DNA of 64,000 nucleotides from Tatumella sp. JGM118 (GTDB lineage Bacteria; Pseudomonadota; Gammaproteobacteria; Enterobacterales; Enterobacteriaceae): NCBI RefSeq assembly GCF_018257515.1, contig NZ_JAERJR010000004.1, forward strand, positions 186,001 to 250,000, in the 5' to 3' direction. The translations under genes and the position numbers were made by a program. The notes under the pieces are model-generated. The model made no database searches and had not been told where the DNA came from. It saw only the letters and a program-made list of their open reading frames with translations. Shown one piece after another: positions 1 through 64,000 of this stretch (within the stretch, counting starts at the first letter, position 1; the number at the start of each line of letters is the position of its first letter).

Positions 1-325
1 GCAGGCAATCAGAAAAAAGGCGGGAGCTTATTGTGCTAATTTTTGATGGACAAAACAGACAACTTTGGTCCCAATAATAACTGATCCCGGCAATGACCAT
101 ACGCTGTTACTTAAATGCTTTGAAATTATCTGCGAATAACGTGCCATGTGGTGCCGGAAAAATCCCCCTCCCTTTGTCAATCTGTTATTTACCTGCCTGA
201 GCCACAAGTCCGGTGAGATAATGTTTACAGACTTGTCGCTTTAATCAGTCACGCTCAATCCCATAGACTACGGCAGATACCAATCAACAGATGACATATC
301 CGGACTCTCATTTGAATGAAACCGG

Positions 326-1285
326 TTATAGTCTTCTCCAGGAGAATAATGCCACTAAAAAAACTGAAATGAAAGACAGGCAACCACCTAAAAAAATCTC
401 AGTAACTCTTGCAGAGATAAGGTTATCCGATTGGTACAATGCACACACTCCGACAGGGAAAGATACACATCGGATAAAAAAACCGACAGAATAATTTTTA
501 AAAGATATGAGGGATAACATAGTGATATAACTGGAAATCAGCAGGGTATACTCCAGGTTCTTTAAAAAAATTCCAATAATATACCCAATGCAAACACCTG
601 CAATTCCCGGGAAAATGCGATCTTTTAATTTATCTCCGGAGTTTTTAATTCTGCAACTGTTCACTACAATGCAAGACCACATAAGCATCGGAGCATCGTA
701 CCCGTGAAGCCGTGATGCAATTGCAGCGCATATTACTGTAGATATGAGTAGTGAGGTCGATTCTAAGACTATCTCTGTTTGGGAGGTATATCCATTTTCA
801 TTTTTTATATCTTTGAATCTGGTTGAGTATAAAAAGAGCATGACAGGGGGCAGTGTCGATATCAGAAAAACAGAAGAAGTTGCAAGGTAGTTAACCAGGA
901 GGGGACTCATCCGGTAATGACTTACCGGTATAGCAAAGAATAGAACTATCACGGATACATATAAACCTGTTGATTTGTTGAGATTAACCATCCTGAAGAT
1001 GATTGATAAGAACGATATAATGATAAGAAAAGGGTAAGTCATGACCGATGCATTGTTTTCAAGAAATAACAATACCATTGATAAAAGATAAGTTATGGGG
1101 ATTATGTATAATATTTTTTTCGTATCAGCTTCAGTGGCCAGCATGTAAAAGAAAGAAATGGAAGCGATACTACCAATGATGAATTTTTGATCACCTGTGA
1201 GTAAATAAATTAAAAGAGACGGAACTATTGAGAGCGTACCGCCAATAAATAGTTTTTTATTGAAAAAATGGTCTGTAATTATCAT
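326..1285 (-). CDS. Polytopic inner-membrane protein, FUSC-like
   Basis: The 319-residue product is almost entirely hydrophobic, with about ten predicted membrane helices in two groups separated by a short polar stretch near residues 155-170. This pattern resembles the membrane half of FUSC / aromatic-acid exporter proteins, but the large cytoplasmic domain of full-length family members is missing. A purine-rich AAAGGG precedes the ATG. The gene is more AT-rich than the ccm genes on the right, suggesting acquired DNA. No operon partner is visible; the next gene upstream is over 1.2 kb away. Family assignment is from overall layout only; a substrate cannot be named. Confidence 0.6.
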   Translation of the reverse strand: MIITDHFFNKKLFIGGTLSIVPSLLIYLLTGDQKFIIGSIASISFFYMLATEADTKKILYIIPITYLLSMVLLFLENNASVMTYPFLIIISFLSIIFRMVNLNKSTGLYVSVIVLFFAIPVSHYRMSPLLVNYLATSSVFLISTLPPVMLFLYSTRFKDIKNENGYTSQTEIVLESTSLLISTVICAAIASRLHGYDAPMLMWSCIVVNSCRIKNSGDKLKDRIFPGIAGVCIGYIIGIFLKNLEYTLLISSYITMLSLISFKNYSVGFFIRCVSFPVGVCALYQSDNLISARVTEIFLGGCLSFISVFLVALFSWRRL

Positions 1286-2470
1286 TCATTGCCCTTTATA
1301 AATACCTTTACCAGGTTAATTATGATATTAGTCAGCATTTAGCCGAATGCAATGATATAGGGCAGATTAACCACTACGGCTCAAGAGATCCGAACAGAGA
1401 AATCATCCCGCAGACCGTTGAAAATCCCCGACCTGAGCGGATGTTTAGGGTCAGATAAGAATGCAATCCCGCAGACAGACCTGTAGCCTTTAACGTCAGT
1501 ATTACCGTACAGAAAACTAAAACATTACCGTACCGGCGATTAAAACGGTCAAGGGGAGCTCGGTATAATCTATCTCTGAAAGTCAGTAAGGATCTCTTTT
1601 TCGTAGCTTGGCGGCTCGTTCAGGATTTTAACCTCTCTTTAGTATAGCGCTTTATTAGCGGCGGTTTCGTCTTCTGTTTATCTCAGATGGGCGGTGGGGT
1701 AAGACTTAATCCCGTCAAAATGAGACCATTACCAAAAATGGCATGACTCATGCAATGCTCGCGGTCCGATACGCCCCTGGTATTTCGGTCAATTCAGGCT
1801 CCAGGATTGCGATGATCTGACTATAGGTAAAAGTATTTTTTGAGCTTCTCTGGCCTTTGGGTCACAGAAAGCTCTTCAGGTTCAGATATTGACGAAATAC
1901 TGCTTAATAGATGTCGGTTTCGGGAGGGATGATCGGGAAGTTATAAAATTCCGGATTAATTTTAATTACCGGTATTATTTTAGAGGTTTTACTACGCTTT
2001 GTAGCGCACAGCTTCTGCCGGCAGAGATAACTCAGATGGCCCTCAGTATTTTACCGCTACGGACAGGAATATCAGAGACAGAATCGGACGGAACAGTCAC
2101 AGGAAATGATGCAGTGGAATATGCTTAAATTAGCCATCGGATACGTCATCAGACGAGTAATATAACGCGAAATCGAACATACTACAGAGTGACCGGGGAG
2201 GTGGATACAGGAAGAAACTAAAGACATTTCCCGTCCCGACATGAAAGACTGTTGTTGCCTCACTGTTTATTATCAGCAAAATTCATACCGGCAGTGAGGC
2301 CGAACAGATATCATCGAATTCTGCGAATGAGTCTGCGGTGAACTACCGGACAGAGATTGACTGAAGCTGCAATGATGAGATCGGTATATCTGCTGTTTAT
2401 CAGAAGTGCTGCCGGTTGTAAGGGGCTAACTGGTGACGCCTGCAAAGAATAACCGCCCGGTTCAGGGGGA
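1286..2470. other. 1.2 kb without a convincing gene
   Basis: Only short frames with no family resemblance and no good ribosome site occur here. The sequence looks like decayed coding DNA, but I could not identify the source. Confidence 0.4.
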
Positions 2471-2493
2471 AATCCGGACATAACGTCCGGATT
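2471..2493 (-). terminator. Hairpin after the sugar permease gene
   Basis: AATCCGGAC and GTCCGGATT form a perfect 9-bp stem with a 5-base loop directly after the leftward permease stop codon. The U tract is weak, so termination strength is uncertain. Confidence 0.5.
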
Positions 2494-2501
2494 GATATTC
2501 A

Positions 2502-3962
2502 CTACTCTGCTACAGATGCGGTTTTAATACTTTCACCAAAGTGCTCACGTACGTGCGCTTCGATCTCTTCCAGAGACTTACCGCGGGTTTCCGGTAATGC
2601 CAAAGCGACGAAGATAAATGATCCCACATTAATCGCCGCAAAAATGAAGAATGCACTGTTCCCGACCAGCGATAATAATGGGGGAAAGACGAACGCGACA
2701 ATCGCATTACAGACCCATTGAAATGAAACGGCAGACCCTGTCAGAACGCCACGTAACTGCATCGGGAACAGTTCAGACATGAGTAACCAGTAGACCGGTG
2801 AAATACACATTTGCATAAAGAACAGGAAAACCAGAATACAGGCCAATGCCAGCAGGCTCTGGGTCAGGTTATGAGGCATAAACACCAGGACAGCACCGAG
2901 CATGAGTTGCATAGTGATCACAATAGTCAGTCCGGTCAGCAGAATCGGGCGACGACCAAAATGGCCGATAGCCTTAATACCGGCAAAGGTGGCAATCACC
3001 GATACAATACCATTACCAATGGTCGCGGCGATAGCCGCACTGGTTCCCAGCCCGGTACTCTTCAGGATAATCGGCGTATAGTACATAAAGGCATTCACCC
3101 CCGTAAACTGCAGCACGATCCCCATACCGAAACCCACCAGTAATAAGCGTATTACCCATTTCTCTTTAAGTAATTCACGGGGCGCGGGGCCTTGTCGGGC
3201 CTGCTGCGCATTCTGTCGCATCTCAGCCATTTCTTTTTTTATTTCGCGAGGGTTTTCACGCAATTTTCGCATAATACGCAGTGCTTCTTTGAAGCGACCT
3301 TCCGAGACCATCCAGTGAGGAGAGGCGGGCACAAAGAAAGTACCGATAAACAGCATTACGCCTGGGATCATCGCTAACGCCAGCATGTACCGCCACATAC
3401 TTCCGTCATGCAGCAGCAGGCTCATCGCAGCACTCACCACATATGCCAGCAACTGCCCTGACACAATCATCAGCTCATTGCGGCTGACCAACGGGGCCCG
3501 GCGCTTGGGGCCGGCGATTTCAGCGATAAATACCGGGACGGTAGAGGATCCCCCGCCTACAGCGATCCCAAGAATGAATCTCATGGCGACCATTATTTCA
3601 ATATTCGGTGCCAGAGTCGTACCCAATGCTCCGGCAACAAACAACAGTGCCAGGCTTCGCAGAGTAATGCGGCGCCCGAATCGATCAGAAACATATCCGC
3701 TGATAAAGGCTCCGACAGCAGAACCGAAGGTCAGTGAAGAGGTGATTAATCCTTCGGTAAACGGGGTCAGATTGAGTCCGCCCCTGTCTGCCGGTAAGGT
3801 CATGTAAGGTAATGCGCCGGAAATAATGCCTGTATCATAGCCATAAGCCAGTGCGCCCATCGTCGCAACCAGTACCACAAAAAATAAGCGTTGCTGCACG
3901 GTAAACTTGTTGGAACCGCTTTCATCAGAAGCGGCTTGTGGAGAGTGTTTCATTTTATTCAT
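2502..3962 (-). CDS. Sugar-porter family MFS transporter
   Basis: About 486 residues, twelve membrane helices, inner membrane. Proton-driven uptake of a monosaccharide or polyol is expected. Family marks visible: GYDTGIISGALP in helix 1, the DRFGRR loop after helix 2, a second loop copy HFGRRP, and the closing LPETRGKSLEE motif. The first-helix motif resembles myo-inositol permeases (IolT type) more than arabinose or xylose permeases, but substrate is inferred. A longer frame upstream to 4049 exists; I chose the Met at 3962 because residues before it look unlike a transporter N-terminus. No sugar-catabolic genes are adjacent, so regulation is not readable. Confidence 0.85.
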   Translation of the reverse strand: MNKMKHSPQAASDESGSNKFTVQQRLFFVVLVATMGALAYGYDTGIISGALPYMTLPADRGGLNLTPFTEGLITSSLTFGSAVGAFISGYVSDRFGRRITLRSLALLFVAGALGTTLAPNIEIMVAMRFILGIAVGGGSSTVPVFIAEIAGPKRRAPLVSRNELMIVSGQLLAYVVSAAMSLLLHDGSMWRYMLALAMIPGVMLFIGTFFVPASPHWMVSEGRFKEALRIMRKLRENPREIKKEMAEMRQNAQQARQGPAPRELLKEKWVIRLLLVGFGMGIVLQFTGVNAFMYYTPIILKSTGLGTSAAIAATIGNGIVSVIATFAGIKAIGHFGRRPILLTGLTIVITMQLMLGAVLVFMPHNLTQSLLALACILVFLFFMQMCISPVYWLLMSELFPMQLRGVLTGSAVSFQWVCNAIVAFVFPPLLSLVGNSAFFIFAAINVGSFIFVALALPETRGKSLEEIEAHVREHFGESIKTASVAE

Positions 3963-4049
3963 CCCTGGTTCTGGAAACTGCCACGCCATGATGGCGACCG
4001 AATGGTTGATACATTTGCCGCTCAGACACAGGTATGAGACCTGGCTCAC

Positions 4050-4586
4050 ATTAATAATTACATACTAATAATTAGGCAGGTTAATAAATTTGTTTTATGG
4101 AAGCGCTTTCAGATATTTCTGCAGCGTAAAGATTCCCAAATGGCGCGGATCCCCCCTCAGAATACCTTCGACACTGCGTACTGCAGTTTACTGTTCCTAA
4201 GACAGTTTGCTCTGACTGGCGAATGATACGCTTTGCCAGCAGTTTCAGGTTCAGGAGGATATCCGCAGGAAGTCAGTCATTAAGGATGAATGGCAGGTGG
4301 AAAGATTTTCCGGGTTGGAAGACAAGGGTTATGCGTTCAGCGACACCCATGGCGCGGCAAGCACACGGAAGTAAAGACAGGGGGTAACCTCAAAATGACT
4401 ATATACACTCCATAATCGGGTGGATATCACAACCTCATTTTTAAGGCGCGGTGCTTCCCACCGGAGGATGCGCCTGATTAGGTGCGCTAACTTCAACGGT
4501 GCCGGTCCTGCTCACTGTTGCTCTCTGCTTTATGTTTCATTTTGGATTTTCCCCCGGGGAAGACTGAATCGGTATGAGTTCGTTTA
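4050..4586. other. Intergenic stretch, probably decayed
   Basis: No credible frame. It leads into a prophage relic and may itself be remnant DNA, but nothing in it could be identified. Confidence 0.35.
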
Positions 4587-4916
4587 AGAGTTGCTCTTCA
4601 CACGGATTCACAGCTTTCAGCGGCGAAATGGATCTGTGTAAGAACGATAAACGGAAGGCAATTCAGTGACTGACATAACACGAATTAAAGCACTGCGACA
4701 AGGAGGCTCCCTTACGCAGGTTTGAAACCAGGATTAAGCGAAAAGTGGTGCAAACATTCGCAACTTGCACTTTTGCATCATGGTGACATTCTGCGGCAAC
4801 GCCCGGGCCAGATGTAAAGACTGCCACGTGACAGGTCGCGTCTGTGTCCGGGAGAAGACAAAGAATAGCAGGGGATTTACTGAAAAGGAGTGTAACCGGT
4901 GTTCCGGGGTAGGTTA
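4587..4916 (+). pseudogene. Decayed copy of antitermination gene Q
   Basis: This stretch aligns end to end with the middle of the intact prophage Q gene (24872-25200). Shared blocks include GGATTCACAGCTTTCAGCGG, AAAAGTGGTGCAAACA, TTCTGCGGCAACGCCCGGG and ACTGAAAAGGAGTGTAACCG. Base substitutions and small indels have destroyed every reading frame; roughly four bases in five still match. Both ends of the gene are missing, and the right end joins an integrase fragment on the opposite strand. It is the remains of an earlier lambdoid element at argW, not a product of the present prophage, which has its own complete Q. Confidence 0.88.
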
Positions 4917-5077
4917 GGGGCCGATGACCAGAGTCTTCTCTTTTCCTGAGTGACGATACCGGAGTCGCCAGACCTTTTTGCCGGTCGGAGGCACGAACAG
5001 AAACAAGCCGGCCGGGTCTGGAGCCGGTAAGATTTTTCTTTTGGTTTAGCGGCATCGATCTGTTTGACGGTGAGCAT
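4917..5077 (-). pseudogene. N-terminal remnant of a P4-type integrase
   Basis: Reading leftward from 5077 gives MLTVKQIDAAKPKEKSYRL, the usual start of P4-family tyrosine integrases. After a frameshift the next frame continues with GLFLFVPPTGKKVW and KEKTLVIGP, again standard for the N-terminal arm-binding domain. Everything after about 55 codons is lost at the junction with the Q relic. The fragment begins about 160 bp from the 3' end of argW and points away from it, the classical arrangement for an element using the 3' part of a tRNA. It is thus a different, older integration from that of the present prophage. Confidence 0.88.
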
Positions 5078-5092
5078 GGGTAAAATTCCGGT

Positions 5093-5118
5093 GGGTAAAA
5101 ATCTTTACCCGTTTTTTT
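5093..5118 (+). terminator. Rho-independent terminator
   Basis: GGGTAAA and TTTACCC form a 7-bp stem followed by seven T. It reads rightward towards argW and probably belongs to the old relic. Confidence 0.5.
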
Positions 5119-5140
5119 CCCGCTTTAGATTGCGGCTGTC

Positions 5141-5218
5141 AACGAACTTTGACGAACTATAACGAACGGTTGTTTTTGATGAGTACTGATTTATGAGGGG
5201 AGTGCGAACTATAACGGA
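5141..5218. repeat. Repeated ACGAACTWTRACG motif, possible old integrase arm sites
   Basis: The motif occurs at about 5141-5154 and 5152-5165 and again at 5204-5217 (CGAACTATAACGG). It lies between the integrase relic and the 3' end of argW, where arm sites of that older element would be expected. Function is inferred from position. Confidence 0.4.
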
Positions 5219-5236
5219 GGGTGGCGAACTGATGAC

Positions 5237-5311
5237 TGGTGTCCCCTGCAGGAATCGAACCTGCAACTAGCCCTTAGGAGGGGCTCGTTATATCCATTTA
5301 ACTAAGGAGAC
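5237..5311 (-). tRNA. argW: tRNA-Arg (anticodon CCU)
   Basis: Read leftward, the 75 nt fold as a tRNA with a 7-bp acceptor stem, D arm, an anticodon stem around loop CTCCTAA (anticodon CCT, reads AGG), T arm with GGTTCGATTCC, and an encoded CCA end. E. coli argW is also tRNA-Arg(CCU), lies beside yfdC and is a known prophage target. Tyrosine integrases have used the gene twice here: an old relic on its 3' side and the complete prophage on its 5' side. Nucleotides 1-23 are the attachment core, so everything upstream of the mature 5' end is now phage DNA. Confidence 0.95.
5289..5311. repeat. attL core (23 bp)
   Basis: The 23 bases from 5289 to 5311 recur exactly at 54164-54186 and bases on both sides then differ. 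They bound the prophage and equal tRNA positions 1-23 (acceptor 5' strand and D arm). Most tRNA-targeting integrases use the anticodon or T arm and preserve the 3' half, so this sublocation is unusual. Confidence 0.95.
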
Positions 5312-5350
5312 TTTGCGCGTTAGTGTTTCAGGTTGTTCCTGAGTGTTCCG

Positions 5351-5380
5351 ATACTACCGTAATTCCTCATGTTTCATCAA
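5351..5380 (-). promoter_or_regulatory. Phage-borne promoter candidate for argW
   Basis: On the leftward strand TTGATG (5375-5380) and TAGTAT (5351-5356) are 18 bp apart, and the -10 box lies 40 nt before the tRNA 5' end. A stronger lone TTGACA lies at 5391-5396. The stranded native promoter at 54225-54254 has the same 18-bp spacing and lies 39 nt from the tRNA start, so the phage copy appears to mimic it. Confidence 0.5.
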
Positions 5381-5395
5381 GCACTTCCGATGTCA

Positions 5396-5496
5396 ATGTA
5401 CTCACTTTGTTTCTGGTTGTTCCGCATTGGTTCCGTTTTGTTCATTTGCCATTGCGTACAGATTGAGTACATAATGAAAAAAATCCCTGTGTACAT
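5396..5496. promoter_or_regulatory. Left-end arm-type integrase sites
   Basis: The 9-mer TGAGTACAT occurs inverted at 5396-5404 and direct at 5464-5472, with the variant TGTGTACAT at 5488-5496. The same two words sit 12 bp apart at the other prophage end (54083-54103). Presence only near both att cores suggests integrase or excisionase arm sites. GGTTGTTCC repeats at 5331-5339 and 5414-5422 may be a second set. Confidence 0.6.
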
Positions 5497-5505
5497 CTCA
5501 TAATC

Positions 5506-6675
5506 ATGGCCCTTAGCGATACCAAACTGCGAAACCTCAATGGCAAGCCTTATGACGGACCGGCAGAACTTACTGACGCCGAAGGTCTCAGCGCACGCAT
5601 TACACCCTCCGGGACCATTGCTTTTCAGTTCCGGTACCGCTGGGAAGGTAAGCCGGTACGGCTGACTATCGGACGTTATCCTTCAATGTCTCTTAAGGAC
5701 GCCCGGATCGCTGTCGGCGAGATGCGTGAATTGTACACGCGGGGCATAAACCCGAAAACGTATTTTTCATCGCCTGGCGATGATATCACCCTGCAGGTGT
5801 GCCTTGACCAGTGGTGGGAGAAATATGTAAGCGGCCTAAGAAAGAACACGCAGACGCTGTATCGTTCTGTCGTGTACAACACCATGTACACACATTTTCA
5901 GGGCGTGCCTGTACACAACATACCGGTGTCTCAGTGGGTCCGTTTCTTTGATAAGCAGGAAAAGGATAATAAGAAAAAGGCCAGAGTATTACTGATCCAG
6001 TTGCGCTCCGTTATCAACTGGTGCATCAGCCGGCAGATAATCCCATCCTGTGAAGTGATGAAGCTCAGTGTTAAAACCATTGGCAAGCGGTCCGACGTGG
6101 GGACGAGGGTTCTGACGTATGGTGAGCTGGCAAAGGTATGGGTAGCACTGGAGAATTCAAAGATACATTCTTCAAACCGCATCCTTCACCAGCTGCTGTT
6201 GTTGTGGGGGAGCCGACTTTCAGAGATGAGACTGGCAACAATGTCAGACTTCAATCTTGAGGACATGATATGGACTACGCCGTCTGACGTCTCGAAAATG
6301 GGTAACGTCATCCGGCGTCCGATCTTCAGCCACGTTCAGCCTTATATTGAGCGTCTGATGAATAACGGAAATCACGTACTGTTTCCCGGGATGGAACTGG
6401 ACAAGCCGATAGACCGGTCATCGTCAAACCTTTATATGGCGAAGCTAAGGGAGTTAATTGATATACCAGAATGGCGGACGCACGATTTCAGACGATCCCT
6501 CGTTACGAACCTGTCCAGTGAAGGAGTTCCGCCCCATGTCACCGAAAAGATGCTGGGGCATGAACTTGGGGGAGTGATGGCCGTGTATAACAAACACGAC
6601 TGGATAGCGGAGCAAAAAGAAGCGTATGAAATATATGCCGATAAGATATTCTGGCACGTTAAGAAGCTCGGTTAA
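5506..6675 (+). CDS. int: Prophage tyrosine integrase (P4 family)
   Basis: The 389-residue enzyme catalyses site-specific recombination between attP and argW. The N-terminal arm-binding domain carries the DAEGLSARI and LTIGRYPSMSLKDAR motifs of P4-type integrases. The catalytic domain shows GSRLSEM (first Arg), HDFRR (His326/Arg329), LGHELGG (His352) and the nucleophile Tyr361 in VYNKHDW. Length is normal for the family. It lies about 200 bp inside attL and reads into the prophage; its 3' end overlaps the convergent excisionase gene by 17 bp. It is clearly different from the integrase relic on the other side of the tRNA. Confidence 0.95.
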   Translation: MALSDTKLRNLNGKPYDGPAELTDAEGLSARITPSGTIAFQFRYRWEGKPVRLTIGRYPSMSLKDARIAVGEMRELYTRGINPKTYFSSPGDDITLQVCLDQWWEKYVSGLRKNTQTLYRSVVYNTMYTHFQGVPVHNIPVSQWVRFFDKQEKDNKKKARVLLIQLRSVINWCISRQIIPSCEVMKLSVKTIGKRSDVGTRVLTYGELAKVWVALENSKIHSSNRILHQLLLLWGSRLSEMRLATMSDFNLEDMIWTTPSDVSKMGNVIRRPIFSHVQPYIERLMNNGNHVLFPGMELDKPIDRSSSNLYMAKLRELIDIPEWRTHDFRRSLVTNLSSEGVPPHVTEKMLGHELGGVMAVYNKHDWIAEQKEAYEIYADKIFWHVKKLG

Positions 6676-6844
6676 CTCCGCCGGTTAAAAGCCAGTTTTC
6701 AACGTCAGCACGAACGTAGCGCGATGGATATTGCAATACCGGCTCCGGAAATCCCTTTTCCTTGCGCAGCCGGTAAAGTGCAACGCGCTTTTTGCCGATC
6801 ACGCTGAATACTTCTTCCTGTGTCATTAAATCTGATTGCTGCAT
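6659..6844 (-). CDS. AlpA-like excisionase / regulator
   Basis: Small 61-residue protein with a winged-helix MerR/AlpA fold: DLMTQEEVFSVIGKKRVALY then a basic recognition region and the usual RYVRADVENWL ending. AlpA proteins act as excisionases or integrase activators for P4-type integrases, which fits its position next to int. It is the last gene of the leftward early transcript. A good ribosome site (GGAG) precedes the ATG. Confidence 0.8.
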   Translation of the reverse strand: MQQSDLMTQEEVFSVIGKKRVALYRLRKEKGFPEPVLQYPSRYVRADVENWLLTGGVNRAS

Positions 6845-6920
6845 AGCATTCTCCTTTACCCAACCCGCAGGCGCGACGATGCCGCCGGTGACCGGTGCGG
6901 GAATAGGGTGGTTTGGTTTA

Positions 6921-6931
6921 GGGGGGGGGGG
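6921..6931. repeat. 11-base poly-G tract
   Basis: Eleven consecutive G directly after the leftward stop codon at 6932. Such runs are prone to slippage; G-rich GGGTGGGG motifs recur near 9853 and 10275. Confidence 0.9.
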
Positions 6932-7102
6932 TTACTTACTGTTAATGTGGGGATACTTCTTCAGGAGTTCGGCTGCCTTGAACAATGGGCCTATCCCGAT
7001 CCCCTTGCGGTTGTTGTCTCGGTAGTTATCGAGGACGTCTTTAAGCATCTGCAGGGCTTCGTCGCGCTGTTTCAAAAAATGCGAGTCCAGTTTGTTGCTC
7101 AT
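6932..7102 (-). CDS. Small phage protein, unknown (56 aa)
   Basis: Starts with MSNKLDSHFLKQRDEALQML after a GAGGT ribosome site and is mostly helical and charged. A longer frame to 7258 overlaps the next gene and lacks a good start. I recognise no family. It follows the zinc-finger gene by a few bases in the leftward early operon. Confidence 0.65.
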   Translation of the reverse strand: MSNKLDSHFLKQRDEALQMLKDVLDNYRDNNRKGIGIGPLFKAAELLKKYPHINSK

Positions 7103-7109
7103 TCTGACC

Positions 7110-7316
7110 TCAATGGCGTTTAAACTTCGCTGCGCGTTCTCGTTTCTCGTCATCTTCACGGCAGACTGAATCGCAGTAGTGGCCTTTGCCGATCGTGTCG
7201 CCACAGCTATAGCACTTACCGGTGAATGGCTTCGGCCGCGGGCGGTTCGCCATCGCAATCTTCAGTTGTTGCTGCTCCAGTTCTGACGCCTGGTCGAGTG
7301 GGTCTGCGTAGGTCAT
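7110..7316 (-). CDS. Small zinc-binding phage protein
   Basis: 68 residues with one zinc site, CYSCGDTIGKGHYCDSVC, in a small cysteine cluster, flanked by charged helices. Such single-zinc-ribbon proteins are common in the early left region of lambdoid phages and resemble DksA/TraR-type fingers in spacing, but the DksA acidic tip is not evident. Function unknown. Ribosome site AGGAAAC precedes the ATG. Confidence 0.65.
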   Translation of the reverse strand: MTYADPLDQASELEQQQLKIAMANRPRPKPFTGKCYSCGDTIGKGHYCDSVCREDDEKRERAAKFKRH

Positions 7317-7335
7317 AGTGGTTTCCTTTAGGCAA

Positions 7336-7360
7336 TAAAAAACCGCCTCAGTGGGCGGTT
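7336..7360 (-). terminator. Rho-independent terminator in the left operon
   Basis: AACCGCC and GGCGGTT form the stem and the leftward transcript then has a run of T. The hairpin overlaps the stop codon of the gene ending at 7348. N-modified polymerase would be expected to read through. Confidence 0.8.
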
Positions 7361-7824
7361 TGGTAAGTGTTAGAGAAGAAATCTTTAGCAGCTCTGAATC
7401 TTATTATTAGATATATGTCTTGCTCGGCGGCCAGGTCCCCAAGGGCGTAATTGCCCTCTTTCTGTCTTTTCATTACAAGATTAATAGCTGGCGGGAGCAT
7501 TAAAAGAAAATTATGTTTGAGCCTTTCCTGTGATTCATAGCTGATGCCAGATTCAGTAAGGACGGCATGCGCAACACATATCAAGGCTACGATATTACCC
7601 TTCATTTCTTTTGGTATATTTGATGCCGACAATCCTTTGGCGTGACCGTCTATCCTGTTGGAGATTGAGAGTAAATTCTCAAAGACTTTTACCTCATCCA
7701 TTTTTTCTTGAGACACACTATTAGATTTTGCAGCTTTGTATGCAAACCATGCCGCAGCAACCGTCCCTATTGCTGATCCTAATGAAACTACAAAATCTCC
7801 CCAATTTCCCGCATGCCAACTCAC
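7348..7824 (-). CDS. Membrane-anchored protein, unknown (158 aa)
   Basis: One N-terminal membrane segment (roughly residues 8-30, VVSLGSAIGTVAAAWFAYKA) followed by a soluble helical domain of about 120 residues. I recognise no family. It stands apart from the tiny genes on either side and its lower GC content suggests it is an accessory (moron) gene. Membrane anchoring of a helical cytosolic domain is common in superinfection-exclusion proteins, but nothing specific supports that role. Confidence 0.6.
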   Translation of the reverse strand: MSWHAGNWGDFVVSLGSAIGTVAAAWFAYKAAKSNSVSQEKMDEVKVFENLLSISNRIDGHAKGLSASNIPKEMKGNIVALICVAHAVLTESGISYESQERLKHNFLLMLPPAINLVMKRQKEGNYALGDLAAEQDIYLIIRFRAAKDFFSNTYQTAH

Positions 7825-7886
7825 CTGCAGCCCTCCGATGTATATAATAGCCCAATGCTTTTCAGCTCACTGATACATAAGGAATA

Positions 7887-8054
7887 TTACATCTTTCTTT
7901 CGACTTCGCCACACAATAACGCAGCCGCCGGCCGCCGCTCATGCAGTCGGTCGATTGTCATCTGGCACTGTGTTTCGGTGGGGTAGATTGTTTCAGTGAG
8001 GGGAGTTGCCTGGTTACCGGAGAGGATGAGGATGACGTATCCGGCGAGTATCAT
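7887..8054 (-). CDS. Small exported or membrane peptide (55 aa)
   Basis: The ATG overlaps the stop of the preceding gene (ATGA), indicating translational coupling. The product begins MILAGYVILILSGNQ, a signal-like hydrophobic start, and then carries two cysteines (TQCQMT and LLCGEV). No family recognised. Support is the tight overlap and the protein-like composition. Confidence 0.6.
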   Translation of the reverse strand: MILAGYVILILSGNQATPLTETIYPTETQCQMTIDRLHERRPAAALLCGEVERKM

Positions 8055-8281
8055 CTTTCGAGTGCCTCAATTTTTCTCATGAGGTCGTCATACTGTTTTG
8101 AGCTGACTGCCCCTTCAGAAATGGCATGTCTTATATCCTCAACATCGTCATCGCTCAGGAAATCATCACGGTAGTCCTGCCAGCTAACAACGCATAGCTT
8201 CCCACCCAAAATATCCATGCCAAAATTAACCCTCGGTTCCTTGCCGTCTTCGAACTCAACAACGAAAGTTACCTTTCCCAT
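8051..8281 (-). CDS. Small phage protein, unknown (76 aa)
   Basis: Starts MGKVTFVVEFEDGKEPRVNF after an AGGAGG ribosome site; the ATG overlaps the upstream stop by one base. An N-terminal beta-rich half is followed by acidic and helical segments. This type of protein occurs in many lambdoid left operons, without known function. Confidence 0.7.
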   Translation of the reverse strand: MGKVTFVVEFEDGKEPRVNFGMDILGGKLCVVSWQDYRDDFLSDDDVEDIRHAISEGAVSSKQYDDLMRKIEALER

Positions 8282-8382
8282 CACTTCCTCCTGTACGCAT
8301 CCCACAGAGCTATGCGGAACGCTATTCGTTTAATGAAAGCAGGGTAGTTCCCTGCCAGTATGTGAGTGGTGATTCGGGTCAT
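8281..8382 (-). CDS. Micro-gene, basic peptide (33 aa)
   Basis: The 33-codon frame begins at an ATG overlapping the previous stop (ATGA) and ends at a TGA overlapping the next ATG. The peptide is basic (MTRITTHILAGNYPAFIKRI and a RRK end). Both-sided stop/start overlaps support a real coupled gene; function unknown. Confidence 0.5.
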   Translation of the reverse strand: MTRITTHILAGNYPAFIKRIAFRIALWDAYRRK

Positions 8383-8453
8383 TTTCGTATCCATATCAGG
8401 CAGAAAATCAGCCCGATAATTAACCACGGGATCGCTTCAGAAATAATACTCAT
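8379..8453 (-). CDS. Micro-gene, single-pass membrane peptide (24 aa)
   Basis: A 24-codon frame whose ATG overlaps the preceding stop (TGATG) and whose TGA overlaps the next ATG. The product is one hydrophobic helix (PWLIIGLIFCLIWI) with a basic end. Lambda-type left operons contain similar tiny membrane peptides. Support is overlap and composition only. Confidence 0.45.
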   Translation of the reverse strand: MSIISEAIPWLIIGLIFCLIWIRK

Positions 8454-8749
8454 CACTCCCCCAGGCCGTTGAGATTTTTAATCTCTTCGATGCATTCATT
8501 AAACCCAACAGAAAAACCCTTATCAAAAGCTAAGGTCTTTGATTGCTTATTAAATTCAACGGCGCCAGGCAACTTAATCACCGGTACCGGCGGGGCGGTA
8601 TAAATTTCAAGTATCGAATATCCTGGATTGGGTGCTTTGGATGTAATGAATTCAGCATCCGCTCTGCATTTGTGGAACTACTGCCAAATGCCGGCGCTGG
8701 TTACAACAACAAAGAAATCAGGCTCCTGCCGTTCCTGCTCAGTCATCAT
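8453..8749 (-). pseudogene. Phage ORF interrupted by one in-frame amber codon
   Basis: From the start at 8746/8749, preceded by GGAGG, the frame is open for 98 codons except for a single TAG at 8680-8678 (codon 23, after AGIWQ). It resumes FHKCRADAEFITSKAPNPGY and ends with a TGA overlapping the next ATG. Composition on both sides is equally protein-like, so the amber looks recent. It could be a nonsense mutation, a sequencing error or a suppressible stop. The gene itself is an unrecognised small phage protein. Confidence 0.7.
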
Positions 8750-9035
8750 GGCTAATTTCCTCCAGGTAATCTCTGACGCATACATGCCTGTGACCTCTCA
8801 TGTCATCGTCAGATTTATAGAGCCTGCCACAATTAAGCCCTCGGGAATGTCCATCGTCATAACCTGCCAAGAACGACCGCAATATCCAATCCCGGCGCCC
8901 GTCTTTAATCAGTGGCAAAATCCTGTCCGTTAACTGACGCTGAATCTCTTCAGGCGTTTCCGGGCGCCCTGGCGATTCCAGCCCGGCGCAGAAATCGCTT
9001 ATTTCAGATTTCACCAGTTCTGAGATATCAGTCAT
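8739..9035 (-). CDS. Phage protein, unknown (98 aa)
   Basis: Acidic, mainly helical protein, MTDISELVKSEISDF onward; its central part (PETPEEIQRQLTDRILPLIK) is typical of left-operon proteins in lambdoid prophages. Overlaps both neighbours by a few bases in a coupled array. No function known. Confidence 0.65.
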   Translation of the reverse strand: MTDISELVKSEISDFCAGLESPGRPETPEEIQRQLTDRILPLIKDGRRDWILRSFLAGYDDGHSRGLNCGRLYKSDDDMRGHRHVCVRDYLEEISHDD

Positions 9036-9252
9036 TTATCACCTCTTCAAACAGCACTTCGCCTTCAATGCCACCAATCTGATACACGACTGAATCGTCT
9101 TCCCGATATTCTATCGGTTGAGCGCTCCAATTTTCCCCATCCAAATCTTCATCATCGCCAACCTGAACATAGCCACCGGTCACAATACGAGCCTGGTACA
9201 TTTCGCCCTCAGTCCAATACCCTTCGGTATCTTTGATGCATTTCACTTTCAT
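9028..9252 (-). CDS. Phage protein, unknown (74 aa)
   Basis: Starts MKVKCIKDTEGYWTEGEMY. The pattern of a short beta barrel with an acidic middle resembles small DUF-type phage proteins that follow this motif, but I cannot name the family. It overlaps both neighbours and has an acceptable ribosome site. Confidence 0.65.
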   Translation of the reverse strand: MKVKCIKDTEGYWTEGEMYQARIVTGGYVQVGDDEDLDGENWSAQPIEYREDDSVVYQIGGIEGEVLFEEVIND

Positions 9253-9806
9253 GCAGCACGCTCCATTTCAGATAGACCAACACGGACAGCATTCACGATG
9301 CGGTTAAGGTACTGATATTTATGATTCGGTACAGAGGGCCACTTTGCGTACCACGGCTCGTCACCCAGCAGGCCGGGGAGTTTGTCTCCTATCCTGCAAT
9401 CGCAACAGCTAACCTTAACGTCCTCAGCATCTTCAGCCTCTACCCACATTTCCCGGGCTTCATCGGACGTTATTTCCCTGCCAAGCCGCAATTTAATAAT
9501 TTCAGTCTTCACGAAAGCAAGATTGGCGTCATTGTCATCATTGACCGTGCTTTCAATGTCGGGGGCAAAATATCCGATCAGGTATTCGTTGCTTACCCGC
9601 TTAATGAACTCCTGTACTGAGTCCTCGCCCATTGCGAACCATGCGCCGGTCCACGCCTTCCCATAGCATGTGATTGTGATACGACCTCGCCCTGGCCCAT
9701 AGTTTTCAATCATCACCCGGACAGGATCTAATCGCTCCACGCCGGAAATGATGAATGAGAGCACATCTGTTTTTTCGACTGTGACGCCTGTTGCTAATGT
9801 TTCCAC
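9249..9806 (-). CDS. Phage protein, unknown (185 aa)
   Basis: An N-terminal beta-rich domain contains GRGRITITCYGKAWTGAWFA and is followed by a helical domain with a cysteine motif VSCCDC near residue 135 and PWYAKWPSVPNHKYQYLNRI at the end. This combination recurs in enterobacterial lambdoid prophages. No catalytic signature seen. First of a run of overlapping genes, separated by 60 bp from the gene upstream. Confidence 0.7.
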   Translation of the reverse strand: METLATGVTVEKTDVLSFIISGVERLDPVRVMIENYGPGRGRITITCYGKAWTGAWFAMGEDSVQEFIKRVSNEYLIGYFAPDIESTVNDDNDANLAFVKTEIIKLRLGREITSDEAREMWVEAEDAEDVKVSCCDCRIGDKLPGLLGDEPWYAKWPSVPNHKYQYLNRIVNAVRVGLSEMERAA

Positions 9807-9866
9807 TTTTCCTCTCCAACAGATAACCCTCCCGGTGCCGTATGGCAGAGGATAGGGTGGGGTGAG

Positions 9867-10253
9867 TTAGTCACCGAAGCCACCGCGCCCCGGGGTGTTG
9901 GCTGTCGGTATTTTAATTTCAGGTGCGCCGCGTTCTTCGTGGTACCGTCTCCAGTCCTCGGCGCGTTTTCTTCGGCGTTCCTCTGCCAGCCATCCCGGCA
10001 GCGGAGGGTTAACGGATGTCGCCTGACATACCAGCCGCTGCACAGTGCGCTCCATGCGCTGATTCAGCCGCGGGTGATAGCTTCCCTGCTCAGACGCCTT
10101 AATCGCTTCCTCGCACCCCATGACAATCCGTTGCCTGACCAGCCATTCCTTGCGCTCACGGACTGTCATCCGGATGATGTTTTCGCGGGTAATACTCCGA
10201 TACTTTTCGGGCAGGCGTGACAATACCGCCGATTCTTCCGGTGACAGTTCCAT
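9867..10253 (-). CDS. Phage protein, unknown (128 aa)
   Basis: Highly charged, arginine-rich helical protein starting MELSPEESAVLSRLPEKYRS, with a glycine-rich tail. Good GGAA ribosome site. Position downstream of ssb and erf suggests a nucleic-acid-related accessory, but no motif proves it. Confidence 0.65.
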   Translation of the reverse strand: MELSPEESAVLSRLPEKYRSITRENIIRMTVRERKEWLVRQRIVMGCEEAIKASEQGSYHPRLNQRMERTVQRLVCQATSVNPPLPGWLAEERRRKRAEDWRRYHEERGAPEIKIPTANTPGRGGFGD

Positions 10254-10262
10254 GATGTGGCC

Positions 10263-10709
10263 TTATTTGGTTAGGGTGGGGAGGGGGATTATTGGCTTAT
10301 GATATTTGTGCCATTTAACGTGACAGGCCTTGCATAACCACTGGACCTCCAATGGCTTGCCGTAATCGCAATGATGCGCTTCGGGCCTGCATTGTTGTTT
10401 ACAGCTTTCACAGTAATCAGGCCTGGATAGTCTACCGGACCTCAGGGCATTTCCGACTTTGATATGCGCCGTCCTCTTATGAGGATTTCTAAGGGCAAAA
10501 TCCCTTTTAGCCTTACTTGACGCTTTCATGCCTGAGGTAGTCTTCTGGTAATCCATTCTGGCCTTAACCCTGTGTGGTAAGTTGGCCCGCATCCGATCGT
10601 ATGTTTTTAAGCATTCTTTGCATGAAGCTGTCAGTCCGTCCTTGGAAGCGTTTCTAATCTGAAAGCTCTCAGGAGGCTTATGCTCGCCGCATCGCGTACA
10701 GGTTTTCAT
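10263..10709 (-). CDS. HNH-like zinc-finger phage protein
   Basis: 148 residues with an N-terminal zinc knuckle (CTRCGEHKPPESF then CKEC) and a C-terminal module CESCKQQC, EAHHCDYGKP, LCKACHVKWHK. The paired CxxC and HH residues resemble a degenerate HNH nuclease fold. Phages often place such genes near recombination functions, and here it follows ssb and erf. Nuclease activity is inferred, not shown. Confidence 0.6.
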   Translation of the reverse strand: MKTCTRCGEHKPPESFQIRNASKDGLTASCKECLKTYDRMRANLPHRVKARMDYQKTTSGMKASSKAKRDFALRNPHKRTAHIKVGNALRSGRLSRPDYCESCKQQCRPEAHHCDYGKPLEVQWLCKACHVKWHKYHKPIIPLPTLTK

Positions 10710-10723
10710 GCCTGCCTCCTTGC

Positions 10724-11230
10724 TTAAAATGGAATATCGGAATCGTCGTCGAAATCCATCGGAGGGTCGCTTGCCGCAGGTGCTGAGTTGGCCGGAGGGT
10801 TTCCGCTCCCGCTGTATTGCTGGCCTGTCGATTGCCGGGCCCGGCCGCCTTGACCTGCTGACGGTGCGGCGCTTCCATCCTGCTTCCCGCCCAGCATCTG
10901 CATAGTTCCGTTTATGCCGACCCGAATTTCAGTGGTGTAGCGGTCATTCCCTGACTGGTCCTGCCATTTGCGGGTTTGAAGTTTACCTTCCAGGTAGACT
11001 TCCGATCCCTTCCGGAGATACTCGCCAGCTATTTCTGCCAGCTTTCCGCTGATAACTACCCGGTGCCACTCCGTCAGTTCTTTCTGCTCACCGGTATGCT
11101 TATCACGCCATTGCTCTGATGTAGCCACCGACAGGTTAGCGAAGCAGGCTCCGGACGGAGCATAACGCACCTCCGGATCTTGCCCCAGCCGACCAACGAT
11201 GATGACCTTATTTACGCCTCTGCTTGCCAT
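10724..11230 (-). CDS. ssb: Single-stranded DNA-binding protein
   Basis: 168 residues. The OB fold shows the usual SSB sequence [39 protein letters not shown] and [17 protein letters not shown] glycine/glutamine/serine linker leads to the acidic tip [10 protein letters not shown] that binds partner proteins. It directly follows erf, so the two probably act together in strand annealing during phage recombination. Confidence 0.95.
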
Positions 11231-11845
11231 TTATGCTGCCGCCTTAAAGTCTGATTTTCTGTGTTTGAAGATTTCGATTACCTGTTGCTGATGTGGTTTT
11301 GATTCACCCACTGCGGCCCAGGCTGTTTTATAAAGCTCAGTCAATTGCGACTCCGTTGTTGCCTGGTTCGCTCCATTACTGAACGTTGCCACAGCTTCAT
11401 CCGGATTCATTGCTCTCGGGTGATGGACCTCACTATCGGCATCCACAGCTGTTTCCTCTGTCGGGATGCAGAACGTCTGAAATGCCGCGTATTTGTAGGC
11501 GATTGACATAGCCTTGTTCGTCGCTTTGTCACCGCTATCCATAGCTTCGCCGTAAGTGGTCACAGTGTGGGTGCTGCCGTCCTCTGCACCGACGAAATCG
11601 AACTCAGCCTTTACCACGACATAAAACAACACGCCCCCGCGCTGCGTCTGTCGTTCCGTGACAGTGCGCTCAATTATGCGAGGCAGGATAAGCAGCCCAT
11701 GACGCACCAGAGCGGGCGCTAGCGCGTTATAGACCTGGTCGATACCACGGAACATAAATCTCTGCTGTTGGTTTTCTCTGTCCTTGCTGATGCCTTTCTC
11801 CGCCATTTCCTTGGCTACGGCGCTGATAGCTTTGTACACACTCAT
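11231..11845 (-). CDS. erf: ERF-family single-strand annealing recombinase
   Basis: 204 residues, close to P22 Erf in length. The conserved core is present: RFMFRGIDQVYNALAPALVRHGL, VTTYGEAMDSGDKATNKAMS and AYKYAAFQTFCIPT. ERF proteins form rings that anneal complementary single strands and circularise or recombine the phage genome. Its start overlaps the stop of the preceding small gene (ATGA) and ssb follows at once, so the three are co-translated from the leftward pL transcript. Confidence 0.93.
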   Translation of the reverse strand: MSVYKAISAVAKEMAEKGISKDRENQQQRFMFRGIDQVYNALAPALVRHGLLILPRIIERTVTERQTQRGGVLFYVVVKAEFDFVGAEDGSTHTVTTYGEAMDSGDKATNKAMSIAYKYAAFQTFCIPTEETAVDADSEVHHPRAMNPDEAVATFSNGANQATTESQLTELYKTAWAAVGESKPHQQQVIEIFKHRKSDFKAAA

Positions 11846-11994
11846 GAATAGTCCCCCGCAAATTCCTGCCAGCTAACCACCTGATTCTGGCGCTCCGCTG
11901 CCAAGTCAATTTGCTCCTGCTGGATGGCTTCCATTTCCTCTCCGATGGCCTCCCTCATTTCCGCTATGAAGTCGGTGTCATTGCTACGCCACAT
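11842..11994 (-). CDS. Small acidic helical protein (50 aa)
   Basis: Begins MWRSNDTDFIAEMREAIGEE after a strong GGAGGTGA ribosome site; the stop overlaps the erf start. One long amphipathic helix rich in Glu and Gln. No family known. The tight coupling suggests an erf partner or modulator. Confidence 0.6.
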   Translation of the reverse strand: MWRSNDTDFIAEMREAIGEEMEAIQQEQIDLAAERQNQVVSWQEFAGDYS

Positions 11995-12184
11995 TCTTCA
12001 CCTCCGCGAACGAATTCACATACTCAACCAGGACGTCGAAATCCATCTGGCCGCACAGTTCTGTCTGTTGCTCAGTGGTCAGTCCGTCGATGGCGCAATC
12101 CTCAAGTGAAACGCTGACCTTTCCGGGCCGCATTGCCCCGCGTGCCTGCACATCTGAGCATTCGATTGTCAGGTTCAGGCTCAT
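11984..12184 (-). CDS. Small phage protein, unknown (66 aa)
   Basis: Starts MSLNLTIECSDVQARGAMRP after CAGGAGG. A beta-rich N-terminal half is followed by an acidic helix. Overlaps neighbours on both sides in the operon leading to erf. Function unknown. Confidence 0.65.
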   Translation of the reverse strand: MSLNLTIECSDVQARGAMRPGKVSVSLEDCAIDGLTTEQQTELCGQMDFDVLVEYVNSFAEVKNVA

Positions 12185-12282
12185 TTTGACCTCCTGGTAA
12201 GCTGTAACATCCGAAGCCGGTTAGCATCGTTATCCGGCAGTGAGTAGCGAATAAATCCGACGTTAAATTTCAGTCTCTTCAC
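12181..12282 (-). CDS. Micro-gene, basic peptide (33 aa)
   Basis: A GTG start overlaps the upstream TGA and its own TGA overlaps the next ATG. Peptide begins MKRLKFNVGFIRYSLPDNDA and ends RRSK. It occupies the slot between the cIII-like position and erf, where lambda and P22 encode kil-type peptides, but no sequence match to Kil is visible. Confidence 0.5.
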   Translation of the reverse strand: MKRLKFNVGFIRYSLPDNDANRLRMLQLTRRSK

Positions 12283-12401
12283 GCAAAAGCCTCCCCGCCC
12301 GGACGGGCCGCCTCATTAACAAATCGCTTGATACGGTCAAGCTGTGATTTAAACAGTGATTTAGCAGCGCCAATGACGCCGCCGATGACGTTGGTTGTCA
12401 T
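12279..12401 (-). CDS. Micro-gene, 40-aa amphipathic peptide (CIII-like position)
   Basis: Starts MTTNVIGGVIGAAKSLFKSQ and continues as one amphipathic helix, LDRIKRFVNEAARPGG. Lambda CIII is also a short peptide with one essential amphipathic helix in the same operon position, so a CIII-like role is possible. The resemblance is one of pattern, not alignment. Confidence 0.45.
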   Translation of the reverse strand: MTTNVIGGVIGAAKSLFKSQLDRIKRFVNEAARPGGEAFA

Positions 12402-12420
12402 TAGCGATACTCCGGTGTGA

Positions 12421-13400
12421 TTAGTAGTTGACGTTCAGGTGCGGTATTTCACCGTCTTTAATGGCTTTAAATGCGCGGACAGCCTGTTCACGGCTAAGGC
12501 CAACGACACTTTCCAGTGCGCCGACCGATTCAGAGCCAATGCGCTTGCGGTGGTTTTCATTTGCTGTGCGCCGGGCCAATTCATCAGCCTTGCGCTTCTC
12601 TTCGGCCAGTCGCGCTTGCTCTGCATGAGCTGCTTTACGGCGTTCAGCTTCGATGGCTCCTGCTTCTCATGCTCAGCCTTTTCACGTGCTTCCCGGGCCT
12701 GACGTTCTGCCAGTTGCTGGGCTTCGATACGCTGCTGCTTTTCCCGTTCGGCTGCGGCCTGTAACTCACGCTCACGGCGTTCAGTCTCTTCGTGGTCACG
12801 CTTGGCCTTTTCCTCGGCCTCACGTTTCACGCGTTCTTCAGCTTCCCTGGCGATACGCTGCTCATGCTCAATGCGTTGCTGCTCTGCCAGGCGGGCGGCT
12901 TCGGCACGGTCACGGTCAAACTTGTCGTTCATAAGCAGGGCGATTTCATGATCGGACTCGAAACGTTCAGCGGCTGCTTTATCGAATACCGCGTTCATTT
13001 CCAGCGCTTCGGCGTGGGCGGCGGCCAGAGCTTCTTCTGCCTTGATGCGTTCCTGCTCAGCTTCCCAGTCGGTCACCGGCTGCCGGATTTCGATAGCCAG
13101 GGCGTCGAGTGCCTCGCGGATTTTCCGGCGGCTGGCATCAACCAGGGCAGGGCGTTTCTTCATCTCAGCAACCAGCGTTTTACCGGCATCATCAATCGCC
13201 ACCTTTGAGCTGCGTACGGTGGCCGCCATGCTGATGTAGGCTTTGCGGCCTTTGGCGGTGTTGATGTCACCAACGACTGATTTCGCCTTGGCGCGGATTT
13301 CTTCAATCAGCCGGTCGGTGTAATCACCGCTGATAAACGCCGCTTCCAGTTCACCCGCCGTCTTTGGCAGGCTGTACAGCTGTAACTCTGTGCTTTCCAT
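12421..13400 (-). pseudogene. Long coiled-coil protein gene with a 1-bp frameshift
   Basis: Residues 1-115 form a helical domain; a very long coiled coil of Glu/Arg/Ala heptads follows. The start frame breaks down at EKQEPSKLNAV and runs on as low-quality sequence to 12435. Near 12655-12660 the neighbouring frame takes over with AIEAERRKAAHAEQARLAEE, continues the coiled coil and ends in a proper domain, IKDGEIPHLNVNY, with a stop at 12421. Losing one A in a GAA GCC pair explains it. Intact homologues of about 326 residues sit upstream of erf in related phages. Either a real mutation or a sequence error. Confidence 0.8.
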
Positions 13401-13465
13401 AATCCTCTCCTGAATGTGGTCATATAACCGCCCACTCAGTGAATGGACGCTGATATGACAGGCAT

Positions 13466-13491
13466 AAAAAAGGCCTCGCCGTAGCGAAGCC
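13466..13491 (-). terminator. Rho-independent terminator in the left operon
   Basis: Leftward transcript forms GGCTTCGC / GCGAGGCC with a short loop and then six T. It lies between N and the coiled-coil gene, the position of lambda tL1, so it is a likely target of N antitermination. Confidence 0.8.
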
Positions 13492-13542
13492 AGATTGAAT
13501 TAGTGCCTGTTTTTGCCGGGGCAGGCTCCCGCTTTCCCTGCT

Positions 13543-13587
13543 TTCCACAGACAAAGGAAACTGATACGTTGGTTATTCCACAGACAA
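13543..13587. repeat. 12-bp direct repeat upstream of the GhoS-like gene
   Basis: TTCCACAGACAA occurs at 13543-13554 and 13576-13587, 33 bp apart, just before the rightward GhoS-like gene. It may be a regulator site for that gene. Confidence 0.6.
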
Positions 13588-13600
13588 TTAAGGAATGATA

Positions 13601-13885
13601 ATGGCAACGTTCACCGTTAGAGTTGAGCTGCATAAAGCAAGCGCAGAAGACTACAGAAATTTACATGAAAAAATGCAGGCCCATGGTTTCAGTAAAATGA
13701 TTACCGCTTCATCTGGTACTACTTACCAATTACCCGAAGCTGAATATACTTATTCATCAATCAGTGAAGATGAGTCACAGGTAGCAAACAAAGCTCAAAG
13801 AGTCGCTAGCGATATAAAGCGCGACCCGGGGATATTAGTTACAAAATCTTCTGGGAGAGCAGTTAGAGGCCTTATAACCGTATAG
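13601..13885 (+). CDS. GhoS-family (DUF2622) small protein
   Basis: 94 residues starting MATFTVRVELHKASAEDYRN, with GFSKMI, YQLPEAEY and a small alpha/beta fold typical of the GhoS/DUF2622 family. E. coli GhoS is an endoribonuclease antitoxin that cleaves ghoT mRNA. Phage members are widespread and usually lack a neighbouring ghoT, as here. It is the only rightward gene in the left operon, so it has its own promoter. The second ATG was chosen because AAGGA is 6 nt before it. Its 3' end overlaps the convergent gene by 14 bp. Confidence 0.75.
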   Translation: MATFTVRVELHKASAEDYRNLHEKMQAHGFSKMITASSGTTYQLPEAEYTYSSISEDESQVANKAQRVASDIKRDPGILVTKSSGRAVRGLITV

Positions 13886-14030
13886 CGCTTCCATCATCAT
13901 CGATATTGTTGAAAGCCCTTTTTGCAAGCCAGATGTGCGCCTGTATCGCTGCGTTTGGCTTAATGGCGTTTAACTTTTCAGCATCTTCAATTAATAAAGC
14001 AACAATGTGCCTCAACTCTTCATTATCCAT
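13872..14030 (-). CDS. Small phage protein (52 aa)
   Basis: Begins MDNEELRHIVALLIEDAEKL after GAGGTGAAGT. A helical, acidic product, just downstream of N. Protein-like composition and a good ribosome site support it; no family recognised. Confidence 0.6.
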   Translation of the reverse strand: MDNEELRHIVALLIEDAEKLNAIKPNAAIQAHIWLAKRAFNNIDDDGSAIRL

Positions 14031-14042
14031 ACTTCACCTCAA

Positions 14043-14288
14043 TCACACTAAAGGAATAGACCGGCCTCTGACCTTCTGACGGCCGGTGCATGTTACCCGG
14101 TCACTCTTGGTGCGGTGGCCGGCTGAATAAATTGCTACGTCTGGCATGCACTCTGTAACCTGCTCAGGGCGATTACGCCAGTTCGGTGCTTTCAGTGCCC
14201 GCTCAACGCGATCAACTGGTTTAAGCTGCATTGCTTCGGCTGCCTTGCGGGCGTTGAACTCTGCCATGCGGCGTCTGTTTCTGTTCAT
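14043..14288 (-). CDS. N: Antitermination protein N
   Basis: 81 residues. The arginine-rich RNA-binding N-terminus is NRNRRRMAEFNARKAAEAM; the middle KPVDRVERALKA corresponds to KPKSRVESALNP of lambda N; the C-terminal TCTGRQKVRGRSIPLV is nearly the lambda ending TCSGRQKIKGKSIPLI. It should bind boxB RNA, recruit NusA/B/E/G and carry pL and pR transcripts past terminators. It is shorter than lambda N (107 residues) because of a gap in the middle. The internal Met is chosen for its GGAGA ribosome site. It is the second gene from pL. Confidence 0.9.
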   Translation of the reverse strand: MNRNRRRMAEFNARKAAEAMQLKPVDRVERALKAPNWRNRPEQVTECMPDVAIYSAGHRTKSDRVTCTGRQKVRGRSIPLV

Positions 14289-14343
14289 TGCTATCTCCAG
14301 TAGTCTCATTCATGCGCCCGGTGACAGACGCATGATGAATTCG

Positions 14344-14496
14344 CTAAAAGTTCCAGCAAGTTGCTTCTGCTTCCTTTGCTATCAACCTGGCAGAAGCTTT
14401 GCCGCTTACAGACTTTGAGAACCACTCGCTGCCATCTTCCAGGTAAACAACAACGAATTTCGTTTTCTTGCTTGCGTAGTAATAAGCCTTTTTCAT
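14344..14496 (-). CDS. Small basic phage protein (50 aa), first gene after pL
   Basis: Starts MKKAYYYASKKTKFVVVYLE after an AGGAAT ribosome site. A short beta-rich protein ending in a helix, with a lone cysteine (ATCWNF). It lies between nutL and N. Function unknown; similar short proteins precede N in some lambdoid phages. Confidence 0.65.
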   Translation of the reverse strand: MKKAYYYASKKTKFVVVYLEDGSEWFSKSVSGKASARLIAKEAEATCWNF

Positions 14497-14634
14497 GGGT
14501 ATTCCTCTGTAAGTTCTTTGGTGGGGGAGTAAGCGCGACATTGTGGCCCTATCTCAGATTGTGCCTACTGCCGTCCCGATACAGCGATAGACTGAGATCT
14601 ACCCCTGATTAATTTTGTGCTCGGTTACTCACCC

Positions 14635-14688
14635 CCGAAGAACTCACTTCGGCCTGTGTATTCACAGGAACCTTGTTTTTAAATAGCA
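14635..14688 (-). promoter_or_regulatory. nutL candidate: boxA and boxB-like hairpin
   Basis: About 70 nt into the pL transcript a boxA-like TGCTATTTAAAA (14688-14677) is followed by CCTGTG-AATA-CACAGG (14668-14653) and directly by a second hairpin CCGAAG-TGAGTT-CTTCGG (14652-14635). The AATA tetraloop on a 6-bp stem recurs at nutR. Confidence 0.7.
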
Positions 14689-14755
14689 GCCTGACTTCAT
14701 GTCCGGCGCGGTAGGTAGTCCGTTTACCGCATCGATGTTTCGTTTCGATGGGTTG

Positions 14756-14790
14756 ATAATATGCGTAAAGCGCAAATGCGTCAAACGCAT
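14756..14790 (-). promoter_or_regulatory. pL promoter and OL operators
   Basis: Leftward TTGACG (14784-14779), a 17-bp spacer and TATTAT (14761-14756) form a strong promoter. Two abutting 15-bp operators overlap it: ATGCG-TAAAG-CGCAA (14761-14775) and ATGCG-TCAAA-CGCAT (14776-14790). The same half-sites occur at OR. Confidence 0.85.
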
Positions 14791-15163
14791 ATTTGAGCTA
14801 GAAATAGGGATCCGAGATTAACTTTATGATTTTATAGATTATTTATTTTTCCTCAGACGAAAAATTCCCGACTTGTGAGTGGCGGGATAAGATAGGGAGA
14901 TTAGATTTGGTTATAGTTTGTTCATTTGTGGATGGGGTTCGCTTAACGACTTATCTGGCTTTTCCCTTACGACCATATTTTCAACAAAAAATGAAGGCAA
15001 GCTACCAACTGAATTGACAGGTCGCTCTGAACAATGAACGAAAATTAATATGATGTTAGAAATGGTCGCTTTAAGGGCAAATATCACCCGAACTAACAGG
15101 ATAGAACTAGTGTCAGAACGCTGTTGCCTGTAAAATTACCGCTTTCATCTTCTTCAGGATTTT
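14791..15163. other. Non-coding stretch between OL and the prenyltransferase gene
   Basis: AT-rich, with no credible frame. A rightward TTGACA lies at 15014-15019, but no well-spaced -10 box follows, so the promoter of the next gene is not clear. Confidence 0.4.
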
Positions 15164-16084
15164 ATGCGTATGTCCCATTCAGAATCCCACGATTTAAGCG
15201 ATATTAAACAAAATGACTGGGTTGAACGCTGGTTCTCGCCAGCTCTTACGTCATACCTTAGGTTGGCGCGCCTCGACCGTCCGGTCGGTATCTGGCTGGT
15301 CCTATTCCCATGCATAGCAGCTCTTTTTCAGGCATCGCACGGCTGGCCCGGAGCAAAAGAAATGTTGGTTTTCTGTTTGGGTGCTTTCCTGATGAGGAGC
15401 GCGGGTTCAACAATCAACGATATTGCTGATCGTAACTTCGATGCACACGTTGAAAGAACCCGCTTCCGCCCTCTTGCAAGCAGGCAGATTTCAACCCGGC
15501 AGGCCGTAATTTTCTTTATTTTTCAGCTGCTTTTCGCTGCTTCGCTGCTCTATTTTCTCAACCCACTCACCCGCCTGATGGCACTGGCAGTCGTGCCGCT
15601 TGTTATTCTTTACCCATTCTGTAAACGGTTTACTTACTGGCCTCAGGCTGTTCTGGGTGCTGCGTTTAATTGGGGAATGCTGATGGCGTGGGCACAAATA
15701 AAAGGTGCTGTACCGCCGAGTGCTATTTTGATATGGCTGGGAGCGGTTGCTTGGCAAATTGGCTATGACACAGTCTACGCTTATGTAGATGCAAGAGATG
15801 ATGTGCGGATCGGTATCAAATCAACTGCGCTGCTTTTTGGGAAATGCGGAAAGGCCAGTATCGGGTTATTTTACACTGCAGCAGTAGCGTTGTGGTCATA
15901 TGGCGGCCTGCTCAGTAGTATGAAAGCCCCTTACTATGTTGCTATGGTTGCCATTGCCATGCACATGTCCTGGCAGGTTTGGCGCCTTGATTTACAGAAG
16001 CCTTCACTAAGTTTTAACATGTTTCTTCATAACATTCTTACCGGTATTCTGTTTGCACTTGCAGCACTGGTAGGTACGTTCTAG
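15164..16084 (+). CDS. UbiA-family polyprenyltransferase carried by the prophage
   Basis: 306 residues, about eight membrane helices. Both catalytic Asp-rich motifs of the UbiA superfamily are intact: NDIADRNFD (85-93) followed by RTRFRPLAS, and YDTVYAYVDARDD (201-213) followed by IGIKSTALLFG. These bind Mg2+ and the prenyl diphosphate; UbiA prenylates 4-hydroxybenzoate in ubiquinone synthesis. The sequence is clearly UbiA-like but not the E. coli-type enzyme. It lies alone on the plus strand between OL and cI, the slot where lambdoid phages carry exclusion genes such as rex and sieB. Ribosome site AGGA precedes the ATG. Substrate in the host is not known; a lysogenic-conversion gene is the simplest reading. 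Confidence 0.9.
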   Translation: MRMSHSESHDLSDIKQNDWVERWFSPALTSYLRLARLDRPVGIWLVLFPCIAALFQASHGWPGAKEMLVFCLGAFLMRSAGSTINDIADRNFDAHVERTRFRPLASRQISTRQAVIFFIFQLLFAASLLYFLNPLTRLMALAVVPLVILYPFCKRFTYWPQAVLGAAFNWGMLMAWAQIKGAVPPSAILIWLGAVAWQIGYDTVYAYVDARDDVRIGIKSTALLFGKCGKASIGLFYTAAVALWSYGGLLSSMKAPYYVAMVAIAMHMSWQVWRLDLQKPSLSFNMFLHNILTGILFALAALVGTF

Positions 16085-16168
16085 TGACGGAAATCAGCTT
16101 CCTGCTGGCAACTACGCATCAGAATAGAGTTGCCATCAGGCGGGGAGAGTACGGTGGGTTACAGGCAC

Positions 16169-16194
16169 AAAAAACCCGGCGCGGTGGCCGGGGT
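16169..16194 (-). terminator. Terminator of the NYN / cI transcript
   Basis: Leftward GCCGGG...CCCGGC type stem (CCCGGC 16175-16180 with GCCGGG 16187-16192) and then TTTTTT. It ends the leftward immunity transcript and separates it from the convergent prenyltransferase gene. Confidence 0.85.
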
Positions 16195-16200
16195 TAGCAG

Positions 16201-17019
16201 TTAATTTTGCTTTTTATGTCGACCAGAAGCCTGTCGGCTCCGCTGGCTTTTAGCTTTCTTTCTATCCTCCCACCAATCTGGTGCTGGGTTCGGTTCTGCA
16301 TGCAATGCATCCGCAAGCCCAGTAATGAGGCTAAATGATTGAACCCCATCTATGTGTTCGGATAGTGAAGGGCTGACGTTTTGTCTGAGGGGATCAAGAA
16401 TGAAATCAATGCCTTTTATGCGGGCGTGCTTTGCTGCCGGAACAAAGTCTGAGTCCCCAGCAACCAATACAATAACATCTACGAGTTTTTCATAAGTAAG
16501 GGTTGTAATGTCTACCCCTAACTTTATATCAACCTGTTTTTGCTTGATGTCATAATAAAAATCATCGTTAGTTAATTCGCTCCACTGCTTATGCCCCTTC
16601 ATCAGGGCATCAAGAGAAAAGCTGGTTAGTTGCCAACGCTTATTGTCAACTAGGTGACCGAGCCGCAGAGCTGTCTTTCTTGTCTTTCTTAGCTCTTCGT
16701 GAAGCTCAGTTCTTAACTGATAGGACTTATCTAGCTTGAAGTTTTTACGCCCAGGGGTTTTATTTCCTGGCTCAGGGAGTGGGTATCTTGTTTGTATATC
16801 TAAAGGAGGGCAGTCATAAAAATAGATACGGTAGAGTTCGAGTGGATCTCTTCTCTCCTGAGATTGCTTCCTGTCCTTGAGGTGTGAAATTACCATCGAC
16901 CATATCACTTTCATGATACAAGGTGCCGTTAATTCCTCAGACGAGAAGTGCTTTCTATGTGTTGCATTTAGACGCTGCATAAAAAATCCGGCGTCTATCA
17001 GTATTGCTGCTTTTTTCAT
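16201..17019 (-). CDS. NYN-domain (PIN-like) nuclease
   Basis: 272 residues. The N-terminus AAILIDAGFFMQRL gives the first acidic residue of a NYN/DUF88 fold; KQVDIKLGVDITTL supplies the central acidic pair; VIVLVAGDSDFVPAAKHARIKG is the hallmark GDSDF motif. NYN proteins are metal-dependent ribonucleases. A charged insert of about 100 residues separates the first two motifs, and the C-terminus is basic. It lies downstream of cI on the same strand, the rexAB position, so expression in the lysogen and a role in excluding other phages are plausible. A large terminator hairpin lies just before its start codon. Confidence 0.8.
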   Translation of the reverse strand: MKKAAILIDAGFFMQRLNATHRKHFSSEELTAPCIMKVIWSMVISHLKDRKQSQERRDPLELYRIYFYDCPPLDIQTRYPLPEPGNKTPGRKNFKLDKSYQLRTELHEELRKTRKTALRLGHLVDNKRWQLTSFSLDALMKGHKQWSELTNDDFYYDIKQKQVDIKLGVDITTLTYEKLVDVIVLVAGDSDFVPAAKHARIKGIDFILDPLRQNVSPSLSEHIDGVQSFSLITGLADALHAEPNPAPDWWEDRKKAKSQRSRQASGRHKKQN

Positions 17020-17028
17020 AAAAAATCC

Positions 17029-17088
17029 AAAAAAAAGCCCGGAGCCGTTATGCAGATATTAACAATTGTCTGCGAACGGGGCCGGGCT
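17029..17088 (-). terminator. Long hairpin with U tract between cI and the NYN gene
   Basis: AGCCCGG at 17088-17082 (leftward) pairs with CCGGGCT, and an inner stem CCGTTCGCAGA with TCTGCATAACGG extends it to about 20 pairs; eight T follow. It is a strong terminator only 10 nt before the NYN start codon, so it may attenuate that gene. Confidence 0.75.
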
Positions 17089-17238
17089 GGTGAGTAAAAT
17101 CTACTTAAACTTGACCCGTGAGTCAAACAAAAAAAACCAGAAGAATTAAAAAAAACAGAAAAGCAAAAAAAACAAAAACGTAAAAAACGGAAAAACCAAT
17201 TCACTTAAACCGCATCTTGGCCTCAACGGCTACACCAA
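17089..17238. other. T-rich (leftward) low-complexity tract after cI
   Basis: Runs of seven to eight identical bases alternate with short spacers at 17128-17200. A GTG-started frame 17204-17016 would encode a very hydrophobic 62-residue peptide whose stop overlaps the NYN ATG, but its ribosome site is poor. Confidence 0.4.
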
Positions 17239-17916
17239 TTACCCATGCTTCCTGTAAGTCTGCGGCATACTTCCGATTACCTTACCGAAGATGACTACAC
17301 GATTCATTTCGTCGCGTTCTATGGGGTCCCATGGCGTGTAGTTCTTGTTGTCAGAGATAACCAGCAGCTTGTCTTTCATTTTCTGCAGGCGCTTCACGTG
17401 GGCAGTGTCGTCGTACAGGAAGGTGTATATCCCATCCCCTTCAAACATCTTGATACTGACGTCCACAAACAGCAGATCACCGGCCTCTATCGTTCCAGAC
17501 ATACTGTCGCCATTGGCGCTAATTACCTTCACACTATCCAGGCTTCTGCCGCTGAAAAGAGCTTTCGCCTCTTCCGACGTGTATTCGATCGCCCGAACCT
17601 TCTCTACGAAGTCATGAGTCAGGTAAGTTCCAGGTCCGGCGCTGGCCTGGATGTCGAGAACGTCAACCCTGTGGCTTGAAATAGGGCGATTCACCGGCTC
17701 AATGTCGGTTGGCATATCATCAGAAAAAAGGTCGGCAACTTTCACACCTAGAGCTTCGGCGATCTTAATCAATGTTGACTCTGTATAACCCTGCTTGCCT
17801 GTTTCTAGACGTGAAATATTACCCACGTCACTGCCTACAGATGTGGCTAATTCAAGGATTGTCATTTTCTTCGCTTTGCGAAGTTGTCTGATGCGAGTTC
17901 CAATTTTCATATCCAT
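17239..17916 (-). CDS. cI: CI-type phage repressor
   Basis: 225 residues. An XRE helix-turn-helix (residues 5-60, IRQLRKAKKMTILELATSVG and NISRLETGKQG) binds operators; a LexA/S24 domain follows. The self-cleavage site is Ala93-Gly94 in QASAGPGT, the nucleophile Ser138 in GDSMSG and the base Lys175 in AHVKRLQ. The repressor should hold pL and pR shut and be inactivated by RecA after DNA damage. AAGGA precedes the ATG. The operator ATGCG-N5-CGCAT lies over both early promoters. Confidence 0.95.
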   Translation of the reverse strand: MDMKIGTRIRQLRKAKKMTILELATSVGSDVGNISRLETGKQGYTESTLIKIAEALGVKVADLFSDDMPTDIEPVNRPISSHRVDVLDIQASAGPGTYLTHDFVEKVRAIEYTSEEAKALFSGRSLDSVKVISANGDSMSGTIEAGDLLFVDVSIKMFEGDGIYTFLYDDTAHVKRLQKMKDKLLVISDNKNYTPWDPIERDEMNRVVIFGKVIGSMPQTYRKHG

Positions 17917-17929
17917 ATTGAAGTCCTTT

Positions 17930-17993
17930 TTTGCGTCACTCGCAAAGCGTGTTGCGCATATATGACATATGTATTAATATGCGTGCAGCGCAT
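17930..17993 (+). promoter_or_regulatory. pR promoter and OR operators
   Basis: TTGCGC (17952-17957), a 17-bp spacer and TAATAT (17975-17980) form pR. Three operators: TTGCG-TCACT-CGCAA (17931-17945), AAGCG-TGTTG-CGCAT (17945-17959) and ATGCG-TGCAG-CGCAT (17979-17993). The half-sites match those at OL. Confidence 0.85.
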
Positions 17994-18008
17994 TTAATGG
18001 AGGTAGTC

Positions 18009-18236
18009 ATGGAAACACCACTAAGAAAAATGCGTATGGAGAAAAAGCTAACCATGTCCGAAGTAGCGCTTGCCGTTCATTGTGATGTAGGAAACCTGAG
18101 CCGAATTGAGAGAGGGGTGCAGGTCACATCACTTGATATGGCAGAGAAGCTATCGAAATTCTTCGGTGGATTGGTGACTGAAATGCAAATTCTCTATCCG
18201 CATAGATACATGGACCACAAAAACACGGCCGCATAA
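18009..18236 (+). CDS. cro: Cro-type repressor
   Basis: 75 residues consisting of one XRE helix-turn-helix: LRKMRMEKKLTMSEVALAV and NLSRIERGVQ. First gene of the pR transcript, divergent from cI. The ATG at 18009 is taken because GGAGG lies just before it; in-frame codons upstream lie within the operators. Expected to compete with CI at OR and OL and favour lytic growth. Confidence 0.88.
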   Translation: METPLRKMRMEKKLTMSEVALAVHCDVGNLSRIERGVQVTSLDMAEKLSKFFGGLVTEMQILYPHRYMDHKNTAA

Positions 18237-18244
18237 GTACTAAC

Positions 18245-18281
18245 CGCTCTTTAACAGTCTGCCACCCTCGGAATACCAGGG
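18245..18281 (+). promoter_or_regulatory. nutR: boxA and boxB-like hairpin
   Basis: CGCTCTTTAACA (18245-18256) is an essentially perfect boxA. Eight bases later CCCT-C-GG-AATA-CC-AGGG (18265-18281) forms a 6-bp stem with one bulged C and an AATA loop, as at nutL. It lies after cro, as in lambda. Confidence 0.75.
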
Positions 18282-18340
18282 ACCAATTTAAGTGACAGCA
18301 CCTGCTGATCACTCAACTACACACACAAGGATTTAATCAA

Positions 18341-18637
18341 ATGGAACATGCAAATAACAGCAAGCTATCTCAGCGAGCCATAGACCGGGCGGAGACTGAT
18401 TTACTCATCAACCTTGCCACGCTGACACAGCGCAAGCTGGCGGCCCTCGTAGGGTGCCACGAATCGAAGATAAGCAGAACAGACTGGAGATTTATTGCTT
18501 CGGTGCTTTGTGCTTTCGGAATGGCATCAGACGTTAGTCCGATCAGCAGGGCGTTTCAGGAAATGTTTAACGTTCTGACAAAGAAAAAGGCCACTGCGGG
18601 AACAGTAGCCTCTACACAACTAACCATTGATTTCTAA
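18341..18637 (+). CDS. cII: CII-type transcriptional activator
   Basis: 98 residues, nearly the length of lambda CII (97). ETDLLINLATLTQRKLAALV and CHESKISRTDWRFIASVLCAFG match the CII helix-turn-helix in layout, and the C-terminus ends STQLTIDF as in CII (EQIQMEF). CII binds paired TTGC sites to activate the establishment promoter of cI and the int promoter. Position after cro and before O agrees. Confidence 0.9.
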   Translation: MEHANNSKLSQRAIDRAETDLLINLATLTQRKLAALVGCHESKISRTDWRFIASVLCAFGMASDVSPISRAFQEMFNVLTKKKATAGTVASTQLTIDF

Positions 18638-18661
18638 ACAACTCAACAGGGGTAATTATAC

Positions 18662-18820
18662 ATGAAAAACACGAAGAAAATCCAGGGTAAGGCACCAGAA
18701 TTTCACCCGGAAAGACCGGTCAGTCTGGTCGATGTTGCAGTTAAAAATCGGGCCTTTGCTGCCCGGCTTATTGGTGAGTATCGACTGGCTAAAGCGGGGG
18801 TGAAGAATGGTCGCCGCTAG
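18662..18820 (+). CDS. Small phage protein between cII and O (52 aa)
   Basis: Starts MKNTKKIQGKAPEFHPERPV; basic and partly helical. Its 3' end overlaps the O start by 14 bp. Related short genes occupy this position in other lambdoid phages. No function known. Confidence 0.6.
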   Translation: MKNTKKIQGKAPEFHPERPVSLVDVAVKNRAFAARLIGEYRLAKAGVKNGRR

Positions 18821-19682
18821 ACATTTATCGCTGGTTCAAAATGAGCCGGTAAACGAAGAACTGGAGCGCAAAGTGGCCGACACCGATGATGGGTATACCC
18901 GCATCGCCAACGAGCTACTGGAAGCCGTTATGTCAGCCGATTTAACTGCCCGGCAGCTAAAAGTTGTGCTTGCGATCATCAGGAAAACATACGGATTTGG
19001 CAAGAAGCTGGACAGGATAACCAATACCCAGATCGCTGCGATGACAGGCATTCATCACACGCATGTCTGTAAAGCAAAAAACGAAATGATTGCGATGCGA
19101 ATCCTTGTTTCTACAGGGATTGCAGTCGGGGTAAACAAGGTCGTTTCTGACTGGAATACCGGCATTAGCCAACATAGCGAAACATTAGCCAAACCAGCTA
19201 ATGAAACATTAGCTAAGTCAGCTAATACCCATAAGCCAAGTCAGCTAAACACAAAAGAAACTATTCAAAAGAAAAAAGAAACTACCCCTAAATCCCCAGA
19301 GGGGAGTTTGTCGGTTCAGGAAGAATCAAACCCTGAAAAGCCAAAACGCAGTAGGAAGAAAAACTCTGAAATCCAACTCGACCACCAACGGTTCATAAAC
19401 ACTTGGAACGCCAAGGCCGAGAAATACGGACTACCAAGAATCACCGTGATCAGCAAAACCAATCTGGCTGGACTGACCCGCCTGTATACCTCGCATGTTG
19501 CGTACTGCAAGCAAACAGGCTGCGAACCGGCTGACGTGGACACGATGGTTAACGGGTATATCGAGTTTGGCTACACGCCTACGGATTATGCCTGCGGGAA
19601 TAACCCGAGCGGCACGAAGTATGGCCTTCCCACTGCGCTGACACAGCGGATGATCGACTCCATCCTGACGACTGAGGCCTGA
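18807..19682 (+). CDS. O: Replication initiator O
   Basis: 291 residues. The N-terminal winged-helix domain (residues 25-110, DGYTRIANELLEAVMSADLT and TQIAAMTGIHHTHVCKAKNE) binds origin iterons; a linker encodes those iterons; the C-terminal part (WNAKAEKYGLPRITVISK) binds the helicase. The gene itself contains ori, as in lambda. Its partner is the DnaB-like helicase directly downstream instead of a lambda P loader. Confidence 0.92.
   Translation: MVAARHLSLVQNEPVNEELERKVADTDDGYTRIANELLEAVMSADLTARQLKVVLAIIRKTYGFGKKLDRITNTQIAAMTGIHHTHVCKAKNEMIAMRILVSTGIAVGVNKVVSDWNTGISQHSETLAKPANETLAKSANTHKPSQLNTKETIQKKKETTPKSPEGSLSVQEESNPEKPKRSRKKNSEIQLDHQRFINTWNAKAEKYGLPRITVISKTNLAGLTRLYTSHVAYCKQTGCEPADVDTMVNGYIEFGYTPTDYACGNNPSGTKYGLPTALTQRMIDSILTTEA
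19164..19285. other. Phage replication origin: four 19-bp iterons plus AT-rich tract
   Basis: Four dyad iterons within O: ATTAGCCAACATAGCGAAA (19164-19182), ATTAGCCAAACCAGCTAAT (19184-19202), ATTAGCTAAGTCAGCTAAT (19208-19226) and ATAAGCCAAGTCAGCTAAA (19231-19249). Start spacings are 20, 24 and 23 bp. A purine-rich A tract follows (19250-19285), where lambda ori unwinds. Confidence 0.9.
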
Positions 19683-19683
19683 C

Positions 19684-21036
19684 ATGGAAAGTATTGAGTT
19701 TGAGGAATTACTGGTTGCCTCGATGATGGTCAAAGGCGATCACATCGACTGTCGGGACATCGCCGGTAAGCTACCGGTCGAATCGTTTGAGAATTTCCAC
19801 TTGCGGGAAATGTACCGGGCCATTGTCCGATTGCTGGACCAGGCCGAACCGGTTGACGTATTCAGCGTGAAAAACGGCGTTCCGGAGGAAACATCCCATC
19901 GGGTGCTTGAGGTGGCAAAGGGAGCATCGGCGGCATCGAACATCAAGGCTTGGGCCAAACGTGTTCGCCAGTGCTGGATGATCCGCAAGGCTAAGGCGCA
20001 GCTATCAGAGGCGCTTAACTCGCTGGGAAGTATCAACACCAACAACATCAACGAAACCCTCTCAGAAGTAGCATCAGGCCTGTCAAAGATCCAGTTTGAA
20101 ACCAACGACAAGTTACCACGCCGCATCGGGGATATGCTGGACGATTACATGGCTGTCCTTGAGGAGCGAATGACCGGTGCAGAATCTGGGCTGTACCTGA
20201 AAACCGGTATCGGGCCGATGGATGATGAGTACGGCGGCTTTGACCGGACAGACCTGATCATCATCGCCGGTCGCCCGGGCATGGGTAAGACCGAGATCGC
20301 AATTCACATCGCAAACAACATCGGCCGGCAGAAGGGCAGGGGTCTGTTTATCTCGATGGAAATGTCAGAAATGCAGGTTGTTGAGCGCCATCTGGCTGAC
20401 CGCGGGAATATCGCAGTAGGCGCACTACGCAACCCGCTGGATATGATTGACGAACAGTACACCCGCCTGACCAATGCCGCGGCACAGATTCAGAACGAAG
20501 ACAATTACGTCCTGGAAGGTACGTTGAGTGTCAATGAAATTATCGCTCATGCGGAGCGACTGAACGCCGACAACGGACTGAGCTTTGTGGCCATCGACTA
20601 CCTAGGCCTGATGCGAAAGCCAAAGTCTGACCGTCACGACCTGGCAATCGCGGAGATCACCCGCAAGCTGAAGCAGTTCTCCCTGAAAAACAAAGTACCG
20701 GTCATCCTCCTGTCGCAGCTTAACCGCGGTGTGGAAGGGCGTGTCGATAAGCGGCCGACAATGGCAGACCTGAAAGACTCCGGGGCCATCGAGCAGGACG
20801 CAGACTTGATTATCTTCCCGTACCGGGACGAGGTGTACGACGAGCATAGCAACATGCGCGGCATCGCTGAAATCATTATCGGCAAATACCGGTCCGGTCA
20901 GCCGAAGACGTTTTACATGGGATGGCGCAATGGTCACTTTGTCACAATCGACCAGGAAGAAGCCGCGAAGCGATTTTCTCAGAACGAGCAGGAATCGAAG
21001 CCGGTCAGTAACTGGCGAGGCCAGAAAGCAAGCTAA
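19684..21036 (+). CDS. DnaB-like replicative helicase
   Basis: 450 residues with a DnaB N-terminal domain and a RecA-like core: Walker A AGRPGMGKTE near residue 195, Walker B FVAIDYLGLM, then LSQLNRGVEGRVDKRP and DLKDSGAIEQDADLI. P22 gene 12 is the model: such phages bring their own helicase and need no lambda P. The gene starts one base after O ends. Fork unwinding during phage replication is the expected role. Confidence 0.95.
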   Translation: MESIEFEELLVASMMVKGDHIDCRDIAGKLPVESFENFHLREMYRAIVRLLDQAEPVDVFSVKNGVPEETSHRVLEVAKGASAASNIKAWAKRVRQCWMIRKAKAQLSEALNSLGSINTNNINETLSEVASGLSKIQFETNDKLPRRIGDMLDDYMAVLEERMTGAESGLYLKTGIGPMDDEYGGFDRTDLIIIAGRPGMGKTEIAIHIANNIGRQKGRGLFISMEMSEMQVVERHLADRGNIAVGALRNPLDMIDEQYTRLTNAAAQIQNEDNYVLEGTLSVNEIIAHAERLNADNGLSFVAIDYLGLMRKPKSDRHDLAIAEITRKLKQFSLKNKVPVILLSQLNRGVEGRVDKRPTMADLKDSGAIEQDADLIIFPYRDEVYDEHSNMRGIAEIIIGKYRSGQPKTFYMGWRNGHFVTIDQEEAAKRFSQNEQESKPVSNWRGQKAS

Positions 21037-21086
21037 CCCCGCCGCCGCTTAATACGGTTTTTTTGTGCCTGAATTTGGAGAGGAAT

Positions 21087-21419
21087 ATGAACTACAGCAA
21101 GCTAACTGACGGCGAGATATCCGTTTTAGTTGGGCGAATTGAAAACCCAAAATGTCGAGTCGAACTGGGAGAACTAAACCCGAAATCTGCTTCAATTTTT
21201 AAAGGGTTTGGACGGGTCGTACACAAGCTGAGCTTTTGTCCATGCAGTCGTGCAGAGGATGGATTTCGGATTATTCTCCGAGAGCGTATATCGCTAACTC
21301 CCCACGGAAAGGCGTCCTGGATGGCAGCGCATGAGAGCGGAGTTTCAGCAAGCAACAGAAACCCACTCCGCGCCGCAATGATCGTGTTCCTGATGATGAA
21401 GGAGTCTGGCAATGGATGA
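21087..21419 (+). CDS. NinX-like protein (DUF2591)
   Basis: 110 residues starting MNYSKLTDGEISVLVGRIEN after GGAGAGG. The ending NPLRAAMIVFLMMKE is typical of the DUF2591 / NinX group of lambdoid phages. Function unknown. First gene of the nin region. Confidence 0.8.
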   Translation: MNYSKLTDGEISVLVGRIENPKCRVELGELNPKSASIFKGFGRVVHKLSFCPCSRAEDGFRIILRERISLTPHGKASWMAAHESGVSASNRNPLRAAMIVFLMMKESGNG

Positions 21420-21606
21420 ATCCAAAGGCTGTGGTAAGCACATTAATCCCAATGGTAGTGATTTGAGATGCGGGCAAAAAGAATTTAGTCCGCTATCTGG
21501 ATTTTCAGCTGTAATTCTTTGTCATAACTGCCAGATGATAAGGCGATTGGAAGCGTATCAAAGCGCGTTCTACAGGCTACAAAACAAGGGGCCAAAGAAT
21601 GGATGA
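21412..21606 (+). CDS. Small cysteine-rich nin-region protein
   Basis: 64 residues with cysteines spaced as a zinc ribbon: CGKHINPNGSDLRCGQ and LCHNCQM. Overlaps the previous and next genes by 8 bases each. Similar short zinc proteins are frequent in nin regions; role unknown. Confidence 0.65.
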   Translation: MDESKGCGKHINPNGSDLRCGQKEFSPLSGFSAVILCHNCQMIRRLEAYQSAFYRLQNKGPKNG

Positions 21607-21781
21607 AGCCCGCAGGCAGTTCGAGGCGTTTATCCTCAGTATTTCTGGCATCGATTTATGCAAAAATTTTTTGTTAGATAAAGATGAGTCAGGGTTCTAC
21701 ACGCTACCCAGAACTAACGACAGATGGTTATTCTGGAAAGCATCCCGACAGGCACTACAGGATAGCCAGAAAGGAGAGTGA
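21599..21781 (+). CDS. Small nin-region protein (60 aa)
   Basis: Starts MDEARRQFEAFILSISGIDL and ends FWKASRQALQDSQKGE. This MDEAR...F(E)...W..W.AS pattern is common among short phage proteins of unknown role. Coupled to the gene upstream. Confidence 0.65.
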   Translation: MDEARRQFEAFILSISGIDLCKNFLLDKDESGFYTLPRTNDRWLFWKASRQALQDSQKGE

Positions 21782-21784
21782 CCT

Positions 21785-22234
21785 TTGCAATTCGACCTGG
21801 TGAAACATCCGGGCGGCGTATTCTCACTAGCAGACGATATAGACCTTCCTCGAATCAACCGCTTCAAATCCGGCGAAACCTACATCGCCGAAATCAAACT
21901 GACCCGTAATCCATCCTTTCACCGCAAGGTAATGGCCTTCTTTGGCTTTTGCTTCCAGCACTGGTGCGCCAACCGTGCCGGCCTGGAGCATATGGACGAA
22001 CAAAGCCAGTTTGACCGTTTCCGTAAAGACCTGACGATACTGGCCGGTTTCTATGTCCAGACGGTCAGATTAAACGGTGACGTCCGGACAGAAGCGGAAA
22101 GCCTGGCCTTCGCCAGCATGGAGCAGGAACGTTTCGAGAGGGTGTATAGCGCACTGATTAACGCCGCCATTAAACACGTATTCGCGGGCACCAAAGACCC
22201 GAACACCTTAAACAGGCTGTATGCCTTTTTCTGA
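21785..22234 (+). CDS. DUF1367 family protein
   Basis: 149 residues; MQFDLVKHPGGVFSLADDID and the central FHRKVMAFFGFCFQHW match DUF1367 members of P22-like nin regions. It starts with TTG, supported by GGAGAG upstream and by the family N-terminus. Function unknown, possibly recombination-related in the same way as NinB; a direct NinB match is not seen. Confidence 0.8.
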   Translation: MQFDLVKHPGGVFSLADDIDLPRINRFKSGETYIAEIKLTRNPSFHRKVMAFFGFCFQHWCANRAGLEHMDEQSQFDRFRKDLTILAGFYVQTVRLNGDVRTEAESLAFASMEQERFERVYSALINAAIKHVFAGTKDPNTLNRLYAFF

Positions 22235-22243
22235 GGAAACAGA

Positions 22244-22783
22244 ATGACTGATAAATCCAATACGCCAGCAGAGCACAAGGATAGCTGGCAAACCCCGCCG
22301 GAAATATTCCGCGCACTCAATGCTGAATTTCAGTTCCAGCTTGATGCCGCTGCCAGCCCGCACAACGCGCTTTGCCGGAAGTACATCACCGTTGAACAGG
22401 ACACGCTTCAGACAGAGTGGGGTGATCATGTTGAGAATGGCTATGTCTGGCTAAACCCACCATACAGCGCACCGCTACCGTTTGTCGAAAAGGCAGCGAA
22501 GGAAAAAGAACTGAATCACGTCGGGTGCGTGATGCTTCTTCCGGCGGACATATCCGTGGGCTGGTTCAAAGAGGCGGTGAAAACAGCCAGCGAAGTCCGG
22601 CTGATAACCGGTGGCCGCCTGGCGTTTATCTCTTCGCAAACCGGAAGGCCGGTAGGTGGCAATAACAAGGGGTCACTGCTGATTATCTGGCACCCGTGGC
22701 CGACGGGTTCGTGCCAGTTCAAAACGGTGGACCGGGATCAGCTTATTAACTTCGGCAAACGACTGATGGAGAGGGCAGCATGA
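22244..22783 (+). CDS. Phage DNA N6-adenine methyltransferase
   Basis: 179 residues of the phage Dam family (PF05869). DSWQTPPEIFRALNAEF and LDAAAS at the N-terminus are typical; the catalytic motif is NPPYS near residue 73. A role in protecting phage DNA from restriction is usual. The next gene overlaps by four bases. Confidence 0.92.
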   Translation: MTDKSNTPAEHKDSWQTPPEIFRALNAEFQFQLDAAASPHNALCRKYITVEQDTLQTEWGDHVENGYVWLNPPYSAPLPFVEKAAKEKELNHVGCVMLLPADISVGWFKEAVKTASEVRLITGGRLAFISSQTGRPVGGNNKGSLLIIWHPWPTGSCQFKTVDRDQLINFGKRLMERAA

Positions 22784-22971
22784 CACATCAACTGGCATCC
22801 ATCCCCAACATGCTAAAAATCCAGCCCAACATGACAAAGCTGGCCGAAATACTTCACGTACACCGCGGCACTATAAGCCGCTTAAAAAACGACATTAAAT
22901 GTGAGCATCACATCGTCGTTAACGGCGTTCTGATGACGTCAACACGAATCAGGGGAAGCGATGAAGCGTAG
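22780..22971 (+). CDS. ninH: NinH-like DNA-binding protein
   Basis: 63 residues with a Fis-like helix-turn-helix: NMTKLAEILHVHRGTISRLK, then HHIVVNGVLM as in lambda NinH. Role in lambda unknown; DNA binding presumed. Confidence 0.8.
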   Translation: MTHQLASIPNMLKIQPNMTKLAEILHVHRGTISRLKNDIKCEHHIVVNGVLMTSTRIRGSDEA

Positions 22972-23131
22972 CCCGACGCAGAAAGCCATCGATAACCTGA
23001 TATTCCAGCCCACAAAACTCTCCCGCAATAAACCCAAGCCGATACCAATAGCCTCAGAGGTCGAAACCTATGATGCCGTCCGGCTATTGCGTAAACGGAA
23101 ATATGACTGCATGAGGATGAGGCGCATATGA
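22961..23131 (+). CDS. ninE: NinE-like protein (56 aa)
   Basis: Starts MKRSPTQKAIDNLIFQPTKL; the core TKLSRNKPKPIPIASEV parallels TKRSRNKRKPIPKESDV of lambda NinE. Starts inside ninH and its stop overlaps the methylase ATG. Function unknown. Confidence 0.75.
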   Translation: MKRSPTQKAIDNLIFQPTKLSRNKPKPIPIASEVETYDAVRLLRKRKYDCMRMRRI

Positions 23132-24168
23132 CAGCTTATTACAACGAATTTGACCCAAAAGCAGCAGCATGGCTACGGGAATTAATTAAGCAAGGCCACA
23201 TCGCAGATGGCGTGGTTGATGAAAGGAGCATTACAGATGTCAGACCTGAAGACCTTACCGGATTCACTCAATGTCACTTCTTCGCTGGAATCGGTGGGTG
23301 GTCATATGCACTGCGTCTTGCAGGGGTCCCCGATGATTACCCCTGCTGGACAGGATCACCACCGTGCCAGCCCTTCAGTGTCGCAGGAAAGCAACTCGGA
23401 CAACTCGACGATCGCCACCTTGCCCCCACATTCATGCGGCTCGTTGAGCAGTGCAAACCTTCAATCCTCTTTGGCGAACAAGTTGCGGCAGCGATTAGAA
23501 AACACTGGCTCGATGATTTATTCACTGAGCTGGAAAGACAAGGCTACGCCTGCGGGTCGGCCGTATTGCCAGCGTGCAGCGTCGGTGCCCCGCATAAAAG
23601 AGATCGAGTTTTCTTTGGCGCCATTAACGAACTGGCCCACGCCGACAGCAAACAACGGCACTGGCGCGGGAATATCGGGGCGACAAGGGGGCATGAATTT
23701 GCAGACAGCAGCATCAATGGCGACATGGCCGACACCAACAACAATCGACAACCCGCAGGTTCGCGGGGAGGGAAAAGCTGCAGGAACGTCTCGCGGGACG
23801 ACGTTGGGCGGCGCGGTTCGACTGATAGACAAGCCAATCAGAGCCCTCGCAATAACTGGTCAGACCCTGATTGGCTCAGCGGCAGGGATGGAAATTTTAG
23901 GCCAGTTGAACCCGGCACATTCCCGCTGGCTAATGGGATTCCCGCCCGAGTGGGACGCTTGCGCGGTTACGGCAATGCCATCGTCCCACAAGTAGCTGCA
24001 GAGTTTATCAGAGCATTTCTCGATAGCTTGGCAGAAACACCCTGCACAGCCTGCGGCTTCCCCTCAACTGACGGGAAACTCTGTGACTCCTGCGATGAAC
24101 TGTACAGCGCAAAGAGCCCAAACTTTTATGATCTGGGAGGTGATGATGAAGCAAACGAAATTGACTAA
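23128..24168 (+). CDS. dcm: DNA cytosine-C5 methyltransferase
   Basis: 346 residues. Motif I FFAGIGG, catalytic motif [11 protein letters not shown], motif VI as FGEQV (usual ENV variant), motif VIII KRDRVFF and motif [11 protein letters not shown] are all present, so the enzyme is probably active. The variable region between motifs VIII and X is rich in Asn, Arg and Gly and overlaps a second long frame. A short zinc-ribbon tail, [17 protein letters not shown], ends the protein. Expected to modify phage or host DNA against restriction. Confidence 0.93.
23237..23995 (+). CDS. Second long reading frame nested within dcm
   Basis: A 252-codon frame, shifted relative to dcm, begins ATG with AAAGGAG eight bases before it. 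It encodes [20 protein letters not shown], then [20 protein letters not shown], repeated WPTPTANN / WPTPTTIDN units, and ends [20 protein letters not shown]. Proteins with these words are known to me from other phages and prophages as conserved hypothetical products next to cytosine methylases. An open frame this long within another gene is unlikely by chance. Whether it is translated here is not shown. Confidence 0.55.
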
Positions 24169-24751
24169 GTCATCCCGACGACGATGCAAAATATGCCGTG
24201 AATGGTTTAACCCACGATTCCCTAACGAATGGTGGTGCAGTCCGGAACATGGCACTGCATACGCACTAATGCTCAGACAGAAGGAAAAGTTAAAGCAGGA
24301 GCAGCAAAGGAAGAAAGAAGCGCAGCAGGAAAGACGTCACCACCAAATACGCAAACTCGAAGTAAAACCCCTCAGCTATTTCCACAGCAAAGCCCAGGCA
24401 GCATTCAATCAATTCATCCGCATCAGAGACGCTGAGCAGCCCTGTATTAGCTGCGGACGTCATCATGAGGGTAAGTATGATGCCGGGCATTATCGGACGC
24501 GTGGAGCCTCTCCAGCAACGCGGTATGACGAGACAAACTGCCATAAGCAATGTGTCCCCTGTAACCAGCACCTGTCCGGAAACATCGAGAACTACACGCC
24601 GAACCTTATCGAAAGAATAGGGCAGGAAGCGTTCGATGTTTTGATGGGGCCGCATCCGGTGAAGAAATGGACCCGGGAAGAGCTGGAAGAACTGGCTGCG
24701 CGTTACAGGAAGAAAACCAGAGAGCTGATTAAACAGCGGGAGCAGCAATGA
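24146..24751 (+). CDS. ninG: Recombination protein NinG (Rap)
   Basis: 201 residues, matching lambda NinG (204). N-terminal zinc finger CKICREWFNPRFPNEWWCSP; C-terminal HNH-type motif CISCGRHHEGKYDAGHYRTR, HKQCVPCNQHLSGN. Lambda NinG/Rap cuts recombination intermediates and aids exchange between phage and plasmids. The Met at 24146 follows GGGAGG by five bases; earlier Mets lie in dcm. Confidence 0.92.
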   Translation: MKQTKLTKSSRRRCKICREWFNPRFPNEWWCSPEHGTAYALMLRQKEKLKQEQQRKKEAQQERRHHQIRKLEVKPLSYFHSKAQAAFNQFIRIRDAEQPCISCGRHHEGKYDAGHYRTRGASPATRYDETNCHKQCVPCNQHLSGNIENYTPNLIERIGQEAFDVLMGPHPVKKWTREELEELAARYRKKTRELIKQREQQ

Positions 24752-25404
24752 ACCTCGAAAACGCCGTTAAATTTCACAGCCCCAAATCCCCGCAATTCAC
24801 CGACTCCCCACGGGCAACCGCATCAGAGGCATTAACCGGCACTGATGTTATGGGAGCGTTCGGAATGGTACAGAGTCGCTCTGCACTCGGATTCACAGCT
24901 TTCAGCGGCAAAATGGATCTGAGTGAGAACGACAAACGAAAGGCTATTCAGTTACTGACACAACACGGATTAAAGCATTGCGACAAGGTGGCCGCCTTAC
25001 GCAAGCTTGAAACCAAGGTTAAGGGAAAAGTGGTGCAAACACTCGCAACTTTCGCCTTTGCTTCATGGTCACGTTCTGCGGCAACGCCCGGGGCCAGGTG
25101 CAAAGACTGTCACGGAACCGGTCGCGCATGTGATCGGGAGAAGACAGAGGAGAGCGGGGTATTCACTGAAAAGGAGTGTAACCGATGTTCCGGGGAGGGT
25201 TACACCCGACTGCCGGCCGTATCAGCTTACAAGGCCATAAAATCCAATATCACTGATAAGCAGTGGCGCTATGAGGTGAAGCGTTATTACGAATCACTGA
25301 TATCGGAGCTGGACAAATCTGAGAGTCATGCCAATTGTATGTTACGACTGGTAACCACCTCTTTTGACGACATTAGCAAAAAACAAACGATTGCAATTGA
25401 CTAA
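24748..25404 (+). CDS. Q: Antitermination protein Q (lambda type)
   Basis: 218 residues matching lambda Q through most of its length: AVKFHSPKSPQFTDSPRATA, LATFAFASWSRSAATPGARC and the zinc-binding CKDCHGTGRACD / CNRCSGEGYTRLPA. Q loads on polymerase paused at pR' and allows transcription of lysis and structural genes. The start overlaps ninG by four bases. A decayed second copy of this gene lies outside the prophage at 4587-4916. Confidence 0.95.
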   Translation: MNLENAVKFHSPKSPQFTDSPRATASEALTGTDVMGAFGMVQSRSALGFTAFSGKMDLSENDKRKAIQLLTQHGLKHCDKVAALRKLETKVKGKVVQTLATFAFASWSRSAATPGARCKDCHGTGRACDREKTEESGVFTEKECNRCSGEGYTRLPAVSAYKAIKSNITDKQWRYEVKRYYESLISELDKSESHANCMLRLVTTSFDDISKKQTIAID

Positions 25405-25410
25405 ATGGCG

Positions 25411-25460
25411 GAAATTGGGTAAATTTGACTCCCATGATGGAAGATCTTTGCTTAACGAAT
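25411..25460 (+). promoter_or_regulatory. Late promoter pR' and qut region
   Basis: AAATTGGGTAAATTTGACTC directly after Q is nearly the lambda pR' upstream sequence; TTGACT (25425-25430) serves as -35. A clear -10 box was not identified. Confidence 0.7.
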
Positions 25461-25472
25461 TTTTATCAGCTA

Positions 25473-25496
25473 CCTCGCCTCGGCGAGGTTTTTTTT
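25473..25496 (+). terminator. tR'-like terminator
   Basis: CCTCGC-CTCG-GCGAGG followed by eight T, about 40 bp after the pR' -35 box. Q antitermination should override it. Confidence 0.88.
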
Positions 25497-25597
25497 ATGT
25501 ATTACTTTCATGTTATGAAATCAGGGCTATACTTTTTTTGAATCACTCATTACCTCTCCATCATGTTATTACCCTGAAATGCAGTACTCTCTCTTAA

Positions 25598-25622
25598 CCC
25601 CGCGTTTTGCGGGGTTTTTTTT
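25598..25622 (+). terminator. Second late-leader terminator
   Basis: CCCCGC-GTTTT-GCGGGG followed by eight T. Confidence 0.88.
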
Positions 25623-25766
25623 ATCCTGAATGGGATACGCTTCGACGATTTTGTGACGCTGGTCAAACTCCTTTTATCTGAGGTATCCAGAAACTTGCAT
25701 GGTTTTCAAGCTGTTCTACGTTATGTAGTGTATGACTCATACTTTGTTCCCTTCTTGTGTGTTTTT

Positions 25767-25793
25767 GCCCGCGCCTGGTGCGGGCTTTTTTTT
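25767..25793 (+). terminator. Third late-leader terminator
   Basis: GCCCGC and GCGGGC around a 7-base loop, then eight T. The 410-bp span 25405-25816 holds pR' and three terminators and no gene. Confidence 0.85.
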
Positions 25794-25816
25794 ATGCATG
25801 AAAACAATTATCCAAA

Positions 25817-25999
25817 ATGATGAGATGTCCACACTGTAAGCACAGTTCCCACACCAGAAGCAGTCGTTACCTCTCTGACGATACGAAAGAAACTTACTAC
25901 CAGTGCCAGAATATTTTCTGCTCCTGCACATTCAAGGCAATTGAAAGAGTAGTCAGAGTCATATCAGGCCCTTCAATTTCACCCTCTGCCGATTCATAA
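25817..25999 (+). CDS. Ogr/Delta-like zinc-finger activator
   Basis: 60 residues. MRCPHCKHSSHTRSSRYLSD and YYQCQNIFCSCTF reproduce the Ogr/Delta family of P2 and P4, which activate late promoters through RNA polymerase alpha with one CxxC...CxxxxC zinc site. Such proteins are normally in P2-type phages; here it follows a Q gene in a lambdoid late region. The C-terminus is shorter than in P2 Ogr (72). No good ribosome site precedes the tandem ATGs, so expression is uncertain. Confidence 0.75.
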   Translation: MMRCPHCKHSSHTRSSRYLSDDTKETYYQCQNIFCSCTFKAIERVVRVISGPSISPSADS

Positions 26000-26064
26000 C
26001 ACGTTAAAACATCCTCTCTGAACTGAAGCGCTAACGGCAGCGGGTGAATCCCCTACACCTCAAT

Positions 26065-26077
26065 CCCCGTTCGGGGG
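26065..26077 (+). promoter_or_regulatory. sdi-like hairpin before the holin start
   Basis: CCCC-GTTC-GGGG lies a few bases before the holin ATG, as the lambda sdi stem-loop does (CCCCTTATTGGGGG). In lambda it sets the ratio of the two holin starts. Confidence 0.65.
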
Positions 26078-26082
26078 TGACT

Positions 26083-26454
26083 ATGAAGAAACAGACTATG
26101 AGCGAAAGGCCGGACACCTGGGCTGCGATGCTCTCATGGCTGGCCACGCACAGAAATGAGGCAGGTTACTCTGTCCTGGCCTTTGTCATGTCGATCCTCG
26201 CAACGTCACGGAATAAAAAAGCACGATGGACAGACAGAATCGCCGGCGCACTGATGTGCGGCATTCTCTGCTTCTTCGCTAAACCGACATTAACCGCCAT
26301 CTGCGCGATATTTCACTGGAATTTTCCGCCTGAACTCTGCTGGCCGGTATCTGCGGCAGTCGGGTACATCGGTGTTGATTCCCTGTTTGCATTTGCCCGC
26401 CAGAAATTCGGCCTTAACGACAGCAAGGAGGAAGCAGATGCTGACGGCAACTAA
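26083..26454 (+). CDS. Holin, lambda S family
   Basis: 123 residues with three membrane segments; DTWAAMLSWL, the RWTDRIAGALMCGIL stretch and the charged C-terminus match the lambda-S holin family. MKKQTMSER offers two starts, Met1 with two lysines and Met6, analogous to the antiholin/holin pair of lambda (MKMPEK). It forms the timed membrane lesion that frees endolysin. The 3' end overlaps the endolysin gene. Confidence 0.85.
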   Translation: MKKQTMSERPDTWAAMLSWLATHRNEAGYSVLAFVMSILATSRNKKARWTDRIAGALMCGILCFFAKPTLTAICAIFHWNFPPELCWPVSAAVGYIGVDSLFAFARQKFGLNDSKEEADADGN

Positions 26455-27082
26455 TTTCCAGTCCGCCACCGGTGTCGGTGATTATCTCCGCGATGTCTGG
26501 TTCCCGAATATTAACGCGGCGATGAATAAGTTTGGCATTACCAACCCGTACCGCCAGGCACACTTTCTCGCACAGACCGGGCACGAATCGGGAGGGTTTG
26601 CGAAGATCGAAGAAGGTTTGAATTATCGCTATGGTGTGCTGCTGGCAATGTTTGGCAACCGAATAAGTCAGGCTGATGCACTGAAATACGGCAGAGTTGA
26701 TGCCGGTACCAATGCTCACCCGGCTGACCAGCCGATGATAGCCAACATCATCTACGCCAACCGGAATGGGAATGGTGATATTGCCTCGGGTGACGGTTAC
26801 CGGTTTCGTGGCCGCGGGTTAATTCAGATTACCGGTCGCAGTAATTATCAGGCCCTCGTTAACCATCTGGGTGTCGATATCATCGCAGACCCTGACCAGT
26901 TAACCACGTATGCACTGGCTGCTGAGTCTGCCGCCGCATGGTGGAGTAATCACGGCCTGAATGCCCTGGCTGACAAAGATGATTTGCTGGCTATTACCCG
27001 AATCATTAACGGCGGCACTAACGGCCTGGACGACAGAACAGCGCGGCTACTGAAAGCTAAGGGGGTTTTATGCTCTGGCTGA
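26438..27082 (+). CDS. Endolysin, glycoside hydrolase family 19
   Basis: 214 residues of the chitinase-like GH19 fold: FLAQTGHESGGFAKIEEGLN carries the catalytic Glu, and YRFRGRGLIQITGRSNY is the substrate groove. It cleaves the glycan strands of peptidoglycan. No signal peptide, so export relies on the holin. Start chosen at the ATG after AAGGAGGAAG, inside the holin gene. Confidence 0.93.
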   Translation: MLTATNFQSATGVGDYLRDVWFPNINAAMNKFGITNPYRQAHFLAQTGHESGGFAKIEEGLNYRYGVLLAMFGNRISQADALKYGRVDAGTNAHPADQPMIANIIYANRNGNGDIASGDGYRFRGRGLIQITGRSNYQALVNHLGVDIIADPDQLTTYALAAESAAAWWSNHGLNALADKDDLLAITRIINGGTNGLDDRTARLLKAKGVLCSG

Positions 27083-27564
27083 CACTGCTCGTAAAATCCA
27101 AAGCGATTTACACCAAGCTCCGCAATAACGCCCACGTCATCATCCCATGCTTATTCATCCTTCTCGTCTGCGTTGCTCTGTGGGGGCTGAATACCAGCAA
27201 TCACCAGTTAACCGCGACAAACGAGCGACTGGAACGACTGAGCGACAGCAAAGATGCTCAGATTAACGAGCTGCAGGATAAAAACGATGACCTGGCTGAC
27301 GGTGTGCAGAAGTTAACTGCTGCCATCCAGAAGCAAAACGTAATCATGTCTGATGTGCTCCAGCAACGGGCAGATGCAGACCATTACAATAAGGCGCTAC
27401 AGAGTGAGATTAAAACCTACCTGCATTCGGACCAGTGCGCTCAGTCTGCCATTAATCGCGATGCTGTTGACCGGCTGCGTCAGGCAGCAGAAGCAAACGG
27501 AGTACCGGACAGTCACAGTACCGTGTCTGCCGATCCCGGCAGAGCTGACAGCCCCAATCACTAA
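27070..27564 (+). CDS. Rz: Inner-membrane spanin Rz
   Basis: 164 residues: N-terminal membrane anchor (VIIPCLFILLVCVALWGL) and a periplasmic coiled coil (ATNERLERLSDSKDAQINEL). It joins with the Rz1 lipoprotein to fuse inner and outer membranes at lysis. The Rz1 gene starts within it in another frame. Confidence 0.9.
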   Translation: MLWLTLLVKSKAIYTKLRNNAHVIIPCLFILLVCVALWGLNTSNHQLTATNERLERLSDSKDAQINELQDKNDDLADGVQKLTAAIQKQNVIMSDVLQQRADADHYNKALQSEIKTYLHSDQCAQSAINRDAVDRLRQAAEANGVPDSHSTVSADPGRADSPNH

Positions 27565-27691
27565 ACCCGCAATCCCTGACACCTTCATCTATGGCGACAG
27601 CGTCATGCTGAATGCTGAGTTATTCGGCTTGCTGAATCAGGCGAATATCGACCGCCAGGCGATCAGGAACATTGAGGCGCAACGAAAATGA
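27404..27691 (+). CDS. Rz1: Outer-membrane spanin Rz1 (lipoprotein)
   Basis: 95 residues from a GTG: signal peptide MRLKPTCIRTSALSLPLIAM and lipobox LLTGC, so the mature protein begins at Cys. It overlaps Rz in the +1 frame as in lambda but extends beyond it by 127 bp. The proline content after the Cys is modest. Confidence 0.85.
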   Translation: MRLKPTCIRTSALSLPLIAMLLTGCVRQQKQTEYRTVTVPCLPIPAELTAPITKPAIPDTFIYGDSVMLNAELFGLLNQANIDRQAIRNIEAQRK

Positions 27692-27984
27692 AATTCATCA
27701 CCTGGCTGAAAAGCCTTTTTAACCGAGAGAAAGAGAAAATGTCAGATCAATCCGTAGTACAACCAGAAGCAACACAACCCGCCGCTGCTCAGCCGGCAGC
27801 AGAAACCGCACAACCAGCAGTAGCTGAAGCAGCAGTTAAACCAGAAACCGGCATTGTGGCGACAGTTGAGCGCGACCTGGGACAGTTCTACAGCATCGTT
27901 AAAGAGCTGGAAGAAAAATACGGCCCTGAGTACATCGAGTTTGCAATCGACTTTGCCAAAGCGGTAAGCGCGAAGCAGAAGTAA
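27688..27984 (+). CDS. Ala/Pro/Glu-rich phage protein (98 aa)
   Basis: An amphipathic N-terminal helix (MKFITWLKSLFNREKEK), a low-complexity stretch of AAQPAAETAQPAV repeats, and a C-terminal helix YGPEYIEFAIDFAKAVSA. Overlaps Rz1 by four bases. No family known. Confidence 0.7.
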   Translation: MKFITWLKSLFNREKEKMSDQSVVQPEATQPAAAQPAAETAQPAVAEAAVKPETGIVATVERDLGQFYSIVKELEEKYGPEYIEFAIDFAKAVSAKQK

Positions 27985-28048
27985 TCAGAACAGAGGCCAT
28001 TACGGTGGCCTCGATTGTGATTACCCGACAAGTAATTTCACTACCCGA

Positions 28049-28075
28049 AGCCCACTTTAACCGGTGGGCTTTTTT
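28049..28075 (+). terminator. Terminator after lysis genes
   Basis: AGCCCAC and GTGGGCT with a short loop, then TTTTTT. Confidence 0.85.
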
Positions 28076-28211
28076 ATTGGCGCCATGCCCGGCGCATTAA
28101 CCCACCGCAGAGTCTTCTGGAAACAAGCCTCGGAGAAACGCCGTTATAGGTGGTGACCTCTCTGTGGGCGTCGTTTCTGGGCAACGAGGCTCGTTTCTAA
28201 AGGAAATCACC

Positions 28212-28757
28212 ATGCAATATCCAACAGTAAAAGTTAATGGGATCTCTGTTCGTGTAGACGAAGAAGGGCGATATAACCTCAACGACCTCCACGCTGCGGC
28301 AGTAAAAAACGGAGAGGCTACGGAGTCTCAGCGACCAAGCGTATTTTTACGAAGCGCCCAAGTTAAACGCTTTGTTAAGGCCTTAAAGTCCAAAGCACTA
28401 AAAAATGCTTTGGAACAAAATCAACCACTTATAGTTATACACGGTGGTGATAATCAAGGGGCGTGGGGCGTAGAGATGATTGCCGTCCGATATGCGGCAT
28501 GGATAAAGCCCGAATTTGAAATTGACGTCTACAACACGTTCATTGAAAGCAGAACCAATGCACTGGATATTCTTAACCAGCTTAACCGCCTGGATTACCT
28601 GATATCTGGCGAAACCAAAGAGATAAGCCAGTGCGCAAGCAAAATGGGTAAATGGGGATCGGGCGGAAGAAAAGCGCTACTGAATGACGCGCGTCAAAAC
28701 CTTATCGACCAGATAGACCCTGACATGGTGGCTCTGATGGAAAAGTCAGTTGTGTGA
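28212..28757 (+). CDS. KilA-N domain protein
   Basis: 181 residues. The KilA-N (APSES-like) DNA-binding domain fills residues 1-110: VKVNGISVRVDEEGRYNLND, RPSVFLRSAQVKRF and GVEMIAVRYAAWIKPEFEID. A short helical tail follows. KilA-N proteins act as antirepressors or regulators in phages. Flanked by a terminator upstream and a convergent gene downstream, it is a separate unit. AAAGGA precedes the ATG. Confidence 0.88.
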   Translation: MQYPTVKVNGISVRVDEEGRYNLNDLHAAAVKNGEATESQRPSVFLRSAQVKRFVKALKSKALKNALEQNQPLIVIHGGDNQGAWGVEMIAVRYAAWIKPEFEIDVYNTFIESRTNALDILNQLNRLDYLISGETKEISQCASKMGKWGSGGRKALLNDARQNLIDQIDPDMVALMEKSVV

Positions 28758-28820
28758 CCCGCAAAAATTCGCGGGTTAACCCGAGAGCCACTATCACAAC
28801 GGCTCTCAGAAATTTGCAGA

Positions 28821-28991
28821 TCAGCAATCATCAGTTAGAACGGAGGGGTTGAAAGTCTCTGACTGCAAATTATCCCCTGAAAACCATATGCAAACATAAA
28901 TATCTTGTTGTTCATTGTAGTGATTTACGGTCATTACAGGGCCACCAGATTTTAATTGAACTGTAGTGCCAACTTCAAAATTCTCGTGCAT
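28821..28991 (-). CDS. YodC-like protein (DUF2158)
   Basis: 56 residues: GTTVQLKSGGPVMTVNHY then VCIWFSGDN and FNPSVL fit DUF2158, represented by E. coli YodC. GGAGGAATC precedes the ATG. Function unknown. It faces the KilA-N gene and, with it, forms an accessory insert between lysis and packaging genes. Confidence 0.8.
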   Translation of the reverse strand: MHENFEVGTTVQLKSGGPVMTVNHYNEQQDIYVCIWFSGDNLQSETFNPSVLTDDC

Positions 28992-29090
28992 GATTCCTCC
29001 AAAAATATTGGTAAAGGTTTAGCAATCCATATTTACGGCAATGCTATTACACAATATTGATCATTCATAAGCAAAACTAAAGAGAAAATT

Positions 29091-30080
29091 ATGGCAAAGC
29101 CGGATTGGAGCGAGCTTCAAGATCGGTTCCTGTCCGAACATGCCGAATCCGGCGTATCACCGAAAGAGTGGTGTGAGTCGCAGGGGCTGAACTATGCAAC
29201 TGCTCGCCGATATATAAAAAAAACTGCGCAGAGTGCGCAAAAAAGTGCGCAGCGTAAAACGCGCAGTGCGCAAAAACAGGAATGCGCAGAAAAGCTGATT
29301 GGAGATAATGGCCTGTCTGACCAGGTACGCTTGTTTATCGTGGAATACCTGAAAGACCAGAGTGCAACCCATGCAGCTATTCGTGCCGGGTACAGCAAAA
29401 AGACTGCGGCACAGATTGGTTACCAGTTGCTTCAGAAACCTTCAATCTCTCAAGCCATCGCCGAACAGCAGAAGAAATCTCTCGCACGAACCATCGGAAC
29501 AGCTGACGAAATCCTTTCCCAGATGTGGCAATTAGCAACCTTTGACGCCAACGAGCTATCGCAATATCGCCGTGGCTGCTGCCGTCACTGCTGGGGCATA
29601 GACCACAACTACCAGTGGACCGAATTCGAATACCGGCAGGCTGCTGAAAAAGCGGAGCGGATGGGTAAAGAGCCGCCTGATGACTCCGGTGGCCTCGACT
29701 ACAACCGCACCATTGACGCCAACCCTGACTGTCCTGTTTGCAGTGGTGAAGGTGTAGGTCGCGTTTACATGCAGGACACCCGCAAGCTGTCTCCGATTGC
29801 CCGACTGGCTTATTCCGGCACCAAAGTCACGAAAGGCGGTATCGAGGTAGTCAGCATCAGCCGTGAAAAGATGTTTGAAGCCATCATCAAACGGATGGGC
29901 CTGTCTGATAGCGAGATTGCGCAAAAACTACAGCAGCTTGAGCTGGAACGCAGGCAACTTGAAATTGAAAAACTGCGCAAGGAAATCAGTGCGCAGGGAA
30001 GTGATCAGCCGATAACACGAATGGAGGTGGTAATTGTCGGGGAGAACAATCAGAACGACCCTGACCCCGCCGCAGGGTAA
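29091..30080 (+). CDS. Terminase small subunit
   Basis: 329 residues. An N-terminal helix-turn-helix (residues 1-50, GVSPKEWCESQGLNYATARR), a basic repeat-encoded linker, then a Terminase_2 domain: LSDQVRLFIVEYLKDQSATH and AAIRAGYSKKTAAQIGYQLL. A middle insert has a zinc-like cluster, CCRHC and CPVCSGEG. It recognises the packaging site and regulates the large subunit. The linker DNA holds a cluster of TGCGCA words that could be that site. Confidence 0.9.
   Translation: MAKPDWSELQDRFLSEHAESGVSPKEWCESQGLNYATARRYIKKTAQSAQKSAQRKTRSAQKQECAEKLIGDNGLSDQVRLFIVEYLKDQSATHAAIRAGYSKKTAAQIGYQLLQKPSISQAIAEQQKKSLARTIGTADEILSQMWQLATFDANELSQYRRGCCRHCWGIDHNYQWTEFEYRQAAEKAERMGKEPPDDSGGLDYNRTIDANPDCPVCSGEGVGRVYMQDTRKLSPIARLAYSGTKVTKGGIEVVSISREKMFEAIIKRMGLSDSEIAQKLQQLELERRQLEIEKLRKEISAQGSDQPITRMEVVIVGENNQNDPDPAAG
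29225..29288. repeat. TGCGCA cluster in the small terminase gene (pac candidate)
   Basis: TGCGCA at 29225, 29234, 29246, 29267 and 29283 plus CGCGCA at 29260, all within 64 bp. In P22 the pac site lies inside the small terminase gene. Confidence 0.5.
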
Positions 30081-31302
30081 GTTTTTTAGCCTCCAGTGCA
30101 AATATCCGGCCTTTGTCGGTGGCTTCGGTACCGGTAAGACGGAAACTATGGCGGTGAGCGCGTTCCGTGACGCCAGCCATTCATCTGACGCACTGATAGC
30201 GATGTATGAACCGACCTACGACTTGATCCGCTTAATCCTCGCGCCTCGCATGGAGGATAAGCTCAGTGAGTACGGCGTCCGGTACAAGTACAACAAATCT
30301 GAGAACATCATTTACACCTCGTCACCGGGCATTGGTGACTTTGTTCTGCGCACGCTGGATAACCCGGCGCGTATCGTCGGTTATGAGTCCTACCGCAGCC
30401 ACATTGACGAAATCGACACACTGAAAGAGCAACACGCCACTGATGTGTGGATCAAGGTGATTGCCCGTAACCGTCAGCGACCCAACGGATTACCTGACCC
30501 GTTCAACCGGGTGAGCGTCTACACCACGCCGGAAGGTTTCCGGTTCGTGTACAAGACGTGGAAGCGTAACCCTAAGCCTGGTTACGAAATGGTTCAGGCC
30601 AGTACCTACAGTAACCCGTTTTTGCCGCCGGATTATGCTGATACGCTGCGCAGTTCGTATCCTGTGCAGCTGATAGAAGCCTATCTGAACGGCGATTTTG
30701 TCAACCTGACCAGCGGCACGGTGTATCACTGTTATGACCGGAAACTGAATGGCAGCAGCGAGGTTGTCACCGGCAACGAACCGATTCATGTCGGCATGGA
30801 CTTCAACGTCGGCAAGATGTCGGCCATTGTCCATGTTCTTCGCGGTGAGCTTCCTCATGCAGTGGATGAAATTACGAGCGGCTACGATACGCCTGACGTG
30901 ATTAAGACGCTGCAAAACCGGTTCCCGGTAAACAAGGTGCATGTCTATCCCGATGCCAGCGGTAACAGCCGCAAATCAGTCAACGCCTCTGAAACAGACC
31001 TCAGCCTGTTGCGCACTGCCGGTTTTACAGTCCATGTGAACGGCACTAACCCGTCAGTGAAAGACAGGGTGAACTCGGTGAATGCAATGCTGCTGAATGC
31101 CGAAGGTGATCGCCGGTATCGCATAAATGCCGACAGGTGTCCGGTGTATGCCGAATCACTCGAACAGCAGATTTGGTCACCCAATGGCGAACCTGACAAA
31201 ACAGCAGGCTTTGACCATACGAATGATGCAGGCGGTTATTTCATTGTGAAGCGATTCCCGATCATCAAGCCAACTGGCAAAGTAACTCAACTCCGGATGT
31301 AA
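30034..31302 (+). CDS. Terminase large subunit
   Basis: 422 residues. ATPase Walker A GGFGTGKTE near residue 30, Walker B region SHIDEIDTL; nuclease domain with acidic residues in GMDFNVGKMSA and VYPDASG. The motor drives DNA into the prohead and cuts it. TTG start supported by GGAGGT upstream; overlaps the small subunit gene. Confidence 0.93.
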   Translation: MSGRTIRTTLTPPQGKFFSLQCKYPAFVGGFGTGKTETMAVSAFRDASHSSDALIAMYEPTYDLIRLILAPRMEDKLSEYGVRYKYNKSENIIYTSSPGIGDFVLRTLDNPARIVGYESYRSHIDEIDTLKEQHATDVWIKVIARNRQRPNGLPDPFNRVSVYTTPEGFRFVYKTWKRNPKPGYEMVQASTYSNPFLPPDYADTLRSSYPVQLIEAYLNGDFVNLTSGTVYHCYDRKLNGSSEVVTGNEPIHVGMDFNVGKMSAIVHVLRGELPHAVDEITSGYDTPDVIKTLQNRFPVNKVHVYPDASGNSRKSVNASETDLSLLRTAGFTVHVNGTNPSVKDRVNSVNAMLLNAEGDRRYRINADRCPVYAESLEQQIWSPNGEPDKTAGFDHTNDAGGYFIVKRFPIIKPTGKVTQLRM

Positions 31303-31305
31303 ACC

Positions 31306-32757
31306 ATGGCAGATATTTCTACACCCAATCTCGACTACAACGATATGTGCGAGGCGTGGGACATCAATGATGCGCTCATGGGCGGTACGCTGGAAATGCG
31401 CCGCCAGGGTGAAATCTATCTCCCGCGCTGGCCGAACGAAGACCAAAAGAGCTACAAGCAGAGACTCTGTGCAGCAACGCTTCTGCCTGCCTACGAGGAA
31501 ACAATCAAACAGAACATTGGCCGCATCTTCGCTGAGCCGACTGTACTCAGCACATCAACGCCGCCGAAAATACAGGCGCTCGCTGAAAACATCGATATGG
31601 AAGGCAACCGGCTCGATGTCTGGGCGCAGCAGTTCTTCAGCATCGCGTTTCAGTACGGGCTGGCTCACGCCCTTGTCGACTATCCGAAAACTGACACGAC
31701 TGCGGTGAAAACCCGTGCCGATGAACAGCAGTCCGGCGCACGGCCATATGTCACCATGCTGAACCCGCGGCAAATCATCGGCTGGCAGTCTGCTATTCAG
31801 GGCGGAAAGGTCGTATTGACCGATCTGCGTATCAAAGAAATTGTCGTTGTTGAAGGTGACGATTTCGGGCAGGAAAAGGTTGAGCAAATCCGGCACATCA
31901 TGCCTGGGAAGGTAGAGATTTACCGAGCACCGATGGGTGATGACGGGGCAAAAACATGGGTCATGGTCGACCAGTGGGAAACCAGCCGGCAGGATATACC
32001 GCTGATAACGCTATATACCAAACGCATCGGCTTCATGCGCGGCGCCCCGCCACTGCTTAACCTGGCGCACCTGAATATCAAACACTGGCAGTCACAATCG
32101 GAGCAGGACAACATTCTGCACGTTGCCCGCGTTCCGCTACTGTCGGTCTTCGGGCTGACGGAAGGTCAGGAGCTGACTATCGGCTCATCATGTGCAACGC
32201 AATTCTCTGACCGCTCAACTCAAGGCATGGAGTATACAGAGCATTCCGGAACAGCTATCGGCGCAGGAAAAACCTCTCTCGACGACCTGGAAAACCAGAT
32301 GCGTCAGGCCGGGGCAAAGCTCGTTCGCGCACAGAACACGTCCACCAAGTCTATTGAGCAGAACCATTCCGAGCACATGCAGGAAAACTCGCCGCTTTAC
32401 ACCATGGCGAATTCACTGGAAGACGCGCTGGATAACATTCTGCAGATTATGGCTGAGTGGATTGGCGAGAAAGATGGCGGAAATGTCGATATCAGGACTG
32501 AGCTGGATGTTTCCACGCAGACCTACGATGCACCGTCGGCGCTTGCGGTTCAGGCTCTGGAGCAGGGCGGTATTATCCGCAAAATTGACGCCGTCATGAC
32601 GCTTCAGGCGCTTAAATTCATCGACCCGGACGCAGACCCGAATGATGTCGTTGACCAGCTGAACAACCTGCCGGTCACGATGACGCCTCCGCCTGCTGCC
32701 ACGCCACCAGTGACGCCGGAATCAATAGCGAGCATGACCGATGACGACAGCCAATGA
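31306..32757 (+). CDS. Portal protein (DUF4055 type)
   Basis: 483 residues. LPRWPNEDQKSYKQRLCAAT, LHVARVPLLSVFGLTEGQEL and TSTKSIEQNHSEHMQENSPL are typical of DUF4055 portals, which form the dodecameric DNA entry ring. C-terminal proline-rich tail. Overlaps the head morphogenesis gene. Confidence 0.88.
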   Translation: MADISTPNLDYNDMCEAWDINDALMGGTLEMRRQGEIYLPRWPNEDQKSYKQRLCAATLLPAYEETIKQNIGRIFAEPTVLSTSTPPKIQALAENIDMEGNRLDVWAQQFFSIAFQYGLAHALVDYPKTDTTAVKTRADEQQSGARPYVTMLNPRQIIGWQSAIQGGKVVLTDLRIKEIVVVEGDDFGQEKVEQIRHIMPGKVEIYRAPMGDDGAKTWVMVDQWETSRQDIPLITLYTKRIGFMRGAPPLLNLAHLNIKHWQSQSEQDNILHVARVPLLSVFGLTEGQELTIGSSCATQFSDRSTQGMEYTEHSGTAIGAGKTSLDDLENQMRQAGAKLVRAQNTSTKSIEQNHSEHMQENSPLYTMANSLEDALDNILQIMAEWIGEKDGGNVDIRTELDVSTQTYDAPSALAVQALEQGGIIRKIDAVMTLQALKFIDPDADPNDVVDQLNNLPVTMTPPPAATPPVTPESIASMTDDDSQ

Positions 32758-33856
32758 GACGCTACGTGATGAATACATCGCTCACGCCATATGGGTGAGC
32801 AGATTCGGGACCGGTGTTGCAAGCAGGATGGTCAATATCCTCAATGAGAGCGACGCAGAGCTTACGGCGCGATTACTGGTCGCAATGGATGGTCTGAGCG
32901 CGAGTAACTTCACTGTGACGCGTCTGGAGGCTTTACTGGGCGGTGTACGCTCTGTCAACTCTCAGGCAGTCAGCGCAATGATGTCCGGCCTCAATGATGA
33001 AATCCATCAGCTTGCCTTGCATGAAGCAGGTTATCAGCTCGATCTCTTTCACCACGCAATACCTGATTCGGTGCTGGCATTGCACCCGCTGACAGGCATT
33101 CATCCGGATGCGCTTTACGCGGCCACAATGGCAAGGCCATTCCAGGGGCAATTGCTGAGTGAGTGGGCGTCGAATCTGGAAGCCGACCGGATGACCAAAA
33201 TCCGCAACACTGTACGACAGGGTTTTTTGCTCGGCGATACCACTGAGCAGATTGCGAAAAAAGTCCGCGGTCATGCGAATAACGGTTACAAAGACGGCGT
33301 TTTACAGGTGAGCCGGGCAAATGCTGCCAGCATCGCTAAAACAGCGGTAGGGCATCTCGCAGCAACAGCCAGAGACAGCTTCGCATCGGCTAACGATGAC
33401 ATCATGAAAGGCAAGCAATGGCTGTCGACGCTGGATAACCGCACAACGCCGGAATGCCGCATTCGTGACCGTCTGAAGTACACGCTGGATAACAAGCCCA
33501 TCGGTCACAAAATACCGTATCTGCAGGGCCCCGGAAAACTTCACTGGTGCTGCCGCTCGACTGAAACCTACATTCTCAAATCTGCCGCAGAACTCGGCAT
33601 TGATATCAGAGAAATCCCGCCATCAGCCCGCGCCAGTATGGACGGTCAGGTGCCGGGTGATACGGATTATCAAAGCTGGTTTGCCCGGCAGTCATATGGC
33701 CGGCAGAAACAGATTGTCGGTGAGAAACGTGCGCGGTTAATGCGGGATGGCGGTATGAAGCCGGACGCTTTCTACAGCGATAACGGGGAATGGCTGACGC
33801 TTGCACAGCTAAAGGCTCGGGACGCCACGGCGTTCGATAAAGCAGGAATCAATTAA
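32741..33856 (+). CDS. Head morphogenesis protein (SPP1 gp7 / Mu F-like)
   Basis: 371 residues. The C-terminal MuF/gp7 module is visible: TVGHLAATARDSFASA-like helix, WLSTLDNRTTPECRIRDRLK and HWCCRSTETYIL. Such minor head proteins bind the portal and may be injected. Confidence 0.88.
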   Translation: MTTANETLRDEYIAHAIWVSRFGTGVASRMVNILNESDAELTARLLVAMDGLSASNFTVTRLEALLGGVRSVNSQAVSAMMSGLNDEIHQLALHEAGYQLDLFHHAIPDSVLALHPLTGIHPDALYAATMARPFQGQLLSEWASNLEADRMTKIRNTVRQGFLLGDTTEQIAKKVRGHANNGYKDGVLQVSRANAASIAKTAVGHLAATARDSFASANDDIMKGKQWLSTLDNRTTPECRIRDRLKYTLDNKPIGHKIPYLQGPGKLHWCCRSTETYILKSAAELGIDIREIPPSARASMDGQVPGDTDYQSWFARQSYGRQKQIVGEKRARLMRDGGMKPDAFYSDNGEWLTLAQLKARDATAFDKAGIN

Positions 33857-33859
33857 CAG

Positions 33860-33882
33860 GGTCACTTCGGTGGCCTTTTTTT
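33860..33882 (+). terminator. Terminator after the portal and head morphogenesis genes
   Basis: GGTCAC-TTCG-GTGGCC followed by seven T. Confidence 0.8.
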
Positions 33883-33943
33883 ATGGCCGCAATCCGGATG
33901 GTGAGTGGCGCAACGGTCGGATGACCAAACCAAAGGTATAAGC

Positions 33944-34708
33944 ATGAAACTGAAAACAGTAGAAGTGAACGGTCAGCAATTCGCAGCTCTCGACAACAAC
34001 GGCTTGCCGGTGTACGTCCATGACGACGGAAAAGAAATCGGCTTTGATGCTGCACAGGCTATCGGGAAAATCTCGGCACTGAATGGCGAGGCTAAATCTC
34101 ACCGTGAAGCGAAAGAAGCGGCAGAATCCAGCCTGGCGAAGTTCTCCGGTATCAGCGACCCATCAAAAGCGCTGGAAGCTCTGGATATGATGACCAAAAT
34201 CGACCAGAAAAAGCTGATCGACGCCGGTGCAGTTGACCAGGTTAAGGCAGAAATCACCAAATCGTTTCAGGCCCAACTGGAAGAAGCTACGAGTCGCAGT
34301 AAGGCTCTGGAAGGTCAGCTCTATGACGCGAAGATCGGCGGCAGCTTTGCAGGCTCCAAGTTCATTTCCGAAAAGATGGCAATCCCCTCTGATTTCGTTC
34401 AGGCCCGCTTTGGTCAGTCATTCAAAATCGAAGACGGCCAGGTCGTTGCCTATGACGGCAGCGGTAACAAAGTTTATTCCCGCTCCAAGCCTGGTGAACT
34501 CGCCGGATTTGACGAAGCGCTGGAATACCTGGTCGAGCAATACCCGCAGAAAGACCACATTCTGAAAGCCAGCGGCAATAATGGCGGCGGCTCTCAGACC
34601 TCGCAGCATGCAGTCGGACAGAAGACCATCAAGCGCTCTGCGTTTGACTCAATGGACGCTACCGGCAGGCAATCTGCACTTAAAGACGGCGTAACCATCG
34701 TCGATTAA
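33944..34708 (+). CDS. Capsid scaffolding-type protein (DUF6651)
   Basis: 254 residues, with a central coiled coil (LNGEAKSHREAKEAAESSLA ... FQAQLEEATSRSKALEGQLY) and a C-terminal basic tail. Position between the head morphogenesis and coat genes is that of a scaffold. Start taken at the Met after AAAGGTATAAGC. Confidence 0.78.
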   Translation: MKLKTVEVNGQQFAALDNNGLPVYVHDDGKEIGFDAAQAIGKISALNGEAKSHREAKEAAESSLAKFSGISDPSKALEALDMMTKIDQKKLIDAGAVDQVKAEITKSFQAQLEEATSRSKALEGQLYDAKIGGSFAGSKFISEKMAIPSDFVQARFGQSFKIEDGQVVAYDGSGNKVYSRSKPGELAGFDEALEYLVEQYPQKDHILKASGNNGGGSQTSQHAVGQKTIKRSAFDSMDATGRQSALKDGVTIVD

Positions 34709-34793
34709 TCCTCATTTGCCACTCCCCGGATGGGGGCTGGCGCAGGCTCTGGATAGGGCATCACTCAACCTATTTAATTTTAAGGAAATCCCA

Positions 34794-35927
34794 GTGAATA
34801 CGCTCACAAACTTAATTCCCACTATCTATACCGCTCTGGACGTCGTATCACGCGAGCAGGTCGGTTTTATCCCTGCTGTCGCCCGTAACTCCAAAGCTGA
34901 CGCTGCGGCAAAAGGGCAGTCAGTCACCGCGCCAGTAGCTCCGGTCGCAACCACTGTTGACATCACGCCGGGTGCAACCGCACCGAATGACGGAGATCAG
35001 GACATTGGTAGCGTTAACGTGCAAATCACCAAGTCTAAAATGGCCTCGGTCAAATGGAACGGTGAAGAACAACTGGCTATCGGCCCATCCGGTACCTACA
35101 ACACTATTCTGGCTGACCAGTTCAAGCAGGCATTCCGCGCGCTGGCGAACGAAGTCGATGCCGACCTTGGTGCGCTGTATCTGAACTCGTCCCGCGCAGT
35201 CGGTACAGCAGGCACTACACCGTTCGGCGTAAAAGAAGACCTCTCCGATGCGGCACTGGCCCGTCAGGTGCTGGAAGACAACGGCGCACCAACTACCGAC
35301 CTGCAAATGGTACTTGGTTCGGCGGCTATCGCTAACCTGCGTGGCAAACAAGCTGTGCTGTTCAAGGTAAACGAGGCAGGTACTGACCAGCTTCTGCGCG
35401 AGGGCGTCATTGGCAGCCTGGAAGGTTTTAACCTGCATAACTCTGCCGGTGTGGCGAAAGCCGCAGCCTCTGTTGCAACGGGCTATCAGGTAAATGGTGC
35501 CAAAAACGAAGGTGATGTCATCATCGCGGTGGACTCCGGTACTGGCGGTATCCTGCAGGGCAATGCAGTGAAATTTGCGGGAGATGATAATACCTATTTG
35601 GTAGTAGCGACGACCGCAACAACCATCACCCTGGCAGCCCCCGGCCTGCAGCAGGCTCTGGCTGATAATGCTGAAATCACCGTTATCGGCGGATTCACTG
35701 CCAACATGGCATTTGACCGCAATGCGTTCCTGCTGGCTGCCCGTACTCCGGCAATGCCACAGGGTGGTGATACTGCTGATGATGTGATGAACGTCACCGA
35801 CCCGGTTTCCGGAATTACCTTCCAGGTGGCGCTGTACCGTCAGTACCGCCAGGTGCGCTATGAAGTTGGCCTGGCGTGGGGTGTGGCATCTATCAAGCCT
35901 GAACACGCGACTATCGTTCTGGGCTAA
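34794..35927 (+). CDS. Major capsid protein, P22 coat family
   Basis: 377 residues beginning VNTLTNLIPTIYTALDVVSR (GTG start after AAGGAAA), the standard P22-coat opening. IGSVNVQITKSKMASVKWNG and the C-terminal VALYRQYRQVRYEVGLAWGV also fit. HK97-fold shell subunit. Confidence 0.92.
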   Translation: MNTLTNLIPTIYTALDVVSREQVGFIPAVARNSKADAAAKGQSVTAPVAPVATTVDITPGATAPNDGDQDIGSVNVQITKSKMASVKWNGEEQLAIGPSGTYNTILADQFKQAFRALANEVDADLGALYLNSSRAVGTAGTTPFGVKEDLSDAALARQVLEDNGAPTTDLQMVLGSAAIANLRGKQAVLFKVNEAGTDQLLREGVIGSLEGFNLHNSAGVAKAAASVATGYQVNGAKNEGDVIIAVDSGTGGILQGNAVKFAGDDNTYLVVATTATTITLAAPGLQQALADNAEITVIGGFTANMAFDRNAFLLAARTPAMPQGGDTADDVMNVTDPVSGITFQVALYRQYRQVRYEVGLAWGVASIKPEHATIVLG

Positions 35928-35943
35928 TAGCTATTCCTGACAT

Positions 35944-35963
35944 GGGGCTTCGGCCCCTTTTTT
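35944..35963 (+). terminator. Terminator after the coat gene
   Basis: GGGGC-TTCG-GCCCC followed by six T. Confidence 0.88.
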
Positions 35964-35975
35964 AATGGAGGGCTT

Positions 35976-36155
35976 ATGGCCGGACTTACAAAAGAACAGC
36001 GGGCGCAGCGCGAGGCTGAAAAGGCTCAAAGCCAGCAGGAGTTTGTTTGCATGGTGACAGAGTTTCCTGCATTTGAAGGTGCGCCAACGCGGGCCGACGT
36101 GCATCCGGAAGAGGTTGAAGCCTGGAAAGCACATGGCTGGAAAGTCGGGGTGTAA
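35976..36155 (+). CDS. Small phage protein after the coat gene (59 aa)
   Basis: Starts MAGLTKEQRAQREAEKAQSQ after GGAGG; a helix followed by a compact end, VHPEEVEAWKAHGWKVGV. Proteins of this size and ending follow coat genes in other siphoviruses; possibly a head-joining peptide. Role unknown. Confidence 0.7.
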   Translation: MAGLTKEQRAQREAEKAQSQQEFVCMVTEFPAFEGAPTRADVHPEEVEAWKAHGWKVGV

Positions 36156-36157
36156 TC

Positions 36158-36568
36158 ATGATCACCTTCATCACGACGGATGATGTCGATACCACTCTCG
36201 GCAGCACATGGGCTGATGCCAGCGCCAAAGCAAAAGCTGTCCTGATGGCAAATACCTGGCTCAACGGCGCTTCATTACGTCTGCCGCATGACAGGGTCAC
36301 ACATGAGCTGATTATCCCTGATGATGTGAAAGTTGCCGGTGCTTATGTGGCGCTTGCGGCTGCAAATAACGGCCTGTATCAGCAAAAGACTGATTCCGGA
36401 GCAATCCTGAGCAAGTCGGTTGATGCAAACGGCGTCAGCGTGTCAAAGACCTTTGCTGACCTGTATGCGAACAGCGCTGCTCTGCTGGACTCAAACCTGC
36501 AACTGGCAATGGCAATGCTCAAACCCTACGGGCTGAGTACGTCGCAAATCCGGATTGTGAGAGGCTGA
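36158..36568 (+). CDS. Head-tail adaptor-type protein (DnaT-like fold)
   Basis: 136 residues, MITFITTDDVDTTLGSTWAD and AKAVLMANTWLNG; the helical pattern fits phage proteins annotated as DnaT-like, which in this position serve as head-tail adaptors. The C-terminus ends LKPYGLSTSQIRIVRG. Confidence 0.7.
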   Translation: MITFITTDDVDTTLGSTWADASAKAKAVLMANTWLNGASLRLPHDRVTHELIIPDDVKVAGAYVALAAANNGLYQQKTDSGAILSKSVDANGVSVSKTFADLYANSAALLDSNLQLAMAMLKPYGLSTSQIRIVRG

Positions 36569-36569
36569 T

Positions 36570-36959
36570 ATGGGGATGCGTGACGATTTGCAGGCAGAGC
36601 TTGCAGAGGCATTTAATAGCGCAGACTGGCTCGGTGATGCCGTAAATGCGTTTGCCGGTAGTTATGTCGTGGCCGGTGAAGTTGATCCGGTTACAGAAGC
36701 GTCGACCAGTCAGACGGTGAACTATTCCGGGCGCGGCGTGCTGTCAGGTTACAGTCTGAACCGCATTGATGGCGTCAATATCCTGCATGGTGACCTGAAG
36801 CTCACGGCGCTGACAAATGAAGTAACGGATAAGCCTGCGGAGAATCACGTCATCACGGCTCCGGATCTGGTTACAGGGATTCAGCAGGCGTACAAGGTCG
36901 TCACTGTCGGTACAGATGCGGCGAAGGCCACATATTCTATTCAGTTGCGGAGGGCATAG
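36570..36959 (+). CDS. Head-tail stopper-type protein
   Basis: 129 residues, with a helical start and a beta-rich rest (SGRGVLSGYSLNRIDGVNIL). Position between adaptor and gp10-like gene suggests the connector stopper. No direct family match. Confidence 0.6.
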   Translation: MGMRDDLQAELAEAFNSADWLGDAVNAFAGSYVVAGEVDPVTEASTSQTVNYSGRGVLSGYSLNRIDGVNILHGDLKLTALTNEVTDKPAENHVITAPDLVTGIQQAYKVVTVGTDAAKATYSIQLRRA

Positions 36960-36960
36960 C

Positions 36961-37383
36961 ATGGCGAAAGGCTGGAGTTTTGACCCGTCAGAGTTTGCTG
37001 GAATGGTCGAGGATGATGTCGGGAAAAAGCTGAGGGTTATTTCCGTCCAGTTGCTGAATGAGATTGTGCTGACCTCTCCTGTCGGGAATCCCGAACTGTG
37101 GATGAGTAAACCACCTCCCGGCTATGTCGGCGGTACGTTCCGGGCGTCAAACCTTGTCAGTGTCGATGAACCTGATTACTCAGAGCCTGCCGGTCCGGAT
37201 GAGGAAGGCTCCCGCACCATACAGCAGGGGAATGCAGTCATCGCTACAGGCAAACCTTTCTCAGTTATCTATATCCAGTCAAACCTGCCATACAGTGTGG
37301 CTCTCGAAAACGGACACTCAAAGCAGGCACCGACCGGCATATATGCCAATGCATTTAACGGAGTAGCGCAGGCCAACAAATGA
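36961..37383 (+). CDS. HK97 gp10-like head-tail connector
   Basis: 140 residues; LLNEIVLTSPVGNPELWMSK and VALENGHSKQAPTGIYA are typical of gp10-family proteins found in siphoviruses just before the tail terminator. Overlaps the following gene by four bases. Confidence 0.78.
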   Translation: MAKGWSFDPSEFAGMVEDDVGKKLRVISVQLLNEIVLTSPVGNPELWMSKPPPGYVGGTFRASNLVSVDEPDYSEPAGPDEEGSRTIQQGNAVIATGKPFSVIYIQSNLPYSVALENGHSKQAPTGIYANAFNGVAQANK

Positions 37384-37772
37384 CCCTCACCGAAATAAGA
37401 AACGCTGTCATTAAGCGAATGACGGCGCAGGCGGCTATGCCTGCAGGTTCTGTGACCTATCCGAATGACCCGACTTTCGACCCAAGCGGTAAAACCATCT
37501 GGGCCAGATTAACAAATCTTCCCGGGATCGCCGGAGCGGTTGAGATTGGCGACGGTCCGGTAGTTCACCGCACAGGGACCATCATCATTCAGTTATTCGT
37601 CCCGATCGGGTCGCGCTCACTTCTCATTACCGAAACCGCTGACGCCATCCGCGAGCTGTTCGAGTTTAAGGCGGACGGCGCGCTGGATTACTTCGCTGTG
37701 AGTGCAACCGATGCCGGAGAAGCCGACGGATGGGCGCAGATGAACCTTTCCATACCTTACCGCGCTATGTAG
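37380..37772 (+). CDS. Tail terminator-type protein (DUF4128)
   Basis: 130 residues: MTLTEIRNAVIKRMTAQAAM, IWARLTNLPGIAGAVEIGDG and GTIIIQLFVPIGSRSLLI. Same order and size as lambda gpU-type terminators that cap the tail tube. Confidence 0.75.
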   Translation: MTLTEIRNAVIKRMTAQAAMPAGSVTYPNDPTFDPSGKTIWARLTNLPGIAGAVEIGDGPVVHRTGTIIIQLFVPIGSRSLLITETADAIRELFEFKADGALDYFAVSATDAGEADGWAQMNLSIPYRAM

Positions 37773-37797
37773 CGCTTAACTTCAATAGGAGGCTCCT

Positions 37798-38967
37798 GTG
37801 AGTTCAGGCGCTAAGATTCAAACGGCATATTGCCGTGAAACAACACCAGGCACCACTCCGGCCAGTCCGGCGTGGCTGCTTTTAAAACGCGTCACTAACG
37901 GTCTGAAACCCACTCAGAACATGGTAGAGAACGCGGAGATTGGCGGCACCCGCATGGCGAATGGTAAGACCCCGGGAACTACTGATGTCGGCGGTGATGT
38001 GGTCTGCAAATACCGTTACGGCCAGCATGATGACTTCCTTGCGTCATGCTTCGGCAATGACTGGGTTGATAACGTGCTGACCATGGGGAATAACCGCATC
38101 GCGTTTTCCGTGGCGTCATTCGCCTCAGATATCGGTGTAGCGTCAATTGCTACCGGCTGCCAGGTCGGCACATTTAAGCTGGAAATCCCGAACGATGGTG
38201 ATTTGCAGGCCACCATTACCCTGGCTGGCCTTGACTGGAACGATAAAGACGACGGCACCAGTTATTTTGGCTCACCAACGGATGCGGCCGGCACACTGCG
38301 TTACTCGTTTAAGCAGGTCACGGCAATCAGCCTGAATGGTATTGCCGGCGGTTCAGGTTTCTGTGTGGATACATTTGATATCCAGTTCGATAACGGACTG
38401 AAAACGCAGCGCTGTATCGGCACCGGCACCGGCTTTGCCGGCGCGAATATCCCGACGACCTTCACTCCGTCAGGTCAGATCACCTTGTCCTGGTCAAAAT
38501 CGGCATACGAAACGTGGAAAAAAACGCTGACCGGTGTTGCGATGCCGTTCAGCTTCACAATTGCGAATGATGAAGGCTCTTACACATTCGATTTTCCTTC
38601 TGTGCAGGTTGATGGTGACTGGCCTGATGGCGGCAATACCGACATTGTTCAGGTGAAGCTGAACATCACCGGTTCTGATATTCCACCAACCATCACCCGC
38701 GCACCGGCCGCAGTAGCAGTTACCGGAATCACCGTGACGCCGACCACTGCATCCGTGGCTGTGGGGTCGACTACCACACTGGCTGCATCGGTAACACCGT
38801 CAAATGCCACTGAAAGCGCCGTGTCCTGGTCATCCAGCGATACCACCATTGCAACGGTTGACTCTTCAACCGGTGTCGTGACCGGCGTAGCTGCAGGTTC
38901 TGCCACTATCACAGCAAGCGCTGGCGGCGTGACTGCAACATCTGCAGTTACCGTAACCGCAGCATAA
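37798..38967 (+). CDS. Major tail tube protein with C-terminal BIG2 domain
   Basis: 389 residues. The first 300 form the tail tube domain (IQTAYCRETTPGTTPASPAW, MVENAEIGGTRMANGKTPGT). Residues about 303-388 are a bacterial Ig-like (BIG2) domain: VAVTGITVTPTTASVAVGST, SWSSSDTTIATVDSSTGVVT, GVAAGSATITASAGG. Lambda gpV has a comparable decoration. It would stud the tail surface and may aid cell adhesion. GTG start after GGAGGCTCCT. Confidence 0.92.
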   Translation: MSSGAKIQTAYCRETTPGTTPASPAWLLLKRVTNGLKPTQNMVENAEIGGTRMANGKTPGTTDVGGDVVCKYRYGQHDDFLASCFGNDWVDNVLTMGNNRIAFSVASFASDIGVASIATGCQVGTFKLEIPNDGDLQATITLAGLDWNDKDDGTSYFGSPTDAAGTLRYSFKQVTAISLNGIAGGSGFCVDTFDIQFDNGLKTQRCIGTGTGFAGANIPTTFTPSGQITLSWSKSAYETWKKTLTGVAMPFSFTIANDEGSYTFDFPSVQVDGDWPDGGNTDIVQVKLNITGSDIPPTITRAPAAVAVTGITVTPTTASVAVGSTTTLAASVTPSNATESAVSWSSSDTTIATVDSSTGVVTGVAAGSATITASAGGVTATSAVTVTAA

Positions 38968-38981
38968 TAATCCCACCTTTT

Positions 38982-39016
38982 GCCCGTGGTGTTCTGCGTG
39001 ACGCTACGGGCCTTTT
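38982..39016 (+). terminator. Weak terminator after tail tube
   Basis: GCCCGT and ACGGGC flank an 18-base loop, then TTTT. Confidence 0.45.
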
Positions 39017-39030
39017 AACGCAGAGGCACT

Positions 39031-39459
39031 ATGTTAATTATCAATAAACACCTGGACGCTGACGGAACCCGCTGGATTGAGCCGGTAACGGGTCTGAAAC
39101 TCAAAGTCGGCAGCGTATCAAGTCACGGCTTCAAATCCCGAAGCGCACTGGTGCGCCGCCACATCGATAAGCTGGATAATCTGTTTAAAGCCGGCACCAC
39201 TGATTTTAGTCTGAATTCTGTGGGTGACATCGACTCGATGGACGATCTGCTGCTGGAAACGTGTGCCGGACACCTGTTGCTTGACTGGGAGGGTGTCGGT
39301 GAAGTTGTTGATGGCAAAGAGCAGGCGATCCCTTACACGCCGGAAGCCGGGCTGATTTTCCTGCAACAAAATCCGGAGTTCTACTGGTTCATCCTCAAAG
39401 CTGGCTCAGATATTGCCGCCGGTAAAGAAGAACAAAAACAGGATGCCGTGGGAAAGTAA
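39031..39459 (+). CDS. Tail assembly chaperone G
   Basis: 142 residues, acidic C-terminal half; position and size match lambda gpG. The last codons GTG GGA AAG TAA contain the slippery heptamer GGGAAAG (39450-39456), so a fraction of ribosomes should move -1 into the T frame. Confidence 0.85.
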   Translation: MLIINKHLDADGTRWIEPVTGLKLKVGSVSSHGFKSRSALVRRHIDKLDNLFKAGTTDFSLNSVGDIDSMDDLLLETCAGHLLLDWEGVGEVVDGKEQAIPYTPEAGLIFLQQNPEFYWFILKAGSDIAAGKEEQKQDAVGK

Positions 39460-39800
39460 TAGCCGCTCAGAAGTGGCTTAACAGGTACTCTGGCCCTGAA
39501 GGTGAGCGTAATCGCTGGCGTGAAGAACGTCTGGGTATTAAGCCAAGTGACGAACCTGAAATTGATGAACTGTCAGCGCTGATATTGTCGGCCTATGCCG
39601 CTATCAGTCGCGGCAGGCAATATGTCGGCATGATGGCGTCACCGCTTCCATTATCTCTCAGGGACGTTGATACCTACCTGACGTCAAGGCCAGTAACGAT
39701 TGACCGGGAGTTATTGGAGGAAGCTATTTTCGCCCTTGATGACGTTTACCGCGATGAATGGGCAAGAGATCAGGGTGATGAAGATGGGGGCGAGGATTAG
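39031..39800 (+). CDS. Tail assembly chaperone GT by -1 frameshift
   Basis: Slippage on G GGA AAG at 39450-39456, the same heptamer as lambda G-T, joins G to the -1 frame, which is open from 39424 and continues VIAAQKWLNRYSGPEGERNR to a stop at 39798-39800. The T part is 114 residues; the fusion is about 256. In lambda G and GT together coat the tape measure during tail assembly at a set ratio. The T frame has no usable start of its own before residue 43, which supports frameshifting. Confidence 0.85.
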
Positions 39801-39827
39801 CCCACTCAGGTGGGCTTTAGTAAAAAA

Positions 39828-40187
39828 TCACTTCTTATCAAGGATGCTTTTTAGAAAATCAATGTGACCTCTGAGTATTTCCATGTGTTCTTGTTGAGAC
39901 CCTACTGAGCTTTCTAGCGCAGATATCGTTTCCTTCTGGCTGGAGATGGTGCCGGTCATTGACTCAATTATCTGGTCTTTAAGATCATTAACTCTGGTGA
40001 GGTGGTTTATCTTGTCATTGAAGATCTCAACTTGCTGATTAGCGTCAAGTGAGAACGATTTTTCAATAATATCCAAAATTTCCGCATTCATGGAGCGTCC
40101 ATTTTGTTGAGCTCGCTCCTGAATTCTTGCCTTAAGTTCGTCTGGGATACGAATCCCAAGTGGGGCTAATTGGCTTGCACCTTTCAT
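39828..40187 (-). CDS. Mnt-like ribbon-helix-helix repressor
   Basis: 119 residues. N-terminal RHH: LGIRIPDELKARIQERAQQN and GRSMNAEILDIIEKSF, as in P22 Mnt and Arc. A 65-residue coiled coil follows, longer than the Mnt tetramerisation tail. Divergent from the arc/antirepressor operon, with palindromic operators in between, as in P22 immI. Confidence 0.85.
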   Translation of the reverse strand: MKGASQLAPLGIRIPDELKARIQERAQQNGRSMNAEILDIIEKSFSLDANQQVEIFNDKINHLTRVNDLKDQIIESMTGTISSQKETISALESSVGSQQEHMEILRGHIDFLKSILDKK

Positions 40188-40211
40188 GATTTATCCCTAC
40201 TACAAAACAAT

Positions 40212-40281
40212 CTACATAATGTAGTTAATTTTGGATTGACATGATAGTCACATGGTGTAGCATTAAATCATACATAATGTA
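40212..40281 (+). promoter_or_regulatory. Operators and promoter of the immI-like region
   Basis: Palindrome CTACATAATGTAG (40212-40224) and TACATAATGTA (40271-40281) flank a rightward promoter, TTGACA (40236-40241), 16-bp spacer, TAGCAT (40258-40263). The Arc- and Mnt-like proteins encoded on both sides are the likely ligands. Confidence 0.7.
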
Positions 40282-40293
40282 CGGAGAAGTGTA

Positions 40294-40455
40294 ATGAAAG
40301 AGGCAAGAAACATTCCACCGACAGGAATACGTTTTCCTGATTGGCTGAAAGATGCTTTGAAGAAAGCTGCAAGTGATGAATGCAGGTCTTTTAACGGAGA
40401 GGTAATTAAACGCCTGGAGCGGAGTTTAAAGGAAGATGGAATCATCAAGGCGTAA
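40294..40455 (+). CDS. Arc-like ribbon-helix-helix repressor (53 aa)
   Basis: Starts MKEARNIPPTGIRFPDWLKD; RSFNGEVIKRLERSLK matches the second helix of Arc (53 residues in P22). ACGGAG lies before the ATG. First gene of the rightward operon leading to the antirepressor, which in P22 it represses. Confidence 0.8.
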   Translation: MKEARNIPPTGIRFPDWLKDALKKAASDECRSFNGEVIKRLERSLKEDGIIKA

Positions 40456-40528
40456 AAATAGCGAAGCCCCGCAGTGCGCTAACACTAACAGGGCCTCTAT
40501 CGAAAATAACCTTGCAGGAAATATCGAC

Positions 40529-41167
40529 ATGAACATTGTAGCTAAAACTGATTTTAACTTCCACGGAGTAATGCTGGCACCTGTGAACAATGTGCCGGGC
40601 ATCTGGCTTACTTCTGCTGATGTGGCTAAGGCACTTGGCTACAAAAGCACAAAATCAATTTCCAATCTGTTTTCGCAGTATGAGGATGAATTTTCTCAGG
40701 GAATGACAATGGTCATTGAATCAGTGACCAATGGAATCAATGGTTCCTCGCGCCGCATGAAAGTGCGGGTTTTCTCTCTTCGTGGCGCACATCTGATTGC
40801 TATGTTTGCACGTACACCAGTAGCTAAAGAGTTCCGCCGCTGGGTGCTGGATATTCTGGATCGGGAGGTCGCTCAGTCACCGATTGCTAGTCGCTTGACG
40901 GATGAAGACATCGTTAGTTTTTGCTACTTGCAGTTATGGATGGAAAAGGCACAAGCCGTATGTAAGGAAATTTACCCTGCCATTAGACAGCTGCGATCAG
41001 AGCTTGCAGGAACAATGTATGACCTGGCTAATGAAAGCCGATTTGTCACCCGGCCTACTCGTGAAATTCTTATCCGAGAAATACAGGATTTAGACATGAG
41101 CAAAGTAAAAGTCAGAAACGCAGAGGAAATGATTAAACATTTTACAAATGCAGGGAGCTTACATTGA
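40529..41167 (+). CDS. Antirepressor with BRO-N domain
   Basis: 212 residues. The BRO-N domain covers residues 1-110: FHGVMLAPVNNVPGIWLTSA, DVAKALGYKSTKSISNLFSQ, and VRVFSLRGAHLIAMFARTPV. The C-terminal helical part is family-specific. It follows an Arc-like gene, as P22 ant does, and would inactivate repressors of this or other prophages. The Met at 40529 is where the domain starts. Confidence 0.85.
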   Translation: MNIVAKTDFNFHGVMLAPVNNVPGIWLTSADVAKALGYKSTKSISNLFSQYEDEFSQGMTMVIESVTNGINGSSRRMKVRVFSLRGAHLIAMFARTPVAKEFRRWVLDILDREVAQSPIASRLTDEDIVSFCYLQLWMEKAQAVCKEIYPAIRQLRSELAGTMYDLANESRFVTRPTREILIREIQDLDMSKVKVRNAEEMIKHFTNAGSLH

Positions 41168-41197
41168 TCGGCGTATTGGATGACGCAAAAAGAAAAA

Positions 41198-41217
41198 CCG
41201 CCAGGTAGGACTGGCGG
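41198..41217. terminator. Hairpin between the two antirepressor genes
   Basis: CCGCCAG and CTGGCGG with a 6-base loop. The A-rich flank makes it a leftward terminator; rightward the T tract is missing. Confidence 0.45.
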
Positions 41218-41246
41218 CTTACATCAACTAATGATTGGAGATTTAA

Positions 41247-42038
41247 ATGCAACAATCAACATCAACTGCATTAAATGTAGCAAATCCGCACTTAGCTGTC
41301 GATCCTGATTTATTCCCAGTGATTGAATGGGCCGGTGTACGGGTGGTGACTACCGATACCTTAGCAAAAGGGTACGGTACAGATGCTATTCGTATCCAGC
41401 AGAATCATTTGCGTAACGAATCACGATTTGTTGAGGGCGCTCACTACTTCATCCTGAAAGGTGGTGATCTGAAGGAGCTAAAGAACAGACTATCTTCAAG
41501 CGAGTCTGTTGGTAAACATGCAAGATCACTTACCCTCTGGACAGAAAAGGGCGCAGCCAGAATGTCCAAGATTGTCGATACCGATGAAGCATGGTCATTC
41601 TTCGAACGTCTTGAGGATTCATATTTCCGCCCCCACTCGTCAGCAGCGTTACCGCTCAGCTATGAGCAGGCGCTGGAAGATTTGCTGATTAAGGTGAAAG
41701 AAAACCGTCTACTGACAGAGCAGCGCGATCATGCCATTCAGACCAAAGCCTGGATTGGTGAAAAGCGTGAAGCAACGGCGATGGCCACTGCTTCGGCAGA
41801 AAAGCGAAAGGCTAACGCTCTGGCTGAAAAGCTCGGCGAATGTAAAAAGCATGCAGCGGTTCTCGCGGTAGAGAAAAAGCTGAATGCTAAGTTCAAATGG
41901 CAACCTCTCCGTAAGTGGTGCCGAGAGAATGAGATAGCGCCTCATGAAGTTGATGATCCGCGATTCGGGACCGTCAAATCATGGCCCCGTGCAGCATGGC
42001 TGGCTGTGTATAGCGTAGACCTGAAAAAACTGTTCTGA
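41247..42038 (+). CDS. ORF6N-domain antirepressor
   Basis: 263 residues. ORF6N domain at 20-125: VIEWAGVRVVTTDTLAKGYG, FVEGAHYFILKGGDLKELKN, SLTLWTEKGAARMSKIVDTD. Then a coiled coil and a C-terminal domain ending WPRAAWLAVYSVDLKKLF, a form seen in KilA-type antirepressors. A second antirepressor in tandem is unusual. GGAG precedes the ATG. Confidence 0.82.
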   Translation: MQQSTSTALNVANPHLAVDPDLFPVIEWAGVRVVTTDTLAKGYGTDAIRIQQNHLRNESRFVEGAHYFILKGGDLKELKNRLSSSESVGKHARSLTLWTEKGAARMSKIVDTDEAWSFFERLEDSYFRPHSSAALPLSYEQALEDLLIKVKENRLLTEQRDHAIQTKAWIGEKREATAMATASAEKRKANALAEKLGECKKHAAVLAVEKKLNAKFKWQPLRKWCRENEIAPHEVDDPRFGTVKSWPRAAWLAVYSVDLKKLF

Positions 42039-42070
42039 CAACCTACGAAAAAAGTGTAGGTACTTAACAC

Positions 42071-42092
42071 AACCCGCTTAACTGCGGGTTTC
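42071..42092 (+). terminator. Terminator after the antirepressors
   Basis: AACCCGC and GCGGGTT with a 6-base loop, followed by TTTCTT. Confidence 0.65.
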
Positions 42093-42149
42093 TTGCTTCC
42101 CATTGCATAAGTTTCCCTTTAGGATTGGTCTTAACTTTACTGGTGGAGA

Positions 42150-42668
42150 ATGGGTGTGGAATTACTACTGATTTGTGCTGTTATTGGCTGTATACCCGCA
42201 GCAATAGCAAGCAGCAAGGGACGTTCTTTTGGTCTATGGTGGATATATGGCGCACTTCTTTTCATTGTTGCCTTGATTCATTCACTTTGCTTAAAGAAAG
42301 ACCACAAAGCAATCGAGCAGGAACAGTTGTCCGAGGGTTTAGTTAAGTGCCCGTATTGCGCTGAAATGGTTAAGCCGGAGGCAATCAAGTGCAAGCACTG
42401 CGGAAGCGATCTGACGCCCTCGCCTGTGAAATCTATACTTATGCCCATTGCAAAAATCGACGTCACCAGGAAGCTGGCTGACTCCGTTATCCTCGATGAC
42501 TTTAAGGTGAGTGAGGTTAGTTCCCAAATGCGAGCAGGCAACGAAAGGAAAAGTGTTCAGGAGTTATTGGATGAATACTCAGGGGAGTTAACAGCGATAA
42601 AGGATAAAATTCCGGAGTCTCTGCACAATAAGTTCGATGAATCATTAATTAATCATCTGAATAAGTAA
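42150..42668 (+). CDS. Membrane protein with zinc ribbon
   Basis: 172 residues. Two N-terminal helices (ELLLICAVIGCIPAAIA and FGLWWIYGALLFIVALIHSL), then a zinc ribbon CPYCAEMVKPEAIKCKHCG, then a cytosolic helical tail. TM plus zinc-ribbon proteins of this form are cellular and phage accessory proteins of unknown role. Located in the immI-like insert, it may alter the host envelope during lysogeny. GGTGGAGA precedes the ATG. Confidence 0.7.
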   Translation: MGVELLLICAVIGCIPAAIASSKGRSFGLWWIYGALLFIVALIHSLCLKKDHKAIEQEQLSEGLVKCPYCAEMVKPEAIKCKHCGSDLTPSPVKSILMPIAKIDVTRKLADSVILDDFKVSEVSSQMRAGNERKSVQELLDEYSGELTAIKDKIPESLHNKFDESLINHLNK

Positions 42669-42707
42669 GTTATTTCACTTTTTAAGGAAATAAATTATTG
42701 CCCATAA

Positions 42708-42730
42708 CCTCGCTCCGGCGGGGTTTTTTT
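42708..42730 (+). terminator. Terminator before the tape measure gene
   Basis: CCTCGC and GCGGGG with a 4-base loop, then seven T. It closes the accessory insert. Confidence 0.75.
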
Positions 42731-42748
42731 ATGCCCGGAGAAAAGCAA

Positions 42749-45700
42749 ATGGCAGAACAAACATCCCGCCTCGCAGTCATCATCGACAGCTCTGGGGCGC
42801 AAAAAAGTGCTGAAACACTGACGAGTGCACTGGTCAACCTCTCTCAGGAGGGTAAAAAGGCAGAGACCGCAACTGATAACCTATCCTCCGCTACCAAAGA
42901 TTTAAATTCATGGCTGAAACAGGGCCCAAAGGCGGCATCTGATGCTTCAAAGGCAATCGAAGATGAAGCGAAGTCATTAAACTCGTTACTCGAAAAAATC
43001 AGGCCGACAAATAAGGCATTGTCTCAACTGGATAGCATGAGCAAGCAGCTATCCCAGTCGTTTTCTAAAGGATTGATTAACGAGTCCCAGTTTAATACTT
43101 ACGATAAAATTCTGGGTAATTTAGTTGATAAATACGAGAAGGTTGATGATGAACTAACTGGTATAGCCCAGGCTGAGAGAGAAGCTGCAGCAGCTGCTAA
43201 AGCCACTCAGAAAGCTCATGAAGCCGAAGCCCTGGCACTCCAAAAAATGCTTGATAAGCTCGACCCGGTGTCAGCATCTGTTCGTCGACTGGAGCAGGAT
43301 CAGCAATCACTCCAATCCGCACTTTCCTCAGGGAAGATTTCCGGTGATGAATATGACAAATATTCAGAAAGCATAGCCCGTGCCAGAAAAGAGGTTACAG
43401 GGGAAGCCCAGGCTGAGCGCGATGCAGCAAAAGCAAGAGAGCAGCAAGAGCAGTCGTTCCAGAGGATGCTGGATAAAATCGATCCTGTTTCCTCAGCCCT
43501 CCGTAACCTGGAGAAACAGCAGAATGACCTGTCAGCAGCTCTGTCCAGTGGCAAAATCAGTGCAGATCAATATGGGCTTTACGCCCAAAAGGTAGACGAT
43601 GCCCGCCGTGAAGTTAACGGAGAAGCCCAGGCCGAGCGGGACGCAGCAAAGGCACATGACGCACAGGTCGCATCACTTCAAAGGCTGGTAGCTCAGCTTG
43701 ATCCGCTTGGCGAATCGTTCAGAAAGTTATCCCAACAGCAGCAGCAGCTTGATGATGCTAAATCTTCCGGGATGCTATCCACAGACCGTTACACTGAATT
43801 ATCTGCAGCTCTGACCAAAACCAGAGATGAATTGCAAAAAACTGCTGAAGTGTCACACACCACAGCTCATGCAATGCAAATGCTGCCGATGCAAATGTCT
43901 TATATCTTAAGCGGCCTTGCCAGTGGCCAGTCGCCGTTTATGGTTCTGATCCAGCAGGGCGGCTGGCTTACCGGAATGTTTGGCGGGCTCGGGGCCACTA
44001 TCAAGGGCGTTGGCGCGTATGTCGCAGGGTTGGTAAATCCTTTTACAGTGGCGGCTGCAGCCGTTGGCGTTCTCGGGCTTGCGTATTATGAAGGGGCCGC
44101 AGAGCAGGAGGAATTCCGGAAATCCCTGATACTCACCGGTAACCAGGTTGGAAAGACATCCGGCCAGTTATCAGAAATAGCTGCCACCATCAGCACTGCA
44201 ACAGGAACAACTCAGGGGCAGGCGGCATCGGTTATTAATCAGGTAGTATCGGCTGGTAATATCGCGGGCGACTCTCTACAGAAAGTCTCTGCGGCAATCG
44301 TCAGCATTAGTGATGCAACCGGACAGGCCACTGATAAATTAGTCTCCGATTTCAGCAATATTGCCAATGACCCGGTAGCGGCGATCACAAAACTGAACGA
44401 CCAGTACCATTTCCTTACGCTGGCGACCTACAACCAGATTAAGGCGCTTCAGGACGAAGGCGATCAGCAGTATGCCGCGAAGGTTGCTAATGACGCCTAT
44501 GCCAACGCGCTAACCCAGAGAGCAGGAGAGATTAAAAACAGTCTGGGTACACTGGAAACCATCTGGAATTCAGTTGGTGAGGCAGCGAAGGGGGCCTGGG
44601 ATAGCATGTTGGATATTGGTCGTGGCCAGACGCTACAGCAGCAGATAGCTAATGTCCAAAAGCAAATATCCGATATTCAAGGCAACGTAAAGCCCGGAGC
44701 CTTTGGGTTGGGAGGGGTTGGTGATGACGGGGTTCAGAATAAACAACTTGCGGCTCTTAAATCTCAGTTGTTATTTTTGCAAAGTCAGGCCACGACCCAG
44801 GATGTTTTGAATGGATTTGTCGATAAGCACAACCAGGCGCAGCAGGCCGGTATAAAGGCGCAAGAGTACATTGATAACCTCCAACAACAATCCCTGTCTA
44901 ATGCTGAAAAAAGGACTAAAGAGCAGAACCTGCTCACCGAAGCCCTGAAGAAGACTCGTGCTGCGGGTACGAGCATAAGTGCTGCTGAAGAAGCACAACT
45001 TCGCCAGGACATAGACAATAAATATAAAGACCCTGCCGCACCGAAGCAGCGCCAGGGGAAAGCCTACACCGAAGACGCCGGTAGTCGCCTGCTTGAGCAA
45101 ATTAATCAGCAATCAGCAGCACTGGTATCGCAACTGAATACGACTGAAAAGCTATCTTCCGTAACTCAGCAGCGAATTAAGTTTGAACAGCAGATCGCAG
45201 ACATTCGTCAGAGAGTAGCCCAAAACCAGCCTATAACTGCAGACCAGCGTTCGCTTCTCAGTCAGCAGTCTGAAATTGAGCAGGCATATAAACGGCAGGA
45301 AGCACTTCAAAAAAGTGTCACCACTCTGGATGACTACCGGAAGATGATGCTGGAAATTGAGCCTAAAGAGCAGAAGCAGAATGACACCCTGCAGAAGCGG
45401 CTGAAAATCCTTCAGGATATGGTGGCGCTGAAAAGGTTATCTCCGGAAGAAGCAGGGAGTCAGGCAGGGGAAATTATAGGTAAGTCAGCGCTGCCGGATG
45501 CTGTAATTCAAGGTGTCAATGCGGCGGGCGGCACCCTCAAGTCAGGAGCAACGAACAGTGATTTGTCTGACCAGGGTAATGGGATGTTCGGTATTAAGTC
45601 TGATCCACAGCTTGAGACTATCCAAAAGCTGAAAAAAGCGCAGACAGCGTATGCATCGTGGCTTAATGAGCAGGAAAAGGCCATTAACCAGTCCTCTTTC

Positions 45701-46462
45701 GGTAATGAAAAACAACGTCAAGACAGGCTTGCTGCCTTGAAACAGACAGGAACTCAGAACCAGATAAAACTCAGCACAGCTTTGCATGTGTCTGAAATGA
45801 GTTCCGCTGAAACCTCGTTTAGCACTATCACTGACTCAATGGGAACTATGTTCGGACAGCAGTCAGGGATGTATAAAGCCGCGTTTGCCACACAAAAGGC
45901 ATTTGCTATTGCTCAGGCAGGAATACAGCTACCCATGGCAATGGCTCAGGCCATGGCTAACCTGCCGTTTCCAGCCAACTTAGCCGCGGTTGCCAACGTT
46001 GTCGCACTGATGAGCACCATCACCTCAAGCATCACCAGTGTCGCCGCGAACGGCTTCCAGTCCGGAGGGTATACCGGTAACGGTGGCGTGAGTGATATTG
46101 CCGGTGTTGTTCACGGACAGGAGTTCGTTATGGATGCTGCGGCAACGAAGCGGATCGGCGTCAGCAATCTTGAAGCCATTCGCAGGAACGGGCTGGATGC
46201 CACTCTGTCACGGTCAGGTTTCGGGACTGGCGCTAAAAATGTCAGTAATAACCAATCAAATGTGACGCATTTAACGGTTCAGGCACCCCCGATCACTATC
46301 AATGGTAACCCCTCTGATTCAACCATCCAGCTTGTGCAGCAAGCCGCAAAACAGGGTGCTCAGCAGGGTTACAAGATGGTCGCAGGAGATCTGGCTGCGG
46401 GAAAGGGGCAAGTGCATAAATCACTGACTGCCGGATATAACACTTCAAGGAGAACAGGTTAA
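42749..46462 (+). CDS. Tail tape measure protein
   Basis: 1237 residues. About residues 130-350 contain three tandem coiled-coil units of 75-80 residues (each with a form of QKMLDKLDPVSASVRRLEQD then SALSSGKISGDEYDKYSE). A hydrophobic region follows (MSYILSGLASGQSPFMVLIQ to VAAAAVGVLG), then a long coiled coil and a C-terminal hydrophobic patch, FPANLAAVANVVALMSTI. Length fixes tail length; by the usual 0.15 nm per residue the tail would be about 185 nm. Start at MAEQTSRL after GGAGAAAAGC. Confidence 0.93.
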   Translation: MAEQTSRLAVIIDSSGAQKSAETLTSALVNLSQEGKKAETATDNLSSATKDLNSWLKQGPKAASDASKAIEDEAKSLNSLLEKIRPTNKALSQLDSMSKQLSQSFSKGLINESQFNTYDKILGNLVDKYEKVDDELTGIAQAEREAAAAAKATQKAHEAEALALQKMLDKLDPVSASVRRLEQDQQSLQSALSSGKISGDEYDKYSESIARARKEVTGEAQAERDAAKAREQQEQSFQRMLDKIDPVSSALRNLEKQQNDLSAALSSGKISADQYGLYAQKVDDARREVNGEAQAERDAAKAHDAQVASLQRLVAQLDPLGESFRKLSQQQQQLDDAKSSGMLSTDRYTELSAALTKTRDELQKTAEVSHTTAHAMQMLPMQMSYILSGLASGQSPFMVLIQQGGWLTGMFGGLGATIKGVGAYVAGLVNPFTVAAAAVGVLGLAYYEGAAEQEEFRKSLILTGNQVGKTSGQLSEIAATISTATGTTQGQAASVINQVVSAGNIAGDSLQKVSAAIVSISDATGQATDKLVSDFSNIANDPVAAITKLNDQYHFLTLATYNQIKALQDEGDQQYAAKVANDAYANALTQRAGEIKNSLGTLETIWNSVGEAAKGAWDSMLDIGRGQTLQQQIANVQKQISDIQGNVKPGAFGLGGVGDDGVQNKQLAALKSQLLFLQSQATTQDVLNGFVDKHNQAQQAGIKAQEYIDNLQQQSLSNAEKRTKEQNLLTEALKKTRAAGTSISAAEEAQLRQDIDNKYKDPAAPKQRQGKAYTEDAGSRLLEQINQQSAALVSQLNTTEKLSSVTQQRIKFEQQIADIRQRVAQNQPITADQRSLLSQQSEIEQAYKRQEALQKSVTTLDDYRKMMLEIEPKEQKQNDTLQKRLKILQDMVALKRLSPEEAGSQAGEIIGKSALPDAVIQGVNAAGGTLKSGATNSDLSDQGNGMFGIKSDPQLETIQKLKKAQTAYASWLNEQEKAINQSSFGNEKQRQDRLAALKQTGTQNQIKLSTALHVSEMSSAETSFSTITDSMGTMFGQQSGMYKAAFATQKAFAIAQAGIQLPMAMAQAMANLPFPANLAAVANVVALMSTITSSITSVAANGFQSGGYTGNGGVSDIAGVVHGQEFVMDAAATKRIGVSNLEAIRRNGLDATLSRSGFGTGAKNVSNNQSNVTHLTVQAPPITINGNPSDSTIQLVQQAAKQGAQQGYKMVAGDLAAGKGQVHKSLTAGYNTSRRTG

Positions 46463-46926
46463 TGGCAGACATATACTATCCACACCAATATCTGCCATTA
46501 CCTCAGCAGGATGGCTATGCGTTTCAGCCTGTCAGCCCGCTCCGGCGCACAGACCTTACATCCGGTCGGGCGAGGCAGCGCAGGTTGTATACCTCAACTC
46601 CCACCCAGGCGTCAGTGACCTGGCTGTTTACCACTGACCCGCAATGCCAGGTCTTTGAGGCGTGGTTCCGGGATGCTCTTACAGACGGTGCATCCTGGTT
46701 CTATATGCGCCTGCAGACTCCGGTCGGTACCAAGGACTATAAATGCCGGTTCACGGATATTTATCAGGGCCCGACGCTGGTTGCGCCGATTTACTGGCAG
46801 TACACCGCCACGCTGGAATTGTGGGAACGACCGTTGCCGCCGCTTGGCTGGGGTAATTATCCGGAGCTGCTTATCGGCTCTGATATCATTGATATCGCCA
46901 TCAACAAGGAGTGGCCGCAGGCATGA
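46462..46926 (+). CDS. Minor tail protein (gpM/L-like position)
   Basis: 154 residues starting MADIYYPHQYLPLPQQDGYA; a beta-rich C-terminus TATLELWERPLPP is shared by distal tail proteins following the tape measure. Stop/start overlap with neighbours. Confidence 0.7.
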   Translation: MADIYYPHQYLPLPQQDGYAFQPVSPLRRTDLTSGRARQRRLYTSTPTQASVTWLFTTDPQCQVFEAWFRDALTDGASWFYMRLQTPVGTKDYKCRFTDIYQGPTLVAPIYWQYTATLELWERPLPPLGWGNYPELLIGSDIIDIAINKEWPQA

Positions 46927-47405
46927 CAGTATTAAACCGGCTCTATGCATCGTCCGGCCCGGAAGTGCTGATTAACACTCTGCAAATCAATGTAGGCGAT
47001 GACGTTTATTATCTCTGTCAGGGGTATGACGACATTGTCGCTACAGACGAAAGTGGCAATAGCCTGACGTTTACTGCATGCGCTATGGATGTCGCGCTGC
47101 CGGCCAGAAACACCGACGGTACGCAGGATTTGAATATAGCGATCAGCAACGTTGACGGGATTGTGTCCACTACTATCCGGAATGCTCTGAGCTCTCTCAA
47201 CGGAGCGACAGTGACATACCGGCAATACATTTCCACCGACCTTTCAGCACCGTCATCAACGCCTTACACCATGGCTATCAAAACAGGCCAATGGACTTCA
47301 CTGCAGGTGCAAATCACCGCTGGTTACATGAACTGGCTCGATACAGCGTGGCCGCGTTACCGGTACACGCTTCCCGACCACCCCGGGCTTCGTTACATCA
47401 GCTAA
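46923..47405 (+). CDS. Minor tail protein (DUF1833 type)
   Basis: 160 residues starting MTVLNRLYASSGPEVLINTL; YYLCQGYDDIVATDESGNSL and LPARNTDGTQDLNIAISNVD are typical of DUF1833 tail proteins, a lambda gpL equivalent. It overlaps the preceding gene by four bases. Confidence 0.78.
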   Translation: MTVLNRLYASSGPEVLINTLQINVGDDVYYLCQGYDDIVATDESGNSLTFTACAMDVALPARNTDGTQDLNIAISNVDGIVSTTIRNALSSLNGATVTYRQYISTDLSAPSSTPYTMAIKTGQWTSLQVQITAGYMNWLDTAWPRYRYTLPDHPGLRYIS

Positions 47406-47414
47406 GAGGCTTCC

Positions 47415-47795
47415 ATGTTTAATCCAGATAAATACCTGACTGTCCGCTGGCAGATGGGGGGAAGGGTGTACCCGGTCCTTGACTGCTACGGCCTTGTTCA
47501 TGAGGTCAGGAGGGACCTGGGGCTTCCGGAGTGGCCGCTATTTGAGTCGGTCACGAAAGACGGCAGGCAGATGGCCGACTTCTGCGATGAATACCGGAAG
47601 CAGATAAAACCGTGCCAGCCATCGCCCGGCGCAGTTGCGGCCTGCTACAGCGGCGGCCTGATTGGTCATCTTGCTGTGGTGGTCGAGATTAATGGCGAAC
47701 TGATGGCGGCAGAATCCAACCCGAAGCGGAATATCACCTTTATGCCGATGGCCCGCTTTGAGCGGCGATTTCAGAAAGTGGAGTATTACCAGTGA
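47415..47795 (+). CDS. Tail NlpC/P60-like peptidase (gpK-like)
   Basis: 126 residues. Catalytic Cys in VLDCYGLVHEVRRDLGLP and His in GLIGHLAVVVEINGELMAAE, followed by SNPKRNITF. A tail-tip peptidase that may open the cell wall at infection; lambda gpK is the model. Confidence 0.85.
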   Translation: MFNPDKYLTVRWQMGGRVYPVLDCYGLVHEVRRDLGLPEWPLFESVTKDGRQMADFCDEYRKQIKPCQPSPGAVAACYSGGLIGHLAVVVEINGELMAAESNPKRNITFMPMARFERRFQKVEYYQ

Positions 47796-50700
47796 CCATC
47801 AGAATTTACCCATCAAGACTGCCAGGTGAGCCGCTGGAAACACATGAGCATGGTGACACGACCATTCATCAATGGATGGCGGAGAACGTCAGTGGCTATG
47901 GGCCAGATAAGCCGCAAAGAGTTATCTTCGAGGTCAACCGACGTGCGGTGCCGCCCGGTGAGTGGGCATTATGCTATATCAGGCCAGATACAGATGTGAA
48001 AGTGTACCCGATACCCGGGGGCGACCCCGTCACCTGGGCTGTGGTTGCAGTTGTTGTGATTTCAGTGGCATCAGCTGCGTACTCAATCGTGATGATGTCA
48101 AAGCTCGGAAAGGGGGATTCGACCGCAACGGGCGATCAGCTTAACCTGAATCCGGCGCAGGCCAATACCGCAAAGCTGGGCGACCCAATCCGGGAAATAT
48201 TCGGCCAATATCGGGTTTATCCGGATTATCTTGTCCAGCCTGTCAGTCGTTTTGATACCAGCGATCCGCAGATTTACCGCACAGAAATGTTTCTCAGCAT
48301 TGGCGTGGGAAATTTCTCAATCAGCAGTGCAGGCATCAAAATCGGGAATACACCCATTTCATCATTCGGGGATGATGCCACGTTTACGCTCTACGCTCCT
48401 GGCGCTGACGTGTCGGGAGATAGCCGGGCTGACAACTGGTATAACTCGACAGAGGTTGGTGGCACCACTTCCGGAACGTCCGGCCTTGATCTGGCATCGA
48501 CGGGCTCAGATAAAGTGAGCATCAGCGCTGATGCTATTACTGTGTCCGGGAATACTATCACTCTGATAGGGGAGACAGCTTCAGATGATGATGACGATGA
48601 TACTGCGGCAGAAACTGATACCAAGGTGCCTGATTCCTGGGTGAGCGGGACAGTCCTTACAGTGATTGTACCGGACAGTTTCACGGTAGCGACTGAGTCG
48701 GGGCACACGCGGATTTATGGTGATTTCACTGAACTGGCTCCCTACGTCGGAATGCCGGTAAGTGCGGAATGGAGCTCATTCGATTATGACTTATATATTG
48801 CGTCGTATGACAAAGGGACTACAGCAGTGCCGGGCGCTGGCGGTAATGCCGCATCAGTAACAGCCAGCGCTGCTCCGACGACATATGACTTCAGTTCGTC
48901 TGCATTGTCGTTCACCCTGACCTGGTCAGGCGTGAGTTATATCATTTCACTGTCTGCCAATTACACCACGATGTCTGGCCTGGTTGACACGATCACAGAC
49001 CAGTTAACGGGCAGCGGGTTAGTTGCTCAGGATAATAGCGGCCGGCTTGAAATTGTCGAGCCTACAAGCCCGTTCAGTGGGAACAGTATTGGCTACACCG
49101 TATTGCCTTCCGCCATATTTGGCGGCTCTCCGGTGGTTATTAGCGGAATCGCATCAAGTGGCGGGACTCCGGAGGTTTTGCCATCAATCACCCTGGCATA
49201 TGGTAGTGCGACCGGCACATTGTTTAATGGCATGCCTACCGGTACGCAGAGGATCGCTTTCGGGCCGAAGGGTAACCAGTATCAGATCACCGATGTTGAC
49301 GGGCTAGCCATTACCGTTGAACGGATTATCGAAGTTGCCGCAACCACAACAACTGCAAGCACGACGAAAGTCGATGCAGACTGGCCGGGATTTACAGAGC
49401 GCACTTTGCTGGACGCCACTGTCACAGGGATTAATGACAGCTACACCTGGATGGGGCCTTTTTTATGCTGCCCGAATGGTGAAACCACTACCGAAGTAGA
49501 GCTTAATTTCATCTACCCGCAAGGCCTTGTCGATATCGGAAGTAAGGATGGGGCATGGCATTACCATGAGGTACAGATCACCGTGCAGTATCGTCTCTTA
49601 GGAGATACGGAATGGACCTCGGTAACCATTACGCACGGCAACACTACGGTTAATGAAATTGGGTACACTAATGTGATTAGCCTGCCGTCTGCCGGTAGCT
49701 ATGAGTTTCGTATGAAGCGAGACACGCCGGTATGGGGTGGTACCACCCGTGACTCCGTACAGTGGCAGGCAATGAGGTCGAAACTATCCAAACGACCGGG
49801 CAGTTACAAAAACATCACCACACTGGGTGTCACTATCCGCACCGGTAACCGCCTGGCTTCACAGTCAGACCGCCGGGTAAACGTTGTTGCTAATCGTCTT
49901 TATGATGGCTACACATCCCGGAGCATCAGCGGCGCACTGAATCACCTTCTCGCCGATACCGGGGCGCAGGTAGACACCGATGCCATTAACTCACTGGAAA
50001 CTAATTACTGGACGCCGCGCGGTGAAACTTTCGATTTCTCCGCTGACACTGACAGTACCTCAATGCTGGATATCATGCAGAAGATCGCAACAGCCGGGAT
50101 GGGGTACTTTCACCTTAGTGACGGGCTGGCGACGGTAGGCCGGGAAGGTATAAAAACCTGGTCCGGGGTAATCAGCCCGCAGGAAACAACGGAGGAACTG
50201 ACCACTACATTCAAGGCGCCGTCCTCTGATGATTATGACGGCGTGGACGTTACTTACGTCAATTCTACCACCTGGGCTCAGGAAACAGTTCAGTGTCGGA
50301 CCGCTGATAATCCAACGCCGAGCAAAGTCGAAAGTTATCAGCTGGATGGTGTTGTAACTGAAGACAGAGCATACAGGATCGGCATGCGCCGGCTGATGAA
50401 GTATACCTATCAGCGGTTATCTTTCTCTTTATCTACCGAACTTGATGCGCTGTGCTATCGGTTTGGTGACAGACTGATACTGACGGACGATATTCCCGGC
50501 AGTGACACAATCAGCTGTCTTGTCACTGATATGACTTATACCAGCGACCTGATAACCATAGGCGTATCGGAACCTCTCGACTGGACCTTCACCAACCCAC
50601 GAATTGTTATCCGGTACCAGGATGGCAGTGCATCAGCGTTGCTTACACCCACTCAGATTAATGACTTCACTTTCAGTATCCCTTACAGCACCGATATTTC

Positions 50701-50899
50701 ACCGGAAACATGGGAGATGAGTATGGGGGCAATTGAGCCGCCGCGGGTGATCTTCTGCAGCTCTGAAAGCGTGGGCTATGACTCACTGGTTTCAGAGATT
50801 GCACCGGAGAGTGACGGGACCTGCCAGGTAACGGCCACGGCCTACGATGAACGGTTCTATCAGCATGATGACGATACCTATCCTGGTGATGTCAGCTAA
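47792..50899 (+). CDS. Tail tip / host specificity protein (TipJ family)
   Basis: 1035 residues. Begins MTIRIYPSRLPGEPLETHEH, with a hydrophobic segment (TWAVVAVVVISVASAAYSIV) at about 80-100; LGDPIREIFGQYRVYPDYLV opens the TipJ domain. A Thr/Ser-rich acidic insert (ASDDDDDDTAAET) follows, and QTGRLASQSDRRVN-like sequence marks the central domain. It forms the tail tip that contacts the receptor; shorter than lambda J (1132). Confidence 0.88.
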   Translation: MTIRIYPSRLPGEPLETHEHGDTTIHQWMAENVSGYGPDKPQRVIFEVNRRAVPPGEWALCYIRPDTDVKVYPIPGGDPVTWAVVAVVVISVASAAYSIVMMSKLGKGDSTATGDQLNLNPAQANTAKLGDPIREIFGQYRVYPDYLVQPVSRFDTSDPQIYRTEMFLSIGVGNFSISSAGIKIGNTPISSFGDDATFTLYAPGADVSGDSRADNWYNSTEVGGTTSGTSGLDLASTGSDKVSISADAITVSGNTITLIGETASDDDDDDTAAETDTKVPDSWVSGTVLTVIVPDSFTVATESGHTRIYGDFTELAPYVGMPVSAEWSSFDYDLYIASYDKGTTAVPGAGGNAASVTASAAPTTYDFSSSALSFTLTWSGVSYIISLSANYTTMSGLVDTITDQLTGSGLVAQDNSGRLEIVEPTSPFSGNSIGYTVLPSAIFGGSPVVISGIASSGGTPEVLPSITLAYGSATGTLFNGMPTGTQRIAFGPKGNQYQITDVDGLAITVERIIEVAATTTTASTTKVDADWPGFTERTLLDATVTGINDSYTWMGPFLCCPNGETTTEVELNFIYPQGLVDIGSKDGAWHYHEVQITVQYRLLGDTEWTSVTITHGNTTVNEIGYTNVISLPSAGSYEFRMKRDTPVWGGTTRDSVQWQAMRSKLSKRPGSYKNITTLGVTIRTGNRLASQSDRRVNVVANRLYDGYTSRSISGALNHLLADTGAQVDTDAINSLETNYWTPRGETFDFSADTDSTSMLDIMQKIATAGMGYFHLSDGLATVGREGIKTWSGVISPQETTEELTTTFKAPSSDDYDGVDVTYVNSTTWAQETVQCRTADNPTPSKVESYQLDGVVTEDRAYRIGMRRLMKYTYQRLSFSLSTELDALCYRFGDRLILTDDIPGSDTISCLVTDMTYTSDLITIGVSEPLDWTFTNPRIVIRYQDGSASALLTPTQINDFTFSIPYSTDISPETWEMSMGAIEPPRVIFCSSESVGYDSLVSEIAPESDGTCQVTATAYDERFYQHDDDTYPGDVS

Positions 50900-50917
50900 T
50901 AAAATTTCACAACAACC

Positions 50918-50937
50918 AACCCGCTCCGGCGGGTTTT
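50918..50937 (+). terminator. Terminator after the tail-tip gene
   Basis: CCCGC and GCGGG with a 4-base loop, then TTTTCTC. Confidence 0.65.
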
Positions 50938-50956
50938 CTCATATATGAGGCTTTAA

Positions 50957-52900
50957 ATGGCGCTTAATAATACTGGAAATTCCGTTCCGTCTACTGCTGT
51001 ACTTGATTTTCAGGATAACGTCCAGGTACTGGATAGTCTTCTGAATGGTGATGCTATTGAAGTCACTGCCCGCACGGGGAAGGAGCTGAAAAGCATAGCT
51101 TATCTTCAGAATGTACTGACATCCCTCGACCTCGGCAGCTTCACATTTTCGGATACAGCGACAGGAATTTCGGGAACTACTGACGGTCAGTATTTCAGAA
51201 CCCCACACGATGATTCATTTTTTTATTATAAGAATGACAACGGAACGGCAGTGTATGTTGCCTCAATTGCCAGTTATGAAAGTATTCAATATTTACAAAA
51301 TGCACTGGCCGGAATTTCCGGGCTTGTTTATAAAGGTGATGGTCCTGTTTACCCGATTGCTATCGACAGGGAAAGTAATGTTATCATCGGGTATGACTCA
51401 CAAACAGATACAATCGTTGCGCCGGGAATAGATAATCATTTGCGCTTTCTTTCTGAGCATGGTGAAGTTTTATCGTCTCCTGAATTTATTTATCCGCTTC
51501 TTATCGATTCTCAGAATAATGTAATCCTGGGCTATGATGCGAAAGCTGACAGCATAATCGGCGCGGGAATAAGAGATTTTTTGAAACTCCTTAGCGCCAA
51601 TCGGCAGGCTGAATCACTCAGTGATTCAGTTTATCCGCTTCTTATCGATTCTCAGAATAATGTTGTTTTAGGATATGATGCCGAACAGGACAGGGTGATA
51701 GGCTCAGGAATTGGTAAAACATCGGAATGGAAAGACGAGCCATTCCCATATTCAATTGCCATGAAAGCAATAAACCAGAACTTCTCTTACGGGCAGTCTC
51801 TTTCTATGGGTGCTTATGGTGCTCCGGCACTAAGCCTGACACAGCCTTTTAATAATGTGATGTTTAAAGGCGGCGTGCTCGGTACAGACTACTCCGCCTT
51901 TGCTCCTTTGGTTGAAGCTACCCAGGAGACTGTTTGTAGCTGTGCAGCTAACTACTTTGATCTCGCATCACAAAAAGAAAACGGCATTGACGCAGGTAAT
52001 TTCGTCACACTAACATCAGCCCCGGGCGAGCCCGGACAGAGAATAACACAACTAAACAAAGGCACTGACCGTTACGATAACCATCTCTTACCACAGATAA
52101 AGGGAGGGTACGCACTTAATAACGATCTGCACATTGATACTGTATTCTGGATGCAAGGCGAGGCAGACTCTGGTGACGGTGATTATCACGTAGAAACGCT
52201 TGCGTCTTATAAGGCACTTTTCACGGCATTAATCAACGATATTAACGCCGATGTTAAGGCCGCGACATCCCAGGATAACCCAGTAATATTCCTTACATAC
52301 CAGCATTCGTCATACACGCAGGAAGGGAACACTCAGGAAGCTTTTCTGCAGATGGAGCAGGAGGACGATCGTGTCTATGTTATATTTCCGACTTATTTCC
52401 TGCCACACATATCAGACAGGTTACATTTAACCAGTGTTGGTTACAAATGGGCCGGAGCATATTTCGGGAGGGCAAGGAAGCAAATACTTATTGATAAAAT
52501 AAAGCCAAAGAGAATAAGGGCGATTTCAGCAACTCACTACGGAAATAAAATTCATGTGAAGTTTATTGTTCCTAACCCGCCGCTGTCATTTGATACATTA
52601 ATGATGCCGAAAACAGAGAATTATGGATTCTGTGTTAAATCAGGCGATGATATACTTAGTGTACAGTCCCTGTCTGTTTCGGGAGGGGATACGGTAATTA
52701 TCACCATGAACGAAAATATTACAGGTGACAATATCCAGGTCAGGTATGCATATGACTACAATGGGGCCAATCAACTGAAAGGTTCATCCGGTAATCTCAC
52801 TGATTCATGCGAGGATTACGTTATTATTTCTGGAGAAAAATATCCCATGCCTTATGTTTGTCCACATTTTAAAATTACATCACTAAGCGAGGCTATTTAA
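50957..52900 (+). CDS. Tail spike with SGNH carbohydrate esterase domain
   Basis: 647 residues. The N-terminal part attaches to the tail. Three repeats follow (YPIAIDRESNVIIGYDSQTD, YPLLIDSQNNVILGYDAKAD, YPLLIDSQNNVVLGYDAEQD), each about 47 residues apart. From about residue 265 an SGNH/acetylesterase domain appears: FSYGQSLSMG (nucleophile Ser), VFWMQGEADSGDGDYH and DRLHLTSVGYKWAGAYFG (Asp/His). A beta-rich C-terminal domain closes it. Probably deacetylates the host surface polysaccharide during adsorption. Confidence 0.88.
   Translation: MALNNTGNSVPSTAVLDFQDNVQVLDSLLNGDAIEVTARTGKELKSIAYLQNVLTSLDLGSFTFSDTATGISGTTDGQYFRTPHDDSFFYYKNDNGTAVYVASIASYESIQYLQNALAGISGLVYKGDGPVYPIAIDRESNVIIGYDSQTDTIVAPGIDNHLRFLSEHGEVLSSPEFIYPLLIDSQNNVILGYDAKADSIIGAGIRDFLKLLSANRQAESLSDSVYPLLIDSQNNVVLGYDAEQDRVIGSGIGKTSEWKDEPFPYSIAMKAINQNFSYGQSLSMGAYGAPALSLTQPFNNVMFKGGVLGTDYSAFAPLVEATQETVCSCAANYFDLASQKENGIDAGNFVTLTSAPGEPGQRITQLNKGTDRYDNHLLPQIKGGYALNNDLHIDTVFWMQGEADSGDGDYHVETLASYKALFTALINDINADVKAATSQDNPVIFLTYQHSSYTQEGNTQEAFLQMEQEDDRVYVIFPTYFLPHISDRLHLTSVGYKWAGAYFGRARKQILIDKIKPKRIRAISATHYGNKIHVKFIVPNPPLSFDTLMMPKTENYGFCVKSGDDILSVQSLSVSGGDTVIITMNENITGDNIQVRYAYDYNGANQLKGSSGNLTDSCEDYVIISGEKYPMPYVCPHFKITSLSEAI
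51489..51663 (+). repeat. 34-bp exact direct repeat inside the tail spike gene
   Basis: Bases 51489-51522 and 51630-51663 are identical, 141 bp (47 codons) apart and in frame. They encode YPLLIDSQNNV and show a recent duplication. Confidence 0.95.
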
Positions 52901-53670
52901 TGTTAACTACACGTATACCTGTCATTTCCCGCAGCGCATCTGTAAATATTCCTGCAACTGATTTAACTGCGCTGTTGAATTTTGACCCGAACGCCCAGGC
53001 ATTCTTTTCTTTAAATGAAAAGCGGGTCTATTCCCGTACCGGAACTCATGAGCTTATAGCGGGCAAGCCCTCAACCAACCCTATCGCCTGGGGGACTAAC
53101 GGACTGCTTTTCGATTCTGAGGTTCAGGCTGATTTCCATACCGATATTAAAGATTCTGACAATACCTCGTTCACAATAGTTGGAGTCATAAAGCCCGCCA
53201 TCCTGGATCTTGGGTCTAATTTTAACTATTTCCTGATGGGTAATTATGACGGTTTTACGAACAGCGGGAGCGGATTAAGTTTTGTAAACTTCAAGAATAC
53301 GCTGGCTTTCAATGCCGGGGGTATGATTGATTTTGTACAGACCGGGCAGAAGCTGGATTCCAGCTATATGTTTGTATCGGCATCTGTAGATAAGACCAAT
53401 AATCTGATGTCTGTCTATGCGAAACAGATTTCCACTGGCACTGAATACTCACTATCTGACGTGACCGGAAAAGACACTAACGGGGCGGGATATCGCGACC
53501 GCGGACTGCCGTTCGGGCTGGGTAACCCGGGCTATGGAAGCGAGGTCTATTCTGACAAATCCGAGGCAACGGAATTTTCTCTGTATAATAGTTACATGAA
53601 CCTTGAAGCCCTCGAGGGTCTTTATATGGACGCTAAAGTCCGGGCTAACGCGTATGGTGTGACTATTTAA
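52900..53670 (+). CDS. Tail fibre accessory protein, LamG/concanavalin-like
   Basis: 256 residues, MLTTRIPVISRSASVNIPAT then a beta sandwich pattern: SFTIVGVIKPAILDLGSNFN, YMFVSASVDKTNNLMSVYAK, EFSLYNSYMNLEALEGLYMD. Resembles laminin-G/concanavalin domains that bind glycans. Overlaps the spike gene by one base, suggesting a co-assembled partner. Confidence 0.72.
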   Translation: MLTTRIPVISRSASVNIPATDLTALLNFDPNAQAFFSLNEKRVYSRTGTHELIAGKPSTNPIAWGTNGLLFDSEVQADFHTDIKDSDNTSFTIVGVIKPAILDLGSNFNYFLMGNYDGFTNSGSGLSFVNFKNTLAFNAGGMIDFVQTGQKLDSSYMFVSASVDKTNNLMSVYAKQISTGTEYSLSDVTGKDTNGAGYRDRGLPFGLGNPGYGSEVYSDKSEATEFSLYNSYMNLEALEGLYMDAKVRANAYGVTI

Positions 53671-53717
53671 CATACAGGGCTATCCTATATGGTAAGTGAC
53701 CCTTTTGGAGATTTGCC

Positions 53718-54011
53718 ATGGCCTTCCCATCCCCCGCAGCAGATTACGTCGAAACACGGTTAACCCCTGAGTCAGTGATGGGGATCACCGCATCCTCAAT
53801 CATCATCCCGACGGATGAAGGTTATGCCGTGGCCGAACCGGGCCTGCGGGTGAAGATGGGGAAGGTCGTCTTACTGGAAGTGTCCGGCCAGAAGATATTC
53901 GCCACAGTGGGTGCCAGCCGGTTTATTACTGACGGTGGAATAATCGAAGGTGACGCACTGGACGATGCCAGGGTGATCGGAGTGGTGACGTACTTCGTGA
54001 AGAGTTTGTGA
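53718..54011 (+). CDS. UmuD'-like small protein, last prophage gene
   Basis: 97 residues starting MAFPSPAADYVETRLTPESV. This matches GFPSPAADYVEQRIDL, the first residues of UmuD' after RecA-mediated cleavage of E. coli UmuD, so the protein begins where the processed form begins. IDGGISDGD-like sequence (ITDGGIIEGDALDD) and the ending VIGVVTYFVKSL also fit, but the Ser/Lys catalytic pair is not evident and the middle differs. Similar short proteins end other lambdoid tail regions. GGAG precedes the ATG. Role unknown; an effect on translesion synthesis is conceivable. Confidence 0.6.
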   Translation: MAFPSPAADYVETRLTPESVMGITASSIIIPTDEGYAVAEPGLRVKMGKVVLLEVSGQKIFATVGASRFITDGGIIEGDALDDARVIGVVTYFVKSL

Positions 54012-54082
54012 CTCAAAGATGCCGAAAAAATAAATTCGTTTTTTTTGCTTCAGTCGGGAGTAAGCGCATCGAAATTGACGGG

Positions 54083-54103
54083 TGAGTACATATCTGTGTA
54101 CAT
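54083..54103. promoter_or_regulatory. Right-end arm-type integrase sites
   Basis: TGAGTACAT (54083-54091) and TGTGTACAT (54095-54103), the same words as at 5396-5496, lie 60-80 bp inside attR. Confidence 0.6.
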
Positions 54104-54163
54104 CAGGAGATGATTTATTCTTGTTTTATTTAGTTAAATCATTAGGTTAACGATTTCGCTAAC

Positions 54164-54186
54164 TATATCCATTTAACTAAGGAGAC
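54164..54186. repeat. attR core (23 bp)
   Basis: Exact copy of 5289-5311. The chromosomal side (54187 on) is the original upstream region of argW; the phage side does not complete a tRNA. Confidence 0.95.
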
Positions 54187-54224
54187 GCAAAGTTTCCGGC
54201 GGAACGGAATGATGATGTTTTTGT

Positions 54225-54254
54225 ATGTTACCGTAAACTATGAGGTTTTTACAA
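54225..54254 (-). promoter_or_regulatory. Stranded native argW promoter
   Basis: Leftward TTGTAA (54254-54249), 18-bp spacer, TAACAT (54230-54225), 39 nt before tRNA position 1 of the attR copy. It now reads only 23 nt of tRNA sequence before phage DNA. Confidence 0.5.
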
Positions 54255-54403
54255 GCAGATACTTTCAATTATCTGCCGGTGATATTGTCTGTTCCGGAGG
54301 GCATATGTGTTGCTCTCTCTGTGGAAGGGTCTTGCATGTCAAGCGGTCCGGGAATGACGAAGGCCGGTTTACAGGCTCATTTCGCCGAATGAGTCAAAAT
54401 TAA

Positions 54404-54870
54404 GCTGATTACCTTAAAAAATTATACATAATAATTATTGATGATTTTGAGGGATGAAGTGAGGATCCGGTATCAGAGGGGGAGCGTGACCTTTATACAG
54501 TAATTATCTTAGTGCAAAGAACCCTCGATAGCAGAGAGTGATAAAATCACAGGGTGGGTGAACATTCCCGTGAGTCATGGACTGTGTAACCAAAATGAAG
54601 TCAGGCACCCTGAAATAGCGGACAGACTATGGCATTTACTAATATATTCCAGGAGGATGGGCGGGAGTTTTTATTCCCGGGACTGAACGTTAACAATCAG
54701 ACAAGCCGTGTTCCGGGGAGTATTCCCGGTGATAACTGTTAGTATATTAGTTTGTGGAAGGGATCCCGGCACGCTGATTAAATGTATTACATAGTGAAAA
54801 TAGGTTTTATCTTTTTTAGCGTTTTTTTATTCTTTACTGCCCTGGTGTCGTCTTGTGCATAGCTGATGGA
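54404..54870. other. Intergenic stretch without a gene
   Basis: AT-rich, no credible frame, no recognised repeat. Confidence 0.4.
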
Positions 54871-55698
54871 TTATTTATTAATACGTAACTGATACAGATC
54901 TTGCTTTCTTATTTTTCTGATATCTGAGCACATCGTATCCAGATCATCGGCTTCTGTCATATAAAGGCCACTCAGACAGTCATATTTTCCGCTGCATAAC
55001 TTTTCAATATTGGGAATACCTGCCTCAACGCTGACGGTATTTCCGCGTTCTTTCTCCTTAATAATCCACTCCATAGCGTTTCTGGTCGCACCTTGCTCTT
55101 CCGGAGGATGACTGAATAAGTCGATGACCATCCCCGTTGAGTGAACCAGGCCCGGATGGAATGAATAGACAGAGATATTATTTTTCTTTAATTCGATGGC
55201 TATATTCTCGGTAAATTTAATGACCGCCGCCTTGGATACTGAGTAAGAGGAACAGGTAGGCCAACGGTAAGCGCCGGCGTTACTGACCATATTAATGATA
55301 ACGCTGTGCCGGTCTGGTTCCATAATGTTTATTGCGGCATGTGCACATCTCACCACGCCGGAAAGATTAATCGTTAATGCATCGACCCATTCATCGATAG
55401 CATTGGTATTGAACTTTCCGACCGGCCCCCATACCCCCGCGTTATTCAGTAATACATCAGGATGGCCGAAATCTTGTTTTATATTGAGAAAGAAGGGGAT
55501 GATTTCCTGTTCGTTCGCCACATCCAGACAACGATAATGGAATGCAGGTCCCAGCAGAGGCTCTATTTCTGCGGGAGGAGTCTTGCTTCTTCCGGTAATA
55601 ATGATCCGGTACTCAGGTATTTTGGAAAGATGTGTCGCATAAACATAGCCCAGGCCCTTTGTCCCGCCAGTGATGACAATATTTCTCATCTCATGCAT
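54871..55698 (-). CDS. Short-chain dehydrogenase/reductase
   Basis: 275 residues, classical SDR. Cofactor motif TGGTKGLG near residue 11, NNAG at about 90, catalytic Ser in MVSNAGAYRWP and YSVSK (Tyr/Lys). An Arg after the second strand (ITGRSK) favours NADP(H). The C-terminal part is longer than usual and holds two cysteines, CSGKYDCLSG. Substrate unknown. AGGAGG lies before the ATG. It stands alone between argW and the genes to the right. Confidence 0.9.
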   Translation of the reverse strand: MHEMRNIVITGGTKGLGYVYATHLSKIPEYRIIITGRSKTPPAEIEPLLGPAFHYRCLDVANEQEIIPFFLNIKQDFGHPDVLLNNAGVWGPVGKFNTNAIDEWVDALTINLSGVVRCAHAAINIMEPDRHSVIINMVSNAGAYRWPTCSSYSVSKAAVIKFTENIAIELKKNNISVYSFHPGLVHSTGMVIDLFSHPPEEQGATRNAMEWIIKEKERGNTVSVEAGIPNIEKLCSGKYDCLSGLYMTEADDLDTMCSDIRKIRKQDLYQLRINK

Positions 55699-55739
55699 CG
55701 TAATACCTCCTGAATGAATGATTACGAAAATTACACTAT

Positions 55740-56161
55740 CACAGAGTAAATATTTTAGTATAGGTATTTTTATTTTTCATTCGATGACAGGGAGTATTAA
55801 TCGCAGCCTGTTGTCTTTATTGAAGAAAATATTATTACTCTCAGGCAATGAGCGATTATTCTCGGGTATTGGCCGGATTTTTTGCAGGGTGTGACAATTC
55901 TTATTATGTGTCATGATGCTTCCTTACTCCTGGCTGATACGGATAGCGGTTAAGGTAAAAATAAGTTTCAGTTATTAAAAATAAGTGTTTTTCCCGCCAG
56001 AACTTATCAATTTATCGTGCGGGAGATAAGTATATCCGGATGATTATTAAAGGAATTAACTTTTAGTTTCATGTCCGGAAGGCAAATATTGATCAGGATC
56101 AAGAAAACATAATTTATTGATGTTAATTTTATTAATGTTTTAGGGCCAGAAGAGTCATTCT
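55740..56161. other. Intergenic stretch without a gene
   Basis: Strongly AT-rich; likely promoter area for the SDR gene on the left. No frame or repeat recognised. Confidence 0.4.
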
Positions 56162-56335
56162 ATGGAAACAGGTTTTTACAGGGTAAAGAGATCAGGTGAG
56201 GAACCTAAGATATTACTTTTCCTTAAGGGGCATGGCTTTTTTCTTCCCGTGAGCAGAGAACCTATCTCTCTGGACGAGTTGAAGAGTCACGGCTTTCTGG
56301 TCCTGGAGGGGAAATACGATATCCGCGGGCGCTAA
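56162..56335 (+). CDS. Small protein, unknown (57 aa)
   Basis: Starts METGFYRVKRSGEEPKILLF and ends SHGFLVLEGKYDIRGR. A small basic, beta-rich product with balanced composition. The ribosome site (AGAAGAG) is weak and the gene stands alone, so support is moderate. Confidence 0.45.
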   Translation: METGFYRVKRSGEEPKILLFLKGHGFFLPVSREPISLDELKSHGFLVLEGKYDIRGR

Positions 56336-56849
56336 TCAGAGCGAATACACCCATCAGGCTGCATCACATCCGCTGCCTCACAGGTTAATGTTCCGGCGGT
56401 GGCTAACACTCTTATCCCCGGTTTACGACCCATCATCTTTGTCTATGATTCATCATTAACGCCACAGATCTTGTCAGATCATTTTCATCCCTGTTCCGAA
56501 CCGGTCCCTTAACTTAAGGGGGCAGGTCAGGCTTAGTCATTCAACGCATCGTAAGCCAGTATTCATGACATTGAGGGGGAGATACCGGACTGTATCAGAT
56601 GAATTTTTTATATTTAATAACTGAGGGATAGCTTTAATTTACCGTCGGACAGTTAAGCACGGGCTGAAGGTTCTCCTGTACGCCGCAAAATCCCGTCAGT
56701 GACTTCCCTGAACCGTCCGGCGGCCTGCAGCAGATATTATCTCCGCGTCTGCAGTGGGGCAGGAACAATGGGTTCCGGGTTGGAAGGCCGGGGCGGTATT
56801 GTAACGGGGAAACTACGGTAGCCCGAAGGGCGGGGGGATGCCGGTACAT
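56336..56849. other. Intergenic stretch without a gene
   Basis: Short frames only; GC-rich inverted repeats near the right edge lead into the yfdC terminator. Confidence 0.4.
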
Positions 56850-56882
56850 AAAGAAAGGCCGGGGCCGTAAGCCGGCCCCGGC
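56850..56882 (-). terminator. Terminator of yfdC
   Basis: GCCGGGGCCG and CGGCCCCGGC form a 10-bp stem, and the leftward transcript continues TTTCTTT. Confidence 0.85.
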
Positions 56883-56889
56883 AGGACAA

Positions 56890-57765
56890 TCATTTATGCT
56901 GCTTATTCAGTTCACTCATGTCATTGCGGATTTGCACATGGCTGAGCAGGGCGAAAATAAAGGTTCCGCCGGTAATGTTACCGAGCAGAGTAGGAAGGGC
57001 AAACGGCCAGAAAAATTCAGCCCAGCTCATATGGCCATTGAAGACCAGGTAAAAAGCTTCTACCGAACCGACGACGATATGCGACAACCCGGCCAGCGAC
57101 ATAATCCAGGTGATCATTATGATCACAAAGACTTTTGCGGATCCGGCGTGCGGAAACATCCATACCATGGTCGCAATCAGCCAGCCCGAGATCAGCGCAC
57201 CACAGAACATCTGCAGGGCATCGTGTCTGACAGCCGTTTCGCTCAAATGGATAAAGGTCTGTTGCAGTGTGTCGTCAAAAACCGGCATATGATTAAAGGC
57301 GAGTGCTATCAGCGCAGTACCGATAAAATTACCCACTAATACGATCCCCCAAAGCCGTAGCAGTAGCAGAATATTTCCTTTTACCGGCTTATGCATCACC
57401 GGCAATACGGCCGTGATGGTGTTCTCAGTGAAGAGTTGCTGATGCGCGAGGATGACGATAATAAAGCCAACACAATACCCAAAGTTCTCGAGCAGAAAAC
57501 TGGCAGGCATACCTTCCGTATGCACCTGTAATAACCCTTTTACCAGCAGGGATGTCCCCATCGATAATCCGGCGGTAACCGCAGAAAGCAGTAATGCCAT
57601 ACTGTCTCTTTCCAGCTCTTTTTCACCGCTCTGGCGGATCGTTTCATGAATAGCGACAGCGGAGGAGGGTAATTCTTCTTCGGCGGTGGTGATTTCATCT
57701 TCATTACTTTTTTCATCACTGTCGACTTCTTTGGCTCGCATACGCTGTGTTTCAGGACTCTGCAT
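56890..57765 (-). CDS. yfdC: FNT-family inner-membrane transporter YfdC
   Basis: 291 residues. An acidic cytosolic N-terminus leads to AIHETIRQSGEKELERDSMA, as in E. coli YfdC, then six membrane helices of the formate/nitrite transporter fold: GYCVGFIIVILAHQQLFTEN, SGWLIATMVWMFPHAG, ALPTLLGNITGGTFIFALLS. Transport of a small monocarboxylate is inferred from the family. E. coli yfdC lies directly upstream of argW in the same orientation, which supports the tRNA identity and the original gene order. Start chosen at MQSPETQ after GGAGGG; a longer frame reaches 57825. Confidence 0.9.
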   Translation of the reverse strand: MQSPETQRMRAKEVDSDEKSNEDEITTAEEELPSSAVAIHETIRQSGEKELERDSMALLLSAVTAGLSMGTSLLVKGLLQVHTEGMPASFLLENFGYCVGFIIVILAHQQLFTENTITAVLPVMHKPVKGNILLLLRLWGIVLVGNFIGTALIALAFNHMPVFDDTLQQTFIHLSETAVRHDALQMFCGALISGWLIATMVWMFPHAGSAKVFVIIMITWIMSLAGLSHIVVGSVEAFYLVFNGHMSWAEFFWPFALPTLLGNITGGTFIFALLSHVQIRNDMSELNKQHK

Positions 57766-58225
57766 TCTGCCCTCCGGCGGTAAATTAACGGATCTGTACC
57801 CGCTAAGTTTAGTCTTTTTTCTCAATAAATCAGGGGAGTCTTTGCGGTAATTTACAGGTTGCCACTGTTGTTATTTCAATGTTGATTTTATGCGGGGTGG
57901 ATGTGATTTATTAGTACGGGTAACGGTCGGGAGGGAAAGAGAATCAGGCCAGGCAGGTGTGAAATCATCTTAAAAACAGCGGGTTTTCCGGCGTTGTGAC
58001 GGTCACCGGAGGAGGAACTCAGCTGTTACAGAAATCGGTGTTTTTCCCGTTATACCGCCGGGGTTTTAAAAATAAACGTAACAAAATTTTATCATTGTCT
58101 GTTTTTTGGGCGGAAAAGTGTCCGTCAGAGCTTTTTTATGGAACCGTGACCATTTTCACCATTCGGCAGCCGATTTCCTTATGCTATAGTTCGGCTTTCT
58201 TAATGTTAAAGCGAATAGATTCTGC
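57766..58225. other. Divergent intergenic region, yfdC / ccm promoters
   Basis: Contains upstream regions of both yfdC and ccmA. A TATAGT hexamer near 58183 may be a ccm -10 box; no clear FNR or NarP site was identified. Confidence 0.4.
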
Positions 58226-58852
58226 ATGCTGGAAGCCAAAAACCTGACCTGCGTTCGTGATGAACGGGTGCTTTTTGAGCAGCTCTCGTTCAACGTGAAA
58301 CGTGGCGATATTGTTCAGATTGAGGGGCCGAATGGTGCGGGTAAAACCTCGTTACTACGCCTGCTGTCGGGTCTGAGCCGTGCTGAATCCGGAGACATTC
58401 TCTGGGAAGGCACTCCGATAGCCGCCCAGCGTGATATCTGGCACCGGCAAATGATTTATCTGGGCCATCTGCCGGGAATTAAAGGGGTTCTCTCGGCACT
58501 GGAAAATCTGCGCTTTTTTCACCCGGCCTGCAGTCATCAGCAAATATTTCATGCATTAGAAGAAGTAGAACTTACGGGTTATGAGGATGCGCCGGTCTCG
58601 CAGCTCTCCGCCGGGCAACAGCGCAGGGTAGCGCTGGCCAGGCTATGGTTGACAGAGGCTCCGCTTTGGATCCTTGATGAGCCGCTGACGGCTATCGATA
58701 AAGCAGGGGTTGAAAAAATAATGTCACAATTCTCAGTGCATGCCCGGCAGGGGGGATCCGTTATTCTGACTACGCATCAGGATTTACCTTCCCGGGAGAT
58801 ACCGGTCAGGAAAATACGCTTGCTGGCGGAAGGGCACGCGCCATGCTGGTGA
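58226..58852 (+). CDS. ccmA: Heme exporter ATP-binding protein CcmA
   Basis: 208 residues. Walker A GPNGAGKTS, signature LSAGQQRRVALARL, Walker B LWILDEPLTAID. ATP hydrolysis by CcmA with CcmB drives release of holo-CcmE from CcmC. First gene of the ccm operon; overlaps ccmB by ten bases. Confidence 0.97.
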   Translation: MLEAKNLTCVRDERVLFEQLSFNVKRGDIVQIEGPNGAGKTSLLRLLSGLSRAESGDILWEGTPIAAQRDIWHRQMIYLGHLPGIKGVLSALENLRFFHPACSHQQIFHALEEVELTGYEDAPVSQLSAGQQRRVALARLWLTEAPLWILDEPLTAIDKAGVEKIMSQFSVHARQGGSVILTTHQDLPSREIPVRKIRLLAEGHAPCW

Positions 58853-59502
58853 GTATGATTCGTCGGGAATTAAAAGTAGCGTTTCGCAACAGTTCGGAAC
58901 TTATTAATCCGCTATGGTTTTTTCTGATCGTGATCACACTGTTTCCGTTGGGGATCGGTCCGGAGTCTGCGTTACTGGCCAGGATAGCCCCGGGAGTTGT
59001 CTGGGTGGCCGCCTTACTTTCGTCATTACTGGCGCTGGAACGGTTGTTCCGTGATGACTTCCTGGACGGCTCACTGGAACAGCTGGTGTTATTACCTGCG
59101 CCGTTACCTCTGACGGTGTTGGGGAAAGTGATCGCACACTGGCTGGTGACCGGTGTACCGCTAATTATTTTATCGCCACTGGCCTCTTTGCTGCTGTCAC
59201 TGAGTTTTTCCGGCTGGTGTGGACTGGCACTGACGTTGCTACTGGGAACGCCGATTTTAAGTTTTCTGGGGGCCATCGGGGTCGGGCTGACCGTCGGATT
59301 AAGACGGGGCGGGGTACTGCTAAGTTTACTGGTTCTGCCGCTGGCCGTCCCGGTACTGATTTTTTCAAGTGCAGCCATTGATGCTGCCAGCCAGGGTGTC
59401 TCCATCGGGGGCTACCTGGCCATATTAGGCGCAATGCTAATCGCCAGTATTACGCTGGCACCTTTTGCCACAGCCGCAGCATTACGGATCAGTCTGCAAT
59501 AA
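58843..59502 (+). CDS. ccmB: Heme exporter membrane protein CcmB
   Basis: 219 residues, six membrane helices; IRRELKVAFRNSSELINPLW and ALERLFRDDFLDGSLEQLVL are hallmark CcmB sequences. Forms the transporter core with CcmA and CcmC. Confidence 0.97.
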   Translation: MLVSMIRRELKVAFRNSSELINPLWFFLIVITLFPLGIGPESALLARIAPGVVWVAALLSSLLALERLFRDDFLDGSLEQLVLLPAPLPLTVLGKVIAHWLVTGVPLIILSPLASLLLSLSFSGWCGLALTLLLGTPILSFLGAIGVGLTVGLRRGGVLLSLLVLPLAVPVLIFSSAAIDAASQGVSIGGYLAILGAMLIASITLAPFATAAALRISLQ

Positions 59503-59549
59503 GCTGCGTGTTGTGCCGCTTTTAGTAAATATTAGTGAGCAATACGAAA

Positions 59550-60290
59550 ATGTGGAAATGGTTACATCAGCTGGCAAGGCCGGAAAGGCTTTATCATCTG
59601 TGCGGCAGGTTTATTCCCTGGTTTGCACTGGTGGCGACAATCACTCTGTTACTGGGCTGGATCTGGGGCTTTGGCTATGCGCCTGCAGATTATCAGCAGG
59701 GCGACAGTTACCGGATTATGTATCTTCATGTGCCGGCAGCAATGTGGTCGATGGGGGTATATGCCTCCATGGCGATTGCCGCTTTTATCGGTCTGGTCTG
59801 GCAGATGAAGATGTCTGATCTGGTTGCCGCGGCGATGGCGCCGGTGGGGGCTGTTTTCACCTTTATTGCGCTGGTCACCGGTTCTGCGTGGGGTAAACCG
59901 ATGTGGGGCACCTGGTGGATATGGGATGCCCGTCTGACGTCTGAGCTGGTGCTGCTCTTCATTTATATGGGTGTTATTACCCTGTATAATGCGTTCGATG
60001 ATCGTCGTGTGGCCGGACGGGCCGCCGGAATTCTCATTCTGGTCGGGGTCGTTAACCTGCCTGTCATTCATTATTCTGTTCAGTGGTGGAATACCTTACA
60101 TCAGGGGTCGTCCGGCTTCCTGCAGCAGGATATTGCACAACCGATGCGCACACCTCTGCGCTGGTCTATCCTCGGGTATCTGCTGGTCTTTATCACGCTG
60201 ACATTAATCCGCCTGCGCACCTTAATCCTGTATACCGAGCGTAACCGTCCCTGGGTTTCCGTCATTGCTAATAAGGGGCGTAAATCATGA
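59550..60290 (+). CDS. ccmC: Heme handling protein CcmC
   Basis: 246 residues, six helices. The WWD heme-binding motif WGTWWIWDARLTSELVLLF and flanking histidines (HVPAAMWSMG, VIHYSVQWWN) are present. It hands heme to CcmE. Start chosen at MWKWLHQ to match family length; a GTG at 59535 is an alternative. Confidence 0.96.
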   Translation: MWKWLHQLARPERLYHLCGRFIPWFALVATITLLLGWIWGFGYAPADYQQGDSYRIMYLHVPAAMWSMGVYASMAIAAFIGLVWQMKMSDLVAAAMAPVGAVFTFIALVTGSAWGKPMWGTWWIWDARLTSELVLLFIYMGVITLYNAFDDRRVAGRAAGILILVGVVNLPVIHYSVQWWNTLHQGSSGFLQQDIAQPMRTPLRWSILGYLLVFITLTLIRLRTLILYTERNRPWVSVIANKGRKS

Positions 60291-60517
60291 CTCCTGCCTT
60301 TTCTTCGTGGGCTGATTTCTTCCGGATGGGCGGATATGCCTTTTACGTCTGGCTGTCAGTGTTCTTCACCTTGCTGGCTTTCACTGCGCTTATCGTCCAC
60401 ACACGGGTACAACGAACACTGTTACTAAAACAGATAAGACAGCGTGAGGCCCGCGAACGACGGGTCAGTGCTGCCCGACAAAAGAAAACCGCTGCTAAAG
60501 CCGGAGGCTCCCTGTGA
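60287..60517 (+). CDS. ccmD: Heme exporter protein CcmD
   Basis: 76 residues, one membrane helix ([20 protein letters not shown]) and a charged cytosolic tail. Assists release of holo-CcmE. Overlaps both neighbours by four bases. Confidence 0.95.
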
Positions 60518-61005
60518 ACATTCGTCGTCGCCGCCGCCTGATGGTCGTCGTGGCAATTCTGGTGGGGCTTGGGATGGCCACCGGGTTAGTCATGTATGCA
60601 CTGCGTTCTAATATTGATCTGTTCTATACCCCCGGGGAAATTCTTTACGGACGGGGGGCCGACCATACGGATAAACCCCACCCGGGTCAGCAATTACGTA
60701 TCGGGGGCATCGTGCTGCCGGGCAGTGTTAAACGTGACCCGAACACTCTGGCGGTACAGTTCAAACTCTATGACGCCAATGGGGTCGTTGAGGTTACCTA
60801 TGTGGGTATTCTTCCGGATCTCTTCCGGGAAGGGCAGGGCATTGTGGCCGAGGGGGTGCTGGAGGATGGCAACGTGATTAAAGCCCGGCAGGTACTCGCA
60901 AAACACGATGCGAAGTATACGCCGCCGGAAATTACCCATGCGATGAAAAAGAATCCTGACGATCCGGCGTTAAATATCCAGACCATGCAAGGTGAGCAAC
61001 AATGA
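60514..61005 (+). CDS. ccmE: Heme chaperone CcmE
   Basis: 163 residues from GTG. N-terminal anchor, OB fold, and the heme-linking His in [13 protein letters not shown]. Carries heme covalently through the periplasm to CcmF. Confidence 0.97.
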
Positions 61006-62963
61006 TCCCTGAAATAGGCAGTTTTTTGTTATGTCTGGCGCTGGGTCTGGCATTACTGTTGAGTATCTATCCGCTATGGGGTGCCGCCCGGCTCGATAGT
61101 CGTCTGATGGGGATGGCCCGTCCGCTGAGCTACGGTATGTTTGCCTGTATTGCCGGGGCCTTCCTGATCCTGGTGCACGCGTTCATTGTGAATGATTTCT
61201 CTGTGGCTTATGTGGCAGAAAACTCAAACACCCTGCTACCGGTCTGGTATCGCATTGCGGCCACCTGGGGCGCTCACGAAGGCTCATTGCTGTTGTGGCT
61301 GCTGATGCTCAGTGGCTGGACACTGGCCGTGGCGTTACTGAGCCGGGGGATGCCGCAGGACGCGATTGCCAGGGTGCTCGCTGTGATGGGCATGATTAAT
61401 CTGGGCTTCCTGCTGTTTATTACCCTGACGTCCAACCCGTTCATTCGCACTCTGCCTGATTTCCCGGTCGATGGCAGTGACCTTAACCCGATGCTTCAGG
61501 ATATCGGCCTGATTTTCCATCCGCCGTTACTCTATATGGGGTATGTCGGTTTCTCAGTTGCCTTTGCTTTTGCGATTGCCTCCCTGATGACCGGGCGTCT
61601 GGATACCGCATGGGCGCGCTGGTCGCGTCCCTGGACGACTGCCGCCTGGGTCTTCCTGACCATTGGTATTGTGCTGGGATCCGCCTGGTCCTACTACGTT
61701 CTTGGCTGGGGGGGCTGGTGGTTCTGGGATCCGGTAGAAAATGCCTCGCTGATGCCCTGGCTGGCAGGTACGGCATTGATTCACTCCCTGGCCGTCACCG
61801 AAAAACGCGGAACCTTTAAATCCTGGACTGTGCTGCTGGCGATCACAGCCTTTTCACTGAGCCTGCTCGGGACGTTCCTGGTACGTTCAGGGGTGCTGGT
61901 TTCTGTACACTCTTTTGCGTCCGACCCCTCCCGCGGTATTTTTATTCTGATTTTCCTGGTGATTGTCATCGGCAGTTCACTGTTGCTCTACGCTGTGCGT
62001 GGCGGACAGGTGCGCAGCCGGGTGCAGAACGAGGCCTGGTCACGGGAATCCTTTCTGCTGGGGAATAACGTATTGCTGATTGCCGCCATGCTGGTGGTGT
62101 TACTGGGTACACTGCTACCTCTGGTTCATAAAGAACTTGGTCTGGGCAGCATTTCTATTGGTGAGCCATTCTTTAATACCCTGTTTACCTGGATCATGGC
62201 GCCTTTTGCACTGATGCTGGGGATAGGACCGCTGGTGCGCTGGCGTCGGGATGAGCCGAAAAAACTGGTTAAACGCCTGCTCGTTGCCGTGGTGGTCACC
62301 CTGATCTGCTCAATAGCATTACCGCTGATCCTGCAGGACCGCATTGAAGCGATGGCCGTGGTGGGTCTGCTGATGTCTGTCTGGGTGATTTTACTGACGC
62401 TGATGGAGTTGCATGAACGTGCTACCCACCGGCACCGCTTTTTCCGTGGCCTGTTACATCTGTCACGCAGTCACTGGGGCATGGTGCTGGGACACCTGGG
62501 CGTTGCGGTCACGGTTATCGGTATCGCCTTTAGCACCCAATACAGTGTGGAGCGTGATGTCCGCATGAAACCCGGCGATAACATCGATATTCATAACTAT
62601 CATTTTATTTTCCGTGATGTACAGCGTCTGACCGGTCCGAACTATTCGGGCGGCCAGGCGATTATTGATGTTACGCATAAAGGTAAGCCGGTTGCTGTGC
62701 TGCATGCGGAAAAACGCTATTACCCGGTGGCGCATACCATGATGACCGAAGCCGCTATCAGCGGTGGTTTTGCCTGCGATCTCTATGCTGCGCTGGGGGA
62801 AGAGATTGGTGATGGTTCCTGGGCAGTACGCATTTACTACAAACCTTTTGTTCGCTGGATCTGGTTTGGCGGTGTCTTTATGGCTGTCGGAGGGGTGCTG
62901 TGCCTGCTGGATCCCCGTTACCGTTCCCGTAAAAAACATCAGTCCCGGGAGGAGCAGCACTGA
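61002..62963 (+). CDS. ccmF: Cytochrome c heme lyase subunit CcmF
   Basis: 653 residues, about fifteen helices. WWD motif [20 protein letters not shown] and [16 protein letters not shown] are intact. With CcmH it attaches heme to apocytochrome. Four-base and one-base overlaps with the neighbours. Confidence 0.97.
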
Positions 62964-63520
62964 TGAATAAGAAAATACTGTTTATCCCGCTGGTATTGTT
63001 TTTATTGCTGGCCGCCGCCTTACTCTTGCAACTCAACCGTAATGCCCACGGGGATGATCCTACCCTGCTGGAATCGGCGTTGGTGGGCAAACCGATGCCG
63101 GTGTTTAAACTGGAATCCCTGCAAAATCCCGGCAAATACTATGACCAGACCGCGTTACTGAACGGCAAACCTCTGTTATTAAACGTGTGGGCAACCTGGT
63201 GCCCGACCTGTCGCGCAGAGCATCAGTATCTGAATACGCTGGCCGAAAAAGGTATCCGCATCGTCGGCCTGAACTATAAAGATGATCGGGTTAAGGCGGT
63301 TAACTGGCTGAATACCCTGGGTAACCCCTATTCGCTCAGTCTGTACGATGGCGACGGCATGCTGGGACTGGATCTGGGTGTGTACGGCGCGCCGGAAACT
63401 TTCCTGATCGACGGTAAAGGCATTATCCGTTACCGCCATGCAGGGAATGTGGATGCTCAGGTCTGGCAGCAGCAGATCCAACCGCTGTGGAATAAGTACA
63501 GCCAGTCAGCGGAGAAATAA
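62963..63520 (+). CDS. ccmG: Thiol:disulfide oxidoreductase CcmG (DsbE)
   Basis: 185 residues. N-terminal membrane anchor and a thioredoxin fold with WATWCPTCRAEH. It keeps apocytochrome CxxCH motifs or CcmH reduced. Confidence 0.97.
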   Translation: MNKKILFIPLVLFLLLAAALLLQLNRNAHGDDPTLLESALVGKPMPVFKLESLQNPGKYYDQTALLNGKPLLLNVWATWCPTCRAEHQYLNTLAEKGIRIVGLNYKDDRVKAVNWLNTLGNPYSLSLYDGDGMLGLDLGVYGAPETFLIDGKGIIRYRHAGNVDAQVWQQQIQPLWNKYSQSAEK

Positions 63521-63523
63521 TCG

Positions 63524-63982
63524 ATGAAAAAACTGATACTTTTCATGGCGGCTATGATGACCAGCTTTAGTCTCTGGGCTGCCATTGATACTTATCAATT
63601 TAAGTCACAGGCCCAGGAAGAACAGTATCGCTCTCTGACGGAGTCTTTGCGTTGTCCGAAATGTCAGAACAACAGCATTGCGGATTCCGGCGCGATGATT
63701 GCGGCAGACATGCGGCAGAAGGTTTATGAGATGTTGCAACAGGGGCAGAGCCGCCAGCAGATTATCGGTTACATGGTGGCCCGCTACGGTAACTTTGTCA
63801 CCTATGAGCCGCCGGTCACCCCGTCAACCATTATTCTTTGGGTCGGTCCGGCGTGTTTTATTATTGCAGGTGCTGCGTTGATCATCCTACGCAGCAGAAG
63901 AAAAAATACGCGCAGCGAGCTTGATGAAGCTGAACAGCAAAGACTGGCTGCGTTACTGGACGATGACAGGAAGCCGTTATGA
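63524..63982 (+). CDS. ccmH: Cytochrome c maturation protein CcmH
   Basis: 152 residues: signal peptide, LRCPKCQNNSIADSGA redox motif, one membrane helix. E. coli CcmH is fused to a TPR domain; here the gene stops and a separate ATG follows in overlap (ATGA). Confidence 0.96.
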   Translation: MKKLILFMAAMMTSFSLWAAIDTYQFKSQAQEEQYRSLTESLRCPKCQNNSIADSGAMIAADMRQKVYEMLQQGQSRQQIIGYMVARYGNFVTYEPPVTPSTIILWVGPACFIIAGAALIILRSRRKNTRSELDEAEQQRLAALLDDDRKPL

Positions 63983-64000
63983 GCGCGTTATGGTTAAGCA
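63979..64000 (+). CDS. ccmI: Start of ccmI (cut by window edge)
   Basis: ATG overlapping the ccmH stop, giving MSALWLS before the window ends. In split ccm operons the next gene is the TPR protein CcmI. Confidence 0.6.

Follow-up and report, generated by a model that had tools for sequence, protein, structure and literature searches.

A prophage family at the 5' end of argW carries a promoter-like element that probably replaces the promoter of the tRNA gene

Phage integration at argW and at the 5' ends of genes

The tRNA gene argW is a recognized integration site of Stx2 phages in Escherichia coli O157:H7 and STEC, as in strain TW14359 (PMC4587872, PMC8309913). In the accessible text of these papers, the site is named simply argW and an exchange of the tRNA promoter is not mentioned. 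tRNA genes are classic phage integration sites, which in the usual account keep their own promoter; the accessible part of one review allows very few exceptions among bacteria (PMC8371274). Use of the 5' half of a tRNA gene by an element that supplies the promoter is described there for archaeal pTN3-like elements, and seldom for bacteria (PMC8371274, citing Cossu 2017, Krupovic and Bamford 2008, and Williams 2002). Here, we describe a widespread family of prophages, among them major Stx2 prophages of E. coli O157, that would supply such a promoter to argW. The locus analyzed lies in Tatumella sp. JGM118, within a stretch of 64,000 nucleotides that we refer to as the window (Table 1).

The closest described systems each share part of this arrangement. 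In pTN3-like and related archaeal integrases, as summarized in that review, attB likewise lies in the 5' half and the restored tRNA relies on the promoter of the element. However, transcription of the tRNA is attributed to the integrase promoter in those elements and the integrase is split, whereas the integrase gene (int) of the window is unsplit and has a predicted promoter of its own, on the strand opposite to the separate element facing argW; transcription of the tRNA from the int promoter does not fit this layout. Integrases associated with dusA also replace the 5' end of their target, with putative -10 and -35 elements on the new side (Farrugia 2015, PMC4482086). Their target is a protein gene rather than a tRNA gene, and the accessible text of that report does not describe conservation of the promoter or its retention after loss of the element.

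KplE1/IntS phages target argW itself, also with a tyrosine integrase, but from the other end: the core lies at the tRNA 3' end, the integrase gene lies on the 3' side in the orientation of the tRNA (the STI shape), and argW keeps its own promoter (Panis 2010, PMC2951348). The prophage in the window falls outside this class and has the divergent OD shape instead. Divergent pairs of tRNA and integrase genes are rare, as OD and SIT together account for less than 8% of 1273 cases (PMC2951348). In tRNA-dependent lysogeny (PMC10865867), as at this locus, the phage maintains a tRNA function that would otherwise be lost on integration. It does so by complementation from a tRNA gene of its own, the target tRNA being left broken, whereas here argW is rebuilt intact, no other tRNA was found in the window, and the promoter alone would be replaced. 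Insertion on the 5' side of tRNA genes is thus already known but rare. No precedent for the domestication of a phage promoter was found in the literature covered, most of it openly accessible.

Anatomy of the prophage and its att sites

Inside the prophage, PHROG matches were found for an integrase, an excisionase, a CI-like repressor, a DnaB helicase, a terminase, a portal protein, a head morphogenesis protein, a tape measure protein, and tail proteins. The 2 ends carry exact copies of a core, TATATCCATTTAACTAAGGAGAC, and the bases adjacent to the copies differ on either side. One copy forms the beginning of argW, which is the sole match to a CCU-anticodon tRNA in searches of its own genome, the attR fragment aside. 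With a tyrosine integrase gene beside one att site, a repeat of part of the tRNA at both ends, and an intact rebuilt tRNA, the element has the makeup of a prophage integrated into a tRNA gene by a tyrosine integrase.

Table 1. Features of the argW locus and its prophage, in coordinates of the window
Feature	Position	Strand	Basis
Decayed N-terminal remnant of an IntS-type integrase, 3' side of argW	4877..5077	minus	ORF start MLTVKQIDAAKPKEKSYRL, resemblance by eye; no Pfam match
argW, tRNA-Arg(CCU) (anticodon CCT), intact	5237..5311	minus	ARAGORN, Rfam tRNA
Prophage, ~48.9 kb, attL core to attR core	5289..54186	.	Core repeat and PHROG matches
attL core, 23 bp = tRNA nt 1-23	5289..5311	minus	Sequence match
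Phage-borne -10, TAGTAT, 39 nt from tRNA nt 1	5351..5356	minus	TA and final T position-fixed in 14/14 non-redundant relatives
Phage-borne -35, TTGATG, facing argW	5375..5380	minus	TTG position-fixed in 14/14 non-redundant relatives
Predicted separate int promoter, TTGCCA-N18-CATAAT, overlapping arm-type repeats	5446..5475	plus	Consensus scan
Three TGTACNCA repeats, candidate integrase arm sites, int side (5453-5460, 5464-5471, 5488-5495)	5453..5495	minus	
Tyrosine integrase (int), 389 aa, divergent from argW	5506..6675	plus	Pfam Arm-DNA-bind_3 and Phage_integrase; PHROG 1
Excisionase-like 61-aa protein, overlapping the int 3' end	6659..6844	minus	PHROG 66 'excisionase and transcriptional regulator', E 2e-6
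Two TGTACNCA repeats, candidate arm sites, other arm (54083-54090, 54095-54102)	54083..54102	minus	
attR core, 23 bp, orphan copy of tRNA nt 1-23	54164..54186	minus	Sequence match
-10 TAACAT of displaced former argW promoter, attR	54225..54230	minus	Matches argW upstream region in other Tatumella
-35 TTGTAA of displaced former argW promoter, attR	54249..54254	minus	Matches argW upstream region in T. ptyseos and other Tatumella
yfdC homologue, formate/nitrite transporter family, original argW upstream side	56890..57825	minus	Pfam PF01226; homologue of K-12 yfdC

Because the core is repeated and yfdC lies beyond the far repeat, we conclude that the element separates argW from its upstream region, while the downstream part of the tRNA has not moved. 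yfdC lies directly upstream of argW in E. coli K-12; in the window, it was found 2.7 kb beyond attR, with a gene of the SDR family (54871-55698, minus strand) in between. In T. ptyseos (G004), yfdC is just 316 nt from argW, which indicates an insertion or loss between attR and yfdC in the window. Integration into the 5' half of the tRNA is seen in the position of the core, in the presence of yfdC and the former promoter at attR, and in the attR of TW14359, which agrees. The initial annotation, made from the letters of the DNA, had equated the core with tRNA nucleotides 1 to 23, placed the insertion on the 5' side of argW with the 3' part of the gene left on the chromosome, and taken yfdC to mark the original upstream side. 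The first of these claims is borne out by the exact 23-bp repeat with mismatches just beyond it at both flanks, the next two by uninterrupted relatives and TW14359, and the last by the position of yfdC. The phage DNA that now adjoins argW (5312-5400) was next to the gene in none of 5 other, uninterrupted Tatumella genomes, which carry an upstream sequence of the attR type.

The same arrangement of prophage and argW was found in E. coli O157:H7 TW14359. Such Stx2-type argW prophages have an integrase of the same family, with argW plus int 72% identical at the DNA level, and are likewise inserted on the 5' side; in TW14359, argW now lies behind a phage TTGATT-N18-TATTAT pair at 39 nt. About 62 kb from argW, where the prophage ends next to yfdC, the K-12-type sequence ...GCGGGTATACTCATGCCGCATT lies stranded beside a copy of tRNA nucleotides 1 to 24. 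This integrase was detected beside argW in 205 of 5,426 complete E. coli genomes, the threshold being a match to at least 80% of argW plus int. The same threshold applied to the stretch of argW and promoter gave 212 genomes, and the 7 additional ones may carry broken integrases or young scars.

No terminator was found in the window that would shield the prophage from the promoter stranded in attR. Just inside the attR of TW14359 (L377, ~5752-5785), a GC-rich hairpin is followed by T-rich DNA, possibly a terminator for the stranded argW promoter or for a convergent phage gene. On the other side of argW, intS-like genes occur in other Tatumella at the place matching the remnant in the window, 67-77% identical and about 161 nt downstream of the tRNA. 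Each end of argW serves a phage family of its own, and both families are present in TW14359.

The argW-facing element in the phage family

The initial annotation had proposed that a TTGATG-N18-TAGTAT pair in the phage DNA replaces the promoter of argW, placing it 40 nt upstream of the tRNA, and that a native TTGTAA-N18-TAACAT pair lies stranded 39 nt from the core in attR. Both pairs are present, but the distances are 39 and 38 nt, respectively. A generic sigma-70 consensus scan did not flag the argW-facing promoter, and its status as a promoter rests on conservation, not on score. Replacement itself is backed by the uninterrupted relatives, by TW14359, and by the presence of a putative promoter at a fixed position in every phage of the family.

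Relatives of the integrase were gathered from IMG/VR, GTDB genomes, and phage records. The closest (69-93% identity) came from Rosenbergiella, Pantoea, Xenorhabdus, Martelella, E. coli, and IMG/VR. Wherever upstream DNA was readable, relatives at or above 69% identity all had the same junction: argW preceded int, its orientation did not vary, and int started 188-196 nt from tRNA nucleotide 1. The prophage in the window belongs to this family, sharing integrase identity of at least 69%, a core of nucleotides 1 to 23, int at about 190 nt, and a promoter at 39 nt. After removal of near-duplicates, 14 sequences remained, which aligned at the tRNA with the last 75 nt free of gaps. TTG at -69 to -67, TA at -45/-44, and T at -40 were invariant, while the DNA between them had diverged. 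All 14 non-redundant members thus fit the pattern TTG(A/T)-N18-TAnnnT, with the -10 ending 39 nt before the tRNA.

The attP form could be read in 4 sequenced phage genomes (P27, yong2, Brookers, and phi296), in which the core runs into phage DNA and the promoter sits beside it. attP holds a -35/-10 pair that faces the core in fixed register and is distinct from the predicted int promoter, which lies on the other strand. Upon integration, argW acquires this pair as its adjacent upstream promoter-like element, and its former one ends up at the far end of the prophage. The DNA beyond the core varies between phages, so that the tRNA is the common target of the argW-facing promoter.

We considered whether the element instead serves the free phage, by a transcript across attP or by a DNA structure in the intasome, its position before argW being incidental. 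It sits between the arm-type repeats and the core, and the trinucleotide AAC at -26 to -24, invariant across the 14 members, along with 10-bp phased GAAC-type repeats beside the element, suggests recombination functions in this arm. What is conserved, however, is a precise -35/-10 pair with 18-nt spacing, aimed at the tRNA, and the DNA beyond the core varies from phage to phage. The phased repeats (GTTCC/GTTTC in the window) flank the promoter on both sides, at 5322-5350 and 5402-5440, and are mostly gone from the integrase-free loci described below.

A mechanism consistent with these data starts with the tyrosine integrase, which would recombine within tRNA nucleotides 1 to 23, so that the prophage comes to separate argW from its promoter. 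The phage promoter would then drive argW, adding a 5' leader of about 32 nt that RNase P would remove, and lysogens would in this way keep their AGG-decoding tRNA. The extra leader leaves the predicted tRNA fold undisturbed. Phage-supplied cores vary at tRNA nucleotides 3-5; as these changes are solely C/T, pairing with the 3' strand of the acceptor stem (G-C or G-U) is preserved.

We also asked whether all relatives of this integrase target the 5' ends of tRNA genes, and rejected this, as a tier of about 50-57% identity sits in the 5' end of sbcB (upstream of int in L058, L062, L117, L118, L123, L126, and others). Here, the 5' end of sbcB is replaced too, as the phage provides a start codon along with some 12 codons. 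No single fixed promoter was found in the alignment of this tier. One contig labelled as Chryseobacterium (L129) carried an enterobacterial integrase of the sbcB type, and is probably contamination.

Phage-type promoters in hosts without the integrase

Upstream regions of argW were taken from 113 Enterobacteriaceae genomes. In 81 of these, a strict pattern detected a short-leader promoter whose -10 lies 8-16 nt before the tRNA; yfdC is usually found a short way further upstream. A weight matrix (PWM) built from phage-side sequences alone and applied at fixed offset gave scores of at least 16.9 for 11 of the 113 loci; the next best scored -0.7, and the background maximum was 12.1 (264,340 windows). 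Upstream of 6 of these loci lay an intact or broken integrase of this family, while the other 5 (4 Tatumella and G235) had none. Five more integrase-free loci (L010, L269, L330, L349, and L357) scored 11.8-21.0 with leaders shifted by 1-6 nt. Six vaguely similar loci below threshold (L350, L286, L325, L351, L346, and L364) were left unclassified. A further 3 (L274, L303, and L329) were recognized as scars by eye alone, having a leader of 26 nt or a 17-nt spacer, and were placed on the tree as scars but kept outside the count of lineages.

Since the motif is short, and -35/-10 elements are common upstream of tRNA genes, these hosts might simply carry a generic enterobacterial tRNA promoter of convergent origin. 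This explanation was rejected: the upstream regions of about 118 other tRNA genes in 3 genomes never scored above 5.7 at any offset, against 17-24 for 2 argW genes, indicating that the phage-type promoter is not a generic tRNA promoter. Together with the recurrence of the exact 39-nt offset, this leaves a convergent origin highly implausible.

The survey also changes the reading of the pair in attR, which the initial annotation had called native. It differs from the ancestral enterobacterial argW promoter and has the architecture of the phage promoter, and is most likely the remnant of an earlier phage from this family. The relatedness of the Tatumella and phage promoters, though clear, says nothing by itself about direction, and the phage could have taken its promoter from a host argW region, with Tatumella and the other integrase-free lineages keeping the ancestral state. 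However, the different, short-leader promoter of the 81 loci, usually with yfdC nearby, speaks against this. On an rpoB tree of 81 taxa (a quick maximum likelihood tree, rooted arbitrarily and built from a single gene whose base composition is skewed), phage-type promoters were scattered among ancestral-type relatives, requiring at least 10 changes, and both types occurred within one genus (G235 against G304 and G134).

One locus speaks more directly to direction. G130 (L357) has no integrase gene, yet positions -259 to -25 match the phage-arm profile in collinear order (E 1.1e-26), and the first 22 codons of int are preserved as a fossil, starting at the normal place (-194). This in-register fossil shows transfer from phage to host in that lineage, and, taken with the distribution above, makes an origin of the phage promoter from the host unlikely. 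The locus fits into a series of decay from intact through frame-broken to truncated integrase genes (L352 and the window, L337, L015, L290/L282, and L357), after which the promoter alone is left. Scars other than L357 keep only about 30-50 nt, with nhmmer alone giving E 0.02-0.24 for those reported, so that each rests on similarity at a fixed position and not on surrounding phage DNA. No residual attR cores were found upstream in the scar genomes; the one clear ancestral-type promoter match of this search, at -186 in L340, belongs to a genome that was itself not counted as a scar.

Most integrase-free loci have lost the leader repeats but kept the promoter, leader scores at the 5 fixed-offset loci being -5.8 to -27. 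This pattern is expected if selection acts on transcription of argW, and it renders a role confined to the free phage very improbable. The best reading, then, is that the promoter travels with attP, replaces that of argW at integration, and can be domesticated when the prophage decays. Decay would leave the phage promoter as the permanent argW promoter of the host, retained as by then it is the only promoter of the gene; this step is well supported by the comparisons above, and retention in scars would reflect the need for argW. Counting only loci that pass the matrix, integrase-free phage-type promoters fall into 5 lineages: Tatumella with G126, G235, G227, G163, and G130. Domestication thus appears, with good support, to have preceded the arrival of the present phage in Tatumella, and to have taken place in at least 4 other lineages.

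Taken as a whole, we hold it very likely that an argW-specific phage family swaps the promoter of its target tRNA gene, with later domestication. It is likely, if less firmly so, that temperate phages have repeatedly donated this promoter and that argW regulation has been rewritten in at least 5 lineages of Enterobacteriaceae, the earlier donation in Tatumella being displaced by a later phage of the same family. If true, phages have in these lineages rewritten the control of a core gene of translation, a route by which mobile elements could alter core-gene regulation with no gene left behind. One tRNA gene under ancestral, phage, and domesticated promoters would constitute a natural experiment, and the effect of lysogeny on the control of a rare-codon tRNA (AGG) becomes testable.

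The swap might also change how argW is regulated. Stable-RNA promoters under stringent control characteristically have a GC-rich discriminator, and the phage promoter lacks one: GC content of the 7 nt after the -10 was 84% for ancestral promoters, 40% for phage promoters, and 67% for scars. Scars in one clade share ancestry, which makes the P values of these comparisons optimistic. On this basis, a fresh lysogen may lose stringent control, and a domesticated promoter may regain it. AT-rich discriminators are retained in L006 and in the attR of the window, which argues against uniform amelioration. In G235 (L277), yfdC is separated from argW by genes for tRNA-Lys and tRNA-Gly, which immediately precede the phage-type promoter.

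Follow-up and report, generated by a model that had tools for sequence, protein, structure and literature searches.

A second, intact ubiA gene in the immunity region of a Tatumella prophage, on a cassette shared with plasmids

The UbiA of proteobacteria (NCBIfam TIGR01474, ubiA_proteo) is a 4-hydroxybenzoate (4-HB) octaprenyltransferase, in which Arg72 and Asp191 (E. coli numbering) bind 4-HB. Two kinds of mobile gene invite comparison with the copy described here. Mobile target-bypass resistance genes, dfrA and mupA among them, usually take the form of a divergent spare copy of the target, and in other lambdoid phages the exclusion genes rexAB and sieB occupy the slot in which we find ubiA. 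In P2-like phages, the slot between gpA and gpQ is described as a hotspot of anti-phage systems, including old, tin and others (PMC9122126). UbiA itself is the target of the natural antibiotic 3,6-dihydroxy-1,2-benzisoxazole (DHB), which Photorhabdus, Vibrio and Chromobacterium are reported to make, and was recently proposed as the target of a Gram-negative-selective antibiotic (both in PMC11481567).

The prophage gene resembles proteobacterial UbiA in its above-cut-off family score, Asp motifs, 4-HB residues and modelled fold, but belongs to a separate subclade, has no ubiC beside it and is found on a prophage and on plasmids. With target-bypass genes it shares the form of a divergent, stand-alone second copy of a target, carried on plasmids and phages beside the resident one. 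With both sets of exclusion genes it shares the slot, here that of rexAB and sieB and in a P2-like phage that of the gpA–gpQ genes; unlike them, it encodes a core metabolic enzyme that has spread mostly outside phages and matches no PADLOC family. The enzyme family is known. For a ubiquinone-synthesis moron in lambdoid and P2-like phages, or a cassette of this kind shared with plasmids, we found no description in the open-licence literature searched (preprints excluded), nor did the same literature yield any mobile ubiA, phage-borne ubiquinone genes or target-bypass gene for UbiA; a first-pass annotation of this DNA had likewise known of no such phage system.

The prophage and its immunity region

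The window, the whole 64,000-nucleotide stretch of Tatumella sp. JGM118 that was analysed, contains a prophage of about 48.9 kb bounded by exact 23-bp repeats at 5289 and 54164. Its features around the UbiA gene and at its ends are as follows.

5289–5311, no strand: left att repeat, 23 bp, inside tRNA-Arg(CCT) (exact repeat)
5506–6675, plus strand: phage integrase (ORF scan)
14043–14309, minus strand: N-like antitermination protein (family matches)
14756–14784, minus strand: pL-like promoter (10/12) overlapping OL and reading away from ubiA (consensus match only)
14762–14789, no strand: OL, two operator-like sites TGCGTNNNNCGCA, at 14762 and 14777 (motif scan)
15023–16107, plus strand: cassette shared with Pantoea plasmid pVag1 (locus L095, 11859–12944), 84.7% (nucleotide comparison)
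15164–16084, plus strand: UbiA, second copy, 4-HB polyprenyltransferase type, 306 aa (ORF, Pfam, NCBIfam, alignment, fold model)
16175–16192, minus strand: terminator-like hairpin and T run, leftward, after the cI–NYN genes and between NYN and ubiA (consensus match only)
16201–17019, minus strand: NYN-domain protein (phrog_5783), directly downstream of cI (family matches)
17239–17916, minus strand: cI-type repressor with S24 peptidase domain (family matches)
17932–17992, no strand: OR, two operator-like sites TGCGTNNNNCGCA, at 17932 and 17980 (motif scan)
54164–54186, no strand: right att repeat, 23 bp, identical to the left (exact repeat)

Products recognised in ten scanned ORFs of the prophage include the integrase, an O-like protein, a DnaB-like helicase, terminase, portal, tape measure and another tail protein, and a CII-like gene is present besides the N-like gene and cI. 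The operator-like sites TGCGTNNNNCGCA are absent from the rest of the window beyond the OL and OR pairs; scanning both strands gave 5 matches against 0.63 expected, and as many were seen in 0 of 100 shuffles. Because neither promoters nor terminators were enriched over shuffles (3 promoter sites against 6.8 in shuffles, hence fewer; 7 terminator-like hairpins against 5.0 expected), the pL-like promoter, the hairpin and expression in the lysogen are to be read as putative. The promoter scan found no strong promoter upstream of the UbiA gene. As judged from its sequence, a complete-looking lambdoid prophage carries, between OL/pL and cI, an intact second UbiA on a moron-like cassette.

The UbiA gene is convergent with the cI–NYN genes and divergent from pL. 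We considered whether it belongs to the cI operon and rejected this, as it lies on the opposite strand with the NYN gene and the terminator-like hairpin intervening. The first-pass annotation had placed the gene in an accessory slot between pL/OL and cI of a lambdoid prophage; the flanking operator-like sites, N-like gene and cI bear out this location, and the slot is now refined to one outside the cI operon.

The adjoining NYN gene (16201–17019) has counterparts, about 75% alike, in many E. coli prophages (302 matching records), and PADLOC relates it faintly to LabA-like NYN nucleases. The UbiA gene itself gave no sign of a copy in E. coli: in none of 5,426 genomes did any one place cover 80% of positions 14800–17100 of the window, and the 20 listed of the 302 matching records align to the NYN part only.

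Identity of the prophage enzyme and its relation to the resident UbiA

The reading frame of the prophage gene is unbroken. Several homologues begin close to an ATG at 15170, which may be the true start. Its product matches Pfam UbiA over residues 46–290 (E 8.7e-58; 196 bits against a cut-off of 34.2) and scores 306 bits against TIGR01474, for which the cut-off is 275.45. In alignment, both Asp motifs are present, together with the residues that correspond to E. coli Arg72 and Asp191, and all of these are kept in 112/112 rows of the subclade (duplicate loci counted). A fold model built with 25 relatives reached a mean pLDDT of 91.5; the poor single-sequence model (pLDDT 50.1) was set aside. The best solved structures for the model are UbiA-superfamily enzymes, including the Aeropyrum UbiA homologue 4od4/4od5, which a sequence search with the prophage protein also found. 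A BFVD search gave no match at E <= 0.001, the best rows being giant-virus UbiA-like proteins. By family, residues and modelled fold, the prophage protein is very probably a 4-HB polyprenyltransferase.

The host genome has its own ubiC-ubiA-plsB on another contig (plsB recognised by eye), and the two UbiA proteins are 41% identical. The five other genomes searched in the genus Tatumella have housekeeping-type UbiA only, about 40% identical to the prophage copy. Two trees, with 77 and 44 sequences, place the prophage UbiA within a subclade (support 99 in the quick tree, 97/98 in the careful tree) that stands apart in both from the gamma- and alphaproteobacterial housekeeping UbiAs sampled. An enterobacterial group of seven rows is well supported in the quick tree (96, for nine rows) but poorly in the careful tree (89/38, with a five-row core at 95/87). 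The careful tree neither supports nor rejects a single origin of all accessory copies (p 0.34).

We then searched 18 genomes from 19 chosen loci (L033 left out) with TIGR01474. In Alcaligenaceae, the subclade enzyme was the sole match above cut-off in 5/5 genomes; in the other 13/13 it was present besides a housekeeping UbiA, as it is in Tatumella sp. JGM118. From the status of the subclade enzyme as sole above-cut-off match in those five Alcaligenaceae genomes, we infer that the prophage UbiA forms 3-polyprenyl-4-hydroxybenzoate. The first-pass annotation's intact UbiA-type prenyltransferase with both Asp motifs therefore holds as to frame, motifs and family, and is narrowed by sequence to a 4-HB polyprenyltransferase of the subclade that provides the only such UbiA of Alcaligenaceae.

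The same observations bear on whether the enzyme prenylates a compound other than 4-HB, such as a plant phenolic or a phage-related product, instead of a ubiquinone precursor. UbiA enzymes are described as promiscuous (PMC11481567) and many carriers are plant-associated by name, but the 4-HB residues are kept, the subclade supplies the sole above-cut-off UbiA of Alcaligenaceae and no biosynthetic neighbours recur (see below), so we give a different acceptor little credence.

Distribution, neighbours and selection

Of 206 relatives found in named genomes we kept 80 loci, which by title comprise 59 mostly from Rhizobiales, 20 from Alcaligenaceae or named Burkholderiaceae and one from Pantoea allii. 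In a Rhizobium-type genus (name inferred), 68/148 genomes carry a subclade UbiA; one listed match there has an in-frame stop, and one group of Rhizobium loci shares a common chromosomal place for ubiA. At strict E-values, a subclade copy occurs in 3/392 genomes of the window's family, 2/398 of its phylum and 1/394 of its order, the window's own being counted each time. Among plasmid records, 53 of 72,556 match, 7 of them at >=60% identity. Three scans of viral contigs found a single IMG/VR contig, a P2-like phage (L084) whose UbiA gene lies between gpA and gpQ. The subclade UbiA is accordingly far commoner as a plasmid or chromosomal accessory gene than as a phage gene.

Some matches were set aside. 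Seven matches to phage records were rejected as subclade members, all being under 60% identity; of these, L135 has a ubiC-ubiA stretch and looks like host chromosome filed as phage, and the plasmid matches L133, L136 and L139 are chromosome-like. In the P2-like phage, a 268-aa gene of phrog_26461 (6984–7790) adjoins ubiA in the gpA–gpQ slot, and a gene matching the PADLOC candidate PDC-S33 (18260–19333) lies downstream of the head genes. A Streptomyces plasmid (L142) encodes an annotated 4-hydroxybenzoate octaprenyltransferase, with an oxygenase gene next to it and two ABC-F genes nearby; because Gram-positives are said to be without ubiquinone (PMC11481567), the substrate of this enzyme is probably a different one. 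Chelatococcus caeni (L060) and Gemmobacter caeni (L061), which belong to different orders, have identical accessory UbiA proteins in matching gene surroundings, a sign that a larger element may have been transferred recently.

When positions 13000–18000 of the window were compared with a 24.9-kb stretch of pVag1, the sole similar part was 15023–16107 (about 1.08 kb), that is, the UbiA gene flanked by about 140 bp upstream and 23 bp downstream. The P2-like phage and Enterobacter, Klebsiella and Kluyvera plasmids likewise have a unit of about 1.1 kb in common. Its recurrence on plasmids and in a second phage suggests that the cassette brings its carriers some advantage.

To describe the surroundings of the cassette, we scanned 91 neighbour proteins from 27 loci: two genes on each side at 23 loci chosen by eye for differing contexts, with neighbours under 90 aa in those 23 left out, plus eight single proteins; for L095, L097, L098 and L100 the annotated neighbours were inspected outside the scan. 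The 91 proteins matched 127 Pfam families, none of which occurred in more than three proteins, and no PADLOC model occurred in more than two. A biosynthetic cluster or an obligate partner gene was rejected as unsupported, the neighbours of the 27 loci being varied.

Shared surroundings were seen locally. An Enterobacter kobei plasmid (L099, 9268–12437) and a chromosome (G218, locus L143, 9589–12340) have in common an HD-domain gene adjoining ubiA and a DJ-1/AraC-type regulator, possibly as parts of a larger stress island. On Klebsiella and Kluyvera plasmids (L097 and L098; 9885–10233 and 11468–11815), and likewise in L144 (genome G366), the intact ubiA cassette is accompanied, at a distance of about 1.6 kb, by the front part of another one, 89% alike, which ends beside an IS1 element; this arrangement indicates that two ubiA cassettes formerly stood in tandem.

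Between copies on different elements, dN/dS was 0.050–0.096 in the 9 of 15 pairs that were computable, with dS above 1.7 in five of these nine and saturated in the other six of the 15. Because dS is high or saturated elsewhere, the sound values are those of the four pairs with dS <0.6, namely 0.093 (prophage/pVag1; dN 0.050, dS 0.542), 0.089, 0.089 and 0.075. These ratios indicate purifying selection on the UbiA copies carried by mobile DNA.

Purifying selection of this kind disfavours the reading that the gene is a passenger, picked up by chance and without function in the phage. Rare phage carriage, with one other viral contig, is what such a passenger would lead one to expect, but the low dN relative to dS between the prophage and pVag1 copies, the intact frame and a sequence not derived from the resident gene make it very improbable. 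A chance host fragment was rejected on similar grounds, the resident gene being 41% identical and located elsewhere and the prophage type being under purifying selection; the first-pass annotation had named the finding of homologues only as such fragments as a reason to abandon its proposal, but plasmids, the P2-like phage and, in the form of second copies, chromosomes all carry intact relatives that are under purifying selection.

The first-pass annotation had also suggested that the gene might block superinfection, through the membrane protein or its product acting against other phages. In both phages the gene occupies an accessory slot. The Tatumella prophage carries it next to OL, the P2-like phage in the gpA–gpQ interval, a described anti-phage hotspot (PMC9122126); since exclusion genes are at home in these places, a role against phages keeps a small but real chance. 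Several findings weigh against it: no PADLOC family matches UbiA at E 0.001, no PADLOC model recurs in more than two of the 91 neighbours, the protein retains every active-site residue of an ordinary enzyme, and the 68/148 Rhizobium-type genomes and several plasmids carry the gene without an evident phage setting. The main text of PMC9122126 contains neither 'ubiA' nor 'prenyltransferase'. The fit of the phage slots stands, while a benefit to the host seems likelier than exclusion, because the gene is mostly plasmid-borne or chromosomal and a single phage contig was found in three scans.

A spare UbiA as a possible bypass of natural inhibitors

Our preferred reading of that host benefit, which we advance tentatively, is that the prophage UbiA serves as a stand-alone spare that would sustain ubiquinone synthesis when mimics of 4-HB block the resident enzyme. 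The prophage enzyme would sit in the host membrane, draw on the 4-HB and octaprenyl diphosphate that the host makes and work by itself, and its product would feed host ubiquinone synthesis alongside that of the resident UbiA; no partner would be needed, because one enzyme carries out the whole step in other bacteria. Natural 4-HB mimics such as DHB would attack the resident UbiA, a divergent and less sensitive spare would keep its carrier respiring under them, and this bypass benefit would maintain mobile carriage, as for target-bypass resistance genes. By analogy with such genes, the mobile Alcaligenaceae-like ubiA could be an environmental resistance gene against natural UbiA inhibitors, spread by plasmids and temperate phages, a broader proposal that we advance just as tentatively.

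Published work on DHB bears on both proposals. DHB competes with 4-HB and is itself prenylated, and its potency drops as UbiA diverges from E. coli UbiA (PMC11481567). Resident UbiA converts DHB to a toxic product (PMC11481567), so a spare copy would protect only partly, the resident enzyme still making that product. Of the published DHB-resistance positions, 180 differs from E. coli in 112/112 subclade rows and 170 in 110/112, while the third is unchanged in 111/112 (duplicate loci counted). The differing residues also occur in Alcaligenaceae housekeeping UbiAs, and at position 180 the host's own housekeeping UbiA and that of P. aeruginosa, among many, differ from E. coli too; the differences may therefore mean nothing, and we take them as a hint of insensitivity at most.

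The distribution agrees with a bypass in two respects: an extra copy stands beside the resident target in 13/13 non-Alcaligenaceae genomes and in the window's own, and the gene has spread horizontally on mobile DNA, being carried by the prophage, the P2-like phage and 7 of 72,556 plasmid records at >=60% identity. In a Photorhabdus-like genus we found no second UbiA, with a single above-cut-off UbiA in 12/12 genomes (the genus being so named here from luxCDABE in one of them), and hence no sign of a self-resistance copy in this kind of DHB producer. That both phage copies lie in accessory slots counts against the bypass reading, as does the lack of a strong promoter ahead of the prophage gene in the promoter scan.

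A spare UbiA might instead raise or re-time ubiquinone through its own control or kinetics, for example under oxidative stress, with no inhibitor involved. An enzyme of functional type without a recurring partner gene would suit this, as would the clpK heat-survival genes near the ubiA copies on Klebsiella and Kluyvera plasmids. Dosage alone, however, would not require a foreign, 41%-identical version, and the enterobacterial members seen all fall into the prophage-UbiA subclade, or, in the case of Pantoea allii, into the Alcaligenaceae type, in searches not aimed at native-type extras. We therefore consider a respiratory boost unlikely, if well worth keeping in view.

If a less sensitive UbiA already circulates on plasmids and prophages, as the bypass reading holds, this would bear on drugs that target UbiA and show to which compounds bacteria of soil and plants are exposed. 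Were resistance its true function, the gene would be the first known transferable resistance to the UbiA target class, predating clinical use. Otherwise, the locus would still be an uncommon case of a temperate phage that carries one of the core steps of ubiquinone synthesis, and its lysogen would offer a direct test system for phage tuning of host respiration.
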